Below, piece by piece: positions 1-64,000 of a DNA stretch of 64,000 bases (the first letter of the stretch is position 1; every line of letters starts with the position of its first letter). The DNA is from Myxococcaceae bacterium (lineage in GTDB: Bacteria > Myxococcota > Myxococcia > Myxococcales > Myxococcaceae). The DNA lies in NCBI GenBank assembly GCA_019694595.1, contig JAIBBQ010000003.1, positions 1 through 64,000 on the forward strand. Direction: 5' to 3'. The translations under genes were made by a program, and so were the position numbers. Under the pieces are notes generated by a model. That model saw only the letters and a program-made list of their open reading frames with translations. It searched no databases and had not been told where the DNA came from.

Positions 1-1056
1 GGGAGCGGCCCCGGCGGCGGCGGCGCGGCAGGTGGCGGCGCAGGCGCGGGAGGCGGCGCGCCGCTCGACGCGGGCGCCCCCGACTGGACGTCGCTCCAGG
101 TGCTCACCACCGACGGAGGCATCGTCGTCGAGCGGGTGAAGTACGCGAGCGATGGCTTCCAGGTCTTCGCCGAGGTGTGCCGGCCGGTCGCGCCCGGGGC
201 CCACCCGACGCTCCTGCGCAACCACGGCGGGTTCTCGGGCCTCGGCGCGTGGTCCAACGACGAGTTCTGCCGGGCAGCGGCAGGCAACGGCTACATCGTG
301 GCCAGCGCCAGCTACCGCGGCGAGGACGGCAGCGAAGGGCCCATCACCGTCTGCTCGGGTGAAGTGACCGACGTGCAGAACCTCAAGCGCGTGCTCGAGC
401 GCAAGCCGTACTCCGACGGCCGCTTCTTCGCCTTCGGCTACAGCCACGGCGGCTGCATCAGCCTCGAGCTGTCCAACCGCGAGCCGACGCTCAAGGGCGT
501 GGTGGACTTCTTCGGCCCGGGCGACTGGGAGGCGCTCTACGGCTGGTGGAAGGACCAGCTCGACGCGGGGGCACCGCTCTGTCCGGGCAACCAGGCCAGC
601 TGCACGCAGGCCTACCAGACGCTGATCGCGCTGACCGAGGCGGGCGCCGACGGCGGCCCTGGGCAGAACCCTCGAGGCTACGCCGAGCGCTCTCCGACGC
701 GTCGGCTGCACACCAACGTCGTGCCGCTCCTCACCATGCAGGGCACCACCGACGTGCTGGTCGACGCCGACCAGGCGTGCGGCAAGCAGGCAGCCCTCGT
801 CGACGGTGGCCGGCCGCTCGCCGCCTGGTACCTCGACGCGACGCTGAAGCCCAAGAGCACCACCCGGTGCGGCGGGCAGTTCTCCTCCTCGCCTCCGTAC
901 GGCGCAGACGGCGGGCCGGCCTTCGGCAGCCAGCGCACGGTGAGCCTGGTCTTCGAAGGCCAGGGGCACGGCTTCTCCGGGGCCGCCGACTCGTACTCCG
1001 CGGGCATGCTCCTCCAGTGGATCCTCACCTGGATGCCGCCCGACGCGGGCCCGTAG
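1..1056 (+). CDS. Secreted alpha/beta hydrolase, 5'-truncated
   Basis: The reading frame is open from base 1, so the true start lies outside the window; a first internal GTG is at 100. The visible N-terminus is a Gly/Ala-rich linker of the kind that follows a lipobox in myxobacterial lipoproteins. The body looks like a prolyl-oligopeptidase/dienelactone-hydrolase-type alpha/beta hydrolase. It has the nucleophile elbow GYSHGG (bases 436-453), a probable acid in VLVDAD near base 754-771, and a late His in GQGHGF (His codon at 967). Several Cys residues suggest disulfides in an exported protein. The substrate cannot be told from sequence. The stop TAG at 1054-1056 is 41 bp before the next gene, which may be co-transcribed. 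Confidence 0.8.
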   Translation, partial: GSGPGGGGAAGGGAGAGGGAPLDAGAPDWTSLQVLTTDGGIVVERVKYASDGFQVFAEVCRPVAPGAHPTLLRNHGGFSGLGAWSNDEFCRAAAGNGYIVASASYRGEDGSEGPITVCSGEVTDVQNLKRVLERKPYSDGRFFAFGYSHGGCISLELSNREPTLKGVVDFFGPGDWEALYGWWKDQLDAGAPLCPGNQASCTQAYQTLIALTEAGADGGPGQNPRGYAERSPTRRLHTNVVPLLTMQGTTDVLVDADQACGKQAALVDGGRPLAAWYLDATLKPKSTTRCGGQFSSSPPYGADGGPAFGSQRTVSLVFEGQGHGFSGAADSYSAGMLLQWILTWMPPDAGP

Positions 1057-1097
1057 AGTGTTTGACAGCCCGGGCGCCGAGGGCCAAAAGCGAGCGC

Positions 1098-2690
1098 ATG
1101 CGAACCGGCCTCCGCCTGCTCCCGCTCGCCGCGCTCCTCGCCTTCTCCGCGGGGTGCGAGTCCGTCAGCAACAAGTGCGCGCGCATCACCTGCGACCAGG
1201 GCTACGTCTGCGAGCAGGCGACCGGCGTGTGCCGGCGCACCGACGCTGGCACGCCCACCACCGACGCCGGCCAGCAGGACGCCGGCCCCATTTCCGACGG
1301 CGGCAGCGACTGCAGCCCCGCGTGCGGCTCCGGCCAGGTGTGCGACCCGGTCTCGCTGCGCTGCGTGCAGTGCGTGTCCAACGCCGACTGCGCCTGCCCG
1401 CTGCCCATCTGCAACGGCGCCACCCAGAGCTGCATCGCCGCGCCCGCCGACGCCGGTACGCCCGCGGTGCCCGGCGACACCTGCGGCGAGGCCACCCCGC
1501 TCGTCTTCCCCGCCTGCGGCACCCACGTGAGCACCACCGTCGACCTGGGCACCTTCAGCGACGACGAGGACGGCACCTGCGCGGCCCCGGGCGCCTTCGG
1601 CAAGGACGCCGTCTACACCCTGCGCCTCGACGCGCCGCACGACGTGCTGGTCACCGCCCAGGCGCTGGCGTCGGGCGTGGAGCCGCTCGTCTACCTGCGC
1701 CGCAGCCCCTGCGAGTCGGGCGAGGAGCTCGCCTGCAAGCAGCAGCTCGGCGCGCCCACCACCCTGCGCCTCAAGAGCCTGCCCAAGGGCGACTACGCCC
1801 TGGTGCTCGACAGCTACAGCGCCGCGTCCTCGGGCCCCATCACCCTGAGCGTCGACCTCTCGCCGCCCACCGGGCCGGCCAACGAGACCTGCGCCACGGC
1901 CGCGGAGCTCCCGCTCGACGGCGGCGTGGTGGCCCTCGACACCTCGCTCGGGGAAGACGACGTCGACCTCGTCTGCAACGACAAGCGCGGCAGCGCCGAC
2001 CTGGTCTACCGCCTCGAGGTGGCCGAGGAGAGCAACCTCACCGTGGTGGCCCGCGCGCCCGACGGCGGCCCCGACAGCGTGCTCGGCCTCTTCGAAGGCC
2101 CCTGCGCCAACGCCGCCTCGCTCGACGCCGGGGTGGTGACCTGCGCCGACGCCACGCCGCCCGCGCCCGACGTGCTGCGCCGCCGCGCCCTCGCGCCCGG
2201 CACCTATTTCCTGGTCGTCGAGCCGTACGGCCCGTCGAGCGCCGGCGTGGTGAACCTGAGCGCCAGCGTGAGCGCGTCGACCCCGGTGCCGCCCAACGAC
2301 ACCTGCGCGGCGCCGCAGAAGATCACCTTCCCCGCGGGGCAGAACTCGGTGACCTTCGTCTCCGACCCCGGCCTCGGCAACGACGACACCACCGCGAGCT
2401 GCAGCTCGTCGCGCGGCGGGCCCGAGCTCGTCTACCGGCTCGACTGGCCCACCACCCAGGCCATCACCGTCACCACCAAGCAGGTCGCCGGCGGCTACGC
2501 CGACCCGCTCGTCTACCTGCGGGAGGACAGCTGCGACAGCGGCGCCGAGCTCGCGTGCGTGGACGAGATCTCCCCCACCCCCGAGGTGCTCACCCAGACC
2601 TTGAGCGCCGGCACCTACTACCTGTTCATCGAAGGCTACGGTGCGAGCGGCGCCGGCCCCACCGAAGTCACCGTCACCCGGGGCCCCTGA
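1098..2690 (+). CDS. Cys-rich lipoprotein with three PPC-like repeats
   Basis: A 530-residue lipoprotein. The start is the ATG at 1098 because it begins a good signal peptide (MRTGLRLLPLAALLAFSAGC) with an SAGC lipobox. After it come short Cys-rich EGF-like stretches (CDQGYVC, CGSGQVC) separated by an Asp-Ala-Gly-rich linker. About three copies of a roughly 120-residue beta-rich repeat follow, each with a Cys pair, PLVYLR or a similar segment, and a closing segment resembling G.Y.LV.D.Y. The repeat resembles bacterial pre-peptidase C-terminal (PPC) domains. No catalytic domain is visible, so a cell-surface or matrix role is likely but unproven. It sits between a hydrolase and a phospholipase D-like gene, with 8 bp to the latter. 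Confidence 0.8.
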   Translation: MRTGLRLLPLAALLAFSAGCESVSNKCARITCDQGYVCEQATGVCRRTDAGTPTTDAGQQDAGPISDGGSDCSPACGSGQVCDPVSLRCVQCVSNADCACPLPICNGATQSCIAAPADAGTPAVPGDTCGEATPLVFPACGTHVSTTVDLGTFSDDEDGTCAAPGAFGKDAVYTLRLDAPHDVLVTAQALASGVEPLVYLRRSPCESGEELACKQQLGAPTTLRLKSLPKGDYALVLDSYSAASSGPITLSVDLSPPTGPANETCATAAELPLDGGVVALDTSLGEDDVDLVCNDKRGSADLVYRLEVAEESNLTVVARAPDGGPDSVLGLFEGPCANAASLDAGVVTCADATPPAPDVLRRRALAPGTYFLVVEPYGPSSAGVVNLSASVSASTPVPPNDTCAAPQKITFPAGQNSVTFVSDPGLGNDDTTASCSSSRGGPELVYRLDWPTTQAITVTTKQVAGGYADPLVYLREDSCDSGAELACVDEISPTPEVLTQTLSAGTYYLFIEGYGASGAGPTEVTVTRGP

Positions 2691-2698
2691 GCCGCCAC

Positions 2699-3829
2699 AT
2701 GGCGCGCGAGCCCTTCGCGCAGGTCGCCGTGGGCGAGACGCGCCTGTCGCTCCTGAAGGACGGCGAGCAGGCCTACCCCGCAATGCTGGAGGCCATCGCC
2801 TCCGCGAAGCGCTCCATCTGCCTCGAGACGTACATCCTGAAGGACGACCAGGTCGGCCGCCGCTTCGCCGACGCGCTCGCGCGCCGCTCCCGCGACGGCG
2901 TGGAGGTGAACCTGCTCTACGACGCCTGGGGCAGCTCGGTGTCCGCCGAGTACCTGCGCACCCTGGAGGACGCCGGCGTGCGCGTGCTGCAGTTCCAGCC
3001 GGTGCGCTTCCGTGGGCGGTTGCAGGCGGTGCTCGCGCGCCTGCTGCGCCGCAACCACCGCAAGGCGCTCATCGTCGACGGCACCGTGGCCTTCACCGGC
3101 GGCCTCAACCTGTCGAACGAGTACGCCTCGCTGGAAGACGGCGGCGGCGGCTGGCGCGACACCCACGTGCGCATCGAAGGTGCCGAGGCCCACGAGCTCG
3201 AGCGGCTCTTCCTCGGCACCTGGCGCACCCACAAGGGCGCCCCGCTCGACGAGGCCCGCTACCAGGCGCCCCGCCGGTCGAGCTCCAAGGTGCGCATCAT
3301 CGGCAACCACTTCCGCAAAGACCGCAAGGACATCCGCGCGGCGTACGTGCGGGCCTTCGCCCAGGCGAAGCGGTCGATTCACCTGACCCACGCCTACTTC
3401 CTGCCGCCCAACCGCGTGCTGCGCGAGCTCAAGCGGGCTGCGCGCCGCGGCGTCGAGGTCTCGGTCATCCTCGCGGCGGCGACCGACGTCACCCTGGTGC
3501 TCCTCGCCGCGCGCGGGCTCTACGCGTCGCTGCTCAAGACGGGAGTGAAGGTCTTCGAGTGGGAAGGCCGCATCCTCCACGCCAAGACCGCGGTGGTCGA
3601 CGCCCGCTGGGCCACCGTGGGCAGCGCCAACCTCGACGGCCTCTCGCTGCGCCAGAACCTCGAGGTCAACGCGGTGGTGGAAGACGAGGGCTTCGCCCAG
3701 GCGGTGGAGCGGCTGTTCAAGGACGACCTCGCCCACTGCCGCCGCATCACCCCGGAGTGGCTGGACGCGCGCGGGCCGCTCGAGCGGCTGGTGTCCTGGC
3801 TCGCGGGGCGGCTGCGGCGCTGGCTGTGA
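2699..3829 (+). CDS. Phospholipase D family protein (cardiolipin synthase-like)
   Basis: A 376-residue protein with two HKD phospholipase D motifs. The first is HRKALIVDG followed by FTGGLN; the second is HAKTAVVDARWATVGSANLD. This is the layout of bacterial cardiolipin synthases (ClsB/ClsC type), which join two phosphatidylglycerol molecules; other PLD transphosphatidylases remain possible. There are no obvious N-terminal membrane spans, as in ClsB-like forms. The start chosen is the ATG at 2699, 8 bp after the preceding stop, because it gives the usual N-terminal length before the first strand (LSLLKDGEQAYPAML). Both catalytic motifs look intact. The reading frame is open far upstream, but that part is antisense or shadow sequence. 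Confidence 0.88.
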   Translation: MAREPFAQVAVGETRLSLLKDGEQAYPAMLEAIASAKRSICLETYILKDDQVGRRFADALARRSRDGVEVNLLYDAWGSSVSAEYLRTLEDAGVRVLQFQPVRFRGRLQAVLARLLRRNHRKALIVDGTVAFTGGLNLSNEYASLEDGGGGWRDTHVRIEGAEAHELERLFLGTWRTHKGAPLDEARYQAPRRSSSKVRIIGNHFRKDRKDIRAAYVRAFAQAKRSIHLTHAYFLPPNRVLRELKRAARRGVEVSVILAAATDVTLVLLAARGLYASLLKTGVKVFEWEGRILHAKTAVVDARWATVGSANLDGLSLRQNLEVNAVVEDEGFAQAVERLFKDDLAHCRRITPEWLDARGPLERLVSWLAGRLRRWL

Positions 3830-3844
3830 GCGGCGGCAGCGCGC

Positions 3845-4483
3845 TCAGCCCGGCGGGAAGACGCATTCCCCGAAGTCGATGGCCTTGCCTTCGTTCGAGC
3901 GGACGAGGCCTTCGCAGCAGTCGATCGCCTTCGCGAACTTCGTTTCTCCTTTGGGCAACAGGTACGCCTCTCCTGGCCCGGCGCAGCCGACGGTCGGAAC
4001 GGCGGACGGCAGCCGGTACGGCGCGACGCAATACGGCCCGCTCCGCCGCCCACAGCACGGGCGCCCAGGAACCTGGGCCTCCCCGTGGGCGATGCAGGGC
4101 TCCGAGAAGCACGCCGGGCGCCCGCGCTCTCCCGTGTCGCCATGCCACAACGTGTCGAGCGCCACGCAGTGCGGCGCGTCCGTCGGGCACGCACCTCCGT
4201 CGGAACACTGCTGATGGCAACGCAGGTCTCCGTACTGCGGGTCGGGAACCGTGGCCCCCCGGCTCTGGGCCTGGTCGAAGTAACAGACGAACCCGGCGGG
4301 GCAGCTGTGAGGCGTGCAGTTCCCGAGCACCACCGGCGCCTTCGGGGCGCGCTGCCTCGGGTACTCCACCGGCGGGGGCCGCGGGGGCGTCGGGCGCTGC
4401 TTGCACGAAAGCGCGCCCGCCATGGCTACCCCGAGGCCCACGAGCACCAGCGTCTTCCAGGACACCCCCGCCATCGCGGACAT
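3845..4483 (-). CDS. Cys-rich lipoprotein of unknown function
   Basis: A 212-residue minus-strand protein with a signal peptide ending in GALSC, a lipobox-like site that is not canonical (Ala at -3, Leu at -2). I chose the ATG at 4483 because an AAGG ribosome-binding sequence lies 8 bases upstream; an in-frame ATG at 4507 would add eight residues that cover that site. A Pro-rich linker follows the Cys. The mature part has many paired cysteines (CTPHSC, CHQQC, CCGRR) and ends in CVFPPG, so it is probably exported and disulfide-bonded. I recognise no domain. It converges on the PLD gene (15 bp gap) and diverges from the allantoicase operon. Confidence 0.75.
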   Translation of the reverse strand: MSAMAGVSWKTLVLVGLGVAMAGALSCKQRPTPPRPPPVEYPRQRAPKAPVVLGNCTPHSCPAGFVCYFDQAQSRGATVPDPQYGDLRCHQQCSDGGACPTDAPHCVALDTLWHGDTGERGRPACFSEPCIAHGEAQVPGRPCCGRRSGPYCVAPYRLPSAVPTVGCAGPGEAYLLPKGETKFAKAIDCCEGLVRSNEGKAIDFGECVFPPG

Positions 4484-4548
4484 GAGTGTAGCCTTATGCC
4501 GTATCACCCGGGCGACGCCGGTGGCCGTGATCGGCTAAGTCGCCCGCC

Positions 4549-6093
4549 GTGTCCTCGCACCAACCGCCCCCGCCCGCCTTCGCCCACCTGGTCAACCTCG
4601 CCGACGATCTCACCGGCACGTTCATCCTCTGGGCCAACGACGACTTCTTCGCCCCCAAGGAGAACCTCCTCAAGCCGGGCCTGCCCGAGTGGAAGGAAGG
4701 CGAGTACACCGACAAGGGGAAGTGGATGGACGGCTGGGAGTCCCAGCGCCGCCGCGAGCCGGGTCACGACACCTGCCTGGTGCGCCTCGGCACCCCCGGC
4801 GCCATCACCGGCATCCTCGCCGACACCACCCACTTCAAGGGCAACGCCCCCCAGGAAGTCTCGCTCGAGGTGCTGGAGGCCGAGCACACCGCCACCGCCG
4901 CGCAGCTCGACGCGCGCACCGACTGGGTCGAGGTGCTGCCGCGCACCGCGGTGAAGCCCGACTTCGCCAACGCGCTCGCGCTCCCGAAGGTCTCGCCGCG
5001 CGCCACCCACGTGCGCTTCCACATCTACCCCGACGGCGGCGTCGCCCGGCTGCGCGTCTACGGCGAGGTGCTGCCGGCGCCGCGCGCCTTCTGGAGCAAC
5101 GCCGCGGTCGACCTCGCGAGCCTCGAGCTCGGCGGCACCATCGCGGCGGTGAGCGACCAGTTCTTCGGCCCCCCGTCGAACCTCTTGCTCCCTGGCCGCG
5201 GGGTGAACATGGGCGACGGCTGGGAGACCAAGCGCCGCCGCACCCCGGGCAGCGACTGGTGCGTCATCAAGCTCGGCCGCCGCGGCGTCGTCGAGCGCCT
5301 CGAGCTCGACACCCACTTCTTCAAGGGCAACGCCCCTCAGGCCGTGCGCGTCGAGTCGCTCGACGAAGGCACCCTGGGCGCGGCCGCGGTGAGCGCCCGG
5401 CTGCGCGCCCCCGAAGGCTGGGACGAGTGGCTCGAGAAGACGCCGCTGGTGCAGCACCGCCGCCACGTGCTCGAGCCCGCGCGCCCCCGCACCGTCACCC
5501 ACCTGCGGGTGCACATCTTCCCCCACGGCGGCGTCAACCGGCTGCGCTGCTTCGGCACCGCGCTCGACACCGAGGCCGAAGCGAAGGCGCTCGCCACCTG
5601 GCACCAGCTCAGCCCCGAGGAAGCCCGCGGCCACGCCCTGGCCTTCAACGGCTCGCGCCGGTGGGCCGAAGGCATGGCCAGCGCGCTCGCCGCGGGCAGC
5701 GTGCGCGAGTGGCTCGCCGCCGGGCAGAAGCGCTGGTGGTCGCTCGAGTCGGCCGACTGGCTCGAGGCCTTCGCTGCCCACCCCAAGCTCGGCGAGACCA
5801 AGGCCGCCGCAAGCCAGACCGCGCAGAGCGCTTCCTGGTCCAAGGGCGAGCAGTCGGGCCTCGCCAACGCCGAGGCGCAGGCCGCCGAGCGCATGAAGGC
5901 GCTCAACGCCCAGTACCTCGAGAAGTTCGGCTTCATCTTCATCTGCTTCGCCACCGGCAAGAGCCCCGCCGACGTGCTCGAGCAGCTCGAGCTGCGGCTG
6001 CCCAACACGCGCGCGCAGGAGCTCGAGAACGCCGCGCGCGAGCAGTGGCGCATCACCTCGCTGCGCATGGAGAAGTGGCTCCTCGGCCGCTGA
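4549..6093 (+). CDS. alc: Allantoicase fused to OHCU decarboxylase
   Basis: A 514-residue fusion starting at a GTG. Residues about 10-340 are allantoicase, which splits allantoate into ureidoglycolate and urea. The typical internal duplication is visible: HFKGNAP in the first half and FFKGNAP in the second, each preceded by DGWE and RR. Residues about 350-514 are 2-oxo-4-hydroxy-4-carboxy-5-ureidoimidazoline (OHCU) decarboxylase (UraD). That part has the HPKLGE motif and a downstream SKGEQSGL segment, both typical of the family. The two activities are not consecutive: UraD makes (S)-allantoin, and allantoinase would act before allantoicase. The gene heads an operon with uraH (12 bp gap) and allA. 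Both halves look full length and intact. Confidence 0.9.
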   Translation: MSSHQPPPPAFAHLVNLADDLTGTFILWANDDFFAPKENLLKPGLPEWKEGEYTDKGKWMDGWESQRRREPGHDTCLVRLGTPGAITGILADTTHFKGNAPQEVSLEVLEAEHTATAAQLDARTDWVEVLPRTAVKPDFANALALPKVSPRATHVRFHIYPDGGVARLRVYGEVLPAPRAFWSNAAVDLASLELGGTIAAVSDQFFGPPSNLLLPGRGVNMGDGWETKRRRTPGSDWCVIKLGRRGVVERLELDTHFFKGNAPQAVRVESLDEGTLGAAAVSARLRAPEGWDEWLEKTPLVQHRRHVLEPARPRTVTHLRVHIFPHGGVNRLRCFGTALDTEAEAKALATWHQLSPEEARGHALAFNGSRRWAEGMASALAAGSVREWLAAGQKRWWSLESADWLEAFAAHPKLGETKAAASQTAQSASWSKGEQSGLANAEAQAAERMKALNAQYLEKFGFIFICFATGKSPADVLEQLELRLPNTRAQELENAAREQWRITSLRMEKWLLGR

Positions 6094-6105
6094 AGGAAGA
6101 CGACC

Positions 6106-6444
6106 ATGGGACTCTCGACGCACATCCTCGACACCTCGAAGGGCCGCCCCGCCGCCAACGTGGAGGTCCGCCTCTCGAGGCTCGAAGGCACCACCGCGAA
6201 GGAGCTCGTGCGCGCCAGCACCGACGCCGACGGCCGGGTGAAATCGTTGATCCCCGACGGGCAGGCGCTCCAGGCCGGCACCTACGCGCTGCGCTTCGAC
6301 ACCGCTGCGTACTGGCGCGCCCAGGGGCTCAGCGGCTTCTACCCGCACGTGGACATCACCTTCACCGTGGAGCGCCCGACCGAGCACCACCACGTGCCGC
6401 TCCTGCTCAACCCCTTCGGCTTCAGCACCTACCGGGGCAGCTGA
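6106..6444 (+). CDS. uraH: 5-hydroxyisourate hydrolase
   Basis: A 112-residue transthyretin-like enzyme that hydrolyses 5-hydroxyisourate, the uricase product, to OHCU. The family's N-terminal signature is present (LSTHILDTSKGRPA, with His and Arg of the active site), and the protein ends in the diagnostic YRGS tetrapeptide. The length matches the family (110-120). A good ribosome-binding sequence (AAGGAAG) precedes the ATG. It sits between the UraD-containing fusion and ureidoglycolate lyase, and its stop overlaps the next start by one base, so the three genes are almost certainly one transcript. No uricase or allantoinase gene is in the window. Confidence 0.95.
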   Translation: MGLSTHILDTSKGRPAANVEVRLSRLEGTTAKELVRASTDADGRVKSLIPDGQALQAGTYALRFDTAAYWRAQGLSGFYPHVDITFTVERPTEHHHVPLLLNPFGFSTYRGS

Positions 6445-6947
6445 TGCCCACGCTCGTCGCCCAGCCGCTCACCGCCGAGGCCTTCGCGCCGTTCGGCGAC
6501 GTCATCTCGGTCGAAGGCCGGCTGGGCAAGGACGCCAACCAGGGCACCGCCCAGCGCTTCGACTTCTGCGCCAAGTTCGCGTCGACCCGCCCGGGCGCGC
6601 GCCACAACCTCGCCGTGTTCCGCGCCCAGCCGAGGACGCTGCCGCTCGCCGTGCACCTGGTCGAGCGCCACCCGTGCTCGAGCCAGGCCTTCCTGCCGCT
6701 CAACGTGAGCCGCTACCTGGTCTGCGTCGCCCCCGGCCGCCCTGACGGCACGCCCGACCTCGCTGGCCTCAGGGCCTTCGTGGTGCCGGGCTCCGTGGGC
6801 ATCAACTACCACCAGGGCACCTGGCACCACCCGATGGTGGCGCTCGACCGCGAGAGCGACTTCGCGATGCTCGCCTGGGAAGACGGCACCCCCGCCGATT
6901 GCGAGCTGCACCAGCTCGACGGCAGCCTGCAGATCATCGAGCGCTGA
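6444..6947 (+). CDS. allA: Ureidoglycolate lyase
   Basis: A 167-residue AllA-family protein that converts (S)-ureidoglycolate to glyoxylate and urea, completing allantoate breakdown together with the upstream allantoicase. Family hallmarks are the N-terminal FAPFGDVI segment, RHPCSSQAFLPL, and the cupin-like GINYHQGTWHHP stretch, which supplies probable metal or active-site histidines. The length is normal. The ATG at 6444 overlaps the last base of the uraH stop, giving translational coupling. The gene converges on a lipoprotein gene ten bases downstream. Confidence 0.93.
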   Translation: MPTLVAQPLTAEAFAPFGDVISVEGRLGKDANQGTAQRFDFCAKFASTRPGARHNLAVFRAQPRTLPLAVHLVERHPCSSQAFLPLNVSRYLVCVAPGRPDGTPDLAGLRAFVVPGSVGINYHQGTWHHPMVALDRESDFAMLAWEDGTPADCELHQLDGSLQIIER

Positions 6948-6957
6948 GCTCACCCCG

Positions 6958-7734
6958 TCAGGGGCACACGCCCCCGGGCGCGTAGAAGAGCCTCGCGTCG
7001 TCGAAGTAGATGGCGTCGTTCAGCTTCGCCGGGCGCCCGAAGTAGAGCTTCACGTCGAGCGAGTAGGACACGTCGCTGATGTAGCTCTCCTTGACCAGCG
7101 TCCAGTTCTTCCCCACCGCGGGCTTGTTGGCGCTGCTCTCGTTGACCAGCGCCCCCGCGTCGGTGCGCTGGCGAATGGTGAGCGCCACCGGCAGCGGCCC
7201 GCCGTCGGGGTTCTCGGTCCGCGCCCACACCTCGGCGCACCAGCGCTGTCCCGAGGGAACGAAGAGCACCGGAGAGACCTCGGGGAACATCGCGGGGACG
7301 TCGTTGTTCGCCACCGCGCTCAGCCGGGCAGCGAAGTTCCCGGTGTGGGGGAACGACTTGTCGGCGCGGATCTCCCCCGACACCACGCCGAGCCGCCAGG
7401 CGTCGGGTGCGATCGGCTGCGACTTGGGGTCGAGCCGCTCGAAGCCCGGGTTGTCGAGGTAGTTGTCTGGCCCCGCGTCGAGGCCCGCGTCGACCCCGGC
7501 GTCGACGCCCGCATCCACCCCGGCGTCGACGCCCGCGTCCACCCCGGCGTCGTGCCCGGCGTCGGTGCCGGCGTCGAGCCGCCCCCCGTCGCCGCGCTGG
7601 CAACGCCCCGCCACGCACGCGTACCCATCGCCGCACAGGCGGCGCTCGTTGCACTGCCGCCCCGTCTCGTCGAGCTCGGGCGGAAAGCAGCCCGCGCAGA
7701 GCGCGGCCGCCAGCAGTGGCCACGCCCTCACCAT
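6958..7734 (-). CDS. Lipoprotein with Asp-Ala-Gly repeat linker and carbohydrate-binding-like domain
   Basis: A 258-residue lipoprotein: signal MVRAWPLLAAALCAGC with lipobox CAGC, a short Cys-rich segment (CNERRLCGDGYACVAGRC), then a linker of DAGVDAGV repeats. About 180 residues follow that begin DNYLDNPGFE, a start typical of CBM4/9-like or galactose-binding-like beta-sandwich domains, and continue with HTGNFAARL and IYFDDARL, also typical of that fold. No catalytic motif is visible. The start codon overlaps the end of the upstream TPR-like gene by 7 bases, so the two are probably an operon. The surface and sugar-binding roles are inferred. Confidence 0.8.
   Translation of the reverse strand: MVRAWPLLAAALCAGCFPPELDETGRQCNERRLCGDGYACVAGRCQRGDGGRLDAGTDAGHDAGVDAGVDAGVDAGVDAGVDAGLDAGPDNYLDNPGFERLDPKSQPIAPDAWRLGVVSGEIRADKSFPHTGNFAARLSAVANNDVPAMFPEVSPVLFVPSGQRWCAEVWARTENPDGGPLPVALTIRQRTDAGALVNESSANKPAVGKNWTLVKESYISDVSYSLDVKLYFGRPAKLNDAIYFDDARLFYAPGGVCP
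7475..7576. repeat. 12-bp degenerate tandem repeat encoding DAGV
   Basis: About eight to nine copies of a 12-base unit (consensus accccggcgtcg / acgcccgcgtcc on the plus strand) run in phase with the lipoprotein gene and encode an Asp-Ala-Gly-Val linker. It is a coding repeat without spacers, so not a CRISPR. Copy number could vary between strains by slippage. Confidence 0.8.
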
Positions 7735-8657
7735 GCGAACGCCAGCCCTCCGGCGGCGCCCAGCACCCCGGCCCCGATGAAGCAGCCGAGCGCGGCGCCG
7801 GCTTCCCGGCTCGCCGCGGCATGCTCGGCCCGGGCGGTGTCGGCGAAGTCGCCCGGAGGTTGGGTGCGGTCGTTCAACGCCGCCACCCGCTGCACGGAAC
7901 GGGCCTCCAGGCCCGCGCCCACCGCGAGCGCCACCACGCCGGCCCCGACCAGGAGCCACGCCGGCGCCCGCTCCAGCCGGCTCGCCTCTTCCACCTCTGG
8001 GTACGGCGAGGCCGCCGCCACCACCGCCGGCCCGACGAGCAGCAAGGGCGTCTCTTCCTGGCCCAGCGTCGCCAGCACCGCGTGGTCGTCGCCCCGGGCC
8101 TCGACCAGGTGCTCCAGCGTCTGGCCCGACCCCACCGACAGCGAGATGACCGCCTGGGTGCCCTCGAGGGCCACCGGCACCTCGCGGTAGTCGCCTTCGC
8201 CGTGGATGCGCTGCCGGGACACCAGCGCCGCCACCGAGAGCCACGGGTCCACCAGGCGCACCACCAGGCGATCGGGCGGGCCCGGCAACAGCTCGAGCTT
8301 CACGTACCCCTTGGGGTAGCGCTTGCGCTTCACCTCGTCGAAGACCTCGAGGATCTTCGGCGACTGGCTGCGGTCCGCCTCGTAGGCCGGCGCCAGCTCG
8401 AGCAGCTCGAGGAACGCGGCCTGCGCGTCTTCCCGCTTCCCTTCCGCGACGTCGCAGCGTCCGAGCAGCCACAGCACCTCCGCCTGCGCGGCCGCGCTCT
8501 GCCCCGGTACCTGCTTGGCCACCTTGAGCTGGGCGATGGCCTCGGCGAAGGCCAGCCGCTTCATCAGCGCCCGCGCCTCCTCGAGGTACGGGTTCGCGGG
8601 CTGGGCGAGCAACAGGGTGAGGACCAGGGGAACCACGGCGGTAGCATGGCGAACCAC
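7728..8657 (-). CDS. TPR-like protein with C-terminal membrane segments
   Basis: A 309-residue protein starting, in my view, at the GTG at 8657, which gives a clean signal peptide (VRHATAVVPLVLTLLLAQ); the frame stays open to 8801. Residues about 20-115 are alanine-rich helices resembling tetratricopeptide repeats (EARALMKRLAFAEAIAQL; AEVLWLLGRCDVAEGK). A beta-rich central part (GYVKLELLPGPPDRLVVRL) recalls the PEGA-type segments found in such myxobacterial proteins. Two C-terminal hydrophobic stretches (WLLVGAGVVALAVGAG and GCFIGAGVLGAAGGLAF) should be membrane spans. I infer a periplasmic assembly or scaffold role only. It overlaps the downstream lipoprotein gene. Confidence 0.72.
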   Translation of the reverse strand: MVRHATAVVPLVLTLLLAQPANPYLEEARALMKRLAFAEAIAQLKVAKQVPGQSAAAQAEVLWLLGRCDVAEGKREDAQAAFLELLELAPAYEADRSQSPKILEVFDEVKRKRYPKGYVKLELLPGPPDRLVVRLVDPWLSVAALVSRQRIHGEGDYREVPVALEGTQAVISLSVGSGQTLEHLVEARGDDHAVLATLGQEETPLLLVGPAVVAAASPYPEVEEASRLERAPAWLLVGAGVVALAVGAGLEARSVQRVAALNDRTQPPGDFADTARAEHAAASREAGAALGCFIGAGVLGAAGGLAFAW

Positions 8658-8836
8658 ATCGCCTTCGCCAATCCCCGTCGGCGACTTGACCGTCGCTTTC
8701 CTGCGGTGTCCTGCGAGGGCGGACAGGTGCCTGAAACTTCTCGCTCCACTCCGGGTTGAATCGCACGAGACTGACACCCAACCCGTTGATCCCACGCGCA
8801 CCTCCGGTGGCGCAGCCCTTGCGAAGGACGTTGAAC
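8658..8836. promoter_or_regulatory. Divergent intergenic region
   Basis: This 179-bp gap separates the start codons of the minus-strand TPR-like gene and the plus-strand propeller/heme operon, so it must hold both promoters. I cannot point to convincing -35/-10 pairs. A Shine-Dalgarno-like AAGGACG lies a few bases before the ATG at 8837. Confidence 0.45.
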
Positions 8837-10066
8837 ATGAAGCGCAATCCTCTCCTGGCGGTGGTGCTGGCGGCCGGGTGCAGCAGCCCCATCGTCGTTC
8901 CTCCGCTCACTCCACCCACCACCACCACCGTGCCGGGCGCGCTGACCCAGGGGCCCCAGGCAGCGGCCTCACCGGTGGCGATGAGCGAGGCGCCCGTCGG
9001 GCTCGCCACCTCCGCCGGCAAGGTGTGGGTCGCCGTCGGCGCGGGCGCGCTCGCGCTGGGAGACAGCGGGCTGACCCAGGTCCCGGTGGGCGCTCCGGGC
9101 GAGGACATGAGCACCGGCGCGGTGCGCGGCGTCTTCCCGCGCGGCAGCGGCCTGTTCGTCTCCTCCGAGAAGGGCCTGTTTCACGACGCCCAGGGCCGGC
9201 TGCTGCGCTCCCCGGTGACCGACGCCTTGATGGGCGCCACCATCCAGGCCCTGGACAGCTTCGGCAGCGGCGCCCGCGAGGAGCTCTGGCTCACCACCGA
9301 CCGCGGACTCCTGCTGGTGAAGGACAACGCGCTCGACGCGGTGGCGGTGACCTTCAAGGAGAAGCCGCTCACCGTGGTCGCCGCCATCGGCGTCGCCAGC
9401 GGGGCGACGCTCGTCTTCTCCGACGGCGGCGAAGTCTTCGAGGTCGACGCGGTCAAGGGCGAGGCGAAGTGGGTCGCCACCGCGGTGGGCACCGTCGCCG
9501 AGCTCGCCCGCACCGAAGACGGCACCGTCTACGCCGCCACCAGCACCGGGCTGTGGCGCCGCACCGGCGCCGGAGCCGTCGCCCAGCTGACGCTCGCCGC
9601 GGAAGGCGCCCAGCCCTTGCCGGTGAGCGCGGTGCGGGCCATCGCCGGGCAGCTGCTCGTCGCCGCGGGCGGTCAGGTCGCGCGCCTCTCGGGCACCGGC
9701 TTCGTGGGCTTCGGCGCCGCGGCCTCGGTCAAGGCGCGCGGGCTCGCGCTCGACGCGAAGGGCGACACCTTCTTCACCGACGGCGCCACGCTCACCCGGC
9801 TGGCCACCGCCAAGGGCATCGGCTTCGAGACCGACGTCAAGCCCTTCATCGTCGCGCACTGCATGACCTGCCATCAGACGGGCACCAACAACGCGCCGAT
9901 CATCAACCTCGCCGACTACCCCACCGCCGTCTCCTACGCCGACCGCATCAAGATCCGCCTCACCGCCGACGGCACCACGCCGATGCCGCCGGTCGACACC
10001 GAGATCCTCACTTCGCAGCAGTACGCCGCCGTTCTGCAGTGGATCGCCCAGGGGACGCAGCCATGA
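8837..10066 (+). CDS. Beta-propeller lipoprotein with C-terminal heme c motif
   Basis: A 409-residue lipoprotein. The ATG at 8837 gives MKRNPLLAVVLAAGCSS with lipobox AAGC and a good upstream AAGGACG. Residues about 60-330 contain repeated short strands (GKVWVAVG, ELWLTTDRGLLLV, GTVYAATSTGLWRR) like a two-component-regulator or YVTN-type propeller. The last 80 residues look like a small cytochrome c domain with one heme attachment site CMTCH, a Met-containing PMPPVD loop that could supply the distal ligand, and a helix ending WIAQGTQP. It starts a four-gene operon; the next gene overlaps it by ATGA. Function unknown; extracytoplasmic electron transfer is plausible. Confidence 0.8.
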   Translation: MKRNPLLAVVLAAGCSSPIVVPPLTPPTTTTVPGALTQGPQAAASPVAMSEAPVGLATSAGKVWVAVGAGALALGDSGLTQVPVGAPGEDMSTGAVRGVFPRGSGLFVSSEKGLFHDAQGRLLRSPVTDALMGATIQALDSFGSGAREELWLTTDRGLLLVKDNALDAVAVTFKEKPLTVVAAIGVASGATLVFSDGGEVFEVDAVKGEAKWVATAVGTVAELARTEDGTVYAATSTGLWRRTGAGAVAQLTLAAEGAQPLPVSAVRAIAGQLLVAAGGQVARLSGTGFVGFGAAASVKARGLALDAKGDTFFTDGATLTRLATAKGIGFETDVKPFIVAHCMTCHQTGTNNAPIINLADYPTAVSYADRIKIRLTADGTTPMPPVDTEILTSQQYAAVLQWIAQGTQP

Positions 10067-11724
10067 CCATGACCCGAAGCAAGCTCGAGCGCCTCCCGGC
10101 GCTCCTCACCGCGCTGCTCGCCTTCTCCGGCCAGGCGCAGGTGAGCGCGACGTGCGACCAGCCGCACGAGCTCGACAAGTACCAGCTGCTGCGCCGCCTC
10201 TCGCTCGACCTGCGCAACAAGGTGCCGAGCGTGGCCGAGTACGGCGCGCTCGACGCCCAGAGCACGGTGCCCCAGGCCACCATCGACGCGATGGTGAAGT
10301 CCGACGACTTCCGGCTCGCGATGCGGCGCTACCACGAGGACCTGTTCTGGCCGAACGTCAGCAACGTCCAGCTCAACAACGTCAACGCCCAGCTCACCGC
10401 CACCGGCACCCAGAACGCCTACCGGCTGGCGTCCGCCGGGCGCCGCAAGCTCTACCGGGTCAACCCCGACGTGAACACTGCCACGCTGGGCGTCGACTGC
10501 GGCGACTTCCAGGCCACGGTGAGCGGCGTCAACAAGACGCCCACCGACCTGCGCACGGTGACCAACGGGAGCGGCGTGGTCACCGACCGCCAGGAAGGCT
10601 GGCGCGACGTCGAGCCGTACTGGGCACCCGGCACCACGGTGCGGGTCTGCGCCTACGACGCCCAGGAGACGCTGCAGGTGAACGTCGGCGGGACCATGGT
10701 CTCCTGCGCCGACCCCGCCGCCCAGGGCAACGTGAACTGCGGCTGCGGCCCCAACCTGCGCTTCTGCTTCGGGCCCCGCGGCATCGTCGAGGCCGCGATC
10801 CTCACCAGCATGCGGGAGCAGCTCAACCGCAAGGTCGACGAGGTCACCTCCGGCGGCAAGCCGTACACCGACCTCATCGCCTCGCGCACCAGCGACTGGA
10901 ACGGGCCGGTCGCCTTCTACAAGCAGTACCTCTCGCACAACTACAGCTTCGGCCGCATCTACGCGGTGCCCGACGACGGCGAGGTGGCGGGCCCGGAAAG
11001 CGCGCCGGTCCGCGGCTTCACCGAGACCAACTGGGTTCAGAACACGCGGCCCGCCTTGCACGGCGGCGTGCTCACCCTGCCCGCCTACCTGCTGCGCTTC
11101 CAGACCAACCGCGGCCGCGCCAACCGCGCCCGCATCGACTTCGAGTGCAGCGTCTTCACCCCGCCGCCCACGCTGGAAGACCCGGCCACCGCCACCCCCG
11201 CCTGCGTCACCGAGGGCACCGACCTCACCAAGCGCTGCACCTGCCGCATGTGCCACAGCACGCTCGAGCCGCTCGCCGCGTACTTCGGCCAGTTCTCCGA
11301 GGCCGGCACCACCATTCTGTCGGCGGCGAACTTCCCCCGCACCAGGGCCAACTGCGTGGGCTCCAGCAGCGGCGTCTGCAGCCGCTTCTACGTCACCGAG
11401 CCCACCGAGCCGAACGCCGGCGCGCTGATGCCGTACCAGTACGCCAACACCTCCGACGCGGTGCACCGGGCCATCCAGACCAACCTCGCGGCGGGCCCGG
11501 CGGGCTACGCCACCGAGACCATCAACAGCCACGCCTTCTCCAAGTGCGCGGTGCGCCGCACCTTCGCCTTCCTGGTGAAGCGAGACCTCCACGCCACCCC
11601 GCCCGACGTGGAAGAGGTCGACCTCCTCAACTCGCTGTCGTCGAGCTTCGAGGCGAACGGCTACGACTTCCCCAAGCTCATCGAAGCCATCGTCTCGCTG
11701 CCGCAGTACCGGAGGGTCCGATGA
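10063..11724 (+). CDS. DUF1549/1588/1585-like secreted heme protein
   Basis: A 553-residue protein with an N-terminal signal (LPALLTALLAFSGQAQ). RRLSLDLRNKVPS resembles the DUF1549 start. CTCRMCHSTLEPLA resembles the DUF1588/DUF1592 Cys-rich core and contains a CxxCH heme site. The C-terminal CAVRRTFAFLVKR and GYDFPKLIEAIVSL resemble DUF1585. Such proteins occur in Planctomycetes and Myxococcota next to DUF1501 genes, exactly as here. Their biochemical role is unknown; links to polysaccharide breakdown or electron transfer are only suggestions. The ATG overlaps the stop of the upstream heme lipoprotein by four bases, and the stop overlaps the next start in the same way. Confidence 0.78.
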   Translation: MTMTRSKLERLPALLTALLAFSGQAQVSATCDQPHELDKYQLLRRLSLDLRNKVPSVAEYGALDAQSTVPQATIDAMVKSDDFRLAMRRYHEDLFWPNVSNVQLNNVNAQLTATGTQNAYRLASAGRRKLYRVNPDVNTATLGVDCGDFQATVSGVNKTPTDLRTVTNGSGVVTDRQEGWRDVEPYWAPGTTVRVCAYDAQETLQVNVGGTMVSCADPAAQGNVNCGCGPNLRFCFGPRGIVEAAILTSMREQLNRKVDEVTSGGKPYTDLIASRTSDWNGPVAFYKQYLSHNYSFGRIYAVPDDGEVAGPESAPVRGFTETNWVQNTRPALHGGVLTLPAYLLRFQTNRGRANRARIDFECSVFTPPPTLEDPATATPACVTEGTDLTKRCTCRMCHSTLEPLAAYFGQFSEAGTTILSAANFPRTRANCVGSSSGVCSRFYVTEPTEPNAGALMPYQYANTSDAVHRAIQTNLAAGPAGYATETINSHAFSKCAVRRTFAFLVKRDLHATPPDVEEVDLLNSLSSSFEANGYDFPKLIEAIVSLPQYRRVR

Positions 11725-12488
11725 ACGCCTCGTCGCGCGCGCTGCTGGTCGGGGCCCTCGCGCTGGCCGCCTGCACCAAGACGCCCCCGGCCGACCCGGG
11801 CCCCTCGGTGAGCGTCGACAACCAGGGCCCCGTGCTCCCCATCGACCACCCGCCCATCGGCGGCAGCGGCGGCGGCACCGGCTCGGGCGGCGGCTCCGGA
11901 GGCTCCGGCGGGTCGGGTGGGGCCGGCGGCGGCGGTGCGACCGGGCCGGCGTCGAGCCTCGGCCAGCGGCTCACCGTGGCGCAGCTCAAGGCCTCGCTGC
12001 CCGTCATCCTGGGGACCGACGCCACCGGCGCCGACATCACCTGGAAGATCGGCGCCGCCAACGGCTTCGACACCCGCGCCCAGGCGCTCGGGGTGCCCGA
12101 CTACATCGCCACCGTCGACGAGAACCTCGAGGCCTCGCCGCTCTACGTGAAGTTCATGAACGACATGGCGCGCGACGCCTGCGGGCGGGCGCTCACCGCC
12201 GAGGCCGCCAAGGCGCAGACCGACCGGCCAGTGCGCCGCTTCGTCACCACCACCGACACCGTGGCGAGCAACAAGGCCGCCGTCGACGCCAACCTGCGCT
12301 TCCTCAAGCTCTCCTTCCACGGCGTCAAGGTCGCCCCCGGCGACGACGCGCCCATCGCGTCGCTGCGCGCCCTGCTCGACGACGTCGCCAAGGGCGTGGC
12401 CACCCCGCCCACCGCGGCGGCGATGACCGAAGGCTGGCGCGCCGTCTGCGTCGCCCTGCTGACCGCCCCCGAGTACCACCTGTACTGA
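11721..12488 (+). CDS. Lipoprotein with Gly/Ser-rich linker
   Basis: A 255-residue lipoprotein with signal MNASSRALLVGALALAAC, then a long Gly/Ser linker at about residues 48-75 and a helical C-terminal domain (VAQLKASLPVILG to ALLTAPEYHLY). The final LLTAPEYHLY resembles the ends of DUF1585/1592-type proteins, so this may be a divergent partner of the preceding gene. It has no heme motif. ATGA overlap with the upstream gene and a 13-bp gap to the DUF1501 gene place it in the same operon. Function unknown. Confidence 0.75.
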   Translation: MNASSRALLVGALALAACTKTPPADPGPSVSVDNQGPVLPIDHPPIGGSGGGTGSGGGSGGSGGSGGAGGGGATGPASSLGQRLTVAQLKASLPVILGTDATGADITWKIGAANGFDTRAQALGVPDYIATVDENLEASPLYVKFMNDMARDACGRALTAEAAKAQTDRPVRRFVTTTDTVASNKAAVDANLRFLKLSFHGVKVAPGDDAPIASLRALLDDVAKGVATPPTAAAMTEGWRAVCVALLTAPEYHLY

Positions 12489-12501
12489 GAGACCACCGCA
12501 C

Positions 12502-13956
12502 ATGCGCTCGAACGTGAAGAAGGGCTTCAGCCGCCGCGGGTTCCTCGAGATCTGCGGCCTCGGGACCACCGGCCTCCTCGTCCGCCAGTCGCTGCTGGGC
12601 GACATGGCGTGGGCCGCGCCGGGCGACCCCAAGTTCTTCCTGCTGGTCTACTTCAGCGGCGGCTGGGACCAGCTGCTGGCGCTCGACCCCCGCAACGCCA
12701 AGGACCCGGCCTACCAGCTCGCCGCGGCCAAGGCGGCCGGCGGCAGCGGCATCTACCCGATGTACGAGGAGTCGGCGGCGCTCGACCCGGCGATGGACGC
12801 CACCATGAACGCCACCACCCAGGGCGCGCAGACGCGCACCGGCGTGCAGCAGGCGGGCAACCTCACCTTCGGCCCCGCGGTGCCGAGCTCGCTCACCACC
12901 CACGCGCCCAGCCTGGCCATCGTGCGCGGCATGTCGATGGACACGCTCACCCACGAGGTGGGCCGGCGCTACCTCATCACCGGCAAGTTCCCCCGCGGGC
13001 TCTCGGCGAGCGGCAGCTCGATCAACACCGTGGTGGTCGGCCAGACGGGCTCCACGCTCGACCTGCCCAACCTCGCCATCAACGTCGAGTCGTACAACGA
13101 GACCTTCCCCGCCTTCGCCAGCGCGGTGAACGTGCAGAACTCGGCGGCGGTGCGCACCGTGCTCACCCCGCAGGCCGTCACCTCGCCGCTGTCGGCGGCC
13201 GCGGAGACGCGGCTGATGAACTTCCAGCACACCGACGACTCCTGCGAGGCGCACGGGCTCAACGCCAACGGCCTGGTGAAGACCTTCCGCGACAGCCAGG
13301 ACCAGGCCCGGCAGATGACCAACCCGGCGAAGGCGGCGCTGTTCAACTTCGCCTACCCGGCCCCCAACACCGACGTCAGCGACGTGTTCACCGCCTTCGG
13401 CATCGACAGCGCGGCGAAGATCAACACCCCGCTCGGCACCGCGGCGCTCGCCGCCCAGGCCATCACCACCGGCGTCTCGCAGGTGGTCGCGGTGCAGTTG
13501 ATGAACGGCCTCGACGACCACTTCGACCTCGCGGGCCAGCAGTCGATCTCCCTGCGCCAGGGCTTCGACGCGCTCGGCAAGCTCATCAGCCGGCTCAAGG
13601 CGGTCACCGTGCCGGGCACCGCCAAGTCCTTCTGGGACTGCACGACCCTGCTGTGCTTCAGCGAGTTCGCCCGCACCCCGATGGTGAACGGCCGCGACGG
13701 CCGCGATCACCACCTCGCCTCGAGCTGCCTCGTCGCCGGCCCCGGCATCCAGGGCAACCAGGTCATCGGCGCCACCAGCAACAAGGGCATGGGCGCCCAG
13801 AAGGTGAACCTCAACACCGGCCTGGTCGACGACACCGGCGGCTCGCTGGTGCACCCCAGCGACGTGCACGCCACCTTGCTCACCTCGATGGGGCTGTCGG
13901 CGTCGGGCCTGTCGAACCAGAGCCCGAAGATCATCCAGAAGCTGCTCAAGCCCTGA
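12502..13956 (+). CDS. DUF1501 family protein with Tat-like signal
   Basis: A 484-residue protein. The N-terminus carries a twin-Arg signal (SRRGFLE) and a hydrophobic stretch, indicating folded export by Tat. FFLLVYFSGGWDQL is the usual opening of DUF1501, an alkaline-phosphatase/sulfatase-fold family. Late motifs FSEFARTPMVNGRDGRDHH and GGSLVHPSDVHATLL also match it. The reaction of the family is not established. It closes the operon with the heme proteins and the lipoprotein. A hairpin covers its stop codon. Confidence 0.88.
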   Translation: MRSNVKKGFSRRGFLEICGLGTTGLLVRQSLLGDMAWAAPGDPKFFLLVYFSGGWDQLLALDPRNAKDPAYQLAAAKAAGGSGIYPMYEESAALDPAMDATMNATTQGAQTRTGVQQAGNLTFGPAVPSSLTTHAPSLAIVRGMSMDTLTHEVGRRYLITGKFPRGLSASGSSINTVVVGQTGSTLDLPNLAINVESYNETFPAFASAVNVQNSAAVRTVLTPQAVTSPLSAAAETRLMNFQHTDDSCEAHGLNANGLVKTFRDSQDQARQMTNPAKAALFNFAYPAPNTDVSDVFTAFGIDSAAKINTPLGTAALAAQAITTGVSQVVAVQLMNGLDDHFDLAGQQSISLRQGFDALGKLISRLKAVTVPGTAKSFWDCTTLLCFSEFARTPMVNGRDGRDHHLASSCLVAGPGIQGNQVIGATSNKGMGAQKVNLNTGLVDDTGGSLVHPSDVHATLLTSMGLSASGLSNQSPKIIQKLLKP

Positions 13957-13971
13957 CGCGGGCTTCAGGGC
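13950..13971. terminator. Bidirectional hairpin between convergent genes
   Basis: A perfect 7-bp stem, gccctga (13950-13956) with tcagggc (13965-13971), has an 8-base loop and includes the stop codons of both converging genes. There is no T-tract, so intrinsic termination is uncertain. Confidence 0.45.
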
Positions 13972-15044
13972 ACCTCGTAGGTCACCGGCAAGGTCACCAG
14001 GCCTTCGCCAGCGTCGGGCACCGTGAGCGGCTGGTCGGTCGCGATGCCGTCGCCCGAGCCCGCCGCGTGCGTGGTGGCCAGGTCCTGGTTGCGGTCCACC
14101 ACCGCGAAGGTGCTGTAGCTGCCGGCGTGCACGTCGCGCAGGGTCATCGACACCTGGGTGACGCCCGCGTCGACCGTCGACGAGAACAGCCGGCTGGGGA
14201 AGCACTGGAAGGTCGGCGCACACGGCGTCGTCGACAGCTGCACCCACACCGTCGCCTGCTTGGACAGCGGCGCCGACCACGACACGTTGGCCCGCACCGT
14301 GCCCAGCGTCGGCCACGGTCGGCTGCCGTCACCCTGGGACGCCAGCGTCGACGGGAAAGGGCTCGGCACCGCGCGCGTCTGCTTGCGCACCGCCGTCCAC
14401 AGCAGGTGCTGCGCGCCGCGGACCTTCACGTCGAAGGTGAGCTGGTCGGCGGTGTCCAGCCGCCAGCGCGCATCGAGGTACCCGCAGCCCTGCGGCACCG
14501 CGCAGAACTGGTAGGTGCGGCTCACGGGGTCCACGCTCTGCAGCGCGGTCCGGGTGTCGCGCAGCACGCCCTGGAAGTAGCCGCCGTTGCGGTAGGCCAG
14601 CACGTCGCGCCCGCCGTACGTCTCGATGGAGAAGCCGAAGCGCAGCGAGTTCGCGCTGTCGGTCTCCGTCTGCCCGAAGAGGAAGGTGCCGCCCACCGGC
14701 CGGAAGTCGACCGTCATCTGCGGGAAGCTCCCCAGCGGCGTCTGCGTCGCCGCGCCCTGCCAGAGCCCCGCGAGCGCGGTCATCAGCTCCACGCCCTCGA
14801 CGCCGCCGTCGGCGCTCCCGCCGCCCGCCGCGCCGCCGCCGGCGCTCCCGCCCCCGGAGCTTCCCCCCGCCGCCCCTCCGGCGCCGCCGCCGCTCTGGCC
14901 GCCGCCGGCCGCGCCGCCGCCGCCCGCCCCTGCCCCACCGCCGCTCGCCCCCGTCCCGCCGCCGCTCGCTCCGGATGCCGCCGGAGGGCACCCCGCGGAC
15001 AGCGCCAGCACCACCGCGAAGGCCACCAGTCGAATCGCGCTCAT
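13965..15044 (-). CDS. Gly-rich-linker lipoprotein of unknown function
   Basis: A 359-residue lipoprotein: signal MSAIRLVAFAVVLALSAGC with lipobox SAGC, preceded by GGAGGACG as ribosome-binding sequence. Residues about 22-80 are an extreme Gly/Ser/Ala linker. The rest is beta-rich (LWQGAATQ, GGTFLFGQTET, RWRLDTADQL, VSWSAPL) and contains four cysteines. I recognise no catalytic family; the middle part has the look of a lipocalin-like barrel, but this is weak. It converges on the DUF1501 operon. Confidence 0.75.
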   Translation of the reverse strand: MSAIRLVAFAVVLALSAGCPPAASGASGGGTGASGGGAGAGGGGAAGGGQSGGGAGGAAGGSSGGGSAGGGAAGGGSADGGVEGVELMTALAGLWQGAATQTPLGSFPQMTVDFRPVGGTFLFGQTETDSANSLRFGFSIETYGGRDVLAYRNGGYFQGVLRDTRTALQSVDPVSRTYQFCAVPQGCGYLDARWRLDTADQLTFDVKVRGAQHLLWTAVRKQTRAVPSPFPSTLASQGDGSRPWPTLGTVRANVSWSAPLSKQATVWVQLSTTPCAPTFQCFPSRLFSSTVDAGVTQVSMTLRDVHAGSYSTFAVVDRNQDLATTHAAGSGDGIATDQPLTVPDAGEGLVTLPVTYEVP

Positions 15045-15100
15045 CGTTCGTCCTCCCGCGCCGTGGGTTGCCGCCCGGCCGCCGGGCGATCCACCGCGCC

Positions 15101-16600
15101 TCAGTACATCCGGCGCAGCCGCGCCGCGAAGTGCCCGTCCATGCCCTCGGGCCCCATCAGGGTCCGCAGGTGCCCCTGCCAGGTGGGGAAGCGGTCGGCG
15201 GCCGGCGGCGGCTCGGTGGTGAGCTCGGGGTGCGAGCGCAGGAACGGCTCGATCTGATCCGCGCCTTCCGACGGGTCGACGCTGCACACCGCGTAGACGA
15301 GCAGGCCCCCGGGCGCGACGCGCTCGAAGGCGTGCTCGAGAATCTTCCGCTGCAGCGCGCGCAGCCGGGGCAGGTCGTCTTCCAGCCGGCGCCACCGCAG
15401 CTCGGGGTGCCGGCGCAGGGTGCCCAGGCCCGAACACGGCGCGTCCACCAGCACCAGGTCGAACTCGCCCAGGCTCTCGGGCAGCGGCTTCGAGGCGTCG
15501 GCGGGCGCGCCCAGCTTGAGGCGGTCCGACAGGCCCAGCCGCTTCGATTCCCGCGCGATGGCGGCCAGCCGCGCCGGGAAGACGTCGAGCGCCGTCACCT
15601 CGCAGCGCTGGGCGAGGTGGCAGGCCTTGCCACCGGGCGCCGCGCACACGTCGAGCACCCGCGCGCCATCGGCCGGCGCCGCGAAGGCGCCCACCAGCTG
15701 CGCCGCCTCGTCCTGCACCTGCCAGAGCCCTTCCGCGAAGCCGAAGAGGTCTTCCACCCGCCCCGGCGCGCTGAGCACCACTCCTTCGGTCGAGGTGCGC
15801 GTCGGCTCGCAGGCCACGCCCACCTCGCGCAGCTGCTGCACCAGCGCGTCGCGTGTGATGCGCGCGGAGTTCGCCCGCACCACCACCAGCGGCGCCTCGT
15901 TGTCGGCGGCAAGCATCGCCGCCGCGCGCTCGGGCCCGAACTGCTGCCGCCAGCGCTCCACCAGCCAGCGGGGGTGCGCGTGCTCCACCGACAGCCGGTC
16001 CACCACCGGCTCCGGCGGCGGCAGCGGCAGCTCGGTCAGCGCCGCCAGCTTGCGCAGCACCGCGTTCGCGTAGCCTGCGGCGCGCGCCTTGCCGATGACC
16101 TTGAGCGCTTCCACCGTCTCCGCCACGGCCGCGTGCCGAGGCACCCGGGTGAAGAACAGCTGATACGCGCCCAGCCGCAGCGCGGCCAGCACGTCGTCTT
16201 CGAGGTGGTCGAGCGCCTGCGACGAGTACGGCTTGAGCGCGAAGTCGAGCGTCAGCTGCCGCCGCGCGGTGCCGTAACAGAGCTCGGTGGTGAAGGCCGC
16301 GTCGCGCGGCTCCAGCCCCGCCCCGTCGAGCGCACCGTCGAGCACCACGTTGAGGAACGCGTCGGTCTTGGTCACCCGGGTCAGCACCTGGAGCGCCACC
16401 GCGCGCGCCCCCACGCCCGGCGAGGTCCGCGCCCACGCGGGCAGCGCCCCGCCCGCCGGGGCCCACGCCTCGCCCTGCGCCTGCGCGGGGCCTCTGGCGC
16501 CCGGTCGCGTCCCGGGCCTGGGGCCACGGTTGCCCTGGAGCCGCGCCGCCTTGCCCTGGGCGCCCGGCCGGCCACCCCTGGGGTTCGCTGGGCCCGCCAT
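15101..16600 (-). CDS. rsmB: 16S rRNA (cytosine-967-C5)-methyltransferase RsmB
   Basis: A 499-residue RsmB. After a basic, Pro/Gly-rich N-terminal extension of about 60 residues comes a NusB-like RNA-binding domain (AVALQVLTRVTKTDAFLNVVL; ELCYGTAR), then the Rossmann methyltransferase. The SAM motif is LDVCAAPGGKACHL. The catalytic region is DAPCSGLGTLRRHPE, and the second Cys lies in YAVCSVDPSE; both cysteines of the m5C mechanism are present. The start ATG at 16600 overlaps the upstream stop by one base. The N-terminal extension is longer than in E. coli RsmB and probably disordered. Confidence 0.93.
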   Translation of the reverse strand: MAGPANPRGGRPGAQGKAARLQGNRGPRPGTRPGARGPAQAQGEAWAPAGGALPAWARTSPGVGARAVALQVLTRVTKTDAFLNVVLDGALDGAGLEPRDAAFTTELCYGTARRQLTLDFALKPYSSQALDHLEDDVLAALRLGAYQLFFTRVPRHAAVAETVEALKVIGKARAAGYANAVLRKLAALTELPLPPPEPVVDRLSVEHAHPRWLVERWRQQFGPERAAAMLAADNEAPLVVVRANSARITRDALVQQLREVGVACEPTRTSTEGVVLSAPGRVEDLFGFAEGLWQVQDEAAQLVGAFAAPADGARVLDVCAAPGGKACHLAQRCEVTALDVFPARLAAIARESKRLGLSDRLKLGAPADASKPLPESLGEFDLVLVDAPCSGLGTLRRHPELRWRRLEDDLPRLRALQRKILEHAFERVAPGGLLVYAVCSVDPSEGADQIEPFLRSHPELTTEPPPAADRFPTWQGHLRTLMGPEGMDGHFAARLRRMY

Positions 16601-17436
16601 CAGTCGCCCAGCTGGGTCATCAGGGTGATGAGGTGGTGGTCGTTCGCCTTCAGCGCGGCGGTGAGCAGCAGCTGCTGCAGCACGTCGTCGAGCAGCTCGC
16701 GCTGGCCCGCCTCGATGCGCGCGCCGCGCTGCAGCCGTTGCCACTCGCCGCGGGCCCAGGTCGCCAGCTCCGCGGGCGACAGCCGGCCCGAGAGCCGCTC
16801 GGCGATCTGCGAGCGCACCGCGGAACGCGTCAGCACTTCCTCGTGCTCGCCGGAGACCGGGCGCGACGGCGCGGGCGCCCGCCCGATGCTCTTGACGCCC
16901 GCGGGCCGCGCGGGAAGCGGCGCCGGCGCGGCCTTGCGGCCGATGGTCTTGCGCGGCTCGGGGGCGGTGATGGCAGCCGCTGGCAGCTCGCTGCGCCCGA
17001 GCGACTTCTGGCCCTTGCGGCCCTGCTCCGGCGGCGCGGCGGTCCGGCCGGCCTTGGGCGCCAGCACCTCCAGCGCCTTCAGGTACCCGTCGAAGCCGGA
17101 GCCGGCGATCTGCTTCTGCACCACGTCCTTGAGCACCGAGCGCGAGCGCAGCGTCACCTCGAGCAGCACCTCCACCGCCGGCAGCCGCAGCAGCTCGAGC
17201 GCCTCCGCCAGCGCGTAGGCGCTGGGCGCCAGCGTCGCCGGGTTGACGATCGCCACCTGCGCCCACGTCCGCTCGCGGTGCAGCGCGTCGAGCAGTCCGG
17301 CCTCGCCGTTCGACGCCACGCTCTTCACCTCGAGCCCGAGCGCGTTCGCACGCGCCGAGAGCCTGGCTTCCAGCACCTCGAACCCTTCGCGCACCGCCAC
17401 GTTCGGCCCGTGCAGCACCAGCACCCGTTGAACCAT
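16600..17436 (-). CDS. AroQ-like N-terminal domain protein, probably non-catalytic
   Basis: A 278-residue protein. Residues 1-95 follow the type II 3-dehydroquinate dehydratase (AroQ) pattern: VLVLHGPN opening, a SNGEAGLLDALH stretch matching the family's SN.EG..D.IH, and NPATLAPSAYAL matching NPaa.thtSyAl. However, the tyrosine of the AroQ lid loop and the histidine before the Thr-Ser pair (HTS in AroQ, APS here) are absent. About 100 low-complexity Pro/Ala/Lys/Arg residues follow (KSLGR, KTIGR and KSIGR recur), then a helical C-terminal domain. A pseudo-enzyme or regulatory role is my inference. It overlaps rsmB by one base, so the two are co-expressed. Confidence 0.72.
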   Translation of the reverse strand: MVQRVLVLHGPNVAVREGFEVLEARLSARANALGLEVKSVASNGEAGLLDALHRERTWAQVAIVNPATLAPSAYALAEALELLRLPAVEVLLEVTLRSRSVLKDVVQKQIAGSGFDGYLKALEVLAPKAGRTAAPPEQGRKGQKSLGRSELPAAAITAPEPRKTIGRKAAPAPLPARPAGVKSIGRAPAPSRPVSGEHEEVLTRSAVRSQIAERLSGRLSPAELATWARGEWQRLQRGARIEAGQRELLDDVLQQLLLTAALKANDHHLITLMTQLGD

Positions 17437-17457
17437 GAGCGCCGCACTCTACGCCAA

Positions 17458-18240
17458 TCACTCCGAACGCATGCAGGCCAGCGGCTGGGCGACGGCGAGC
17501 TGGCTCTCCGACTCGGGGATCATGCCCGCCCGCGCCAGGTTGCGCACCACGGTGTCGCGCCCCAGCCGCAGCAGGCTGGTGTTCTGGCAGTTCTTCACGT
17601 TGTCCCAGTAGCCGTTGGGCGGCAGCGCCAGCGCGAGCTCGGCGATCTCCGCCGTGTTCAGCTTGTCGAGGCTCTTCTTCATCAGCGCCTTCGAGGCCGC
17701 TTCCACTCCCACCACGCCCGGCGCCAGCTGCACCGAGTGGAGATCGTAGGCCACCAGGGCGTTCTTCGGCAGGAAGCGGTGAATGCGGTGCGTCGCCACC
17801 GCGAGCTGCAGGCCGGGCTGGGCGCCGACGCGCTGGGCGAGCACCTCGGCGAACACCTGCTCGCACCAGCCGTCGCCCTGCAGCTCCTTGCCCATCAGGC
17901 TCCAGAGGATGCGCCGGTTCCACGCCCAGCCGTCTTCCCGGGGCGTCTGGAAGTACGACGGGCAGCCGCGCTCGGTGATGTACGCGGCCACCAGGTTCTT
18001 GGGCAGCGTGTCGAAGGTCGGCCGGGGCCAGTCCACGACGTACCCGGTCTTGTCGTACAGCCCCAGCTGGTAGCTCTTGCGCTCCGACTCCACCGACTGG
18101 CGCAGCACCCGGTCGAGGTCGAACTCGCTGTCCAGCGCGGGCAGCTGGGCCAGCGTGTAGAAGTAGGCGGCCGGGCCGACGATGACCACCACCACCACGG
18201 CCATCGCGAACAGCCACAGCAGCACTCGAAGATTCCGCAC
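17458..18240 (-). CDS. Membrane-anchored GT51-like (penicillin-binding transglycosylase) protein
   Basis: A 260-residue protein from a GTG start, with an N-terminal membrane anchor (VLLWLFAMAVVVVVIVGPAAYF). The C-terminal half matches the second half of GT51 peptidoglycan glycosyltransferases: GVEAASKALMKKSLDKLNTAEIAELALALPPN, then RLGRDTVVRNLARAGMI. Upstream, AAYITERGC and DGWAWNRRIL align loosely with the catalytic ED..F..H.G segment, but the Glu-Asp pair is not conserved, so activity is doubtful. There is no transpeptidase domain. The family match is by eye and moderate. It diverges from the flavin reductase gene 61 bp away. Confidence 0.65.
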   Translation of the reverse strand: MRNLRVLLWLFAMAVVVVVIVGPAAYFYTLAQLPALDSEFDLDRVLRQSVESERKSYQLGLYDKTGYVVDWPRPTFDTLPKNLVAAYITERGCPSYFQTPREDGWAWNRRILWSLMGKELQGDGWCEQVFAEVLAQRVGAQPGLQLAVATHRIHRFLPKNALVAYDLHSVQLAPGVVGVEAASKALMKKSLDKLNTAEIAELALALPPNGYWDNVKNCQNTSLLRLGRDTVVRNLARAGMIPESESQLAVAQPLACMRSE

Positions 18241-18301
18241 GCAGGCGTCATGGTAGCGCCGCTACGATGCAAGTCACCTTGAAGGCCTTCGGGGACGAGC
18301 G

Positions 18302-18979
18302 ATGAGCTTCCAGTGGAGCCAGGTGCTCTCCACCCGCGAAGTGGGTGGGGCGTTGGTGCATCTGCGCATCGCCACACCTTCCCGCTCCGATGGTGCACCG
18401 GGGTTCACCACGCCTGGCCAGTACACCCAGCTCAAGGTCTCCGGAGCCATGGGCTATTTCGCCATCGCCAGTGCGCCCGGTCTCCCGGAGCTCGAGTTCC
18501 TCGTCAAGCGCGGGTCCACCGTGGGCGAGGCGCTGGCGCGCTGCCAGGTGGGCGACATGGTCGAGGTCGGCCCCATCGCCGGGAAAGGCTTCCCGCTCGA
18601 GCACGCCCGCGGCCGCGACCTGCTGCTGGTCGCAACCGGCACTGGCAGCGCCCCCATGCACTCGGTGCTCGAAGTCCTGCGCGCACGGCGCGAGGAGGTG
18701 AACGCGGTGACCTTTCTCCACGGCGTGCGAACCCCTGCCGACGCGGAGTGGATGGCCGAGCGCGACTGGCGCGCCGCACGCATCGATTGGCGCATCGTGG
18801 TGAGCCGGCCCCCGCCGTTCTGGACTGGCCGGGTCGGCCGGGTGCAGGACCACCTCGCGGGCATCGGGCATGACCTCACCACCGCGTTCCTCTGCGGGCA
18901 GAAGATGATGGTCGCCGAAGCGACCGGGGCGCTGGTGGCCCAGGGCGTCCCCGCCACCAGGGTCTTCCTGAACGGGTGA
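18302..18979 (+). CDS. Ferredoxin-NADP reductase-like flavoprotein
   Basis: A 225-residue FNR-superfamily protein. The N-terminal barrel has a TPGQYTQLK segment, like the flavin-binding strand of the family. The C-terminal nucleotide-binding part has the GTGSAP motif and a FLCGQKMMV segment. It lacks an iron-sulfur domain. GGGGAC precedes the ATG. The partner is unknown; it could reduce a ferredoxin or flavin. It lies immediately outside the biosynthetic cluster and could supply electrons to the cluster's halogenase or diiron hydroxylases, but that is only a guess from position. Confidence 0.82.
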   Translation: MSFQWSQVLSTREVGGALVHLRIATPSRSDGAPGFTTPGQYTQLKVSGAMGYFAIASAPGLPELEFLVKRGSTVGEALARCQVGDMVEVGPIAGKGFPLEHARGRDLLLVATGTGSAPMHSVLEVLRARREEVNAVTFLHGVRTPADAEWMAERDWRAARIDWRIVVSRPPPFWTGRVGRVQDHLAGIGHDLTTAFLCGQKMMVAEATGALVAQGVPATRVFLNG

Positions 18980-18992
18980 GCCGGCGACCGGC
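18980..18992. terminator. Short hairpin between convergent genes
   Basis: gccgg-cga-ccggc lies directly after the flavin reductase stop and just before the end of the acyl-CoA dehydrogenase gene. It has a five-pair stem and no T-tract, so it is a weak candidate. Confidence 0.25.
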
Positions 18993-18997
18993 GGCCC

Positions 18998-20143
18998 TCA
19001 GAGGCCCAGGTAACTGCTGATGATGTTCCGCTGCACCTCCGAGGTGCCCGAGGTGATGGTCGAGGGCACGGCGTCCCGCAGGAAGCGTTCCATCTCGTAC
19101 TCGGTGACGACGCCGTTCGCCCCGTGAATCTGGATCGCGGCCAGCGACGAACGAATGGACGCCTCGCTGATCGCGATCTTCGCCATGCAGACCTCCTTCT
19201 CGGCTGGCTGCTGCTGATCCAGGAGCCAGCACGCGCGGTAGAGGAGGAGCCTGGCTGCCTCGAGCCGGATGCTCATGTCCACCAGCTCGTGAGCGACGGC
19301 CTGGTGCGTGCCGATGGACTTCCGCCCCTGCTTCCGCGTCCGCGCGTACTCCACCGTGCGGTCGAGCTGGCGCTGCATCGAGCCCACCCAGGTGGCGAAC
19401 TCGCAGGTGCGCTCCCAGAACATCGACTCCTTGAGAATCGTCGCCCCCTGCCCTTCTTCGCCCAGGAGGTGGTCCTCGGGCACCAGGCAGTCCTCGAAGT
19501 AGATCGAGCTCGTCGGCGACGTGCGCAGCCCGATCTTCTCGAACGGCGATCCGATGGTCAGGCCCTTGGTCCCTGCCTCCACCACGAACGCCGACATTCC
19601 CAGATGGCCGAACGCCGGGTTGGTCATGGCAAACACCACGACGGCCCCCGCCACCGGGCCGTTGGTGACGAACGACTTCTCGCCATTCAGCACGTAGCCT
19701 TGCGCGACCTTTTCCGCTCGGCACTTCATGCCCGACGGGTCGGACCCCGCGCCCGCCTCGGTGACGGCGTTGGCGCCGATGCAAGCGCCGCTCGACATCC
19801 TGGGGAGAATCGTCGACTTGATCCGTGCCGAGCCGTGCTTCCAGATGGGGACCGCGGCGGCGAACAGGTGGCTGGCGATCGAGAACACCAAGCCGGTGTC
19901 TTCACAGCCTTGGCCGAGCGCTTCGAGCCCCAGCGCAACGGACAGGTGATCGAGCTCGAGACCTCCGAACTCCTTCGGCAGCGGAAGCCCGAGCAGCCCC
20001 ATCTCCGCGCACCGCTCCCATTGCTTTCGACCGAACTCGTGGTTTCGATCGCGGGCCACCACGTCGCCGTTGAGGTTCGTGCGCGCGAACCTCAAGATGT
20101 CATCGAACAGCTGGCGCTGCGTCTGGCTCCACCCGAAGTCCAT
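18998..20143 (-). CDS. Acyl-CoA dehydrogenase family protein
   Basis: A 381-residue flavoprotein of normal family length. Typical motifs are GLLGLPLPKEFGG, the flavin/substrate loop NAVTEAGAGSDP, KSFVTNG, and IHGANGVVTEYEMERFLRD near the end. The usual C-terminal catalytic Glu (the E of YEGT in medium-chain enzymes) is replaced by Ser365 in TSGTSEVQR. Glu244 (in FWERTCEF) is where isovaleryl-CoA-dehydrogenase-type enzymes carry their base. That suggests activity on a branched or cyclic acyl thioester, as in prolyl- or aminoacyl-carrier-protein dehydrogenases of antibiotic clusters. At the cluster's left border it may oxidise a carrier-bound amino acid, but primary metabolism is not excluded. 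Confidence 0.88.
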   Translation of the reverse strand: MDFGWSQTQRQLFDDILRFARTNLNGDVVARDRNHEFGRKQWERCAEMGLLGLPLPKEFGGLELDHLSVALGLEALGQGCEDTGLVFSIASHLFAAAVPIWKHGSARIKSTILPRMSSGACIGANAVTEAGAGSDPSGMKCRAEKVAQGYVLNGEKSFVTNGPVAGAVVVFAMTNPAFGHLGMSAFVVEAGTKGLTIGSPFEKIGLRTSPTSSIYFEDCLVPEDHLLGEEGQGATILKESMFWERTCEFATWVGSMQRQLDRTVEYARTRKQGRKSIGTHQAVAHELVDMSIRLEAARLLLYRACWLLDQQQPAEKEVCMAKIAISEASIRSSLAAIQIHGANGVVTEYEMERFLRDAVPSTITSGTSEVQRNIISSYLGL

Positions 20144-20316
20144 CTGATCTTCCTTCCGCCCTGAGAACGGAAGGTCGACGCTATCCCTGGTTCAGGATCG
20201 AGTCGACGCCCGGCTCGCGCGTGCAGACCCGAGGCTCTGCCCCCGATTCATTCGACACCGTTTTGCACGCGGGTTAGCGTTTCTGGTCGGCGTCGAGGTC
20301 TTGCTCCTGCGCTTCC
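20144..20316. promoter_or_regulatory. Divergent intergenic region at the cluster's left side
   Basis: A 173-bp gap between divergent start codons (acyl-CoA dehydrogenase and PLP lyase). It contains two copies of gtcgacgc about 30 bases apart (near 20173 and 20202). I see no reliable promoter pair. Confidence 0.4.
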
Positions 20317-21426
20317 ATGCACCTGTTCCTCGAAAAGCCACCGCGCCCTGGCCCAGCCCCGACCCAGGAGCCCCTCGCCTTCCACCGCACGCTCCTGGGC
20401 TACCAGCCCACCCCACTGCGGCATGCGCCGCTCACCGCCCATGCCCTCGGCCTCCAGGATCTCTGGCTCAAGGACGAAGGCGACCGCCTCGGACTCCCGG
20501 CATTCAAGATCCTGGGCGCGTCCTGGGCCGTCCATCGCTTGCTCCAGCAGCGGTTCGGGGTCAGCGTCACCGGCGACCCCGCCTCGCTGGCCCAGCTCGA
20601 GAACACCCGGCCGTTGACCCTGGTGACCGCCTCCTACGGGAACCACGGCCGTGCGGTTGCCCGCGCGGCGCGCTGGTTCGGCCAGCGTGCCCACGTCTAC
20701 CTGCCCTTCGGCACCCGCGCCGCTCGCATCGCAGCCATCGAGTCCGAGGGCGCCTCGGTGACCGTGGTCGATGGTGGCTACGACGACGCGGTGAAGGCAG
20801 CGTCCGCGGCGACCGGGAAGGACGTGGTCGTGGTGTCCGACATCGCCCAGCGACCCGACGAGGAGATTCCTCGCTGGGTGACCGAGGGCTACTCCACCTG
20901 CCTGTGGGAGCTCCAGTCGCAGCTCTCGGTGCTGCCACGGCCCCCGACGCTGGTCACCGTTCCGGTGGGGGTCGGTGCCTTGGCGGCCGCGGTGGTGCGC
21001 CACTTCCGCGGGGCTTCGCCGTGGCCCCAGATGCGGCTGGTGTCCGTGGAACCCGATGACGCCGCGAGCCTGCTCGAGTCCGCCAGCGCCGGGCAACTCA
21101 CCTCCCTCGGCACCGGGCCGCGCTCCATCATGGGGGGCCTCAACTGCGAAACGCCCTCGAGCGTCGTCTTCGACGAACTGCTCGCCGGCCTCGACGGCTT
21201 CGTCACCGTGAGCGACGACGACGCCCGGACCGCGATGAGGCTCCTGCACCGCGACGGCATCCGAGCAGGCGAATCGGGCGCCGCCGGCGTCGCCGGCATC
21301 CTCGCGCTCTCCCGCCTTCACCCCGCCCCGACGTGGCTGCGCGAGACCCTGAGGACCGTGGTCTCCTTCGTCACCGAAGGCCCCACTGACCCCGAGTCCT
21401 ACCGGGCCATCGTCGGAACCCCCTGA
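20317..21426 (+). CDS. PLP-dependent lyase, diaminopropionate ammonia-lyase-like
   Basis: A 369-residue fold-type II PLP enzyme. GYQPTPL, LWLKDEGDRLGLPAFKILGASWA (PLP Lys in PAFK) and TASYGNHGRAVA match diaminopropionate ammonia-lyase (DpaL), which degrades 2,3-diaminopropionate to pyruvate and ammonia. GVGALAAAV is the phosphate-binding loop region. Threonine dehydratase-like activity is the main alternative. It is notable because the cluster's right arm seems to make a 2,3-diamino acid. This protein could degrade surplus diamino acid, edit a substrate, or act biosynthetically; the sequence does not decide. It converges on the FtsX permease gene with an 8-bp gap. Confidence 0.82.
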   Translation: MHLFLEKPPRPGPAPTQEPLAFHRTLLGYQPTPLRHAPLTAHALGLQDLWLKDEGDRLGLPAFKILGASWAVHRLLQQRFGVSVTGDPASLAQLENTRPLTLVTASYGNHGRAVARAARWFGQRAHVYLPFGTRAARIAAIESEGASVTVVDGGYDDAVKAASAATGKDVVVVSDIAQRPDEEIPRWVTEGYSTCLWELQSQLSVLPRPPTLVTVPVGVGALAAAVVRHFRGASPWPQMRLVSVEPDDAASLLESASAGQLTSLGTGPRSIMGGLNCETPSSVVFDELLAGLDGFVTVSDDDARTAMRLLHRDGIRAGESGAAGVAGILALSRLHPAPTWLRETLRTVVSFVTEGPTDPESYRAIVGTP

Positions 21427-21434
21427 CGCGTCGC

Positions 21435-22742
21435 TCAGTCCTTGCTCATCGCCACCACTGGCGGAATGCGCGAGGCGAGCAAGGCGGGAAAGAACGACGG
21501 CAGCGTGGTCGCCACGGCGACGCTCAGCAGCGCGCTCAGGGTCGCACGCGGAGCAAACGCGAAGCCGAGCGAATCGCTCGAGCCCATCATCAGCCGCAGC
21601 CCTTCGGGGACAGCCACCCCCGCATGCCCGATGCCTTCCCCGATCGCCTCTCCGAGGACCGCCCCCAGCACCGCCCCCAGCAGCGACAGCAGGAAGGCCT
21701 CGAACACGAACATCATCACCACCGAGCCGCGCCCCATGCCGATGGCGCGCAACGTGCCGATCTCCTGGGTCCGCTCCCGCACCGCAAGCCACAGCGTGTT
21801 CATCAGGCCGCCTGCCGCGAACAGCAGCAGCACCGCGCCCACCAGGCGAACCAGTGCGTCGATCATCCTCAGGTTCTGAGCCTGGAGCGCGACTTCCTGG
21901 TCCCAGCGCGTCACCTCGAGCCGTGAGCCCACCCAGGACTCGCCTTCGAGGCGAAGCTTCTTCCAGGGCCACGGCTCCTCGAGTGGCTCCTGTCCCCGCC
22001 GCGTCTCGGACTCCAGCGTCCTGTGGAGCCGCTCCTGGAGCCCGCCGAGATCGGCATCCTCGGGCAACTGGACCTGCCAGCTGCTGATCTGGTCAGGCCC
22101 GAAACCATACAGCTCGCGAACGGTCGTCTCCGAGGCGAGCACCACGAAGCTCAGCAACCCACCCGGAACGTTGTGGGCCACGCCCACCACCGTCGCGTCG
22201 ACCGCGTTGTACGCCCGTCGGTGGTTGATGCCCGTCATCACCACCTGATCACCGACGCTCACCTTGAGCTTCTTGGCCCACTCTTCCGAGATCACGATGG
22301 CGCCCGGCTGCCCGAGGTCCGCGAGGGTTCCGCTGACCAAGCGAAGGGCCTTCTTGAGCCGTGGCTCGGACTCGACCCGGAGCCCCATGATGATCAGATC
22401 GCGCGCAGCCGAGGCGGGGCTGGACACCGTGCCCAGGCCGACCCACCGTGGAACCAGCGTCGCCTCCGGGACCACCGCCTTGATCTCCTGGGCGATGGCC
22501 TCCGACTGCAAAAGCACCGGCTCCACCCGAGACGCCGAGGGCTTGTAGAGCCCATGAACGTTCAGCTCTCCGCTGAAGATGGCCACGGCCGAGTCCCTGA
22601 TGCGTGCCTCGGTCGACGCGAGCAGCCCGCTGGCCAGCGTGAGCAACGCGGAAACCACGGCCACCGCGCCCCCCACCAGCGCACTCCGCCGGGAATGCTG
22701 GGTCACGTTGCGCAGGGCGATCATCGCGATCGTCCCGATCAT
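21435..22742 (-). CDS. FtsX-type ABC transporter permease
   Basis: A 435-residue MacB/LolC-type permease. I chose the ATG at 22742 because its ATGA overlaps the stop of the upstream permease; a longer frame to 22793 lacks support. The N-terminal span (SALVGGAVAVVSALLTLASGLL) is followed by a periplasmic domain. The C-terminal FtsX core has three spans: VGAVLLLFAAGGLMNTLWLAV, the ERTQEIGTLRAIGMGRGSV loop with VVMMFVFEAFLLSLLGAVLG, and a final helix ending PPVVAMSKD. It pairs with the next permease. No ATPase gene is adjacent, so the partner ATPase must be encoded elsewhere. Confidence 0.88.
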   Translation of the reverse strand: MIGTIAMIALRNVTQHSRRSALVGGAVAVVSALLTLASGLLASTEARIRDSAVAIFSGELNVHGLYKPSASRVEPVLLQSEAIAQEIKAVVPEATLVPRWVGLGTVSSPASAARDLIIMGLRVESEPRLKKALRLVSGTLADLGQPGAIVISEEWAKKLKVSVGDQVVMTGINHRRAYNAVDATVVGVAHNVPGGLLSFVVLASETTVRELYGFGPDQISSWQVQLPEDADLGGLQERLHRTLESETRRGQEPLEEPWPWKKLRLEGESWVGSRLEVTRWDQEVALQAQNLRMIDALVRLVGAVLLLFAAGGLMNTLWLAVRERTQEIGTLRAIGMGRGSVVMMFVFEAFLLSLLGAVLGAVLGEAIGEGIGHAGVAVPEGLRLMMGSSDSLGFAFAPRATLSALLSVAVATTLPSFFPALLASRIPPVVAMSKD

Positions 22743-24745
22743 GCCCCCTCCGAGCGCATCGCCTCGACCGGAGGCACCAGCGAAGCTTTCCACGCCGGGT
22801 AGGCCGCCGCGACCGCACCGACGGCCATCACCGTCGCGAGGGACAGGGCCGTGCGGGCGCTGCTCAGCGCGGGGTGGAGCGCCGCGCCGCCGAAGAGCAG
22901 ATCGAGCTGCGAATCGGGACTCGACAGCCCGTGGGTCGAGAGGAACGACACCAGCGCTGCTCCGAGCACCGCGCCAGCACCACCAAAGAGCGCCGTCACC
23001 AGCCAGACCTCCCCCAGGACGATGCCCATCACCGTCGCACGGCTGGTCCCGATGGCGCGCATCGTCCCCACCTCTCGAACCCGCTGCAGCATCGAGATCA
23101 GCACCGTGTTGCTCAACACGAAGCCGACCATCAGCAACACGAGCAACGACACCCCGAAGACGATCGCGCTGACCGCCTGCGCGATGGCCGCCAGGTCACC
23201 GCCCGCGCGGGTCCACGGCACCACCGTCACCGGCAAGTGCTCGGCCTGCACCATCGCGTCCAGCCGCTCAGCCACCCGAGCCTCGTCCACCCCGGGCAAC
23301 AGCCACACCGCAGCCGAGAGCGCGATGCGCCCCTGGGCCGTCGGCGCCTTGGCCCGCACCGCCTCGGGCGCGGGGGTCCCCGTCTCGAAGAGCCCGGCCT
23401 CCAGCTGCTCCTTCGTCTCCGTGCCCACCCCCATCTGCTCTTCCAGCTTCCGGATCTCCTCGAGTTCCTCGTTCGACGAGTACCCCAGCAGCTGCTCCAG
23501 CGACTCCGGGTCGACCATTCCGAGAGCCGAGGCCGGGGGGTGTGTCATCGCCAGGCCCTTCAACCGGTAGGTTCCCCACACCCGCAGTCGAAGCGAGCGC
23601 GTGTACCCGCTGCGCCCCTGCGCCTGCAGGGTGAGCAGGTCTCCGGGGCGAACCAGATAGAGCGTGAGCGCTGGCTCCACCACCCGCCGGAAGAGCGCCA
23701 CCCGCTCGCGCGCGTTCGCCTGGGTGAGGCTGACCAGCTCCGTCAGGAGCGCCGGGAGATCGTCGGACGCGGGCGCCGAGAGCGCGCCGCGCAGCTGCTC
23801 GACCATCGACGGCAGCAGCCCGGGGTCGAGCCGCACCAGCAGCTGTCCGACCTCCTCCCGCAGCGACGCCACCGAGCGCCTGAGCTCGGGCTCCTCCTCG
23901 AGGGAACGCCCCTGCTCGACGGCTTCCAGCAGCTTGTCGAGCCGGCGTACCGGCCGCAGCTTGAAGCTGTCCTCGTACAGCAGCTTGGGCAACACGACGC
24001 CGTGCTCCCCAGGAGGGATCAAGGTGCCGTCGACCGCCTCGAACACGTCGAACGGGCTCTGGAGCGTCTCCGGCGCCACGCCCACCACGGGGACGTTGAC
24101 CTCGCCCCCACCGCCGAGCAACGGGGCGAGCGAGCGATCGACCTCGTCCAGCGCTGCGAGTGGGTCGGTCGCGAGCTGCTGCTCGAACTCGGGGCTGGCC
24201 GCGTGCTCCAATGCCACCGGCGCCTCCGCCGCGAAGACCGCATCCATCAGCGAAGGCCCCAGCGGCGAGCGCAGCAACCCGACCACGTGACGCAACCTCG
24301 CCACGTGCCGAGCCATGGAGGCATCTCCCATCGACGCGCCGGACCTCAAGCCAGCCCGGAGCGCGTTGCTCAGCTCGTCGATGACGTTGCCTTCCGAGTG
24401 CACCCCGACCGCCCGGCCCATCGGGATCACCCGCGCCACCCCTTCCACTCTCTCCAGCGAGGCCTTGACCCGGTCCAGCTCCTGGAGCGGTTTCAGGTTG
24501 CGATCGTCCTGCAAGGAAAAGAGCGCCAGCTCACCCTGCGAGTCCGTCGAGAAGACCTGAAACTGCCCCAGGAACGCATGCACGAGGGTCGAGCTCGCGT
24601 TCCGCTCCATCGCCTCCGCGATGGAGCCGAAGACCGTCAGCAGGAAAGTCGACGACAGCACCAGCGCCCCGACCACCAGGTTCACCCGTCGCGCCCAGAG
24701 GTTGGCCCACGCGAGGCGAAACCACAGCAGCCATTGCCCGCTCAC
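22739..24745 (-). CDS. Large FtsX-type ABC transporter permease
   Basis: A 668-residue permease. An N-terminal span (NLVVGALVLSSTFLLTVFGSI) precedes an unusually long periplasmic domain of about 480 residues. The FtsX core has IVFGVSLLVLLMVGFVLSNTVLIS, the REVGTMRAIGTSRATV loop, and terminal spans ending VPPVEAMRSEGA. The architecture is like LolC/LolE or MacB subunits that move lipoproteins or lipophilic compounds to or across the outer membrane. The upstream LolA-like gene supports lipoprotein or lipopeptide handling. The stop overlaps the next permease by four bases. Confidence 0.88.
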   Translation of the reverse strand: MSGQWLLWFRLAWANLWARRVNLVVGALVLSSTFLLTVFGSIAEAMERNASSTLVHAFLGQFQVFSTDSQGELALFSLQDDRNLKPLQELDRVKASLERVEGVARVIPMGRAVGVHSEGNVIDELSNALRAGLRSGASMGDASMARHVARLRHVVGLLRSPLGPSLMDAVFAAEAPVALEHAASPEFEQQLATDPLAALDEVDRSLAPLLGGGGEVNVPVVGVAPETLQSPFDVFEAVDGTLIPPGEHGVVLPKLLYEDSFKLRPVRRLDKLLEAVEQGRSLEEEPELRRSVASLREEVGQLLVRLDPGLLPSMVEQLRGALSAPASDDLPALLTELVSLTQANARERVALFRRVVEPALTLYLVRPGDLLTLQAQGRSGYTRSLRLRVWGTYRLKGLAMTHPPASALGMVDPESLEQLLGYSSNEELEEIRKLEEQMGVGTETKEQLEAGLFETGTPAPEAVRAKAPTAQGRIALSAAVWLLPGVDEARVAERLDAMVQAEHLPVTVVPWTRAGGDLAAIAQAVSAIVFGVSLLVLLMVGFVLSNTVLISMLQRVREVGTMRAIGTSRATVMGIVLGEVWLVTALFGGAGAVLGAALVSFLSTHGLSSPDSQLDLLFGGAALHPALSSARTALSLATVMAVGAVAAAYPAWKASLVPPVEAMRSEGA

Positions 24746-24767
24746 GTCCGGCCCCCGAAGGTGACGG

Positions 24768-26372
24768 TCACTTCGCCTGCCCGCCCCAGTGGAGCGTCAG
24801 CTCACAGAACGGGCGCCCCACGTCGAGCCCCCGCTGGCGCCCCCAGGCCATCAGCTTGTCCGACTCGACGATCTGCGGCGAGCTGTCGGTGTACTTGAGC
24901 GCCATCACATGCGAGAGCCACGGCTCCTGGCCCATCGCGTAGAGCGACACCGACTTCGGGCCCAGCGCTTCGATCAGCTGAGTGGCGGCCTCGAAACCAG
25001 CGCCGTTGAGCCGACGCGCCTGATCCACCTTGCGGGGAATGGGCGAGGAATACAGCGGCCCGTAGACCCAGCTCAGCGGAGCCCCTTCACACTCCATTCC
25101 GAGGAACAGCGTGTCGAGGGGACCGATCGCCTCTCGCACGTGCCGATAGAGCGCCGGCTCCAGCGTGTTGCTGTCGGCGGCGAAGAGCACGCTGCGCCCA
25201 CCGGCCTTCACCAGCCAGGCGGACTTCGCCCGAATCGCCACGTCGGCGTGCTCTCCCAAGAAGGGAATGGCCCGCACCTCGCCGCCTTCAAAGGGCACCG
25301 CTTCCATCTCGTCGAGCTCGACCACCCTGGTGAACCCGACGCTCTGGAGCAACAGCTTGAGTGAAGGGTCCTGCAGCGTCCCGCCGTTGCTCTTGGGAAC
25401 GAGCACCGTGCCGATCCTCGAGCGCAGCTCGAGCAGCGTCTCGAACATCAGGTGGTCGGCGTGCGCGTGGGTGATCACCACGTAGTCGATCCTGTCCGGC
25501 AGCGCCGTCACGGTCAGCCGCGGCGGCGACGTCGACTCGTGGTAGCCGATCACGGGGTCCGTCAAGATCGTGGTGCCGGGCGCCTCGATCAGCACGCACG
25601 CATGGCCCAGGTAGCTCAGCCGGACCCCGTCGCCGGGCGCGGCCCGCCGGGGCGCCGGGGACTCGGTCGTCAGCATCGAATCGAGCACCGCCCGCTCTGC
25701 CGCGGTGCTGACGCCGAACAGCTCCTGCACGCGCTCTCGAGGCGCAGGCGCGCGGCGCAGGCGCACGATCTCGTCGACCCTCGGGTCGGAGAACGGCAGC
25801 TGCAGCTCGAGCCGCTCGGGATCCGGAAGCCGGGGCGAGGCGAAGACGAAGGGCCGCGCATCTCGGTCCACCGACCACACGGTGAAGCTCTGGTCCTGCG
25901 GGCGGTGAAAGGGGCTGCGGTACAACAACCCCTCCAGCAGTCGCGCCCCCGCCCTGTTCTGGAGGTCGTACGCCAGCTCCACGTACCCTCGCAGCAACGC
26001 CGGCACCCTCGGGTACAGGGCCTTGAGCGAATAGCCCTGCGCCTCACCCAGCAACCCTTCGAGCTGGGTATAGGCCTCGGCCATCTCGAGCGACTGCGCA
26101 CAGCGCTTGCGCGTGTCCTCGAGCAACGACTGCACTTCCTTCACCCGCTCGGGAGCACAGGACAGGAACGGACCACCGAGGAGCGCGGGGTTCTTCACCG
26201 CCTCGGCGTGAGCCTCCGGCGAGGCGATGAAGGACTCCATCAACTTCTGCTGCCAGCGGGTGAAGTGACCTGCGCTGCTGGGAGCCACCGAGTACGCCCA
26301 CGCGTACCAATGGTTCACCAGCGGCTCCAACACCACGTTGGGCCTCAAATACACGGAGCTCGTCACCTGCAC
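24768..26372 (-). CDS. CmlA-type diiron beta-hydroxylase (MBL fold), copy 1
   Basis: A 534-residue protein with an N-terminal helical/beta domain of about 230 residues and a metallo-beta-lactamase-fold domain. Metal motif HAHADH is at residues 302-307; GEHADV and the AADSN Asp follow. The length and this layout match CmlA of chloramphenicol biosynthesis (about 532 residues), a diiron oxygenase that beta-hydroxylates an amino acid bound to an NRPS carrier protein. The Glu before His in GEHADV fits CmlA better than ordinary MBL hydrolases, which have His in a TPGHT-like loop. I expect it to act on a residue tethered to one of the cluster NRPSs. It is in an operon with the LolA-like gene and the permeases. 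Confidence 0.85.
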   Translation of the reverse strand: MQVTSSVYLRPNVVLEPLVNHWYAWAYSVAPSSAGHFTRWQQKLMESFIASPEAHAEAVKNPALLGGPFLSCAPERVKEVQSLLEDTRKRCAQSLEMAEAYTQLEGLLGEAQGYSLKALYPRVPALLRGYVELAYDLQNRAGARLLEGLLYRSPFHRPQDQSFTVWSVDRDARPFVFASPRLPDPERLELQLPFSDPRVDEIVRLRRAPAPRERVQELFGVSTAAERAVLDSMLTTESPAPRRAAPGDGVRLSYLGHACVLIEAPGTTILTDPVIGYHESTSPPRLTVTALPDRIDYVVITHAHADHLMFETLLELRSRIGTVLVPKSNGGTLQDPSLKLLLQSVGFTRVVELDEMEAVPFEGGEVRAIPFLGEHADVAIRAKSAWLVKAGGRSVLFAADSNTLEPALYRHVREAIGPLDTLFLGMECEGAPLSWVYGPLYSSPIPRKVDQARRLNGAGFEAATQLIEALGPKSVSLYAMGQEPWLSHVMALKYTDSSPQIVESDKLMAWGRQRGLDVGRPFCELTLHWGGQAK

Positions 26373-26385
26373 CCCTCGGCTCGAG

Positions 26386-27177
26386 TCAGCGCGACTTTCC
26401 TTCCAGCCAGCCCTTGGTGAACGTGTTCGGTGGCACTGGCCCCAGCGTGAACGCCTTGAACTGCAACACGCTCTGCCGGTCCTTTTCCACCTCGTCCACC
26501 AGCTTCACCTCGGCTGGAACGTTGAGATCGGCGTTCTGTGCCGGGCTGTGCACCTTCATGGTCTTGGTCACGTAGCTCGTGCGCAAGAGCTTGCCGGACT
26601 CCGAGTACTCCTCCCGCTTGCGCTCGAGTGCCTCGTCGGTGACCCAGATGACCATCTTGGGGAACAGCACCTGGCTGCCCGGCTTCGCGTTCAGAACCAG
26701 CTTGCGCAACCGAACGTTTCCGGTCTTTTCCTCACCGTCGAGCACCGGGTCGTAGCTGTCCGACAGCGGCGCGGCCGACAGGTCGCTGGTCCGCATGTTC
26801 GTGCCCGACAGGCGTTCACGGTTGGTGCGGCGCTCCCACCGCCCCTGGCCGGGGTCGTACGACCACAGGTTGTTCTCGACGCGCAGGTACCCCGTGCCGG
26901 CGACCGACTTCGGCGCCGTCACCAGCAGGATCAGCGCGGTGTTGTTCTCCGCCGAGAACACGTCGACCGCTCTGAGAATCTTCTGGTCGCCGAGCGTCTC
27001 CGCGACGACCACCTTCGCCGAGATGGCGTCGCGCGCCTTGGACGCTGCGTCCACCGCCTTGAGCAGCTCCACCGCCTTGGCGTCCTGTTTCGGGGCCTCG
27101 TCGGCCCATGCGGCCGAAAGGGTCAGCCCCAAGACCACCACGCTGGCCCGCCAACGCCTCGTCGAGTTCAAGGCCAC
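26386..27177 (-). CDS. Outer-membrane lipoprotein-sorting (LolA-like) protein
   Basis: A 263-residue exported protein (signal RRWRASVVVLGLTLSAAWADE). The mature part has the LolA-like layout of the PF17131 type: an N-terminal helix (AKAVELLKAVDAASKARDAIS), long antiparallel strands (LRAVDVFSAENNTALILLVTAP), an SGTNMRTSDLSAAPLSDSYDP segment, and a VTKTMKVHSPAQN strand near the end. Proteins of this family accompany FtsX- or MMPL-type transporters. First gene of the four-gene minus-strand operon that includes hydroxylase 1 and both permeases. Its role could be carrying the peptide product or a lipoprotein across the periplasm. Confidence 0.82.
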   Translation of the reverse strand: MALNSTRRWRASVVVLGLTLSAAWADEAPKQDAKAVELLKAVDAASKARDAISAKVVVAETLGDQKILRAVDVFSAENNTALILLVTAPKSVAGTGYLRVENNLWSYDPGQGRWERRTNRERLSGTNMRTSDLSAAPLSDSYDPVLDGEEKTGNVRLRKLVLNAKPGSQVLFPKMVIWVTDEALERKREEYSESGKLLRTSYVTKTMKVHSPAQNADLNVPAEVKLVDEVEKDRQSVLQFKAFTLGPVPPNTFTKGWLEGKSR

Positions 27178-27357
27178 CGTGACTCCTTCTCAGGGGTTCA
27201 CCCCCGTGTGTGGAAAAGCCTACGTCAGTGACGAAAGCAGCACGTAGGAAATTCTAGCGGAGGCCTGCTCCTCGGCCCCGGTTGCATTTTTTGGAATGGA
27301 GTCGTTCGGGTAGTTCTACACTGCGCGCCCGCCGCCACACTTCAGGAGTTCCAAACG
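27178..27357. promoter_or_regulatory. Divergent promoter region between NRPS1 and the LolA/CmlA operon
   Basis: A 180-bp gap between divergent starts. It has a locally AT-richer stretch (ttgcattttttggaat near 27283-27298) and cttacaggag-like sequence: AGGAG sits about 9 bases before the NRPS1 ATG. A TTGGAA followed 17 bases later by ttctac is the best -35/-10 pair I can find and is weak. Confidence 0.4.
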
Positions 27358-30300
27358 ATGAGCCAACCGACCGACTCTCAGGGGCCGACGTCTGCCGCCG
27401 ACAAGCGCGCGCTGCTGCAAGAGATGCTCAAGCAGCGAGAGGCTGCGGGCACCCGCGCCGGAGGCGCCATCGCGCCCCGGGCCGACAAGAGCTCGACGCC
27501 GCTCTCCTTCGCCCAGGAACGCATTCTCCTCATCGAGGCCCTCGAACCGGACACGGCCACCCACAACGTCCCGATGAGCCTGCGCATCAAGGGCGCGCTG
27601 GACCTCGCTGCGCTCGAGCAGAGCTTCACCGCCTTGCTCGCGCGGCACGACGTGCTCCGAGCCACCTTCGCTTTCAACAAGGGCGTCGGCACCCAGCGCA
27701 TCGGCCCCCCGGCGCCGGTCAAGCTCGAGGTCATCGACCTGTCGTCGAGGCCAGCGCCTGCGGCGGAAAGCGAGCTGCTGCGCATCATCGATGCCGATGC
27801 GCTGCTGCCCTTCAAGCTCGAGCTCGGCCCGCTGTCCCGGGCGAAGGTCGTGAAGATCGCTGCCGACGATCACGCGATCGTGTGGACGATCCATCACATC
27901 GTCACCGACGGCCTGTCGACGCCGGTCCTGCTGCGCGACCTCTTCGACCACTACAGCGCGGTCACCGCGGGTCGCCCCGCCCAGTCAGTCCTGCCGATCC
28001 AGTACGCAGACTACGCAGCCTGGCAGCGCACGCCCGCCGTGGCCCAGGTCATCAACGGCCAGGTCGCCTACTGGAAGCGTCAGCTCGAGGGGGCCAACTT
28101 CGCGCTCGCCTTCCCCACCGATCGCGTGCGGGGCCCCAAGCCCACGTCGGTGGGCAGCGAAGCGTTCTTCGAGATTCCGCCTGCCACCTACCAGGCCGCG
28201 CAGGCGCTCGCCCAGAAACACCAGGCGACGATGTTCATGGTGCTCGAGGCCGCGTACGCCGCGCTGCTGCACCACTACACCGAACAGACCGACATCTGCG
28301 TCGGCACCGTGGTCGGCGGCCGATCCCGCCCCGAGACCCTGAACCTCGTCGGGCCGTTCATCAACCCCGTCGTGCTGCGGACCAAGGTGTCCGCCACCAC
28401 CAGCTTCAACGACCTCATCACCCGCACCCGCCAGACGTGCCTCGAGGCGTTCTCCAACGCCGAGGCGCCGTTCGAGAAAGTGGTGAACGCGGTCGACGCC
28501 GACCGAGACCAGAGCCGACACCCGCTCTACCAGACGATCTTCGAGCTGCAGGGAACGCCGTCGGGGGGCGAGCATCAGGGGCTGCGTTTCTCGCCGCTGC
28601 TTCCCCGTCTGCGCGTCTCGCGCATCGAGCTGTCGTGGCTTCTGTTTCCGCTCAACGGCGGGCTGTTCGGTCGCATCGAGTACGCCAGCGAGCTGTTCGA
28701 GGCCGACTCCATCAAGCGCATCGCGACCCACTTCTCCAAGCTGCTCGCGGAGGCGTGCGCGGCGCCCGACCGGCCCGTCGGTCGGATCCGCTTCCTGGAC
28801 GAGCGCGAGGATGCGCTGGTGCGCACCACGTGGAGCACCACCGGGACCAGCGAGGTCGGCGACCTGACCTTCGAGGAGCTGTTCCTCAAGCAGGCAGAGC
28901 GCACGCCGAACAACGTCGCCGTCGAGTACCTCGAGGAGTCGCTCACCTACCAGGAACTCGCACGGAAAACGCTCACGGTTGCGGGCGCGCTGACGGCGAA
29001 GGGAATTCGCGGCGGCGAGGTGGTCGCCCTCTTCTCGGAACGCACGCCCGACCTCCTGGCGGCGATCATCGGCACCTTCCACACCGGCGCGGCGTACGTC
29101 CCCCTCGATCCCCAGCACCCCCCGGCCCGCCTCGCGCAGGTGATCGGGCGCAGCCACGCCAAGGTGGTGATGGTGAGCGAACGCTTCATGGATGCCGCCA
29201 AGGAAGCGGTCGCCGAGATCGCTGCCGATCAGCGGCCTCAGCTTCTCCCCATCGACGCTGCCGGGCCCGAGCTCTCGCCCCCGCCCAAGAACCCGATGCG
29301 ATCGCTGGCCTACGTGATCTTCACCTCGGGGTCGACCGGTACGCCCAAGGGCGTGATGATCGAACGCCGCGGCCTGGTGAACCACCTCCAGGCGAAGATC
29401 CGGGACATGCAGCTCGGCCCCAGCGAGATCGTCGCCCAGAACGCCTCGCAGTGCTTCGACATCTCCATCTGGCAGTTCCTGGTGGCGCTGCTCCTCGGGA
29501 GCCGCACTCGCATCCTTCCCGAAGAGACGGCGAGAGATCCCCGGGAGCTGATGAGCGAGGTCGAGCGCACCGGCGTCACCATTCTCCAGGTGGTGCCGTC
29601 GATGCTGCGGGCCGTCCTCGACATGCCGATGAACCATCGGCCGTCGCTTCGTGCGGTGTGGTGGGTCCCGGTGACCGGCGAAGCGCTGCCGGGCGACCTC
29701 GTCACGCGGTGGCACGATGCGTACCCCGGCATTCCCCTGCTCAACTGCTACGGCGCGACCGAGCTGTCCGACGACATCAGCCACGCGGTGCTCGCCGAGA
29801 ACTGCGACCGGGCCATCGCGCCGCTCGGCAAGCCGGTTCACAACTCGTCGATGTACGTGGTGAACGCTTCGGGCGACCTTTCCCCCATCGGGGTGCCAGG
29901 AGAGGTGTGCGTCGGCGGAGAAGTGGTCATCGGGCGTGGGTACCTCGATGACCCGGTGCGCACCGCACTGAGCTTCGTTCCCAACCCCTTCTCGAGCGAG
30001 CCAGGCGCCCGCCTGTACCGCATCGGAGATCGCGCCCGCTGGCGGGCCGATGGCTCGCTCGACTTCATGGGGCGCGTCGACTTCCAGGTCAAGGTGCGCG
30101 GCCACCGCATCGAGCTCGGCGAGGTCGAGGCCGCGCTCCTCAAGTGCGAAGGCGTTCGGCAGACCGTGGTGATCGCTCGCGACGACGTGCTCGTGGGCTA
30201 CGTCGTGCCCCACGACGGCGCCACCGTGGTCTCCGAGACGCTCCGCGCCACCCTGAAACGCTCGCTGCCCGAGTACATGGTGCCTGCGGTCATCACCCTG

Positions 30301-33300
30301 CTCGAGGAGATGCCGCTCAACTCCAACGGCAAGATCGACCGCAAGAAGCTGCCGGCGCCCGAGCTGACCCCGGAAGGGTCCAACCTGGTGGCGCCGCGCA
30401 ACGTGTTCGAAGAACTCGTGGCCAGCGCCTTCGCCAGGGCGCTCGAGCTCGCCAAGGTCGGCGCGACCGACGACTTCTTCGCGCTCGGTGGTCACTCGCT
30501 GCTGGCGGTGCAGGTCGTCGCCCACCTGCGAGAGTCGACCGGCGTCGAACTCCCGCTGCGCACGGTGTTCGAAGAGCCCACGGTCGAGAAGCTCGCGCGC
30601 AGCTTGCAGAGCGCGCACGCCGTTCGACAGGGCAGCACGGCCATCCCGCCCGTGACGCCGGCGCCCCGCAACGGCCCCCTCCTCGCGTCGTTCGCGCAGG
30701 AACGGTTGTGGTTCGTCGAGCGCACGCACCCCGGTGACACCGGGTTCAACGTCGTCGACGCGTTTCGAATTGCCGGCCCGCTGAACCACCCAGCGCTCGA
30801 ACGGGCGATGACCGACCTGCTGCGCCGCCACGAGGTCCTGCGAACGACCTTCGCCGAGATCGACGGGGTCCTGATGCAGCGGTTCACGGCCCCTGCGCCA
30901 GTGGTGCTGCCGCCGCTCGACCTCGCAGGCGATGCCCCTGCCGTCCAGCAGACCAGGATGCAGACCCTGGTGGAGGAGGCCGACGCGCTGCCCTTCGACC
31001 TCGAGAAGGGGCCGCTGTTCCGGCACCGTCTCGTCCGCCTCGGCGCCGAAGACCACGTCCTGCTGCTGTCGTTCCACCACGCCGTGATGGACGGGTTCAC
31101 TCTGCTCATTCTGCTGCAGGACCTGAGCGCCCTGTACCAGCACGCCATCGGCGAGTCGAAGACCCCGCCCCCGGAGCCCAAGCTGCAGTACGCCGACTAC
31201 GCCATCTGGCAGCGGAAGTGGCTCGAGGGCGGCGAGATGAAGGCGCAGCTCGACTACTGGAAGAAGGCGCTCCAAGGGTCACCCGGGGTGCTCAATCTCC
31301 CGACCGACCGGCCCCGCGAGCGCGGAGCGAGCGGTCAGGGCAAGGGCGGCTACACCTCGAGGCCGATCGGCAAGGGCATCGCGACCGCGCTCGAGCGGCT
31401 GGGGCGCGAGCGGGGCGTCACCCAGACGATGCTCCACCTCGCCGGCTTCACCACCCTGCTGCACCGCCTGAGCGGAGACGAAGACGTGAGCGTCGGCATC
31501 GACGCCCAGTCGCGGGCAGCGCCCGAGCTCGAGCGGGTGTCGGGCATGTTCCTCAACCTGCTCGTGCTGCGCATGCAGCCGCAGGGCGACCAGGCCTTCA
31601 ACGAGCTGTTGACCCACGTGCGCGACGTCGCCCTCGGCGCCTACTCGCACCAGGATGCCCCCTTCGAGCGCATCGTCGAAGCGGTCAACCCCAGCCGGAC
31701 GCTGAACCGCACCCCGCTGTTCCAGGCGGCGTTCGACTACCAGCCGTTCTCCTCTCTCGAGGAAGCAAGCCGGTTCCGGGTCTACCAGGTGAAGGCCACG
31801 CGATCGGCGCTGATGGGCGAGATCTACCTGCGCATTCGGGCCGAGCGCGAAGGGCTGATCGCGCAGCTCATCTACGACGAGACCCTCTTCGAGGCGTCCT
31901 CGGCGGACCGGCTGCTCGAGCAGTACGAGCAGCTGCTGCGCTCCATCTGTGCGGCGCCGGCGGCACCACTCGCGGCGCTGAACCTGGTCAACGACCAGCA
32001 GCGCCAGCAGGTGCTCAACGACTGGAACCAGTCGAACCGCACCTACCCGAAGACCAGCACCTTCGAGGTGGTGTTCAAGGCCCAGGCCGCGAAGACCCCC
32101 GGCGACGTGGCGGTCGTCTTCGGCGCCCGGTCGCTGACCTACAAGGAGCTGAACGACGCGGCGATGGGCGTCGCCGCGGCGCTCGTCGAGGCCGGGGTGG
32201 GGCCCGGCGACCTGGTCGCCCTGCTGTCGCCCAGAACGCCCGAGCTGATGTCGTCGATGCTGGGCACGTTCCTGGCGGGGGCCGCCTACGTCCCGCTCGA
32301 CCCGCATCACCCGCCGGCGCGCCTGGCCACGGTGATCGCGCGCGCGAAGCCCAAGGTGGTCATGTCGAGCAAGGACCTCGACCCGCTGCTGACGCAGGTG
32401 CTCGCGCAGGGCGATGCGAGCGACAAGCCGCGGCGGCTGCCGTTGACCGCGTCGGCTGCGCCGCGCGCGTTGCCCGAGGCCAAGCCGGGCGACCTCGCCT
32501 ATGTGATCTTCACCTCCGGTTCGACGGGCGTGCCCAAGGGCGTGATGGTGGAACGGCAGGGCATGCTGAACCACCTCTACGCCAAGCTGAACGACCTCGA
32601 GCTCTCTCCGCACGACTGCGTCGCCCAGACGGCGTCGCAGTGCTTCGACATCTCGGTCTGGCAGTTCTTCGTCGCCAGCCTGGTGGGGGCACGCACCCGC
32701 ATCGTGCCCGACGAGGTGACCCACGATCCCCGCGCGCTGCTGGCGGACTCCACCAGCGGCAAGGTGACCGTGCTCGAGGTGGTGCCTTCGATGCTGCGGG
32801 CCATGCTCGACGTGCCCGTCTCCCCCGAGGTGGCGCTCGGCCACCTCCGGTGGATGGTCGCGACCGGTGAAGCGCTCCCCGGAGAGCTCTGCCAGCGCTT
32901 CTCGGCCCGCCACCCGCGGGTGCCGGTGGTCAACGCCTACGGCCCGACCGAGTGCTCGGACGACGTCACCCACGCCATCATTCCCAAGGGGAGCGAACGG
33001 GCCACCGCGCCGGTGGGCAAGCCGATCCAGAACACCCGCATCTACGTGCTCGACCCGCACGGCTCGCCGACGCCCATCGGGGTGCCGGGTGAAGTGTACG
33101 TGGGCGGCGACGGAGTGGGCCGCGGGTACCTCGACGACCCCGCCCGCACTGCCGACGCGTTCGTCCCCGACCCGTTCGGCCCGCCCGGCGCCCGGCTGTA
33201 CCGCACCGGCGATCGTGGCCGCTGGCTCCCGACCGGGGAGCTCGAGTTCCTCGGCCGGCTCGACTTCCAGGTCAAGGTGCGCGGCCACCGCATCGAACTG

Positions 33301-34674
33301 GGCGAGGTGGAAGGCGCACTGGCCAGGTGCGCCGGCGTCAAGGAAGCCGTCGCCGCCGCCACGCCCGACGGCTTGCTCGTCGGCTACGTCGTCCCGGCCG
33401 GCAGCGCGCCGCTCGACACGGCCGCGCTGCGCACGCAGCTTCGCGAGTCGCTCCCGGAGTCGATGGTGCCGGGCGCGGTGGTGGTGCTGCAGGAGCTGCC
33501 GCTCACCTCCACCGGCAAGCTCGATCGCAAGCGGCTGCCCGCGCCGACCAGCGAGCCCCTGGCGCAGCGCGAGCGGGTCGCCCCCCGCAGTCCGCTCGAA
33601 GGCCTGGTGGCGGGCGTCTGGGCAAAGGTCCTCGGGCACGACCAGGTCGGCGCCCTCGACAACTTCTTCGAGGTCGGTGGGCACTCACTGCGCTTGGTGA
33701 CGCTGGCGCACGAGTTCGAGCGGGCGCTCGGGGTGGGCCTCAGCCTCTCGGAGCTGGTGAACCACCAATCGGTGGCCGCACAGGCGGCGCTGCTCGCCGA
33801 ACGGCTGCACGGCGGCCGCGCCAAGACCTCGTCGACGACGCTGAAGGTGCTCCGCCCCGGGGAACCGATGGTGTTCGCCATTCACGCCATGCTCGGGGAC
33901 GCGCTGCTGTACGAGCTGTTGACCTCGGTGATGCCGGCCGGGCCGGGGCTCAGCGCCATCGAGGCCCCCGAGCTCGTGGGTGGCGCGCCGCTGCCGACCT
34001 TCGAGGCCCGCGCCGCAGCCTACCTGCGGCTCATCACCGCGGCGCAGCCCAAGGGGCCGTACCGGCTGCTGGGCTACTCGAACGGCGGCGCCATCGCGTG
34101 GGAAGTCGCCCGGCAGCTGCTCGCCCAGAACCAGCAGGTCGAGTACCTCGGCCTCATCGACCCGTCGCTGGCGGCGGCCGGCCTGCCGGCGGTGGCCAAG
34201 CTCGACGACGTGGTGCCGGTCGCCCACTCGCCGTTCTCCGAGGGCTCGACGGACACCGCGCGCCTGTTCGAGACGTTCGCCGAGGCGTTCTTCGAGGCCC
34301 CGGCCAAGGCGACGCTGAAGAAGCTCGGGCCCCCGGAGCGGAGGCGGGCGTTCATCGTCGAGCAGGTGCTGACGATGTCCGGGGCGAGCCCGGCCGGAGG
34401 CGAGGCCGCCGCGCTGCGGCTGGCGAGCGCGGTGCTGGCGATCAACGAGGGGCAGGCCGCGTACACCTACCGGCCGCTGCCGGTGCACGTGGACGCGATG
34501 GTGTCGGCCGAGAACTCGGCCGGCTTCGAGGCGGTACTGCCGGGGTGGAAGACGCTCGCCACCCGCGGCGTGCGGGTACACCGGCTCCCCGGGACGCACC
34601 GGGACATCATCTCGTTCCAGAGGAACGCCCCGCTCGCAACTGCGATCGTCGAAGGCGTGCGCCAACCCAAGTGA
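27358..34674 (+). CDS. NRPS1: C-A-T-C-A-T-TE
   Basis: A 2438-residue two-module NRPS ending in a thioesterase, so it releases the product. Order and approximate residues: C1 45-480 (HHIVTDG at 179), A1 500-990 (TSGSTGTPKG; NCYGATE), T1 1010-1080 (Ser1047 in GGHSLL), C2 1100-1540 (HHAVMDG at 1240), A2 1555-2050 (NAYGPTE), T2 2070-2140 (Ser2110), TE 2160-2435 (Ser2241 in GYSNGG). The start has a good AGGAG. By eye, the Stachelhaus-type residues are D-I-W-Q-P-T-C-D-D for A1, which has a three-residue insertion (WWV) before the 299 region, and D-I-W-E-V-T-A-D-D for A2. Two acidic residues at 330/331 suggest a cationic substrate. It overlaps hydroxylase 2 by GTGA. Confidence 0.93.
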   Translation: MSQPTDSQGPTSAADKRALLQEMLKQREAAGTRAGGAIAPRADKSSTPLSFAQERILLIEALEPDTATHNVPMSLRIKGALDLAALEQSFTALLARHDVLRATFAFNKGVGTQRIGPPAPVKLEVIDLSSRPAPAAESELLRIIDADALLPFKLELGPLSRAKVVKIAADDHAIVWTIHHIVTDGLSTPVLLRDLFDHYSAVTAGRPAQSVLPIQYADYAAWQRTPAVAQVINGQVAYWKRQLEGANFALAFPTDRVRGPKPTSVGSEAFFEIPPATYQAAQALAQKHQATMFMVLEAAYAALLHHYTEQTDICVGTVVGGRSRPETLNLVGPFINPVVLRTKVSATTSFNDLITRTRQTCLEAFSNAEAPFEKVVNAVDADRDQSRHPLYQTIFELQGTPSGGEHQGLRFSPLLPRLRVSRIELSWLLFPLNGGLFGRIEYASELFEADSIKRIATHFSKLLAEACAAPDRPVGRIRFLDEREDALVRTTWSTTGTSEVGDLTFEELFLKQAERTPNNVAVEYLEESLTYQELARKTLTVAGALTAKGIRGGEVVALFSERTPDLLAAIIGTFHTGAAYVPLDPQHPPARLAQVIGRSHAKVVMVSERFMDAAKEAVAEIAADQRPQLLPIDAAGPELSPPPKNPMRSLAYVIFTSGSTGTPKGVMIERRGLVNHLQAKIRDMQLGPSEIVAQNASQCFDISIWQFLVALLLGSRTRILPEETARDPRELMSEVERTGVTILQVVPSMLRAVLDMPMNHRPSLRAVWWVPVTGEALPGDLVTRWHDAYPGIPLLNCYGATELSDDISHAVLAENCDRAIAPLGKPVHNSSMYVVNASGDLSPIGVPGEVCVGGEVVIGRGYLDDPVRTALSFVPNPFSSEPGARLYRIGDRARWRADGSLDFMGRVDFQVKVRGHRIELGEVEAALLKCEGVRQTVVIARDDVLVGYVVPHDGATVVSETLRATLKRSLPEYMVPAVITLLEEMPLNSNGKIDRKKLPAPELTPEGSNLVAPRNVFEELVASAFARALELAKVGATDDFFALGGHSLLAVQVVAHLRESTGVELPLRTVFEEPTVEKLARSLQSAHAVRQGSTAIPPVTPAPRNGPLLASFAQERLWFVERTHPGDTGFNVVDAFRIAGPLNHPALERAMTDLLRRHEVLRTTFAEIDGVLMQRFTAPAPVVLPPLDLAGDAPAVQQTRMQTLVEEADALPFDLEKGPLFRHRLVRLGAEDHVLLLSFHHAVMDGFTLLILLQDLSALYQHAIGESKTPPPEPKLQYADYAIWQRKWLEGGEMKAQLDYWKKALQGSPGVLNLPTDRPRERGASGQGKGGYTSRPIGKGIATALERLGRERGVTQTMLHLAGFTTLLHRLSGDEDVSVGIDAQSRAAPELERVSGMFLNLLVLRMQPQGDQAFNELLTHVRDVALGAYSHQDAPFERIVEAVNPSRTLNRTPLFQAAFDYQPFSSLEEASRFRVYQVKATRSALMGEIYLRIRAEREGLIAQLIYDETLFEASSADRLLEQYEQLLRSICAAPAAPLAALNLVNDQQRQQVLNDWNQSNRTYPKTSTFEVVFKAQAAKTPGDVAVVFGARSLTYKELNDAAMGVAAALVEAGVGPGDLVALLSPRTPELMSSMLGTFLAGAAYVPLDPHHPPARLATVIARAKPKVVMSSKDLDPLLTQVLAQGDASDKPRRLPLTASAAPRALPEAKPGDLAYVIFTSGSTGVPKGVMVERQGMLNHLYAKLNDLELSPHDCVAQTASQCFDISVWQFFVASLVGARTRIVPDEVTHDPRALLADSTSGKVTVLEVVPSMLRAMLDVPVSPEVALGHLRWMVATGEALPGELCQRFSARHPRVPVVNAYGPTECSDDVTHAIIPKGSERATAPVGKPIQNTRIYVLDPHGSPTPIGVPGEVYVGGDGVGRGYLDDPARTADAFVPDPFGPPGARLYRTGDRGRWLPTGELEFLGRLDFQVKVRGHRIELGEVEGALARCAGVKEAVAAATPDGLLVGYVVPAGSAPLDTAALRTQLRESLPESMVPGAVVVLQELPLTSTGKLDRKRLPAPTSEPLAQRERVAPRSPLEGLVAGVWAKVLGHDQVGALDNFFEVGGHSLRLVTLAHEFERALGVGLSLSELVNHQSVAAQAALLAERLHGGRAKTSSTTLKVLRPGEPMVFAIHAMLGDALLYELLTSVMPAGPGLSAIEAPELVGGAPLPTFEARAAAYLRLITAAQPKGPYRLLGYSNGGAIAWEVARQLLAQNQQVEYLGLIDPSLAAAGLPAVAKLDDVVPVAHSPFSEGSTDTARLFETFAEAFFEAPAKATLKKLGPPERRRAFIVEQVLTMSGASPAGGEAAALRLASAVLAINEGQAAYTYRPLPVHVDAMVSAENSAGFEAVLPGWKTLATRGVRVHRLPGTHRDIISFQRNAPLATAIVEGVRQPK

Positions 34675-36254
34675 CGCACTTTCTCCGCAGCGACGTGGTG
34701 CTCGAACCACTGGTGCTCCAGTGGTTCGCCGTGCCGCACAACGTCTCGCCGATGACGCGGCCCCGGTTGCACGTCAACCGGCACCTCTCGTTGATGCGCA
34801 GCTTCATCAACGACCCGCGCCCGCACGAGATGATGGCCGCCAACCCGGCGATGCAGGGCGGTGCGTTCTTCCAGCTCCCGGCGGCCGAGGTGCCCCGGGT
34901 GCAGGAGCTGCTGCGACGCACCGAGCAGGCGACCGGCGCGCTCGAGGATTATGCAAAGGCGCTCACCGCGCTGGAAGCCGAACTGCATGCCACTGCGCAG
35001 GGTGAGGCCCTCGAGGGGCGTTACGCCAGCCTACCGCCCCAGCTCCGCGGCGCCGTCGAGCTGGTGTACGACCTGCACCAGCGGCCGAAGGTCCGTCTGC
35101 GCGAAGGCGTGCTGTACCGCACCCCGCTGTACCGGGTCACCGATCAGCAGGTGCGTGCCTTCCGCGCGACCGAGGACGTCAGGCACTTCTACTCCACCCC
35201 CAGGCTGCCGGCCCCCGGCGACGTGTGGCTGGACCTGCCGTTCAGGTCCGACGCAATCGCCGCGCTCGCGGCCTCGCGTTTCGCCCCCGTACGTCCCGAG
35301 GCGCTCGCCGAGCGCCTCGGGCTCCGCGCCGAGCAGCGGGTAGCGTTCGACGCCCTGTTCACCGACCAGGTGCCCCCGCCCGCGAAGCCATACGAAGGGC
35401 CCGGGCTGCGGGTGCGGTACTTCGGTCATGCCTGCACCACCTTCGAGTACCAGGGCATCACCGTCTGCACCGACCCGAGCGTGCCGTACGTTGCGCAGCC
35501 GGGGCGCCGGGGCTTCCACGAGCTCCCTCCGAAGCTCGACTTCGTGGTCTTCAGTCATGCCCACCCCGATCACTTCTCGATCGAATGGCTGCTCGCGCTC
35601 CGGTCGCGCATCGGGACCATCGTGGTGCCGCGAAACGAAGGCGGCTCGCTGCTAGACCCGTCGCTCAAGCTGCTGCTGCATCAGCTGGGCTTCGAGCGCG
35701 TGCAGGAGGTGGACGACGGTGACGAGCTCCGCCTCGGCCCTGACTTCACGCTGACCGCGCTCCCCTTCCAGGGCGAGCACTGCGACCTCGACATTCGCAC
35801 CAAGACGGTGGCGCTGCTGCGGGCCGGGGAGTTCCGCGTCATGGCGCTGGGCGACACCAACCTCCTCGACCTCGACGCCTATCGCGCCTTCGAGCCCGAG
35901 GTCTCCCGGCCAGACCTGGTGGTCGCAGGCCTGGAGTCGGAAGGGGCCCCCATCACCTGGGGATACGGGCCGCTCTTCGCATCGGAAGTGCCGCGCAAGC
36001 TCGCCATGGCCCGCCGCTCCAACAGCGCCAATGCCCAGCGAACCTGGCCGCTCGTCGAGATGCTCAAGCCTGCCCAGATCCATGTCTACTCCATGGGCCT
36101 CGAGCCTTGGTTCCGCCACGTCATGGGCATCGAGGTGACCCTCGAGTCGCCGCAGGTGAAGAACGCGCTCACGCTCTGCGACCGGGCGCGAGGCGCCGGC
36201 ATCGACTCCGAGATCATGTCGATGGGCTGGGAACGAACGCTCACCCACCCTTGA
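34671..36254 (+). CDS. CmlA-type diiron beta-hydroxylase (MBL fold), copy 2
   Basis: A 527-residue paralogue of the hydroxylase at 24768-26372, recognisable from the first residues (VVLEPLV) onward. Metal motif HAHPDH is at residues 296-301, followed by GEHCDLDIR, LGDTN (Asp ligand) and GLESEGAPITWGYGPL. The GTG start overlaps the NRPS1 stop by four bases; this start gives the family length, while the longer upstream frame is NRPS sequence in another frame. Coupling to NRPS1 suggests that it hydroxylates an aminoacyl group on a carrier domain of that protein. Two copies in one cluster imply two beta-hydroxylated residues or different carrier partners. Confidence 0.85.
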   Translation: MTHFLRSDVVLEPLVLQWFAVPHNVSPMTRPRLHVNRHLSLMRSFINDPRPHEMMAANPAMQGGAFFQLPAAEVPRVQELLRRTEQATGALEDYAKALTALEAELHATAQGEALEGRYASLPPQLRGAVELVYDLHQRPKVRLREGVLYRTPLYRVTDQQVRAFRATEDVRHFYSTPRLPAPGDVWLDLPFRSDAIAALAASRFAPVRPEALAERLGLRAEQRVAFDALFTDQVPPPAKPYEGPGLRVRYFGHACTTFEYQGITVCTDPSVPYVAQPGRRGFHELPPKLDFVVFSHAHPDHFSIEWLLALRSRIGTIVVPRNEGGSLLDPSLKLLLHQLGFERVQEVDDGDELRLGPDFTLTALPFQGEHCDLDIRTKTVALLRAGEFRVMALGDTNLLDLDAYRAFEPEVSRPDLVVAGLESEGAPITWGYGPLFASEVPRKLAMARRSNSANAQRTWPLVEMLKPAQIHVYSMGLEPWFRHVMGIEVTLESPQVKNALTLCDRARGAGIDSEIMSMGWERTLTHP

Positions 36255-36261
36255 CGACGGC

Positions 36262-36287
36262 CTGGGCGCCTCGACGAGCGCGCCCGG
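36262..36287. terminator. Hairpin between convergent genes
   Basis: gggcgc (36264-36269) pairs with gcgccc (36280-36285), extended by one wobble and one GC pair to 36262/36287, between the ends of hydroxylase 2 and the halogenase. There is no T-tract. Confidence 0.4.
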
Positions 36288-36299
36288 CCCCAGCCCCGC

Positions 36300-37769
36300 T
36301 CAGCTCGCGGAACGCCGCCAGTGGAAGCCGTCGAGCGACGGCACCAGGCCACCCTCGAACAACGGCTTCTCGACGGCGACCCGCCGTTCGCGTTCGCGCC
36401 CGAAGCTGGCCTGCGCCAGCATCTGCGCCGCCTCGCTGCCCAGCAGGTGCTGGGTCACGCCATCACCCTCGCCGTGAGGCTTCGGGGGCGCGGTGCCCGT
36501 GGGCGCCCCCGGCGAGATCGCGGCGCCGGCGAACTCCTGCGGGTTCTCGTAGAGCTGCTCGTCGTTGTTGGCCCCGGCGACCAGCCGGACGAAGGCGGTC
36601 TTCGCCTCATCGTCGGAGGAGACGATCCGGCGCGCGTGCCAGAAATATGAGCTTTCGTGCTTGTTCCAGTCGTAGAAGCCGACCAGAAAATCGTGGAAGT
36701 TGTTGTACTCGCGGCGGTAGCGCCGCTCGTACTCGATGAAGCACTCCTCTTCCTCGAGATCGCCTCGGAGCACGGTGTTGATGGACCGGGCCGCCTGCAA
36801 CCCGCTGTAGGTCGCGAGGTGCACCCCCGTGGAGATGATGGGGTCGATGAAGCAGGCGGCATCGCCGCACAGCATCATGCCGGGCTTCCAGAACTTGGTG
36901 TTCATATAGGACCAGTCGCGGCGAACGCGGTACTCGCCGTACTCGCCCGTCTCCACGCGCTTCGCCGTCGAGAGGTGGTCCTTGATGATGGGCGCGCGCT
37001 CGATGAGCTCCCTCATCGCCACGTCGTTCCCCTTCTTGAGGATGCCGGCGTGCTCCTTGCCGATCACCGCGCCGACGCTCGTCAGCTTGGGGGACAGCGG
37101 AATGAACCAGAACCACCCCATGTCGAACGCGATGATGAGGATGTTGCCGTCGCTCGGGGGCGGCATGCGCTTGGCCCCCTCGTAGTAGGCGAACAGGGCC
37201 ATGTTCTGGAAGAACTTGGAGAACACCCGCTCACCGACTTGCTCGTGGAAGCGGGTCGTGTGGCCGCTGCAGTCCACCACCACGCGGGAGGTGGCGCGCC
37301 CTTCCTTGCCGCTGCCGTCGGTGAACCTGACCCCGGTGACTCGCCCACGCTCCTCGATGATCTCGCTCACGGCGTGCTGCTGGCGAACGTCGACGCCCTT
37401 GCGCGCGGCGTTGTTGATCAAGATGGCGTCGAAGCGGGACCGCTCGACCTGGTACGCGTACCCGGTGGGGTCGGTGAGCGCGCGGGCGAAGTGGAACGTC
37501 CACGGATCCGGGCTCGCGCCCCACTTGCAGTAGCCGCCGAACTTCTTCTGGAAGTTGGCTCGCTTGACCTCGTCGGCCACGCCGAGCATCGGGACGATTC
37601 CGTGAATCGTCGACGGCAGCAGCGACTCACCGATCGAATACCTGGGGTGCTGGACCCGGTCGAGCAGCAGCACCTTGTGCCCCTGCATCGCAGACAAGGT
37701 GGCGGCGGTGGACCCCGCCGGCCCTCCGCCAATGACCACGACATCGAAACGCTCTGGCTGCATGCTCAC
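36300..37769 (-). CDS. FADH2-dependent halogenase
   Basis: A 489-residue flavin halogenase. The FAD motif is GGGPAGSTAAT, and the halogenase signature WFWFIP (WxWxIP) is in FDMGWFWFIPLSP. SIGESLLPSTIHGI and GDAACFIDPIISTGVHLATYSG are typical of the group acting on carrier-bound phenols or other acyl groups. The sequence closely recalls CndH of chondrochloren biosynthesis from a myxobacterium. A GTG at 37769 sits 5 bases after AGGAGG; an ATG two codons later is possible. It needs reduced FAD from a separate reductase. It follows the type II thioesterase gene by 46 bp on the same strand, so both are likely one operon. Confidence 0.92.
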   Translation of the reverse strand: MSMQPERFDVVVIGGGPAGSTAATLSAMQGHKVLLLDRVQHPRYSIGESLLPSTIHGIVPMLGVADEVKRANFQKKFGGYCKWGASPDPWTFHFARALTDPTGYAYQVERSRFDAILINNAARKGVDVRQQHAVSEIIEERGRVTGVRFTDGSGKEGRATSRVVVDCSGHTTRFHEQVGERVFSKFFQNMALFAYYEGAKRMPPPSDGNILIIAFDMGWFWFIPLSPKLTSVGAVIGKEHAGILKKGNDVAMRELIERAPIIKDHLSTAKRVETGEYGEYRVRRDWSYMNTKFWKPGMMLCGDAACFIDPIISTGVHLATYSGLQAARSINTVLRGDLEEEECFIEYERRYRREYNNFHDFLVGFYDWNKHESSYFWHARRIVSSDDEAKTAFVRLVAGANNDEQLYENPQEFAGAAISPGAPTGTAPPKPHGEGDGVTQHLLGSEAAQMLAQASFGRERERRVAVEKPLFEGGLVPSLDGFHWRRSAS

Positions 37770-37815
37770 GCTTTCCTCCTTCTGATCAGCTGGACCAACG
37801 AACGACCAAAGACCC

Positions 37816-38574
37816 TCACGCCGACGGAGCCACCCCCAGCGACTGCTCGATCATCTGCAGCAGCGCCGCCCGGTGCTCGGCCAGGAAGAAGTGACCTCCC
37901 GTGAACAGCCGCGCGCCGGTGAAGCGCTCGGAATGAGGGCGCCAGGCCTCGAGGTCCTGCCGGGTGACGCTGCGGTCGGCTTCCCCGCCCACCGCGGTGA
38001 TGGGCACCGTCAGCGGAGCCTCGGGCGTGTACTGGTAGCTCGCGAACAGCCGATAGTCGCTTCTCAGCACCCCGACGAGCATCTGCAGCAGCTCGGGGTG
38101 CTCGAAGACCTCGGGGGGCGTTCCGCCCATCTCTCGAATCGCCGCCACGAACTCGGGCTCGGCGAGGTCGGCGAGGTGCATGTCTGCGGGTCGGAGCTCC
38201 GGCGCCGCGTGGGCGGATACGAAGAGGTGCTCGGGCTGCCTCAGCCCGTTCGCGCGCAGCGCACGGCACAGCTCGAAGGCGACCCCACCGCCGAGGCTGT
38301 GGCCGAACACCGCGAAAGGCAGGTCCAGGTGGGGGCGCATCGCCTCCAGCAGCGAGGCCACGTACGGGACGTAGCTCTCGAAGGCCGGTTCGCGGAAGCG
38401 ACTCTCGCGGCCAGGTGGCTGGGCCGCCCACACCTCGACCCGGGCACCGAAGTGCGCCTGCCACGGTCTGAAGTAGCTGGCCCCCCCGCCGCTGTGCGGC
38501 AGACAGAAGAGTCGCGCCCTCGCAGCAGCCGAGCGCTTGACGAAGGGAAACCAGACCTGGGCGGGGGTCGGCAA
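37816..38574 (-). CDS. Type II thioesterase
   Basis: A 252-residue alpha/beta hydrolase of the editing thioesterase family, which clears wrongly loaded NRPS carrier domains. FCLPHSGGGASYFRPW is the family opening, the nucleophile is GHSLGG, and the late GGEADRSV (Asp) and GGHFFL (His) complete the triad. The start is uncertain. The frame is open well upstream, but a TTG at 38574 gives the usual N-terminus. A strong AGGAGG lies 14 bases upstream, which is long; a GTG at 38673 is the alternative. The gene is divergent from the acetyltransferase and upstream of the halogenase in a probable operon. Confidence 0.88.
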   Translation of the reverse strand: MPTPAQVWFPFVKRSAAARARLFCLPHSGGGASYFRPWQAHFGARVEVWAAQPPGRESRFREPAFESYVPYVASLLEAMRPHLDLPFAVFGHSLGGGVAFELCRALRANGLRQPEHLFVSAHAAPELRPADMHLADLAEPEFVAAIREMGGTPPEVFEHPELLQMLVGVLRSDYRLFASYQYTPEAPLTVPITAVGGEADRSVTRQDLEAWRPHSERFTGARLFTGGHFFLAEHRAALLQMIEQSLGVAPSA

Positions 38575-38727
38575 CGCTGGAACTGTAACCTCCTCGCTGC
38601 GGGCTCGCCACGACGGCGGCGTCTGGCGACAAACTGATCGCCTAGCCGCTGGTGGGCTAAGTTCCCACAGCACTCTCGCGCGTCGCGCCCGCTCCCCGCC
38701 AGGCGCAGCAGGAAGGAAGACGTCGGC
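38575..38727. promoter_or_regulatory. Divergent promoter region, thioesterase/acetyltransferase
   Basis: A 153-bp gap between divergent starts. It holds AGGAGG for the minus strand (38589-38594) and an AGGAAGGAAG purine tract before the ATG at 38728. No clear -35/-10 pair was identified. Confidence 0.4.
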
Positions 38728-39669
38728 ATGCCACCAGTCGTGATTCGGCCACTCGAGGAGCGTGACGTCGATGAAGGCGACGCCATCTACCGCGAGGCGT
38801 TCACCACGTTCCTGAAGTTGCCGCCCGAGAAGCTCCGCAAGGGTTCGTACGTGCGCAACCGGTTCGCGGGAAAGCAGAGCGCCTGCTTCGCCGCCGAGTC
38901 GAACGGCAAGCTCATTGGAACCGTGTTCGCCGCCAACTGGGGCAGCGTCGCCGTGCTCGGCCCCTGCACCACGCGGATGAAGGGCTTTACCGCCCAGGCC
39001 GGCGCGCAGCTGGTCGCCCGGGCCCAGGAGCAGGCGCGAACGTGGGGCGCACAGCACCTTGTTGGCTACACGTTCTGCGACAGCCCGCGGCACCTTGAAT
39101 TCTTCCACACCGTCGACATGTGGCCCCGCTGCATCACGGCGGTCATGACCCAGCTCGTCCGAAAGAACCAGTCGCTGCCTGCCGGCTGGGTGCTGGTGAG
39201 CGCGGCGGGCGCAGCGCGCGCCGCGCTCCTCGAGGACTGCTCGGTGATGACCCGCTCGGTCTGGCCTGGGCTGGTGGTCACCAGCGAGATCGAAACGGTC
39301 GCGACGCAGAACATCGGCGACACCCTGGTGCACCGCGGTCCCGACGGGGCGGTGGACGCTCTCGCGGTCTGCCACCACGGTCCGGGGTCGGAAGCGAACG
39401 AGAACGCCACCTACGTGAAGGTGGGCATGGTGCGTTCAGGCGAGGGCGCTCCGGCGCGCTTCTCTGACCTGCTCGCGGCGGTGGAGGCCTTCGCGAGCCA
39501 GCGCGGGTCCACGTCGTACTCGGTGGGCATGAACACCGCGCACCACGAGGCGTACCGGCTGCTGGTGCAGAAACGCTTCATGACCACCGAGCTCGGCGTG
39601 TCGCTGCACTACAAGAACGATCGCGCCTACAAGGCGGAGGGGTGCTGGGTCATCGACGATTGGCGCTGA
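38728..39669 (+). CDS. GNAT family acetyltransferase
   Basis: A 313-residue protein. Residues about 5-150 look like a GNAT domain (VIRPLEERDVDEGDAIYREAF; LIGTVFAANWGSVAVLGPCTT; AQAGAQLVARAQEQA). The C-terminal half has a second GNAT-like part (EAFASQRGSTSYSVGMNTAHHEAYRLLVQKRFM). The usual Q/RxxGxG/A acetyl-CoA loop is poorly conserved. Within the cluster it could acetylate the product, or protect the host by acetylating a free amino group, for example on a diamino acid. Neither role is shown by sequence. Preceded by a strong purine-rich ribosome-binding sequence. Confidence 0.75.
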   Translation: MPPVVIRPLEERDVDEGDAIYREAFTTFLKLPPEKLRKGSYVRNRFAGKQSACFAAESNGKLIGTVFAANWGSVAVLGPCTTRMKGFTAQAGAQLVARAQEQARTWGAQHLVGYTFCDSPRHLEFFHTVDMWPRCITAVMTQLVRKNQSLPAGWVLVSAAGAARAALLEDCSVMTRSVWPGLVVTSEIETVATQNIGDTLVHRGPDGAVDALAVCHHGPGSEANENATYVKVGMVRSGEGAPARFSDLLAAVEAFASQRGSTSYSVGMNTAHHEAYRLLVQKRFMTTELGVSLHYKNDRAYKAEGCWVIDDWR

Positions 39670-39670
39670 G

Positions 39671-39685
39671 GGCTCGCAGCGAGCC
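39671..39685 (+). terminator. Hairpin after the acetyltransferase gene
   Basis: ggctc-gcagc-gagcc, two bases after the stop; the self-complementary run is seven bases per arm. No T-tract follows immediately. It probably separates the acetyltransferase from the cytochrome operon. Confidence 0.4.
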
Positions 39686-39713
39686 AGGCATCGACGCGAC
39701 CCATGGAGAATTC

Positions 39714-39742
39714 TTGACTTCACTGCACCCCCACGTTTTGCT
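39714..39742 (+). promoter_or_regulatory. Putative sigma-70-type promoter of the multiheme cytochrome operon
   Basis: TTGACT (39714-39719), a 17-base spacer, then TTTGCT (39737-39742), about 62 bases before the ATG at 39805. The -35 is good and the -10 weak. The stretch is visibly richer in A/T than its surroundings. Confidence 0.35.
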
Positions 39743-39804
39743 TCGGCCACTTTTGAAAGCGGCGCGGGGGCGCTGCCACGTACTGAAAAGGACGCTAGCC
39801 CGAA

Positions 39805-41739
39805 ATGACTGCTCGACGCTCCACGCTCAGCCTCTGTCTATTGCTCACGCTCGGAACTTCTGCGTGCCAACTCCTCGACACCGCGAGCTCCGAGAACGTT
39901 TCGGGCCGCGGGGCGAAGGCATTTGACCCGTACGGAAGTGCGTCTGGTGCGCGGCGCCTCGTGCTGCAGCAATTCAGGGGCTGTGCCATCAACGCGTCGG
40001 GCGCCGCGGTCGGCCCGGGCACCGCGAAGATTCCGTACCCGGCCACCTGCGCCGACATCAATTATCTCCCGTTCAACCCCGACCCGACGGCCCCGTGGCC
40101 CGAAGCGCCCCCGATGGGCAAGTACGAGGTCGTCGCCGGCTCGAAGTACTTCCTCAACCAGCTGACGCTGCACGATCAGGTCGAATATGGCGACGGCGAT
40201 CAGGCCCGCGTCGACGCGGCGCTCAACGACACCGCGGCTCCACTGTACTGGATGAAGACCAAGTCGAAGTTCAAGTCGCTCGACTGGAGCCTCGCCAGCG
40301 TCCAGCGCCAGCGGTGGATTCCCGACTTCTCCGACCCGCACCTCTTCTTCCGCCAGACCACCTACGACGGCGCGGCGTGGCAGAACGACCAGGAGTCGAG
40401 CTTCCTCGTCGAGGTGCTGGACTCGGACGGCACGGTCAGGACGAGCGAGACTTACCTCCGGAAGGAGTTCCTGGCGGAGAACCGCGTCAGCGGCCACGTG
40501 GCGCTCGATCACACGATCGGGTTGCTCGGGAAGCCGACGAGCCCCGCGGACCAGACGGCGCACATGCCGGTCGGCCTGGCGCTGGTGCGCACCACGGTGA
40601 AAATCGAGTTCTACGCCTCGACGAACCCGTTCAAGCAGATCGCCATGCCGGACATCGAAGGCGACGGCGCGGTGCGGGTCACCTGGAGTTCGATGCCCAA
40701 CGAGCCCTTCTACTTCCCGGTGACCTTCGTGCGTCAGGCGTCGCTGCCGACCTCCTGCTACTCCTCCAAGGACGGAACCACGCCGGTGCAGTGCTCCTCG
40801 GGCATCAACCCGACGGCCGAGCTCTCGCGCCCCAAGAACGGCAAGTTCTTCGAGCCGGGGGAATCGCTGAGCGTGCGCTTCCAGCTGCGTGACGGCGACG
40901 GCAACCTGCTCCACGAGCGCGACCAGCTCAACAGCTTCTCTGACAGCTTCATGGAGAAGAACAACGGTCTGCTGGAGTTCAACTTCGGCCGCTTCTTCAA
41001 CCTTCTCGAGGAAGACAACGAGGCGGTCTGGCAGATCCTCGGCCCGATCCAGGATTCGTCGCACTTCGAGCAGTTCAACACCGAGCGCCCGCCCTACACG
41101 CAGTTCCCGGAGAAGTTGTCCGGGCTCACCGGCGTCGGTCAGCTGATTCCCACCGCGGGGCAGCCGGGCACGCTGGTTGGCGGCGAGAACATCCGGTGGT
41201 CGACGGTGCAGCCGGTGGACATTCCGCCCGGAGCCAAGCCTGGCACCTACGCGCTCTACTTGAAGATCGGCCGCCACGCGCTCGGCGAGCGAATCACCAA
41301 GGGCAACGTGGTCTATTTCCAGGTCGGCCAGGCTGAGCAGACGCAGTACCCGGGCAGGGTCGGCAACTGCCAGATCTGCCACCGCGGCGTGCTCTCACTC
41401 GACAACCTTCGCCACGGCTTCTCGGTCGATCACATCGAAGGCTGCAAGGCGTGCCACAAGACGAACTACTACAACTTCTCGCGCGACGTTCACCTCATCC
41501 ACATGGACTCGGTGAAGTACCCGTTCCCCAAGAACCAGTGCACCGTGTGCCACCTGGTCAAGGAAAGCGCGATCCGTTCGAACATCGAGGTGTGCTCGGC
41601 CTGCCACCCTGCGGTTCACGGGGTCGAGTTCTTCGGACAGCAGTTCGAGCTGTACGGCAGCCCGAACCGGTTCACGGAATGCGCGGGCGCGTGCCACAAG
41701 CAGACCACGCCGACGCAGCACATCCTCCCCGCCAACTAA
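39805..41739 (+). CDS. Multiheme c-type cytochrome lipoprotein
   Basis: A 644-residue lipoprotein (signal STLSLCLLLTLGTSAC). The first 500 residues are a large beta-rich domain without heme motifs. The last 130 residues hold four CxxCH sites (CQICH, CKACH, CTVCH, CSACH) and one CxxxCH (CAGACH), plus several extra His that could be distal ligands. The layout resembles periplasmic or outer-surface multiheme electron carriers. It is followed 9 bp later by another lipoprotein gene. Why a cytochrome lies inside an NRPS cluster is unclear; it may be an unrelated insertion or an electron donor to an oxidative step. Confidence 0.87.
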   Translation: MTARRSTLSLCLLLTLGTSACQLLDTASSENVSGRGAKAFDPYGSASGARRLVLQQFRGCAINASGAAVGPGTAKIPYPATCADINYLPFNPDPTAPWPEAPPMGKYEVVAGSKYFLNQLTLHDQVEYGDGDQARVDAALNDTAAPLYWMKTKSKFKSLDWSLASVQRQRWIPDFSDPHLFFRQTTYDGAAWQNDQESSFLVEVLDSDGTVRTSETYLRKEFLAENRVSGHVALDHTIGLLGKPTSPADQTAHMPVGLALVRTTVKIEFYASTNPFKQIAMPDIEGDGAVRVTWSSMPNEPFYFPVTFVRQASLPTSCYSSKDGTTPVQCSSGINPTAELSRPKNGKFFEPGESLSVRFQLRDGDGNLLHERDQLNSFSDSFMEKNNGLLEFNFGRFFNLLEEDNEAVWQILGPIQDSSHFEQFNTERPPYTQFPEKLSGLTGVGQLIPTAGQPGTLVGGENIRWSTVQPVDIPPGAKPGTYALYLKIGRHALGERITKGNVVYFQVGQAEQTQYPGRVGNCQICHRGVLSLDNLRHGFSVDHIEGCKACHKTNYYNFSRDVHLIHMDSVKYPFPKNQCTVCHLVKESAIRSNIEVCSACHPAVHGVEFFGQQFELYGSPNRFTECAGACHKQTTPTQHILPAN

Positions 41740-41748
41740 GGACCGACC

Positions 41749-42897
41749 TTGAACTCCCTCAAGCGCGTAGCGGTGACGGTGGTGTCGTGTGGTCTGCTCG
41801 CCTGCGGCTCGACGACGAGCCAGCCAGACGCCTCGGTGTTCGTCGACGACATCAAGCCGGTGACGGACATCTACGGGTACTCGTGGGACCCGGAAGTGTT
41901 CCTGGCAAACCTCTTCCAGTGCGGGCCGATGTGCATGTTCCCGCCGACCAGCGACCCGTACAGTCCGCTGTTCGACTCGACGCGGCTGTCGGGCACCAAG
42001 GTCACGATGATGACCCTGGGCACCAGCTGGGAGCCGACGACGTTCAGCTCCACGTCGGACGAGATGGGCACCTGGAGCGTTCGGCAGGTCCCGCAGCACG
42101 CGGGCGCGCCCTACTACTTCCCCAAGGGCGAGGGCGGTGCGTTTGCGCTCCCGCCTGACATGGCCCCGTACGATCGCGGCCCCGACGCCGGGTACCTGCC
42201 CACGCTGCAGCTGCGGCCGGTGGCGAGCAACTACGCCGGGACGTGTGCGGCGGTCGAGTCGGCGCAGCTGTCGAACATCGGCATCCTCGAGGCGGTGGCG
42301 AAGTTCATCTCCGTCGATGGTGGCACCGCGGTGACGCCCGAGGACCTCGTCAACCCGGCGAAGTTCGGTGGCGTGGCGGTCATCTGGCTGACGGTCCCGG
42401 GTGACCCCGTCGAGCACCGGGTCGGCTTCGGCGTCGACCACACGACGCTGCAGGCGTCGCTGGGCAAGGTCATCAACATCAGCATCGCGCCTCCGGGCAT
42501 GGCACCTCCGGAGCTCCAGAGCACCCGCGGCTTCGTGGTCGACCCTTCGCTCCCCGGCGTGAGCGACCTCGGCATCTCGGTGGTCGTGCTGGCGCCCGAG
42601 GAGGCCGGCAAGGAGGTGACCATCGCGGCGGTCGATACCGCGCACGACCCCATGCAGGGGCGGCCGCTCTACTTCCCCGAGTTCACGATTCCGATCCCCT
42701 CGGGGGTCATCACCTACGGCTCGTTCCCGATGCTCGGTGGTCCTCCGGGCCCGAACGACTCGCCGAGGCCGCTGCCGCAGCCCGTGGCGACGCCCGAGGA
42801 AGTGGTGTGCTGGCCGAGCGAGCGTCAGGACAAGTTCCGCGAGGGGATTCCGTACCAGGACCTCGAGAAGTACTCGTCCGCGCCCAGGCTGCGCTAG
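41749..42897 (+). CDS. Lipoprotein, partner of the multiheme cytochrome
   Basis: A 382-residue lipoprotein from a TTG start, preceded by AAGGA at a good distance; signal VAVTVVSCGLLACGS with lipobox LLAC. The mature part is beta-rich with few Cys and no heme or catalytic motif that I recognise. Its tight spacing (9 bp) to the cytochrome gene suggests that the two proteins work together at the outer membrane. Function unknown. Confidence 0.75.
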   Translation: MNSLKRVAVTVVSCGLLACGSTTSQPDASVFVDDIKPVTDIYGYSWDPEVFLANLFQCGPMCMFPPTSDPYSPLFDSTRLSGTKVTMMTLGTSWEPTTFSSTSDEMGTWSVRQVPQHAGAPYYFPKGEGGAFALPPDMAPYDRGPDAGYLPTLQLRPVASNYAGTCAAVESAQLSNIGILEAVAKFISVDGGTAVTPEDLVNPAKFGGVAVIWLTVPGDPVEHRVGFGVDHTTLQASLGKVINISIAPPGMAPPELQSTRGFVVDPSLPGVSDLGISVVVLAPEEAGKEVTIAAVDTAHDPMQGRPLYFPEFTIPIPSGVITYGSFPMLGGPPGPNDSPRPLPQPVATPEEVVCWPSERQDKFREGIPYQDLEKYSSAPRLR

Positions 42898-43263
42898 CGG
42901 TGTGATCGGGTGGGGAGCGCAGGGACTGGCGCCCCACCCGGTGTCGTGAAGTCGAGCAGGGCTGTGGCCTCCCTCGGGCCACGGCGTCGACCAGGGTGGG
43001 ACGCGCTGCCAGCAGTCTGCAGGAGCGAACGCCCTGAGGCCCTGCTGCGAGGTACCGGTGGTGGGTGTGCGCTGACGTGCGCAACCGCTCCGTCGGGAGC
43101 CGGGGCTCACCGGGCAGGCTGAAGCAGCTCATGGGCGGCCAGCGCGTGCAGCGCTGTGAACTGTGGGACTCGCTTCGGCTATCGTCACCCTCCTGCCACC
43201 CGGCACCCTCGGCGCCCGCGGCCCCCCGGGGCGTGAGCGCGAGCGCATCATCGGAGAGACACC
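42898..43263. other. 366-bp intergenic region without a supported gene
   Basis: It begins with a strong hairpin (42907-42940). Short open frames exist here (for example 42910-43122) but lack a ribosome-binding sequence and recognisable protein features. The promoter of the TIM-barrel/formyltransferase gene should be in the second half; I cannot locate it. CGGAGAGA lies a few bases before that gene's GTG. Confidence 0.5.
42907..42940 (+). terminator. Terminator-like hairpin after the cytochrome operon
   Basis: cgggtgggg (42907-42915) pairs perfectly with ccccacccg (42932-42940), nine pairs, 10 bases after the stop of the lipoprotein gene. There is no T-tract. Confidence 0.5.
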
Positions 43264-45072
43264 GTGAGGGACACCTCGAAACAGCCGCCGACGCCCCACG
43301 CTGAGTTCTGGACCTCCGGAGGGGGTCCTACGGACTCTGGACCACTCCAGGTGTTTCTCGGCGCGCCGGTCGACGCGCTGACGGCGAAGCCGCTCGGCGG
43401 GCTGTGGGCCGCCGCGCTGCTCGTGGTGTCGACGGCCTCCGGGCTCGAGACCGACCAGGTCGAAGCCCTGGAAGAGCTCACCCTGTCGCGCAAGCAGCGC
43501 GTCGTCGCGTCGGTGGACCTCGAACCCAGCCAGGACCAGAACCTCCGCCCCCACTTGAAGCTGCTGAAGGCAGCTGGAGTCGCAGCCGTCGAGCTCGACT
43601 TCACCGCCGCGAGCGCCTCGCTGCCCATCTCCCGCGTGCTCGCCCTGGTGCGGCACCAGGTGTTTCAGGCGCGCACCACCTTTCAGGGGCCCGTGTGGGC
43701 CAAGTTTCCCATCGGCCACGAGGTCCCTGGCATCTGGCTCGCGCAAACGGCGATCGAGAGCCACGTCGGCGCGGTGTGCTTCGCCCCCTCGGTCAGCAAG
43801 TGGGGGTCGGTGGACCTCACCTCGATGGACGTGCGCGCTCCCTGGCCGGGGCTCGACGCGCGGAGTGTTCAGCTCGTGGAGCTGAACCGTTCCATGGACG
43901 CGATGGTGCGGCTGCGATCGGAGATCTCCTGCGCCCAGGTGGTCCTCGGCTTCGACGATGTCCCCCCGGAGGCGTTCGGGGCGGCCATCGCGGCAGGGGC
44001 GTTCGCGGTCCGGCTCCCCCGCGCGCGCACCACCCCTGAACACCTCGCCGTCGTGGAAGAGGAGCTGTCCACCTCGACGCGGAAGGCGGGAGTTGCGGCG
44101 GTGGCGGAACTCCAGGACCTGGCCCAGGCGCCGCTGCGCGCGTCCATCACCAGGGTCCCGCCTCGGAAGCGGAACAGGCCGGGCATGACGGGGAGCTTCA
44201 ACACACTCCCGGTGCCCCGAGCGACCGCGGTCCTGATGACGGGGTATCCGCACGGGGCGCAGTACGGGCTCGAGGCCATGAAGCTCAACAGCGTCGAGTG
44301 CAGTGGCATGGTCATCGCACAGCGCTCGTTCGGTCACCAGAACCCCGCCGGGCCACATGCGGGCTTCGAAGCTCCGCACGACGTTCCGGTCCTCCTCTCT
44401 CCGCGCCTGGGACCGGTGCGGCCCTTCATCGAAGCGATCAAGCCCGACTTCATCATCTGCTACCACTTCCCGTGGAAGTTGCCGGCCGAGGTGCTCAACC
44501 TCGCCCGGCTCGGCGGCATCAACATTCACCCGTCGTTGCTGCCCGACTACCCAGGCGGACAGGGCGGCTCGTCCATCGGCTGGGGGCTCCGCAACGGTGA
44601 CGAGCAACTCGGCGTCACCGTGCACCGGATGACGTCCGACTACGATCGCGGCGCGATTCTCCATCAGGAAGCGTTCGCGAACGACGAGACCATGCGGGTG
44701 TGGGACGCGTCGCTCGCCGGAGAGCGCGTGGGCATCACCGCGATGACCAAGGCCATCGCGGCGCTCCTCGCCGGCGAACCGGGCCGGCCCCAGGTCGGTG
44801 AAGGGCGCCCTGCCCCGCCATTCGAGCCGGAGTTCGAGCGGCTCGACTGGGCCAAGCCGGCCGCCGACCTGGACCGTCAGGTCCGGGCGTGCTCCCAAGG
44901 CGCCAAGGCACAGGTGGCCGGCGCTTCGCTCAACGTCATCCGGACTCGGGTGAAGTCACGGACCGGTGCAGCCAGCCCACCGGGGACGGTGCTCGCCCGG
45001 CTCCCGACCAGGCTCACCGTGCAGTGCGGAAGCGGGGAGCTCGAGCTGCTCGACTTCGACGTGGTCGGCTAG
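43264..45072 (+). CDS. TIM-barrel domain fused to methionyl-tRNA formyltransferase-like domain
   Basis: A 602-residue fusion. Residues about 25-275 read like a TIM barrel of the dihydroorotate-dehydrogenase type: VVASVDLEP strand, AAGVAAVELDF, GPVWAKFPIG, a late AAIAAGAFAVRL strand/phosphate-loop region. The match is by eye and moderate. Residues about 300-490 are a formyltransferase: NIHPSLLPDYPGG with Asn420 and His422, and TVHRMTSDYDRGAIL with Asp461, giving the complete Asn-His-Asp set. Residues about 520-600 resemble the C-terminal domain of methionyl-tRNA formyltransferase. Likely role: N-formylation of an amino group in the peptide or of an N-hydroxy-amine. A GTG start after CGGAGAGA. 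It converges on NRPS2. Confidence 0.82.
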   Translation: MRDTSKQPPTPHAEFWTSGGGPTDSGPLQVFLGAPVDALTAKPLGGLWAAALLVVSTASGLETDQVEALEELTLSRKQRVVASVDLEPSQDQNLRPHLKLLKAAGVAAVELDFTAASASLPISRVLALVRHQVFQARTTFQGPVWAKFPIGHEVPGIWLAQTAIESHVGAVCFAPSVSKWGSVDLTSMDVRAPWPGLDARSVQLVELNRSMDAMVRLRSEISCAQVVLGFDDVPPEAFGAAIAAGAFAVRLPRARTTPEHLAVVEEELSTSTRKAGVAAVAELQDLAQAPLRASITRVPPRKRNRPGMTGSFNTLPVPRATAVLMTGYPHGAQYGLEAMKLNSVECSGMVIAQRSFGHQNPAGPHAGFEAPHDVPVLLSPRLGPVRPFIEAIKPDFIICYHFPWKLPAEVLNLARLGGINIHPSLLPDYPGGQGGSSIGWGLRNGDEQLGVTVHRMTSDYDRGAILHQEAFANDETMRVWDASLAGERVGITAMTKAIAALLAGEPGRPQVGEGRPAPPFEPEFERLDWAKPAADLDRQVRACSQGAKAQVAGASLNVIRTRVKSRTGAASPPGTVLARLPTRLTVQCGSGELELLDFDVVG

Positions 45073-45096
45073 CCGCCGCGAGTACCTCGCGGCGGC
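45072..45096. terminator. Strong bidirectional hairpin
   Basis: A perfect 11-bp stem, gccgccgcgag/ctcgcggcggc, with a three-base loop. It begins on the last base of the formyltransferase stop codon and lies 27 bases from the NRPS2 stop. Very stable; no T-tract. Confidence 0.6.
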
Positions 45097-45123
45097 CGGC
45101 GCTCCCACGCCAGCCCGGGAACC

Positions 45124-48100
45124 TCAGCCGTCGAGCAGCTGCTCGATGCTCGCGTGGTAGCGGCGCAGCAGCACCTCGATGGTGGCCGTCGAGTACGCAC
45201 CTGCGCTGAAGCTGAAGCTGGTGCGCAGGACGCCCTTGGCGACGCCGGCGTTCACCTCGAGCAGCAGGTCCTTGCGGGTGCGGGCGGCGTCCACGGGGCC
45301 TTCGACGCCAGGAGCCATGGTGAAGAGCGTCGACTCGGCGAGCGCATGGTCGAGGACCCCCATGTAGTTGAAGCAGACGGCAGAGGGCGGGAGCTTCGCC
45401 ATCGCCGAGCGCACGCTCGGTTCGGCCAGGTACTTGAGCACAATGTACCCGAGCCCGTTCCTCGGCACCGCGCGGTTGGCGCGCCGAACCTCGGCCAGGC
45501 GCTCGGCCCAGCTGGAAGCGCCGACGTCGAGGAGCACGGGGGCGTACGCGGTGAACCACCCCACCGTGCGCGAGAGATCGAGCCCTGGGACCACGTCTTC
45601 GCGACCGTGGTGCTCGACGTCGAGCTGCAGCACCTGTCCGCCTGCCCACCCCGTGCACGCGGCGGCCAGCGCGGTCATCAGCAGCTCATGGGGCCGGGCC
45701 TGTGCGGACCTGAGCAGCGCGCGGGTGTGCCCCTCGTCGAGGGTTGCGTGGACCGTGCGCATCGAGTCCTTGGTCATCGGCCCGGTGAGTTCCTTGGGGA
45801 GCGTCACCGCACGCGACCATGGTTGCTGGGTCCAGTACGGCAATTCCTCGAGGAGCGCGGGGGACCGGGCGAACTCGGCCAGGCCGGTGGCCCAGCGCGA
45901 GAGGTCGGAGGTGGTCGCGCCAACGGGCGCCTCCTGCGCCTGCCCCTGGGACGCATAGGCGGCCTCCAGGTCTTCGACGATGACCCGCCAGGAGACCACG
46001 TCGACGACCAGGTGGTGAACGACCAGGAGCACCCAGCCTGGCGCAGCGCTCCCCCGGTTCACCGCGACGGCCTTCACCAGGGGTCCCTGCTGGAGATCGA
46101 AGTCGTGCACATCGGCGGTCTGCTCGGCGAGGCGCCGCTGCTGGGCCTCGACCCCCTCGACACCGCTGACGTCAACCACCGCCACCACGGGAGGCCGCAG
46201 CCTGGCTCCCAGTTCCTGGCTGGCCGATTCTTCCCCCAGGCCGTGAATCCGGGTGGCGAGTGCACGGTGCCGCGCCACGACGGTGCCCAGGGAACGGGTC
46301 AGGCGCTCGACGTCGACCTGACCTTTGAACTCGAGGAGGAGCGACTGCGAGTACCTCGGCACATCCGAGAGGGGGTGCTCGGTGAAGAACCACCGCTGGA
46401 TCGGGGTGAGTGGCACTCTCGAGTCGAGCACCTGGGCGGAAGCGCTGGCTGTGGTCACCTTGGCTGCGGCGGCGATGCCGCTGATGGTCTGACGCGACAG
46501 CACGTCGGCGACCGAGAGCGACAGGCCATGGCGGGCGACCTTGGCGACGAGCTGGAGACTCAACAGCGAGTCGCCCCCCAGCTCGAAGAAGTTGCTCTGG
46601 CCAGAGACCGACGACGCTCCCACCAGGCTGGCCACCGCCTCGGCGACCACGCGCTCGGCGTTGGTGGTGAGCCCACTGGCGCCCCCTTCGCTGGGCGCAT
46701 CATTGGTCGGAACGGGGAGCGCGTTGCGATCGACCTTCCCGGTGTGGGTCCGAGGCAAGCGGTCGAGCTGCATCAGGATCGCCGGCACCATGTGCGCTGG
46801 CAACGAGGTCCGCAGCTGCGCCCGCAGCGCGTCGAGCGTCACTTGCGCCCCGGGCTTCCCCGTGAAGTAAGCGACCAGCTGGGCCTGGCCTTGCGCGAGC
46901 GTCTTGACGGCGACCACCGCATCCTCGACGCCGTCCGTTCGCCGCAGAACGTCTTCAATCTCTCCTGGCTCGATGCGCAGCCCGCGCAGCTTGATCTGCT
47001 CGTCGGCGCGCCCCTGGAAGAACAGAGTGCCATCGCTGCGCTGTCGAACGAGGTCTCCGGTCCGGTAGAGGCGCGCCCCGGGCGGTGCTCCTGGAAACGG
47101 GTCGGGGACGAACCGCTCTGCCGTGAGTGCCGCCTGTCCGCGGTAGCCGCGGGCGACGCCAGCCCCCCCCACCACGAGTTCACCGACCGCGCCCAGCGGC
47201 ACCGGGCGGAGGTCAGGCCCCACCACGGCCACCATTGCTCCGGCGATGGGCTGACCGATCGGGACCACCCCATGGCCAAGCTCGCAGGCACCCACCGTGC
47301 ATTCCACGGAGGTCTCGGTGGGCCCGTACCGGTTGAAGAACGTCGCCTGGGGTCGCCACCGGTTGACCAGCGCCGGGGTGCACGCCTCGCCTCCGCTGCT
47401 GACCACCACGACCTTCGGCAGCTGCTCAGGGCGGAGCGTGGCGAGCACACTCGCCGGAAGATTGAGGTGCTCGACCCCATGCTTGATCGCGAACGCCTCG
47501 AGTTCCACGCCACCGGGACACTTCGGCGGCGCGATGCAGAGCGTGCGCCCCCCCGCGAGCGCCCAGAACAGGTCGTTCATCGACGCGTCGAACGCCGGAG
47601 AGATGAACTGCAGCGCACGCTGCCCACCGAGCCCCTGGAACTGATCGAGGGCCGCGGCAATGGTGTTCGCCACGCCTCGGTGGAGCACTTCCACGCCCTT
47701 GGGTGCCCCGGTGGAGCCCGACGTGTAGATGAGGTAGGCGACCTGGTCGGGGCTCACGGGCCGGGGCTCGAACCCCACGGTCCAGGACACCTGCTCCAGG
47801 CGAACCGCGCGCTCGTCGAAGGGCTCGGGGATCTTGTCCCAGAGGGCCCCTCGGGTGATGACCAGCTGGGTCCCCGAATCTCGAAGAACCAGCGCGAGCC
47901 GCTCGGCGGGGAAGTCCGGGACCAGCGGCACGTAGATGGCGCCCGCCTGGAGCGTCGCCACCACGGACACCACCCAATCGACGCCGCGCTCGAGGAAGAC
48001 GCCCACCGGGACCCCTGGGCCCGCGCCGCGCTTCACCAGCGCGGCGGAGAGCGCGTCGGCCCGCTCAATCAAGTCGCCGTAACTGAGCTCCTGGTCGCTG

Positions 48101-49626
48101 GTGACCACAGCGACCTGGTCGGGCGCCCGCATCGCCTGGGCCCGAACTGCTTCGTGGAGCAAGGTCCTGGCTCGCGGGCTCGGGGCCCGGACCCGGGCGA
48201 GCGCCGCGAGCTCGGCGCGTTCCTCGGCACTGGCCAGCTCGAGGTGCGAGAGCCGAATCCGAGGCTCGCGCACCACCGCCTCGAGGAGCACGCGCAGGCG
48301 AGCCCACAGCCGCAGGACTTCGGCCTCGCTGAAGAGATCGGTGCGCAGATGAAGCCGGGCACCGAGCTCGCCGGTGGCCCTGAGCTCGAACACCCGAACC
48401 GCGAGATCGAACTTCGAGCGGCCGACCATGACCGGCTCGAGCCGCGCCGAAAGTCCGGCGAAGGGCACGGCATCGGGAATCTCTTCTTCGTAGTTGTAGA
48501 TGATCGAGGTGGGGAAGCCGCGCCCGGCGTCCCGCTCGCCGCGCATGGCCGAGACGACGCGGTCGATGCCGGTCTCTCGGTGGGTGATGGCCTCCAGACA
48601 GCGGGTGCGAACCTGCGCCAGCACCTCCTGGAAGGTGGGGTCCCCGGTCCACACGGTTCGCAGCAGGAGCGTGTTCTCGAAGCACCCCACCACGTCCCTG
48701 AGGTCCGGGTGGGTCCGGGTGTCGACGGAGGTGCCGATGAGCACGTCGGAGGTGCGGCACAGCTTGCCCACCAGCACCGCCAGCGCCGCCTCGAGGAAGG
48801 CGAAGGGGGTCGTCTTCTCTGCCCGACACGCCGCCTTCACCGCCGCGAGCAGCGCGGCCGGCATGGGCGGCGGCATCAGCATGCGACCTTCGAAGGTCTC
48901 CGTGCCGGGCGCCGGGCGTGTCAGCGCGAGGTCGGGGGCCGCGGGTGGCGCCGCCAGGACCCGCTTGAAATACTCCAGCCCCGCGTCGCCGCGGGTGGCG
49001 GCCGATTCGCGTTCCCAGGCGGCGTAGTCGGCGTACTGGAGTTTCCCGGGCGCGGCCGACGGCTGCCCCGCGAGCTCTCGCGCGTAGTGGTCGGCGAGTT
49101 CGAGGACCAGCAGGCGAAGGCTCCAGGCATCTTGCAGGGCGCCGTGGAGCGAGAAGAGCAGCGCATGCCGCTCGGGGGAGAACGCATACAGCCGCGCGCG
49201 CACCAGGGGACCGACGCGCACGTCGGCCCCGGTCCCCACCACCGAGAGCACCTTCGCGTGCAGCTGTTCGAGCGTGGCGGGCCGGAGCTGCTCGATCTCG
49301 AGCGGCGCCGCCGCGGGGCTCACGCGCTGAACGAAGCGTTCCTGGATCTCGGGGAAGGTCGTGCGGAGGGGCTCGTGTCGTGCGGTGAGGGCCGCGTAGG
49401 CCCGCTGGAGCGCCTGTCGATCGAGGGTGCCCTCCAGATGCACGAGGATGGTGACCCACCAGCTCGGCCCCAGCGGCTCCAGCTGCTCCAGGTAGAGCAG
49501 CCGCTCCTGCGCGGTCGAGATGGGAAGGTCGCCGCGCCTCTCGATGGGTCTGGGACCCGCGGGCCTCTCGCCCGCCTGCCGGTTGCGAAGCGCCTTTTCG
49601 AGAATCGCCCTCTTGCTCTCGGACAC
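45124..49626 (-). CDS. NRPS2: C-A-T-E
   Basis: A 1500-residue single-module NRPS. C-like domain about 35-460; its HHxxxDG motif reads LHGALQDA (His161, Asp166 kept, first His and Gly lost). A about 480-965 (TSGSTGAPKG; NRYGPTE; HTGKVDR). T about 985-1055 (Ser1020 in GGDSLL). Epimerisation domain about 1070-1490 with HHLVVDVVSWR (His1204, His1205) and VGWFTAYAP, so the module delivers a D-residue. By eye the specificity residues are D-A-N-N-S-G-R-V-E, for which I know no match; the acidic 331 may favour a basic side chain. There is no release domain, so it must pass its residue to another protein. It is divergent from the cytochrome/ABC operon. Confidence 0.92.
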   Translation of the reverse strand: MSESKRAILEKALRNRQAGERPAGPRPIERRGDLPISTAQERLLYLEQLEPLGPSWWVTILVHLEGTLDRQALQRAYAALTARHEPLRTTFPEIQERFVQRVSPAAAPLEIEQLRPATLEQLHAKVLSVVGTGADVRVGPLVRARLYAFSPERHALLFSLHGALQDAWSLRLLVLELADHYARELAGQPSAAPGKLQYADYAAWERESAATRGDAGLEYFKRVLAAPPAAPDLALTRPAPGTETFEGRMLMPPPMPAALLAAVKAACRAEKTTPFAFLEAALAVLVGKLCRTSDVLIGTSVDTRTHPDLRDVVGCFENTLLLRTVWTGDPTFQEVLAQVRTRCLEAITHRETGIDRVVSAMRGERDAGRGFPTSIIYNYEEEIPDAVPFAGLSARLEPVMVGRSKFDLAVRVFELRATGELGARLHLRTDLFSEAEVLRLWARLRVLLEAVVREPRIRLSHLELASAEERAELAALARVRAPSPRARTLLHEAVRAQAMRAPDQVAVVTSDQELSYGDLIERADALSAALVKRGAGPGVPVGVFLERGVDWVVSVVATLQAGAIYVPLVPDFPAERLALVLRDSGTQLVITRGALWDKIPEPFDERAVRLEQVSWTVGFEPRPVSPDQVAYLIYTSGSTGAPKGVEVLHRGVANTIAAALDQFQGLGGQRALQFISPAFDASMNDLFWALAGGRTLCIAPPKCPGGVELEAFAIKHGVEHLNLPASVLATLRPEQLPKVVVVSSGGEACTPALVNRWRPQATFFNRYGPTETSVECTVGACELGHGVVPIGQPIAGAMVAVVGPDLRPVPLGAVGELVVGGAGVARGYRGQAALTAERFVPDPFPGAPPGARLYRTGDLVRQRSDGTLFFQGRADEQIKLRGLRIEPGEIEDVLRRTDGVEDAVVAVKTLAQGQAQLVAYFTGKPGAQVTLDALRAQLRTSLPAHMVPAILMQLDRLPRTHTGKVDRNALPVPTNDAPSEGGASGLTTNAERVVAEAVASLVGASSVSGQSNFFELGGDSLLSLQLVAKVARHGLSLSVADVLSRQTISGIAAAAKVTTASASAQVLDSRVPLTPIQRWFFTEHPLSDVPRYSQSLLLEFKGQVDVERLTRSLGTVVARHRALATRIHGLGEESASQELGARLRPPVVAVVDVSGVEGVEAQQRRLAEQTADVHDFDLQQGPLVKAVAVNRGSAAPGWVLLVVHHLVVDVVSWRVIVEDLEAAYASQGQAQEAPVGATTSDLSRWATGLAEFARSPALLEELPYWTQQPWSRAVTLPKELTGPMTKDSMRTVHATLDEGHTRALLRSAQARPHELLMTALAAACTGWAGGQVLQLDVEHHGREDVVPGLDLSRTVGWFTAYAPVLLDVGASSWAERLAEVRRANRAVPRNGLGYIVLKYLAEPSVRSAMAKLPPSAVCFNYMGVLDHALAESTLFTMAPGVEGPVDAARTRKDLLLEVNAGVAKGVLRTSFSFSAGAYSTATIEVLLRRYHASIEQLLDG

Positions 49627-49756
49627 GTTGTTCGAAATCTACGGCCCGCCTCCCCGCCCCACAAGGTTCGCAATCTGGAGTGTGCGATCGGGCGTGCTAC
49701 TGTGCGAGGCCCGCTGAGAGGGGGGCCGTCTGACCAAGCCGCTCATCATCATCGCC
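49627..49756. promoter_or_regulatory. Divergent region between NRPS2 and the cytochrome/ABC operon
   Basis: A 130-bp gap with promoters expected for both directions. GAGAGGGGGG (49716-49725) is the likely ribosome-binding purine tract for the cytochrome; a CTG at 49730 follows it at normal spacing and may be the real start. Confidence 0.4.
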
Positions 49757-50704
49757 GTGCTCGCAGCCGTGGTCCTCGCCGTGTACTTCGGCACGCGCAA
49801 GCCGCCGGACGGGGGGACTCCGCCCACGGTGCGCACTGCCGAGGGAGCGAAGCCGGAGGTGCTCGCGCGGGGCAAGTACCTCTTCGAGCACGGGTCGGCG
49901 TGCATCTACTGCCACTCGGAGCACGACACCGCGCTCTGGGGCTGGCCCGTCAAGCCGGAGACTGCAGGCGCCGGCCAGTGCTTCGACAGCAAGACCTTCG
50001 GGCTGCCGGCGACGGTGTGCGCCCCCAACCTCACCAACACGCCGGAAGGGCTTGGGCGCTGGACCGACGAGCAGATCATCACCGCGATCCGTGAAGGGCT
50101 CGACTGGAAGGGCCGCCCGCTCGACCCGATGATGCCGTACGAAGAGTTCCGCAACATGAGTGACGAGGACGTGCGCGCGGTGGTGGCCTACCTGCGCACG
50201 CTGCCGCCGTCCTCGAAGACGTACCCGGTGCCGACAGCCGATCACCTGCCACCGGCGCCAATCGTGCCGCGGCTCACTGGGCCGGTGGCCGCAGTGCATC
50301 GAGACGACCCGGGGTACGGCGAGTACATGGCCCACATCGCACTGTGTGGTCATTGCCACCACTCGCAGGAAGAGCACCCGCGCCCCTTCGGCGGGGGGGG
50401 CGAGTTCGACGGGCCTGCCGGCCGGGAGATCGCGGCCAACCTGACCTCGCACCCTACGGGGGTCACGGGCCGACTGACGAAGGAGCAGTTCGTGGGCATG
50501 TTCGAGTCATGGGGCACGATCGAGCCGACCCCGAGCCCCACGGGCCCGCAGAAGGCGATCATGCCGCGACTGGTCTTCGGAGGCCTGACGGCAGACGACG
50601 TGAGGGCGATCTACGACTACATCCACGCCCAGCCGCCGGTCGACTCGACGCCGGCGGTCGCTGCGCCCGGCCAGAAGGGTGACCAGCCAATGGGCGACAA
50701 GTGA
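49757..50704 (+). CDS. Diheme cytochrome c
   Basis: A 315-residue membrane-anchored cytochrome with two heme sites, CIYCH and CGHCH, each in a class I-like cytochrome domain (the first ends VVAYLRTLPPSSK, the second IYDYIHAQPP). I list the GTG at 49757, but that start cuts into the hydrophobic anchor. An in-frame CTG at 49730, nicely spaced from GAGAGGGGGG, would give TKPLIIIAVLAAVVLAVYF, a better signal anchor; an in-frame stop at 49715 excludes anything longer. The stop overlaps the ABC ATPase start (GTGA). It may be a periplasmic electron donor; its link to export or biosynthesis is unknown. Confidence 0.87.
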   Translation: MLAAVVLAVYFGTRKPPDGGTPPTVRTAEGAKPEVLARGKYLFEHGSACIYCHSEHDTALWGWPVKPETAGAGQCFDSKTFGLPATVCAPNLTNTPEGLGRWTDEQIITAIREGLDWKGRPLDPMMPYEEFRNMSDEDVRAVVAYLRTLPPSSKTYPVPTADHLPPAPIVPRLTGPVAAVHRDDPGYGEYMAHIALCGHCHHSQEEHPRPFGGGGEFDGPAGREIAANLTSHPTGVTGRLTKEQFVGMFESWGTIEPTPSPTGPQKAIMPRLVFGGLTADDVRAIYDYIHAQPPVDSTPAVAAPGQKGDQPMGDK

Positions 50705-51639
50705 CGACGCCCTCGACGCCAGTCGTCGAGATGATTGACGTTCACAAGTGGTTCGGCACCGTTCACGCGGTGCAGGGCCTGACGATGTCCGTGCAGCCAG
50801 GCGAGTGCGTGGGGTTCCTCGGCCCGAACGGCGCCGGAAAGACGACCAGCCTGGAGATGATCGAGGGCTTGCAGCAGCCGACGTCGGGCACCATCCGTCT
50901 GCTGGGCAAGGCCTGGGACCAGGACGCGCCCTGGCTGCGGCAGCAGATCGGCCTGGCGCTCCAGGAGACCCGCTTCGAAGGCCTGGTGACCATCGAGGAG
51001 ACGGTGGACCTCTTCCGCTCGTTCTACGATTCGCCGCTGAGCACGGCCGAGGTGCTGGAGACGGTCCGGCTCTCGAGCGTCCGCAAGCTCCGGGTGAATG
51101 GCCTCTCCGGCGGGCAGCGGCAGCGGCTCGCGCTCGCGGTCGGCCTGGTCGGCAGGCCACAGATCCTGTTCCTCGACGAGCCGACCAGCGGGCTGGACCC
51201 CCAGTCGCGCAAGGCACTCTGGGGCATCCTGGCCGAGTTCCGCGCGGCGGGGCGCACCATCGTGCTGACCACGCACTACATGGACGAGGTGGAGCAGCTT
51301 TGCTCGCGCATCCTGGTCGTGAACCACGGCAAGGTGATCGCCAACGGCACTGCCAGCGAGCTGCGCGCCCAGCTCGGCGGCCGCCAGCTGATCGAGGTCG
51401 GCACCAGCCCTGGACTCACGCAGGAACAGGCCAAGGCGTTTCCAGGGGTGGTCGGCGTGAGCCGGCAGGACGACCGCTTCCAGTTGATGGTCGATGATGC
51501 GCGCCCCACCCTGGCAGCCATCGTCGCCTGGGCATCGAGGCCAGGACAGCACCTGCTGCACCTCGCGGTGCGCGAGACGTCGCTCGACGACGTCTTCATC
51601 GGGTTGACCCGGAGCGGCGGGGAGAAGCCCACGACATGA
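50701..51639 (+). CDS. ABC transporter ATP-binding protein (ABC-2 type)
   Basis: A 312-residue ATPase with Walker A GPNGAGKTTS, signature LSGGQRQRLALA, Walker B ILFLDEPTSGLDP and the H-loop TTHYMDEVEQL. The C-terminal tail of about 80 residues is typical of drug-export ATPases of the DrrA/CcmA type. GTG start overlapping the diheme cytochrome stop; ATGA overlap with the permease. It should energise export of the cluster's peptide or confer self-resistance, an inference from context. Confidence 0.95.
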   Translation: MTTPSTPVVEMIDVHKWFGTVHAVQGLTMSVQPGECVGFLGPNGAGKTTSLEMIEGLQQPTSGTIRLLGKAWDQDAPWLRQQIGLALQETRFEGLVTIEETVDLFRSFYDSPLSTAEVLETVRLSSVRKLRVNGLSGGQRQRLALAVGLVGRPQILFLDEPTSGLDPQSRKALWGILAEFRAAGRTIVLTTHYMDEVEQLCSRILVVNHGKVIANGTASELRAQLGGRQLIEVGTSPGLTQEQAKAFPGVVGVSRQDDRFQLMVDDARPTLAAIVAWASRPGQHLLHLAVRETSLDDVFIGLTRSGGEKPTT

Positions 51640-52676
51640 CGCGCACCAGCCGGTCGCAGTTCGTGGAGCTGTTCCTCTTTCGAGCCCGGACACTCAGTCG
51701 CGACGTCGGCACGCTGGTGTGGTCGTTCCTGGTGCCTGCGGTGCTGACTGGCGTGCTCGCGTTCGCGTTCCGCCCGACCAGCCCGGTGCCCACAGCGGTG
51801 GGGGTGCTCGCCGGGGAAGGCGCCGAGGCGCTCGTGAAGAAGCTGAACACGGTGCCGGAGCTGACCGCGGTGGTGATCAGCGAGCCGGAAGGCCGGCGAC
51901 TGCTGTCCCGCGGCAGGCTGTCGGCCCTGGTGGGGCCCGGCTCCCCGCACCGGCTGATCTTCGACCCGACCCAGGAGAGAGCCAGGGCAGCGCGCTTCCA
52001 GGTGCTGCTCGGCCTGGAAGAGGAAGACCACGGGTCGGTCGGCCCGCGCGCGACCGACGAGACCATCGACCTTCCGGGGGCCCGGTACGTCGACTTTCTG
52101 CTGCCGGGCATCATCGGCATGCAGCTGATGATGACCACCAGCTTCATGGTCGGCGGGCACCTGGCGACGATGCGCACCACCATGCTCCTGAAGCGACTGG
52201 CCGCCAGCCCCGTCTCGCCGCCGCTCTATTACCTGGCGCTCGGAGCGGTGCGGTTGGTGTTCTCGTTCCTGGAGACCATCTATTTCACCGCCATCGGCGT
52301 GGTGGCGTTCGGGCTGCCGATGCCGACGCACCCGATGTCGTTGCTGGCGTTCGGCGCGATCTCGAGCCTGTCCTGGACGATGGTGTTCGTCGTGCTGGGC
52401 CTGCGAGCGCGCAGCCCGGAAGGCTACAACGGCATCTCGAGCCTGATCACCACCATCATGATCTTCGCATCGGGGGTGTTCTTCCCTGCAGAGCGGTTCC
52501 CCGAGATGCTGCAGCCGTTCCTGGGGTTGCTGCCCCTGACGGCACTCAACTCCGGGCTGCGAATGCTGATGCTCGATGGCGCGTCGCTGCTCGAGCTGGG
52601 GCCCCAGATCCTGGTGCTCCTGGCGTGGACCGTCATCCCCCTGCTCTTGCCGCGCCGCGCGATGGCGTGGACGTAG
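51636..52676 (+). CDS. ABC-2 type permease
   Basis: A 346-residue membrane protein. A first span (LVWSFLVPAVLTGVLAFAF) is followed by an extracytoplasmic loop of about 130 residues. Spans then cluster at DFLLPGIIGMQLMMTTSFMVG, ALGAVRLVFSFLETIYFTAIGVVAFGL, LLAFGAISSLSWTMVFVVLGL, SSLITTIMIFASGVFFPAE and ILVLLAWTVIPLLLP. This is the DrrB/ABC2_membrane layout, and it is the partner of the ATPase it overlaps. Probable exporter for the peptide. Confidence 0.93.
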   Translation: MTRTSRSQFVELFLFRARTLSRDVGTLVWSFLVPAVLTGVLAFAFRPTSPVPTAVGVLAGEGAEALVKKLNTVPELTAVVISEPEGRRLLSRGRLSALVGPGSPHRLIFDPTQERARAARFQVLLGLEEEDHGSVGPRATDETIDLPGARYVDFLLPGIIGMQLMMTTSFMVGGHLATMRTTMLLKRLAASPVSPPLYYLALGAVRLVFSFLETIYFTAIGVVAFGLPMPTHPMSLLAFGAISSLSWTMVFVVLGLRARSPEGYNGISSLITTIMIFASGVFFPAERFPEMLQPFLGLLPLTALNSGLRMLMLDGASLLELGPQILVLLAWTVIPLLLPRRAMAWT

Positions 52677-52685
52677 GCCGCGGGT

Positions 52686-52730
52686 GCGCGAAATGTAGGC
52701 CTGGCGTGATCGACAAATCACATTTCTCGC
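52686..52730. terminator. Inverted repeat after the ABC permease
   Basis: gcgcgaaatgt (52686-52696) and acatttctcgc (52720-52730) pair with one mismatch in 11. An alternative inner stem gtgat/atcac (52706-52710, 52717-52721) shares two bases with the right arm. It could be a terminator for the ABC operon or an operator for the monooxygenase gene 40 bases downstream. Confidence 0.4.
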
Positions 52731-52769
52731 TGGCGTCATGTTCCCAGGCAAAGAAGAATCCAGGGAACT

Positions 52770-54137
52770 GTGGGGCACTCACAATCTGAGAAGGTCGCGA
52801 TCCTTGGCGCTGGGCCTGTGGGTGTTGCCCAGGCCATGCTCCTTTCAAAGCTGAAGCTGAAGCCGCAGATCTTCGAGGGGAGAACCGACCTTCGAGGGCG
52901 GCAGTCGGCGGGCGGTCGGTCGATCAACCTGACCCTGGCGCACCGGGCCTTCGCGACGTTCGACGCGCTGGGGATCACGGACGAGGTGCGGTCGATCTGC
53001 GTGAAGTGCCGCGGCCGCTACTTCCACGGCACCGATGGCTCGGTTCGCTACCACCCCTACGGGCCACGCGACGAGGACGCCCTGTACGCGGTCTCCCGCA
53101 TGGGGTTGCTGCGAAAGCTGCTCGAGATCGCCGACCGGGACCCCGGACTCCAGTTCGCGTTCACCCACCGCGCCGTGTCCATCGACCTGAGCGGCTCGCC
53201 GCGGCTGAGCATCGATCGACCCGAGGGCGGCGACCCCTACCAGCTGCAGGTCGACCGGATCATCGGTGCCGACGGCCAGTCGTCGGTCGCGCGCTCGGTG
53301 CTGCTGCAGGACCCGTCCTACGACCTCCACGTGCGCTACGCGCCGGTGCTGTACCGGGAAGTGAGCCTGCCGCTCGCCAAGCGGGGGGAGACGCCGCTGC
53401 CGGCCGACGGGCTCCACATCTGGCCCCGCGGCGAGGTGATCCTGGTGGCGATTCCCAACCTGGACGGCGGCCACACCGGCTCGCTCTTTCTCCCCATCGA
53501 AGGGCCGCACGGCTTCAACGCCGCGCGCGATCGCGCGGGCCTGCGGCGGCTGTTCCGCGAGCTCTTTCCGGACATCGAGAACCGGGTCCCGTCGCTGGAG
53601 TTCGATTTCTTCCATCGGCCAGCGTCAGTGCTGTGCTCGGTCGTGATCAACCGGGTCCACCGCGGGGGCGAGGTGGTGCTGGTGGGAGACGCGGCGCGCT
53701 CGGTGGTGCCTTACCTGGGACAGGGGCTCAATGCAGGCCTCGAGGACGCGCTCCAGCTGTTCCGGGCGCTGGAGCGAAACGACCTCGCCTTCGGCAAGGC
53801 GTTCGCGGAGTACAACGAGGCCCGGGTGCCGGACAACTACGCGCTCCAGGAGCTGGCCTTCGCGCACTACGAGGAGCTGGCCGTCAAGGGGGCGCAGCAG
53901 GACTACATCGTTCGCAAGCAGCTGGAGCGAACGGTGCAGGAGCTGATGCCCAAGGAGTTCGAGTCGCTGTACTCGATGGTTTCCTTCTCTGCTCGCCCCT
54001 ACGCGGAATGCGCCCGGCTCGCAGCCAAGCAGGAACGGGTGCTGACGCGGCTCCTCTCCAGGCCAGGAATCGTCGAGCGCATGGGCACTCCGGGGTTCAA
54101 GCAAGAAGCGCTCGAGGTGCTGCAGACGGTGCAGTGA
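52770..54137 (+). CDS. FAD-dependent monooxygenase, kynurenine 3-monooxygenase-like
   Basis: A 455-residue class A flavin monooxygenase from a GTG start. It has the FAD dinucleotide motif AILGAGPVGVAQAMLL, the KMO-like signature GRSINLTLAHRA, the DG segment GADGQSSVARS, and VVLVGDAARSVVPYLGQGLNAGLEDA (the GD motif). Overall similarity points to kynurenine 3-monooxygenase, which hydroxylates an aromatic ring ortho to the amine. No tryptophan dioxygenase or kynureninase gene is in the window, so the substrate may instead be an aromatic or other amino acid of the peptide. It stands alone between the exporter and the diamino-acid genes. Confidence 0.87.
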   Translation: MGHSQSEKVAILGAGPVGVAQAMLLSKLKLKPQIFEGRTDLRGRQSAGGRSINLTLAHRAFATFDALGITDEVRSICVKCRGRYFHGTDGSVRYHPYGPRDEDALYAVSRMGLLRKLLEIADRDPGLQFAFTHRAVSIDLSGSPRLSIDRPEGGDPYQLQVDRIIGADGQSSVARSVLLQDPSYDLHVRYAPVLYREVSLPLAKRGETPLPADGLHIWPRGEVILVAIPNLDGGHTGSLFLPIEGPHGFNAARDRAGLRRLFRELFPDIENRVPSLEFDFFHRPASVLCSVVINRVHRGGEVVLVGDAARSVVPYLGQGLNAGLEDALQLFRALERNDLAFGKAFAEYNEARVPDNYALQELAFAHYEELAVKGAQQDYIVRKQLERTVQELMPKEFESLYSMVSFSARPYAECARLAAKQERVLTRLLSRPGIVERMGTPGFKQEALEVLQTVQ

Positions 54138-54214
54138 ATCACTCCAGCGGCCCTCGATCGGTGAACGACCGCGAGAGCTCCGCTTGGGCTTCTTCGACGA
54201 AAGGCTGACTTCAG

Positions 54215-56101
54215 GTGCTTGACGAGAACACTGCCACTGCGGTCGCGCCGGGGACGTGCGGAGAACTCATGCAGGGTGTCATCGGGGGGCGCGACTTCCT
54301 GGTGACGAGCCCGATCGACTTCTTCTCCACGGTGACGGTGACGCTGCGCCCAGGCGAGGAGATCGTCGTCGAAGGCCTCAAGGACTTCTCGAAGGTCATC
54401 ACCGCGGTGCGGCTGACCCTCAAGGAGCTCGGCGTCAGCGGCATGGGCGGGAAGGTGCAGGTGCAGTCGAGCATCCCTCGGTCCAAAGGCATGGCCTCGA
54501 GCAGCTCGGACATCACGGCGGCGGTGCTCGCGACCGCGGAGGCCGCGGGCAAGGCGGTGCCTCCCTACACCATCGCGCGCACGGCCGTGGAGATCGAGCC
54601 GTCGGACGCCGTGTTCTTTCGTGACGTGGTGATCTTCGACCACATCCGCGGCGAGCTCTTCGAGCTGCTGGGGCCGCCCCCCAGTTTGAACTTCGTCATC
54701 GTCGACACCGGAGGGGAGATCGACACCCTGGAGTTCGACCGAGAGAGCGCGCGGGCGAATGCACGCAAGCACGAGAGCGAGCTGGCGCGCGGGCTCGATC
54801 TGGTCCGGCGCGGGTTCCGACAGCGCCGCCCTGATCTGGTCGCGGAAGGGGCGACGCTGAGCGCGGTCTGCCACCAGAAGGTGCTGGTGAAGCCCAAGTT
54901 CGACGACCTGCTGAAGAGCACCGCGGAGGTCGGCGCGCTGGGCGTCAACTGTGCCCACAGTGGAACGGTCCTCGGCGTGATGTTCGACCCCACGACCACC
55001 CCCGCGGAGCCGATTCTGGAGCGAACCGCGAAGCTGTTCGGCGAGCGGGCGATCATCGGCAATTTCCGCTTGATCTCCGGAGGCTCGCGGCTCGTTCATT
55101 CGTCGAAGGCCAACCTCACGCCCGCACAGCTGACGCAGATGAAGACACTCGGCACGCCGGCGCAGCGGCACCGTGTGGGCGAGATGATGGTACTGGAGTT
55201 CGAGTCGGAGAACGATCGCGCGCACCGGACCTTCGTCATGCCCGACGGGAGCACGCGCGCATCGAGCCCCGACCCCACCGAGGGCTACTGGAACAACCCC
55301 GCGGTGGTTCGCCCAGCCGAAGGCGAGCTGTGGGAAATGCAGGTGCGCGCTGACGTGACCGGGCCGGTGGTCTGGTACGAGCCCGCGGGAGGCAACCGCT
55401 CGGTGGTGCCCACGGTTCGCCTGCTCGACCGGGCGAGCTTCGAGGCGGGGTTCGTGAAGACCGGTGACGTGTGGACCCGGCAGGTGCGCGTCACGGGGGT
55501 CCAGGACGGTGCGGTCTCCCACGTCGGTGTGCACGACCAGAGCAGACGAGACCGCCTTCCGCTCCCCGTCTTTCTGGCGACCTTCTCGCGCTGCAAGACC
55601 GAGGCGCCCGGCAGCGACCTGCTGCGCCGGTTCCTCAAGGCGAACGCGGTGCGCGGCGAGCTGGTGTCGACGGGGCGGCACATGCCGACGGTGCCCGACG
55701 CAGCGGCCGCGCTGAACGTGACCCCAGGACAGATCGTGAAGTCGATTCTGTTCGAGGCCAAGAAGAAGGACGTGGTCGGCATGGCGATCGTGCCGGGCGA
55801 CGTCCGGGTCTCGATGCGAAAGGTGGCCGACGCGCTCGGGCTGCCCTCGCTGCGACTGGCGAAGGCCGAGACCGTGCTCCAGCGCACCGGCTATGCGGTG
55901 GGTGGCGTTCCACCGGTCGGGTACATCACCTCGGTGCCCGTGGTGGTGGACAGTGGGGTGATGAAGCACGCCTCGGTGTACGGCGGCGGCGGTGACGAGC
56001 TGCACATGCTCAAGATCTCCCCGGAGGAGATCGTTCGCCTCACGGGCGCGCGCACCAGCGACGTGGTGGAAGGGCCAGCCGACCGAGGCCCCGAACCATG
56101 A
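54215..56101 (+). CDS. GHMP kinase (threonine kinase-like) fused to YbaK/ProX editing domain
   Basis: A 628-residue fusion with a GTG start. Residues 1 to about 300 are a GHMP kinase of the L-threonine kinase (PduX) type: APGTCGELMQG opening, LVTSPIDFFSTVTV, and the Gly/Ser-rich ATP loop RSKGMASSSSD (residues 89-99). About 300-470 is a linking region I do not recognise. About 472-615 is a YbaK/prolyl-tRNA-editing domain with the conserved Lys509 in QIVKSILF, VPGDVRVSMRKVADALG, TGYAVGGVPPVG and GGGDELHMLKI. First of four overlapping genes. Proposed roles: make O-phospho-L-threonine for 2,3-diaminobutyrate synthesis and, by the YbaK part, clear tRNAs mischarged with a Thr analogue. The second role is inference. 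Confidence 0.87.
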   Translation: MLDENTATAVAPGTCGELMQGVIGGRDFLVTSPIDFFSTVTVTLRPGEEIVVEGLKDFSKVITAVRLTLKELGVSGMGGKVQVQSSIPRSKGMASSSSDITAAVLATAEAAGKAVPPYTIARTAVEIEPSDAVFFRDVVIFDHIRGELFELLGPPPSLNFVIVDTGGEIDTLEFDRESARANARKHESELARGLDLVRRGFRQRRPDLVAEGATLSAVCHQKVLVKPKFDDLLKSTAEVGALGVNCAHSGTVLGVMFDPTTTPAEPILERTAKLFGERAIIGNFRLISGGSRLVHSSKANLTPAQLTQMKTLGTPAQRHRVGEMMVLEFESENDRAHRTFVMPDGSTRASSPDPTEGYWNNPAVVRPAEGELWEMQVRADVTGPVVWYEPAGGNRSVVPTVRLLDRASFEAGFVKTGDVWTRQVRVTGVQDGAVSHVGVHDQSRRDRLPLPVFLATFSRCKTEAPGSDLLRRFLKANAVRGELVSTGRHMPTVPDAAAALNVTPGQIVKSILFEAKKKDVVGMAIVPGDVRVSMRKVADALGLPSLRLAKAETVLQRTGYAVGGVPPVGYITSVPVVVDSGVMKHASVYGGGGDELHMLKISPEEIVRLTGARTSDVVEGPADRGPEP

Positions 56102-57636
56102 GCGTCGGAGCGGGCGTGGGGCGCCTGGCGAGCGGGCCCCACCCGACGCTCTTCCGGCTCCTATACGAGCCAGCCCTGGAGCACGACCTGGAGGTCGTGC
56201 TCCCCCAGCTCCTCGACGTCGACGCCGCGCACGTGGTGATGGCGGTCACGCGCGGGCTGTTGCCGGCGGAGGTGGGGGCATCGCTGCTCTCGGTGAACCG
56301 GGAGCTCGCCCAGGCGATCGCCGCGGGCAAACAGCCGCTGGCGGTGCCCGACATCCACCGCGGCATGTATTTCCTGTACGAAGGCGAATACATCCGCCGG
56401 CTGGGGCCGCAGGTCGGCGGCAGCGCGCACGTCGCACGCAGCCGCAACGACATCAACGCCACGATCTTCCGCATGCGCGCACGCTCCGCGGTGATCGAGC
56501 TCCTCGAGCGTCTGCACGGGTTCACCGCCGCGCTGTCAGCGTTCGCGCGGCGACATGCGGGAACGCTGGTCTGCGGCTTCACACACCTACAACCTGCCCA
56601 GCCCACGACCGTGGGCCACGTCTTCTCCGGGGTGCTGGGCGAGCTGACGCGAACCGCCGACTGGCTGGCGCAGGCCTATCCTCCCCTCAACCGGTCGCCG
56701 ATGGGCGCGGCTGCAGGGCTGGGAACCTCGTTCCCCATCGACCCGCACCAGGTGGCGAGCCTCCTGGGGTTCGACGCTCCCATCGACAACTCGATCGACG
56801 CGGTCGGCAGCCGGGACTCGTCGGTCCACGTCCTGGCCCCGCTGGCGCTTCTGGGCACGACCCTGAGCCGGTGGGCGCTCGACGTGCAGCTGTGGGCGAG
56901 CGCGGCCTACGGCTTCCTCGACTTCGGTGACGACCTGGTGAGCACGAGTTCCATCATGCCGCAGAAGCGCAACGCCTTCGTGCTCGAGAACATCCGGGGC
57001 CAGGCCGTGCGCGCCACCGGGGCGCTGATGACCACCCTGATGGGGCTCAAGAACACCCCTTTCACCAACAGCGTCGAGGTCAGCGGGGAAGCGGCCTCGC
57101 ACCTGTGGGCGGGTGCCGCGGCGAGCGTTCAGGCGCTGGAGCTGGCGACGCTGCTGGCGTCGCAGCTGATCATGCGTCCTCAGGAGGCCACCAGGTTCCT
57201 CGAAGGAAAGGACACCACGATGACGGCCCTGGCGGACGCGCTGGTCTCACAGTTGGGCCTCAGCTTTCGGACCGCGCACGAGGTGGTCGGGACGCTCGTC
57301 GCGCGCGCCCCCCGGGGAGGGGTCGGTGAAGAGGCGCTGCGCTCGATCTTGCCGTCGCTGCTCTCGGTCCCGCTGACGGGGGCCCAGCTCGACCGGCTGG
57401 TGCCGGTGCTCTCGCCCGCCGGCGCGGTGCAGGCCGCCGCGTGGGGAGGCGGGCCGTCGCCCGCCGCGGTCGAAGGACAGCTCGACCGGCTCGATGCACG
57501 TCGGCGCGCTCGTCAAGAAATGGTCGATGGCTGGAAGGCCTCGCTCGCACGCGCGCGCGAGCGACTGAGTGGAGCGGTCTCGGAGACGATGGCAGGCTCG
57601 GCACCCCGAGGCGAAAACAGGGAGACGACACGATGA
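56098..57636 (+). CDS. Argininosuccinate lyase family protein (fumarate-releasing)
   Basis: A 512-residue member of the argininosuccinase/fumarase superfamily. SRNDINATIFRMRAR, GFTHLQPAQPTTVGH (catalytic His region) and the mobile signature loop STSSIMPQKRNAF (Ser284/Ser285) are intact. Placed between a Thr-kinase-like and a cysteine-synthase-like gene, it is unlikely to serve arginine synthesis. The expected reaction is elimination of fumarate from an N-succinyl adduct (aspartate joined to C3 of a C4 amino acid), leaving a 2,3-diamino acid; as I recall this is the role proposed for DabB in friulimicin. ATGA overlaps both neighbours. Confidence 0.9.
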   Translation: MSVGAGVGRLASGPHPTLFRLLYEPALEHDLEVVLPQLLDVDAAHVVMAVTRGLLPAEVGASLLSVNRELAQAIAAGKQPLAVPDIHRGMYFLYEGEYIRRLGPQVGGSAHVARSRNDINATIFRMRARSAVIELLERLHGFTAALSAFARRHAGTLVCGFTHLQPAQPTTVGHVFSGVLGELTRTADWLAQAYPPLNRSPMGAAAGLGTSFPIDPHQVASLLGFDAPIDNSIDAVGSRDSSVHVLAPLALLGTTLSRWALDVQLWASAAYGFLDFGDDLVSTSSIMPQKRNAFVLENIRGQAVRATGALMTTLMGLKNTPFTNSVEVSGEAASHLWAGAAASVQALELATLLASQLIMRPQEATRFLEGKDTTMTALADALVSQLGLSFRTAHEVVGTLVARAPRGGVGEEALRSILPSLLSVPLTGAQLDRLVPVLSPAGAVQAAAWGGGPSPAAVEGQLDRLDARRRARQEMVDGWKASLARARERLSGAVSETMAGSAPRGENRETTR

Positions 57637-58739
57637 AAGTTGGTTCGGTGCTGGAGCTGATCGGGAAGACGCCGCTCGTCAAGTTGCGAGGGCGTGAGCA
57701 GTCGAAGCCGCGCGCCAGCCTGTGGGCCAAGCTCGAGCTGGCCAATCCCGGCCAGATGAAGGACCGGGTGGCGATGCAGATGGTCCTCGATGCCGAGCGC
57801 ACCGGGGTGCTCAAGCCAGGCGGGATGATCGTCGAGAGCAGCTCGGGGACCATGGCCGAAGGCCTGGCGCGCGTGGGCACCCTCAAGGGCTACCCGGTGA
57901 TCATCGTCACCGACCCGCGCATCGACAAGAGCACCGAGGCCAAGTTGCGGGCGCTGGGGGCGCAGCTCGAGATCGTCAGCGAGTACCACCCGACCGGGGG
58001 CTGGCAGGTCTCCCGGCTCGCCCGGTTGAAGGAAGTGATGGCCCGCAACCCCGGGGCCTTCTGGCCGAGGCAGTACGACACGCCGAGCAACCCCGGCGCG
58101 TACGAAGCGACGCTGTCGCAGGAGCTGGTCGCCGACCTCGGGACCAAGATCGGGGCGCTGGTGGCGACCGTGGGCAGCGGCGGGTCGCTCAGCGGCAACG
58201 CGCGGGCGCTGCGCAAGCTCTGCCCCGGACTGAGGGTGGTCGCGGTCGATGCGGTGGGGTCGGTTCAGTTCAACCAACCCAACAAGAGCCGCCTGCAGTC
58301 GGGTCACGGCAACAGCATCATCGCGGGCAACATCGACTACTCGGTGATCGACGAAGCGCACTGGATCCACGACGGCGAGTGCTTCAACGCCTGTCGCGAG
58401 CTGGCCCGACGCGAAGGCATCTACGGTGGAGGGTCTTCCGGTGCGGTGTACGTGGTGGCGAGCTGGGTGGCGCAGCAGCTCCCTGAAGATCAGCACGTGG
58501 TGATGATCTGCTGCGACAGAGGTGACCGGTACGGTGAGAACATCTACAGCGACGAGTACTTCCAGAAGCACGGCCTGACCGGGGTGGTGGCGGCCGGTGA
58601 GCCGAAGCGCATCAGGTACGGCGTCGACGTGGCCGAGCGCTGGAGCTGGGCGCCACTGCCTCACGACGGCAGCGTCCCGTACTACGCGGCGGACATCACC
58701 AAGAGCGGTGACCTCACCCGGTCCCTGGGGCTGGGGTGA
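57633..58739 (+). CDS. Cysteine synthase/CBS-like PLP enzyme (beta-replacement)
   Basis: A 368-residue fold-type II PLP enzyme. IGKTPLVKL, the PLP Lys43 in NPGQMKDRV, the substrate loop ESSSGTMAEGLA (in place of the SGNTG of cysteine synthase) and the phosphate cup TVGSGGSLSGNA are present. It is about 45 residues longer than CysK, with the extra part at the C-terminus. The altered substrate loop and the neighbours suggest beta-replacement of O-phosphothreonine (or O-phosphoserine) with the amine of aspartate, which the neighbouring lyase then cleaves. SbnA of staphyloferrin B synthesis is a related known case using phosphoserine and glutamate. Overlaps both neighbours by four bases. Confidence 0.9.
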   Translation: MKVGSVLELIGKTPLVKLRGREQSKPRASLWAKLELANPGQMKDRVAMQMVLDAERTGVLKPGGMIVESSSGTMAEGLARVGTLKGYPVIIVTDPRIDKSTEAKLRALGAQLEIVSEYHPTGGWQVSRLARLKEVMARNPGAFWPRQYDTPSNPGAYEATLSQELVADLGTKIGALVATVGSGGSLSGNARALRKLCPGLRVVAVDAVGSVQFNQPNKSRLQSGHGNSIIAGNIDYSVIDEAHWIHDGECFNACRELARREGIYGGGSSGAVYVVASWVAQQLPEDQHVVMICCDRGDRYGENIYSDEYFQKHGLTGVVAAGEPKRIRYGVDVAERWSWAPLPHDGSVPYYAADITKSGDLTRSLGLG

Positions 58740-59971
58740 AGCACTACGTCTTCATCGAGAGCAACACCACGGGCACTGGCAGGCTCGCGGTGGAGCGGCT
58801 CGTTCGCGAGGGACACCAGGTGACGTTCGTCACCCGCACTCCGGCGAAGTACCCCTTCCTCAGCACGCCGCCTGCCAACCTGCGCGTGGTCGAAGCCGAG
58901 ACCAACGACCAGGCGCAGCTGGAAGCCGTGCTCGACCGGCTGGCCGCGGAAGGGCCGCCCACCGCGGTGCTCAGCTTCTCGACGTACTACATCGAGTCGG
59001 CGGCGCGCCTCGCCCGCCGGCTCGGGCTCCGAAGCATCGACCCCGAAGCGGCCAGGCAGTGCCACCACAAGTTCCTCGGCCGCCAGGCGCTGCGGCGCGC
59101 GGGCGCGCCCACGCCGCCCTTCTGGTTGGTAGGGACTCAGGAGGAGGTCGACGCGCTCAAGGGGAGCGTCACCTTCCCCTGCGTGGTGAAGCCCCCGTCG
59201 GACAGCGGGAGCATCGGTGTCCGACGCGTCGACTCCTTCGAGGCGCTCCGGGACCAGGTGGCCGCGCTCGCGCAGCGGGCCACGAACGACCGTGGGCAGG
59301 CGCTCGACGGGCGGGTGCTCGTCGAGGGTTACCTGCGGGGGCCCGAGTTCTCGGTGGAGGTCTTCACGCTCGCGCGTGGGCAGCACCACGTCTTCGGCGT
59401 GACGCAGAAGCACCTCTCGCCGGAACCTCACTTCGTGGAGGTGGGCCACGACTTCCCGGCGCCGCTGCCGGAAGCGCAACGTCGAGCGCTGGTGACGGCG
59501 ACGACCCAGGGCCTGGACGCGGTCGGCCTGGACTTCGGCTTCTCGCACACCGAGGCCCGGCTGACGGACGCGGGAGCGGTGATCATCGAGATCAACCCCC
59601 GGCTCGCCGGAGGCATGATCCCCGAGCTGGTCGGCTACTCGACGGGGCTCGACGTGCTCGGCCTGATGTTCGCCGGGCTCGAAGGCACGCCGGCCCAGCT
59701 CGAACCGCTGCGCTCGGATGTGGCCTCGATACGCTTTCTCCTCGCCGAGCAACGAGGGACGTTGCAGGGGGTCGACGGCCTGGAGGCCGCCCGCGCCGTG
59801 CCAGGCATCAAGCTCATCGAGGTGGACAAGAAGCTGGGGAGCTCCGTTCGGCCCCCCGAGTCGTCGTCGGACCGCATCGGCTACGTCATCGCCGCAGGGC
59901 GCGAGCGCGCCGACGTCGAGCGGGCGCTGGCCGAGGCTCGCCGCCAGCTGAGGCTTCGCATCGCCCCCTGA
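58736..59971 (+). CDS. ATP-grasp ligase
   Basis: A 411-residue ATP-grasp protein from a GTG that overlaps the previous stop. The preATP-grasp domain starts YVFIESNTTGTGRLAVERL. ATP-binding features are FPCVVKPPSDSGSIGV, VLVEGYLRGPEFSVEV and the metal-binding segment VIIEINPRLAGGM. The family joins a carboxylate to an amine through an acyl phosphate, often making dipeptides or amides. As last gene of the diamino-acid block it may ligate the diamino acid or aspartate to another amino acid outside the NRPS. The exact substrate is unknown. Confidence 0.9.
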   Translation: MKHYVFIESNTTGTGRLAVERLVREGHQVTFVTRTPAKYPFLSTPPANLRVVEAETNDQAQLEAVLDRLAAEGPPTAVLSFSTYYIESAARLARRLGLRSIDPEAARQCHHKFLGRQALRRAGAPTPPFWLVGTQEEVDALKGSVTFPCVVKPPSDSGSIGVRRVDSFEALRDQVAALAQRATNDRGQALDGRVLVEGYLRGPEFSVEVFTLARGQHHVFGVTQKHLSPEPHFVEVGHDFPAPLPEAQRRALVTATTQGLDAVGLDFGFSHTEARLTDAGAVIIEINPRLAGGMIPELVGYSTGLDVLGLMFAGLEGTPAQLEPLRSDVASIRFLLAEQRGTLQGVDGLEAARAVPGIKLIEVDKKLGSSVRPPESSSDRIGYVIAAGRERADVERALAEARRQLRLRIAP

Positions 59972-60188
59972 GCGGGCACCTACCCTTCCCCTCAGACGCC
60001 GCAGCTCTCACCCCTGCCCGATCGCAGTGCACGTGGACTCGACACAGGAACCCAAGCACGAACGCACGCAGTGATACAATGCGGCGCCGCTCATCGGCGG
60101 CTCGCGCGCCACGCCACCTCAGTCCCGCGTCACCACGCATCCACTGACGACACCCACCAGGGGCCGAACACCCCTCAAGGAGCAATCG
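59972..60188. other. 217-bp intergenic region
   Basis: A break between the overlapping diamino-acid block and the methyltransferase/NRPS3 unit. It contains an extended -10 element at 60072-60080, and an AAGGAG ribosome-binding sequence is a few bases before the ATG at 60189. No gene is supported here. Confidence 0.5.
60072..60080 (+). promoter_or_regulatory. Putative extended -10 promoter element
   Basis: TGATACAAT fits the extended -10 form TGnTAtAAT with one mismatch, in an otherwise GC-rich context, about 109 bases before the methyltransferase ATG. No clear -35 is visible 17 bases upstream, which extended -10 promoters can tolerate. Confidence 0.4.
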
Positions 60189-60938
60189 ATGTCATTCGAT
60201 TACGAGGCTGCAGTTCTCTACGACCTGATGAACCCGCCGCAGTTCGAGCCCGATCAGATCGACTTCCATCTGCACCACGCGATTCGGGCACGCAACGTGC
60301 TCGACTTCGGTGCCGGCACGGGCCGTGTCGCGATCCCGCTCGCCGAGCACCGGGTGAACGTCACCTGCTTCGACAAGTTCGCCGGCATGCTGGCGGCGCT
60401 CGTCATCAAGGTCGCCGGCCGGACCGAGCTCCACCCCTTCGTGACGCCGGTGTCGGGCGACCCGTTGACCATCGATCTCAAGAAGCAGTTCACCTACGCC
60501 TACATGTCCCGGGTGTTGTTCTACCTGCCGACAGACGAGGAGCGGGTGGCGCTGTTCCGAAACGTCGCCAAGCACATCGAACCCAACGGCGTGTTCTGCG
60601 TCGACGCTCCGATGGGCAGTCGCCTGTCTCAGCCCAAGACGCAGACGCACAAGATTCGCCTCGGCCGCTACCAGTACACGGTGGCGATCGGGTACGAGCG
60701 CCAGGGTGGCACGCAGTACAAGGGCGTCTACACGTTCACCGAGCACTACAACGGCGAGCTGATGAAGACCCGTGACAGCCACTTCGACGCCGCCGACATC
60801 CCCGGAAAGAACTACATGATCGACCTCTTCAATGAGGCGGGGCTCACCGTCGAGGAGATCTACGCCGACCACAAGTTCAAGCCGTACCCGTCGACGGGAG
60901 AGGCCGACTACGGCATCTTCCTCGCACGCAAGAAGTGA
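60189..60938 (+). CDS. Class I SAM-dependent methyltransferase
   Basis: A 249-residue methyltransferase. The SAM-binding motif is VLDFGAGTGRVAIPL, followed by VTCFDKFAGML, and AYMSRVLFYLPTDEER in place of the usual motif IV region. The C-terminal sheet ends YGIFLARKK. It could methylate N, O or C; the sequence does not tell. It is separated from NRPS3 by 19 bp and probably shares its transcript, so a tailoring role on the peptide or its precursor is likely. Confidence 0.87.
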   Translation: MSFDYEAAVLYDLMNPPQFEPDQIDFHLHHAIRARNVLDFGAGTGRVAIPLAEHRVNVTCFDKFAGMLAALVIKVAGRTELHPFVTPVSGDPLTIDLKKQFTYAYMSRVLFYLPTDEERVALFRNVAKHIEPNGVFCVDAPMGSRLSQPKTQTHKIRLGRYQYTVAIGYERQGGTQYKGVYTFTEHYNGELMKTRDSHFDAADIPGKNYMIDLFNEAGLTVEEIYADHKFKPYPSTGEADYGIFLARKK

Positions 60939-60957
60939 GTCACTCGGGGGACCAACC

Positions 60958-63900
60958 ATGACTCAGGGCAGCGGGCTCATCACGGAACTCAAGCGGGCGC
61001 TCGGGCGCGCAGACCTCGACCCTGCGCGGCCACTCGCCGAGCAAGGCGTCGACGAGCACGCCATCGCCGACGCCTTGGCGCTGGTGGGGCTCGCCGCCGG
61101 CGCGCCGCGGGAGCTGTCGCCGATCGTCACGCTCGCCTCGCTGTCGACGCCATCGACGAGCGAGGTGACCCCGCCAAGGTCCCAGAGCTCGGCGCCCGCG
61201 ACATTCGCGCAGCGGTTCGGGCAAGACCTCTCCGAGCTCGCCCCGGACCTTCCGCTGACGACCGCCGTGGTCGGCGTTCGCCTCAAGGGCCCCCTCGACG
61301 AAGCGGTGCTGCAGCGCGCCTTCGCGACGGTGGTGGAACGGCACCCCGGGCTGAGGACGATGGTCCAGGGCAGCAACGACGCCCTGGTCCAGGTGAAGGC
61401 GGAGCCATGGCCCACGATGACCCGGCGGGACGCGGCGCTCGCGCCTGGCGAAGGCCGCGAGGAAGCGGCCGCGGCGGCGCTGCGGCGGGAGACCCGCCAG
61501 CCGTTCGACGCGCGTCGGGCGGCGCCGGTGCGCGTGTCGCTGACCCGCTTCGCGCCCGACGACCACCTGCTGATCCTGGCGGCGAACGACGCGTTCGTGG
61601 ATTCGGACTCGACGTGGCAGGTGCTCTCGGAGCTCGCCGCGAGCTACTCCGAGCGCTCGCTGGCGCCCCCCGTCGCCTCGGGGCCGCGCCTGCTCGGGAG
61701 CTGGCAGCACGAGACGCGGGTGCCGCCGGCCGGTGAAGTGCGAGACATCGTCAGCGCTGCACTTTCCGAGGCGCCGTGGACTCCGACGTTGCCGACCGAT
61801 TTCAGTCGCCCCCCACACCGCAGTTACCTGGCCAAGCGGGTGTCGTTTCGACTGTCCGAGGTGGTCTCGGCGCGCGTGAACGCGTTGGCGGCGTCTCTGC
61901 ACGAAGCACCATCGGCGGTCTTGTTCGCCGCGCTCGCGGTGCAGCTCTCGCGCAGTGCAGGGCGCTCCGACGTGGCCCTCGTCTACGAGCCCCGGGGCCG
62001 CGACCGCGTCGGGTTGCTCGGCGTGGTGACGAGCATGCGCCAGCCGGTGCAGGTGCGCCTGTCGGTCAACCCCAGCGCGCCGTTCAGCGACGTGATCCGT
62101 GAATCGGCGAAGGTGCTCCGACGGAGCCGAGAAGAGCAGGCCGGCGACCGCTGGCTGAGTGAGGCCGACGCCCACCCGCTGATGGCCAGGCTCAGCGGAG
62201 AGAGCTCGGACTACCCCCTGGTGGGGAGCTTCGCGATGGTGCCGGCGCCCCCTCCGCTCGAGTTCAAGGGACTGACGGCCACCGTGGAGGTGGAGCCGCG
62301 AGCGGTCACGCTCTGGCCCGTCGCGCTCACGTTGTCGGCGAGCCGACAGGGGTACACGGGCGCGCTGACCTACAGCCAGGAGCAGTTCTCGGAGCAGACG
62401 GCACAGCGCATGGTCGGCCACTTCGAGACGGCGCTCGCTGGCCTGACGGCGTCCCCGCAGCAGCCGGTCTTCCGCACGGGGCTGCTGACGGCGGCGGAGG
62501 CCGAACAAGTGCTGCGGACCTGGAACGCGACCACGGAGCGCTTCGCGACCGACGTGGGGGTTCACGGACTCTTCGAGCGGCAGGTGGACCGCACGCCGGA
62601 CGCGGTGGCGGTCCGGATGGGGAGCCGAACGCTCACCTACCGGCAGCTCGACGAGCGGGCCAACCAGGTGGCGCACTGGCTCAGGGGGGCCGGGGTGGGC
62701 CCCGAGGACAGGGTCGCCATGGCGCTGGCTTCTGGCCCCGAGGCGATCGCGGCCCTGTACGGTGTGCTCAAGGCAGGGGGGGCCTACGTCCCGCTCGACC
62801 CCGAGACTCCGGTGGATCGGCTGCAGGCGATCCTCCGTGACGCCGCCGTCAAGGCGGTGATCGCCGAGCCGGGAACGCTGGCCGCGGTGGGCGCCGGTCT
62901 CGGCCGCCCGCTTCCATTGGCGGACTTCACGTCGGTCGACGGACAGCCCAAGGGGAGGCTGGGCGGGGCCGTGCTGCCGAACCAGCTCGCGTACGTGGTC
63001 TACACCTCGGGCTCCACCGGGGTGCCCAAGGGCGTGCTCGTGGAGCACCGCTCGGTGGTCAACCACAACCAGGCGATCGCGAGGGTGCTGGAGCTGAGGC
63101 CCGAGGACCGGGTGCTCCAGTTCACGCCCCTGAACTTCGATGCCGCAGGCGAGGAGATCTACCCGCCGCTCTGTGTCGGAGCGTCCACCGTGGTGCGCCG
63201 CGAGCTGATCGCCGCGACCGAGCTCAGCGCGGTGATCGAAGCGGAAGGACTGTCGGTGCTGAGTCTGCCCCCGGCGTACATGCACCAGTGGGTGCAGCAC
63301 CTGTTCGTCACTGCGCAGCCGCCGCCAGCAGCGCTGCGCCTCATCATGCTCGGCGGGGAGCGCATTCTCCCCGAGACGCTGGCGCTGTGGCAGCAGGTCG
63401 GCGGCGAGCGCATTCCGTGGGTCAACGTGTATGGCCCCACAGAGGCAACCATCACCTCGGCGTCGAGCACGCTGCGGGCCGAGGTCGCGCTCCTCGACGC
63501 CCAGCTCCCCATCGGAAAGCCGGTGGCCAACGCACGGCTCTATCTCCTGGGCCCAGGCCTGATCCCTGTCCCGCAAGGGCACGTCGGCGAGATCTACATT
63601 GGCGGGGCTGGCCTCGCCCGTGGCTATCTGGGTCGACCGGAGCAGACAGCCGAGCGCTTCGTTCCCGACCCGTTCTCGGGGGAGGCCGGCGGCCGCCTCT
63701 ACCGCACCGGCGACCTCGGCCGGGCGATGCCCGATGGCCGCATGGTGTTCGTCGGCCGGGCGGAATCGATGGTGAAGATCCGCGGCTTCCGGGTCGAGCT
63801 CGGAGACGTGGAGGCCAACCTCCGGCGCCACCCGTCGGTCGATGGCGCGGTGGTGGTGCCAGTCGAGGACGGAGCCAGCGGGGCCAAGCTCTGGGCCTAC

Positions 63901-64000
63901 GTGACGGCCAAGCCGACGCTGACGGTCACCTGGCCGGAGGTCCGGAACTGGCTCAAGTCGGTGGTGCCCGACTACATGATCCCAGCGGCGCTCGCGGTGC
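60958..64000 (+). CDS. NRPS3, 3'-truncated: (T-like)-(C-like)-A...
   Basis: An open frame of 1014 residues running off the window. Residues about 5-75 look like a carrier-protein domain (ELKRALGRADLD, PLAEQGVDEHAI), but the phosphopantetheine Ser is absent (GVDE instead of GxDS). Residues about 85-510 are a condensation-like domain whose HHxxxDG motif reads NDAFVDS (210-216), so both His are missing. From about 530 comes an intact adenylation domain: AVRMGSRTLTYRQLDE, TSGSTGVPKG near 683-692, NVYGPTEATIT, YRTGDLGR, KIRGFRVELGDVE. By eye its specificity residues are D-A-E-S-M-G-V-I-T. The first four equal the Lys code I recall from bacitracin, so a diamino acid is plausible. Confidence 0.92.
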   Translation, partial: MTQGSGLITELKRALGRADLDPARPLAEQGVDEHAIADALALVGLAAGAPRELSPIVTLASLSTPSTSEVTPPRSQSSAPATFAQRFGQDLSELAPDLPLTTAVVGVRLKGPLDEAVLQRAFATVVERHPGLRTMVQGSNDALVQVKAEPWPTMTRRDAALAPGEGREEAAAAALRRETRQPFDARRAAPVRVSLTRFAPDDHLLILAANDAFVDSDSTWQVLSELAASYSERSLAPPVASGPRLLGSWQHETRVPPAGEVRDIVSAALSEAPWTPTLPTDFSRPPHRSYLAKRVSFRLSEVVSARVNALAASLHEAPSAVLFAALAVQLSRSAGRSDVALVYEPRGRDRVGLLGVVTSMRQPVQVRLSVNPSAPFSDVIRESAKVLRRSREEQAGDRWLSEADAHPLMARLSGESSDYPLVGSFAMVPAPPPLEFKGLTATVEVEPRAVTLWPVALTLSASRQGYTGALTYSQEQFSEQTAQRMVGHFETALAGLTASPQQPVFRTGLLTAAEAEQVLRTWNATTERFATDVGVHGLFERQVDRTPDAVAVRMGSRTLTYRQLDERANQVAHWLRGAGVGPEDRVAMALASGPEAIAALYGVLKAGGAYVPLDPETPVDRLQAILRDAAVKAVIAEPGTLAAVGAGLGRPLPLADFTSVDGQPKGRLGGAVLPNQLAYVVYTSGSTGVPKGVLVEHRSVVNHNQAIARVLELRPEDRVLQFTPLNFDAAGEEIYPPLCVGASTVVRRELIAATELSAVIEAEGLSVLSLPPAYMHQWVQHLFVTAQPPPAALRLIMLGGERILPETLALWQQVGGERIPWVNVYGPTEATITSASSTLRAEVALLDAQLPIGKPVANARLYLLGPGLIPVPQGHVGEIYIGGAGLARGYLGRPEQTAERFVPDPFSGEAGGRLYRTGDLGRAMPDGRMVFVGRAESMVKIRGFRVELGDVEANLRRHPSVDGAVVVPVEDGASGAKLWAYVTAKPTLTVTWPEVRNWLKSVVPDYMIPAALAV

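Follow-up and report, generated by a model that had tools for sequence, protein, structure and literature searches.

The domains to which formyltransferases are joined often reveal the function of the whole protein, as in HoxX, ArnA and LgrA. In HoxX and ArnA the formyltransferase is fused to a second catalytic domain; the partner in HoxX is an enoyl-CoA-hydratase-like domain which acts after the formyl-THF domain, and the partner in ArnA is a decarboxylase and not a barrel. In LgrA the partner is an A-T module, and the formyl domain stands first in both HoxX and LgrA. In our study, a window of 64,000 nucleotides (the whole stretch of DNA analysed) from a Myxococcaceae bacterium was found to encode a protein, P0001, in which a formyltransferase is joined to a domain that is probably a beta/alpha barrel of the dihydroorotate dehydrogenase (DHOD) or dihydropyrimidine dehydrogenase (DPD) type. 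The features of its gene are the following.

43253..43256, + strand: GGAG box resembling a ribosome-binding site, 7 nt before the GTG start, read in the sequence
43264..45072, + strand: fusion protein P0001 (barrel and formyltransferase), 602 aa, an open reading frame of 602 codons with a GTG start
43342..44133, + strand: N-terminal domain, residues 27-290, a probable divergent DHOD/DPD-type beta/alpha barrel without the flavin-site residues (profile, AlphaFold2 half barrel, Foldseek, alignment)
44185..45069, + strand: predicted C-terminal formyltransferase, residues 308-602 (PF00551 and PF02911; alignment A1)
44521..44529, + strand: codons of the catalytic N420 and H422 in the motif NIHPSLLP (alignments)
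44644..44646, + strand: codon of the catalytic D461 (alignments)
44824..45051, + strand: Formyl_trans_C (PF02911), residues 521-596, 46.2 bits against a Pfam cut-off of 21.1

The open reading frame of P0001 is a real and continuous one. The G+C content at codon positions 1/2/3 is 0.72/0.51/0.89 in the N-terminal half and 0.70/0.51/0.87 in the C-terminal half, and this sameness indicates that both halves are coding in one frame. In the C-terminal half, Formyl_trans_N (PF00551) is matched by residues 389-471 with 69.2 bits, the curated Pfam cut-off being 26.1. The residues N420, H422 and D461 are invariant in alignment A1, which comprises 10 sequences (P0001 and nine unfused proteins). In a wider formyltransferase alignment of 31 rows, H422 is found in all 31, and N420 and D461 in 29; the two rows without them are one tandem paralogue counted twice. 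The original prediction of an intact Asn420/His422/Asp461 site is thus borne out, the residues being present and conserved and the Pfam cut-offs exceeded, and from its sequence the region 308-602 is a complete 10-formyl-THF-type formyltransferase. A Chloroflexia MAG (L107) has two formyltransferases in tandem (5482-6384 and 6478-7476, both on the + strand), and the first copy, with the catalytic Asn and Asp replaced by Y and A, appears as a pseudo-formyltransferase next to the intact one.

The nearest relatives of the C-terminal half are unfused formyltransferases of about 300 aa from Myxococcaceae and Chloroflexota-type bacteria (L050-L059, L104-L113). They resemble P0001 in being of the Formyl_trans_N/C type, in the N-H-D site, in the motifs FPW[KR][IL]P and FE..[FY]..[IL]DW and in an identity of about 30-40%, whereas they are without the barrel, and the three-residue insertion GGQ which follows HPSLLPDYPG in P0001 is absent from the nine others in A1. 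In the tree, P0001 stands on a long branch (1.86) within this unfused group and apart from Fmt. The neighbours of the unfused genes vary, including beta-lactamase-like, glycosyltransferase and SAM synthetase genes; at L050, a beta-lactamase-fold protein (8295-9326, + strand) lies immediately upstream of the formyltransferase.

Searching with the C-terminal half gave matches in 77 of 195 Myxococcota genomes at E <= 1e-20, a set which, judging by its lower rows, probably includes the housekeeping Fmt. The open frames of the best 23 non-self matches (E 6e-41 to 4e-30) have 256-396 codons and could not hold both domains; this count covers those 23 rows, and some longer frames occur among the lower ones. 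A search of the species genome contigs with A1 returned 72 stretches with 11 relatives, of which ten (L104-L113) hold formyltransferases without a fusion partner, their open frames running to 294-396 aa, and the eleventh (L114) matches only weakly, over a short run of 30 residues. Further candidates for a fusion, the 653-codon open frames seen in G217 and G236, were rejected, as the formyltransferase at these places has an open frame of 286 aa.

For the N-terminal domain, five of the 195 Myxococcota genomes gave a match at E <= 0.01, one of them being the P0001 gene itself. Of the other four, the loci inspected were L004 and L007, and neither showed a fused or evidently related protein; L005 and L006 are matches of about 60 residues. 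The phylum of the Chloroflexota-type genome G195 gave one match among 400 genomes at E <= 0.001 and no true relative, this match (L208) being spurious, antisense in a long helicase-like frame. Plasmids gave no match to the domain at E <= 10. A coarse scan of 84,980 species genomes with P0001 matched 15 stretches, none of them a relative, and a scan of viral contigs gave no match; both scans rest on short peptide patterns by which distant relatives can be missed, and phyla beyond Myxococcota and that of G195 were covered by such scans and the plasmid search only. The domain order had been described as one not known from any characterised enzyme, and this stands: no second barrel-formyltransferase fusion was met in the genomes, plasmids and contigs searched, and none is evident in the open-licence literature searched. 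The fusion unites in a new way two domains of kinds already known, and within the searches made the architecture is seen so far in one genome.

The identity of the N-terminal half was approached through profiles, since it is matched by no Pfam model, PF01180 included, and by no NCBIfam model at E up to 10, and phmmer against the PDB gave one chance match (E 0.62). The DHOD-like family PRK07565 (NF005741, cut-off 303 bits), which was the family suspected for this domain, is absent from the matches that NCBIfam gives for P0001 at E up to 10, and the match of the source genome to NF005741 has 69 bits only and lies elsewhere. A DHOD-like profile built from 43 Myxococcota rows, among which are duplicates and at most three rows of DPD type, matched residues 67-286 co-linearly with its positions 93-306 at 8.7 bits (hhalign probability 19.8%). 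On residues 27-300 it gave 9.1 bits, above all shuffles in runs of 2000, 3000, 5000 and 5000, the margin being small in the 3000-shuffle run, the best shuffle of which reached 8.5 bits. The combined DHOD-like and DPD set has 66 rows, the same 43 and 23 of dihydropyrimidine-dehydrogenase type; the up to three DPD-type rows of the DHOD-like set are thereby part of it too. With this profile, the score rose to 12.7 bits, the best shuffle reaching 7.7 (rank 1 of 5001 in two runs), and among the 141 window frames of at least 200 codons P0001 came first with 9.6 bits, the next having 1.6. On the other hand, the DPD profile alone placed P0001 only at rank 4 and rank 7 of 5001 in two runs, the class-2 DHOD profile alone gave no match to the domain (-1.8 bits), and with the combined DHOD-like and class-2 DHOD profile P0001 was outscored by at least 5 of 3000 shuffles. 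The Dus profile, another FMN barrel and the sole TIM-barrel control among these tests, gave no match (-1.1 bits, rank 881 of 5001). Real Dus proteins reach a median of 26 bits on the combined DHOD-like and DPD profile, above P0001, so the assignment is to be read at the level of the superfamily and not of the family.

The structural models are of low confidence. AlphaFold2 from a single sequence was poor for the whole of P0001 (pLDDT 35.5) and gave an alternating beta/alpha pattern with a mean pLDDT of 44 for residues 20-300. Block means of 56-78 were seen over residues ~50-149, which hold the first beta/alpha units, and confidence was low for residues ~149-290, the second half of the domain; the model is that of a half beta/alpha barrel. 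Foldseek against the PDB with this half barrel ranked dihydropyrimidine dehydrogenase at all of positions 1-7 (E 1.1e-3 to 5.4e-3, none under 0.001), over about 92 columns with 20-22% identity. VIA-align gave Z values up to 7.5 for mixed folds, P-loop GTPases and radical-SAM enzymes among them, and by the notes of the tool a Z below 8 is common background. The N-terminal domain is thus probably a DHOD/DPD-type barrel, as read from profiles and a model. The barrel proposed in the original prediction is supported by the combined profile, which exceeds 5000 shuffles, and by the DPD top matches of the half-barrel model, though it is not proven: the fold check on residues 20-300 agrees with it for the first half, the second half being of low confidence.

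An alpha/beta fold other than the DHOD-type barrel, with the profile similarity arising by chance, would accord with the low confidence of the model and its second half, with the equal Z of P-loop GTPases and radical-SAM enzymes, and with the 6 to 10 bits which shuffles of this composition attain against several profiles; we consider it unlikely, as the first rank among 5001 with the combined profile, the co-linear course of the DHOD-like match and the seven DPD structures at the top of the Foldseek result all argue for the barrel. That P0001 is no natural fusion at all, an assembly fault or frameshift having united two genes, is very improbable. M308 does lie close to the start position of the unfused relatives in A1, there is no second copy of the fusion to confirm the join, and the source genome of 7.3 Mb is split over 394 contigs, but the codon bias and the open frame run unbroken across the junction.

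If the N-terminal domain is such a barrel, it has probably lost its flavin, and this is the simplest reading of the residues replaced. P0001 was aligned to the 66 DHOD-like and DPD-type rows at low identity, so that single positions may be misplaced; the roles of the conserved residues in FMN and substrate binding are known from DHOD and DPD structures. Where the rows have the near-invariant Asn of E-x-N (0.98), P0001 has D112; it has P175 for the Asn that is invariant (1.00) in the conserved strand that follows, and V226 for the invariant phosphate-loop Gly (1.00). The catalytic-loop stretch reads DFTAASAS, whereas it is NLSCPH or NFGCPH in the DPD-type rows. With the Asn residues, the Gly and the catalytic loop lost, a flavin or oxidation step, which had been suggested for this protein, is not supported by these positions. 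It is therefore distinctly unlikely that the protein has two activities, with oxidation or reduction of a substrate by a DHOD-type barrel that carries flavin, followed by formylation of this substrate by the formyltransferase. Such a bifunctional enzyme would suit the match to the DHOD/DPD-type profile, the Foldseek matches to DPD, which is an FMN enzyme, and the retention of the invariant Lys (K147), of the E of E-x-N (E110) and of the G245-A246 pair near the phosphate loop; besides the replacements, the segment linking the second strand to the third, which in P0001 is some 40 residues shorter than in DHOD-like proteins, speaks against it, and for an oxidation step the flavin-site alignment would have to be misplaced. 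The barrel may instead catalyse a second reaction of a new type that needs no flavin, perhaps on the formylated product as in HoxX. In favour of this are K147, E110 and D112, all present in the barrel, and the appearance of both HoxX and ArnA among the structural relatives of the C-terminal half. We hold it to be distinctly unlikely, as conservation is unreadable where there are no relatives.

The P0001 gene sits between two parts of an NRPS cluster of peptide-antibiotic type, features of which are the following.

27358..34674, + strand: NRPS gene with two Condensation, two AMP-binding and two carrier domains and a thioesterase (Pfam)
36300..37769, - strand: CmlS-like FAD halogenase-family protein (PF04820; NF033113 280 bits, cut-off 900)
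45124..49626, - strand: convergent NRPS gene (NRPS2) with two Condensation-family domains, one AMP-binding and one carrier domain (Pfam)
54215..59971, + strand: gene row of a GHMP-kinase/tRNA-edit fusion, an argininosuccinate-lyase-like protein, an SbnA-like PLP enzyme and an ATP-grasp ligase (Pfam, NCBIfam)

Two CmlA-like di-iron hydroxylases and a thioesterase are also found on the side of the thioesterase-bearing NRPS, and transporter genes and a VioC-like FAD monooxygenase on the side of NRPS2. The second condensation-family domain of NRPS2 is probably an epimerase, by its motif HHLVVDVVSW, which we take to be an epimerase mark. P0001 and the NRPS genes do not form an operon: NRPS2 is convergent to the P0001 gene, and two genes of other kinds (39805-42897) lie ahead of the P0001 gene. 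At 39805-41739 a secreted multihaem-cytochrome-like protein is encoded among the cluster genes, with a weak MtrC/MtrF match under the cut-off.

The row at 54215..59971 may supply 2,3-diaminopropionate. The SbnA-like PLP enzyme reaches 276 bits (cut-off 350), and a diaminopropionate-ammonia-lyase-like gene at 20317-21426 reaches 282 bits (cut-off 276). Within 56098-58739, the SbnA-like enzyme adjoins the argininosuccinate-lyase-like protein and a split ATP-grasp relative of PRK02186, and these genes possibly form an aspartate-based diaminopropionate route. From the SbnA-like, lyase-like and diaminopropionate-ammonia-lyase-like genes we infer a peptide with diaminopropionate, the amines of which are possible acceptors. 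At 54215-56101, one frame joins a GHMP-kinase-type domain and an editing domain of Cys-tRNA(Pro)-deacylase type, which in related clusters of G097 and G095 are separate adjoining frames. The fusion could combine supply with protection of the producer from an amino acid that causes misacylation. Through the GHMP/tRNA-edit gene, related NRPS clusters were located in G097, G095 and G093; they have the GHMP/lyase/SbnA-type sub-operon in common wholly or partly, and the stretches of them that were covered gave no match to a formyltransferase, to the barrel or to P0001. Corramycin was considered for its self-resistance kinase and set aside: the kinase described in PMC10996006 is of a different family, and the word 'formyl' is absent from that paper's text.

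Taken together, we favour the reading, at a probability of about one in two, that P0001 is a tailoring N-formyltransferase for the surrounding NRPS cluster and that its flavin-free, shortened DHOD/DPD-type barrel binds the acceptor or positions a partner. The formyltransferase half would move a formyl group to an amine from 10-formyl-THF, the donor expected from the family. The barrel, shortened and without the flavin site, would no longer oxidise anything and may bind the acceptor or hold a partner, such as a carrier domain, in place for the formyltransferase. By its position P0001 would serve the NRPS cluster, and the SbnA-like and lyase-like genes make a free amine derived from diaminopropionate a conceivable acceptor. 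A more doubtful proposal, put forward tentatively, is that a DHOD-type barrel without flavin has taken on a new role in an N-formyltransferase associated with NRPS, either as a catalytic domain or as one that docks carrier proteins. If the favoured reading is true, a flavin barrel would here have been put to another use, and P0001 could lead to an unusual peptide bearing an N-formyl group.

In comparison with the known systems, P0001 shares the superfamily and the C-terminal domain with Fmt (TIGR00460); however, it is not Fmt itself, as it scores 88.4 bits against an NCBIfam cut-off of 201.5 and its genome has a separate Fmt-like gene (G000:C77). The best solved relatives of its C-terminal half are a GDP-perosamine-type N-formyltransferase (PDB 5vys, E 3.8e-19) and ArnA (E 5.6e-18), both acting on sugar nucleotides, and methionyl-tRNA formyltransferase is also among them. 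Its N-terminal domain resembles dihydropyrimidine dehydrogenase and PRK07565 in profile and fold, whereas it is shorter and its FMN-site and catalytic residues are replaced. HoxX (E 5.3e-6) and the LgrA NRPS formylation domain (E 4.5e-5) are weak matches to the C-terminal half, and in both the formyltransferase-type domain is likewise fused to another domain. The Pfam scan of P0001 shows neither an enoyl-CoA-hydratase-like domain as in HoxX nor an A or T domain as in NRPS formylation modules. In P0001 the barrel comes first and the formyltransferase second, and on the favoured reading a worn DHOD-type barrel would join the partners of HoxX, ArnA and LgrA as a new formyltransferase partner.

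Follow-up and report, generated by a model that had tools for sequence, protein, structure and literature searches.

A PduX-type kinase joined to an INS-superfamily domain in a myxobacterial amino-acid cassette: a candidate for self-protection by trans-editing

The window, a stretch of 64,000 nucleotides from a Myxococcaceae bacterium, contains an open reading frame of 628 aa (54215-56101, forward strand, GTG start) in which two enzyme domains are joined in a single frame. Residues 1-300 (54215..55114) form a PduX-type GHMP kinase domain, a probable L-threonine kinase, and residues 467-628 (55613..56098) form an INS-superfamily (YbaK/ProX-type) editing domain, in which the codon at 55739..55741 specifies Lys509, the lysine that is conserved throughout the superfamily and needed for deacylation (PMC10164551). 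Third-position G+C is 0.86-0.96 in each 50-codon block and is unbroken across the junction. The middle region, residues 301-461 (55115..55597), is also found in the kinase proteins of genomes G095 and G097 at 35-38% identity, and generated no match in Pfam or in the PDB. A weak similarity links its last 80 residues to the C-terminal end of a conserved protein of ~450 aa, most occurrences of which are in the related family f3, presumed to be Anaeromyxobacter and its kin. An AlphaFold2 prediction run without an alignment had a pLDDT of 32 and was set aside.

The fusion gene overlaps by 4 bp the gene for an argininosuccinate-lyase-like enzyme (56098..57636; TIGR00838, E=4.5e-87; Lyase_1, E=2e-42). 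It is followed on the same strand by genes for an SbnA/cysteine-synthase-like PLP enzyme (57594..58739; TIGR03945 SbnA, E=2.6e-82, with a score under that model's curated cut-off; PALP, E=8e-55), whose reading frame opens at 57441 with homology beginning near 57594, and for an L-amino-acid-ligase-like ATP-grasp ligase (58736..59971; ATP-grasp_4, E=4e-24; LAL_C2, E=1e-22). A gene for a SAM-dependent methyltransferase (60189..60938, forward strand; Methyltransf_12, E=2.6e-10) probably belongs to the same operon. Upstream of the fusion gene, also on the forward strand, lie genes for a VioC/UbiH-like FAD monooxygenase (52770..54137; FAD_binding_3, E=1.7e-16; VioC, E=7e-29, below cut-off) and a DrrA/DrrB-type ABC exporter (50701-51639 and 51636-52676; drrA, E=2.8e-74; ABC2_membrane_3, E=1.5e-23), homologues of which are present in the G087 and G101 clusters. 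The window further encodes a C-A-T NRPS on the reverse strand (45124..49626; Condensation, AMP-binding and PP-binding domains) and a C-A-T-C-A-T-TE NRPS on the forward strand (27358..34674; Pfam domains and motifs). Genes for a CmlA-type diiron beta-hydroxylase (24768-26372) and a flavin-dependent halogenase of the tryptophan type (36300-37769), both on the reverse strand, are located nearby.

Kinase, SbnA-like and argininosuccinate-lyase-like genes, the combination by which a 2,3-diaminobutyrate cassette was recognized, occur together in the window. Judged by enzyme families, the conversion of threonine to 2,3-diaminobutyrate would be expected to be carried out by a kinase together with an SbnA-like enzyme and a lyase that releases fumarate, and a cysteine-synthase/argininosuccinate-lyase pair has been noted in the cluster of a gausemycin-type 2,3-diaminobutyrate peptide (PMC12471526). 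The lyase-like, SbnA-like and ATP-grasp genes identified beside the fusion gene bear out the dab-type operon context that had been proposed in an earlier, sequence-only reading of this DNA. An extra threonyl-tRNA synthetase, as an alternative means of self-resistance, was searched for and not found, one synthetase scoring over the cut-off. In the kinase domain, GHMP_kinases_N matched residues 61-134 (E=2.7e-11). The domain showed 34% identity over 97% (E=1e-35) to a Peptoclostridium homologue that sits in a cobalamin operon also encoding threonine-phosphate decarboxylase, which agrees with the threonine-kinase assignment made in the sequence-only reading. The GHMP motifs SKGMASS, E-x-x-x-D and HSGT are kept across 14 homologues, and the N-terminal domain is regarded as a probable PduX-type L-threonine kinase.

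In the C-terminal domain, Pfam tRNA_edit (PF04073) matched residues 490-609 with 90.3 bits (cut-off, 25.5; E=1.3e-25) over model positions 4-123 of 123, and the top PDB sequence matches were the INS-superfamily editing proteins 1wdv (E=2e-23), 2cx5 and YbaK (1dbu/2dxa). Lys509 lies in IVKSILF and is invariant across the seven members of a single clade, hereafter the editing clade, as are GGVPP and GGGGD (alignment A1). The domain had been described from the sequence alone as a complete YbaK/ProX-type domain with Lys509, and the PF04073 match and the position of this lysine agree with that description. The window domain is 53-61% identical to six stand-alone orthologues, with which it forms the editing clade (support 96/100); purifying selection acts on the domain in these relatives (dN/dS 0.11-0.27). 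Identity with YbaK proper was rejected, both by the NCBIfam equivalogs TIGR00011 (69.2 vs 153.25 bits) and PRK10670 (44.5 vs 243 bits) and by the tree, in which the E. coli and H. influenzae YbaK proteins fall in clades separate from the editing clade. ProXp-x was likewise rejected; TTHA1699 (2cx5) groups with other Myxococcota proteins (89/83) and not with the editing clade. The domain was not grouped with the ProXp-ST1 reference YeaK, which forms a very long branch, nor with the sampled APE2540-like proteins; FthB and ProXp-ST2 are outside the tree. The deep placement of the clade is uncertain because of long branches. The domain is thus assigned to the INS superfamily as a member of an uncharacterised subfamily and not as a YbaK ortholog, and it is probably an aminoacyl-tRNA deacylase as predicted from its family. 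Another INS subclade, made up of stand-alone editing proteins with the motifs GYPPGGTPPLG and GYGGGGRPELL, was observed in the window's family f1 (L009-L016), in genomes without a dab cassette.

No member of the editing clade has diverged further than the window domain (end branch 0.57 vs 0.01-0.30 for the others), and the fusion occurs once. Both observations would be expected if the fused domain had no catalytic role and the fusion were a degenerating accident. However, all family-invariant residues are kept, the frame is intact and the coding composition is normal, and we consider such an accident very improbable.

To place the cassette among its relatives, 195 Myxococcota genomes were surveyed, with a threshold of E<1e-60 for SbnA and the lyase. 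SbnA-like and lyase-like proteins were found in the same eight genomes, presumed to be Myxococcaceae, with the SbnA-like enzyme 64-71% identical in the seven genomes other than the window's. All eight keep the ATP-grasp gene in the cassette, and all eight cassettes are linked to NRPS genes, an NRPS run adjoining the G095/G097 cassette in a carrier-domain search. The editing clade was present in exactly seven of the 195 genomes, all among these eight, with scores of 272-305 bits to the clade profile (next best, 109). PduX-like kinases were found in the same seven genomes and no others of the 195, and each of the seven has the editing gene immediately upstream of the gene for the lyase. In the other six the editing domain is a separate gene, the kinase fusion being confined to the window genome. 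The proposal that the domain pair might track dab-type genes thus held in part: the editing clade follows the cassette and the kinase within Myxococcaceae, but the fusion itself occurs in one genome. Against a collection of genome contigs, the full-length fusion protein generated no match, and the profile of alignment A1 matched one locus only, the G101 contig of Hyalangium versicolor. As the clusters share ancestry, the linkage in seven of eight cassettes represents few independent events.

In G095 and G097 the editing and kinase genes share a 4-bp overlap in different frames, while in G087, G101, G099 and G093 the cluster also contains the kinase gene, at a distance of 3 to 35 kb. About 25 codons from the kinase tail of G097 have no counterpart at the window junction, which is most simply explained by a deletion between adjacent genes, and the fusion most likely arose by the joining of two neighbouring, 4-bp-overlapping genes. 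A fusion created by sequencing error (a simple indel) is unlikely given these missing codons and a composition without a frame change. The fusion probably serves co-expression rather than channelling, because editing does not act on the product of the kinase. Comparison of the 14 kinase homologues divided the kinases of the seven clusters into two PduX-like lineages, one comprising the window, G095 and G097 kinases with the cobalamin type, and the other comprising the remaining four with the Azospirillum and Mesorhizobium types. Since the editing gene is constant across two kinase lineages, it appears to travel with the amino-acid cassette and not with one particular kinase; by this comparison, the kinase was swapped while the editing gene stayed. 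In G087 and G101, a PduX-like GHMP kinase forms the last domain of an NRPS of ~2900 aa with the order T-C-A-T-C-A-T and without a thioesterase (L036:5222-14056 and L040:6426-15170, both on the reverse strand). In G099 and G093, kinases of this type are encoded by genes of their own.

The eighth genome, G102, has the SbnA, lyase and ATP-grasp genes and is missing both the kinase and the editing clade; a search for the kinase gave only a weak match on another contig (E=2.8e-5), and the best match to the editing family, elsewhere in the genome, scored 30 bits. When the three shared enzymes were used to build a tree, the eight cassettes formed one clade (100/100) with the window basal, and G102 nested with G093, G095 and G097 (100/99). 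As G102 is nested inside the cassette clade, the kinase and the editing gene were apparently lost there; the ancestor of the clade seems to have had the editing gene already, with its loss in G102 accompanying that of the kinase. The G102 cassette could use phosphoserine as its substrate instead. At G102:C1:481831-484450 (L064, L065), the lyase/SbnA/ATP-grasp cassette lies beside an NRPS and is perhaps a diaminopropionate (phosphoserine) version.

Besides the gausemycin type, friulimicin and the uridyl peptides are further actinomycete peptides with 2,3-diaminobutyrate cassettes. Outside Myxococcota, we found the kinase together with SbnA-like, lyase-like and ATP-grasp genes on annotated plasmids of Kitasatospora, Streptomyces globosus, Streptomyces sp. 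NBC_01351 and Azospirillum oryzae; a Mesorhizobium locus carries the kinase and a cysteine synthase only. No editing gene was found within about 12 kb of the Streptomyces, Kitasatospora and Azospirillum cassettes. Cassettes of this kind therefore do not generally need one, and the editing gene is an addition in the myxobacterial lineage rather than a constant companion of dab-type genes. The fusion, which the sequence-only reading had suggested would be self-protection built into the biosynthetic enzyme, is likewise not a general arrangement, being present in one genome among those found. On the Azospirillum oryzae plasmid (L070:11944-17742), the genes are those for a kinase, a cysteine synthase, an ATP-grasp enzyme, a DMT-family exporter and an argH-like protein; no NRPS gene was found in the 25-kb stretch around this cassette, which may yield a small diaminobutyrate-containing molecule.

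These distributions bear on whether the domain is an ordinary fidelity factor that edits Ala-, Ser-, Thr- or 2-aminobutyryl-tRNA and is unrelated to the product. Its nearest structures are general trans-editing proteins (1wdv and the ProXp-x protein 2cx5), dab-like cassettes in Streptomyces, Kitasatospora and Azospirillum do without it, and a YbaK-family gene with no role assigned occurs in an unrelated tetramate cluster (PMC10956176). However, among the 195 Myxococcota genomes the clade is confined to those with the cassette and is always beside the lyase gene, it has disappeared from G102 together with the kinase, and the window genome carries another INS protein elsewhere. A fidelity role is rather unlikely. 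The domain could also edit tRNA bearing a different residue made by the cluster, whether beta-hydroxylated, halogenated or 2,3-diaminopropionate, as the window cluster includes the CmlA-type hydroxylase and the flavin halogenase, and the identity of the amino acid that the cassette makes is itself deduced from enzyme families. What the six other clusters share with the editing gene is chiefly the amino-acid cassette, with the gene adjacent to the lyase in each, and this possibility is unlikely.

Regarding the bond that is cleaved, the sequence-only reading had offered hydrolysis of an aminoacyl-carrier thioester as an alternative to tRNA editing; the domain would then clear misloaded NRPS carriers like a type II thioesterase. 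This would fit the NRPS linkage of all eight Myxococcaceae cassettes, and the Azospirillum cassette, with no NRPS genes nearby, is also without an editing gene. However, NRPS-linked cassettes of Streptomyces, Kitasatospora and G102 do without the domain as well. The INS-superfamily conserved lysine, to which Lys509 corresponds, positions A76 of the aminoacyl-tRNA, and hydrolysis by ProXp-ala needs the 2'-OH of A76, neither of which a phosphopantetheine thioester has (PMC10164551). The A76 placement and the 2'-OH dependence favour aminoacyl-tRNA over a phosphopantetheine thioester as the substrate. As catalysis by a characterised INS member depends on this 2'-OH, the thioester alternative appears less likely than tRNA editing and is, on the whole, improbable.

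2,3-Diaminobutyrate, which can also be seen as a 3-amino-2-aminobutyrate, is threonine with NH2 in place of OH. As it resembles threonine and 2-aminobutyrate, an INS deacylase would be a fitting tool against it: ProXp-ST1 and ProXp-ST2 strip Ser and Thr from tRNA, and ProXp-x strips 2-aminobutyrate (PMC11295145, PMC7408626). In the proposed pathway, the kinase domain would phosphorylate L-threonine, the SbnA-like enzyme would put an amino donor (probably aspartate) in place of the phosphate, and fumarate would then be released by the lyase-like enzyme to give 2,3-diaminobutyrate or a close threonine analogue, which would feed NRPS/ATP-grasp assembly. Free analogue could be loaded onto tRNA, with threonyl-tRNA synthetase as the likeliest enzyme for this step, and the C-terminal INS domain would hydrolyse the ester of the mischarged aminoacyl-tRNA in trans, so that the producer's proteome would be protected. 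The precedent is FthB, which, according to two later papers, is a ProXp-ST1-related deacylase that is conserved in 4-fluorothreonine clusters and removes 4-fluorothreonine from tRNA(Thr) in Streptomyces (PMC11295145, PMC7408626). This precedent and the linkage to the cassette support the self-protection suggested by the sequence-only reading, whereas the related Streptomyces, Kitasatospora and Azospirillum cassettes without an editing gene weigh against it, as does, though weakly in view of the long branches, the position of the domain apart from YeaK (ProXp-ST1) and ProXp-x in the tree. Because we infer the amino acid and the activity, as we do the chemistry, the tRNA and the protective role, and because other cassettes lack the gene, the chances seem evenly balanced that the domain is a pathway-specific trans-editing deacylase clearing tRNA mischarged with the pathway's threonine analogue. 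Only tentatively do we suggest the narrower possibility that the uncharacterised subfamily is the dedicated 2,3-diaminobutyryl-tRNA deacylase of myxobacterial cassettes, here physically part of the first biosynthetic enzyme.

Makers of non-protein amino acids must exclude them from their own proteins, and FthB is the sole INS-superfamily example of a cluster-encoded enzyme doing so that we found. While FthB already provides an example of an INS deacylase that is encoded in a cluster and directed against a threonine analogue, an uncharacterised INS clade carried by myxobacterial amino-acid cassettes, and an INS domain fused to the first enzyme of an amino-acid branch, are new here. If the proposal is true, a second lineage acting on another threonine analogue would suggest trans-editing as a recurrent self-protection strategy, and an orphan INS subfamily would gain a function. 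It would also provide a genome-mining handle for clusters making translation-toxic amino acids, and an example of a biosynthetic enzyme that carries its own quality control of translation.

Compared with known systems, the window domain resembles YbaK/ProX-type INS proteins in its fold family by sequence, its conserved lysine and its GGxxP/GGGG loops, but in the tree it lies in a clade separate from YbaK, ProXp-x and the sampled APE2540-like proteins, and it does not group with the long-branched YeaK, the ProXp-ST1 reference. According to a 2024 review, trans-editing INS members are single-domain proteins apart from INS itself; the review also shows ProRS-fused and plant-extended ProXp-ala, and a kinase-editing fusion is absent from the architectures it gives (PMC11295145). 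The N-terminal domain is like the PduX L-threonine kinase of cobalamin synthesis in its GHMP motifs and in its full-length identity to the cobalamin-operon homologue; unlike PduX, it is encoded in a dab-type operon of an NRPS cluster and is followed by extra C-terminal regions. The cassette shares its cysteine-synthase-like and argininosuccinate-lyase-like enzymes with actinomycete 2,3-diaminobutyrate cassettes of the gausemycin type (PMC12471526), and also shares its kinase and ATP-grasp genes with the Streptomyces, Kitasatospora and Azospirillum loci, which differ from the myxobacterial cassettes in having no editing gene nearby. FthB of Streptomyces cattleya is likewise a cluster-encoded INS deacylase, guarding against the threonine analogue of its own cluster, but it is a stand-alone protein and acts on another analogue.
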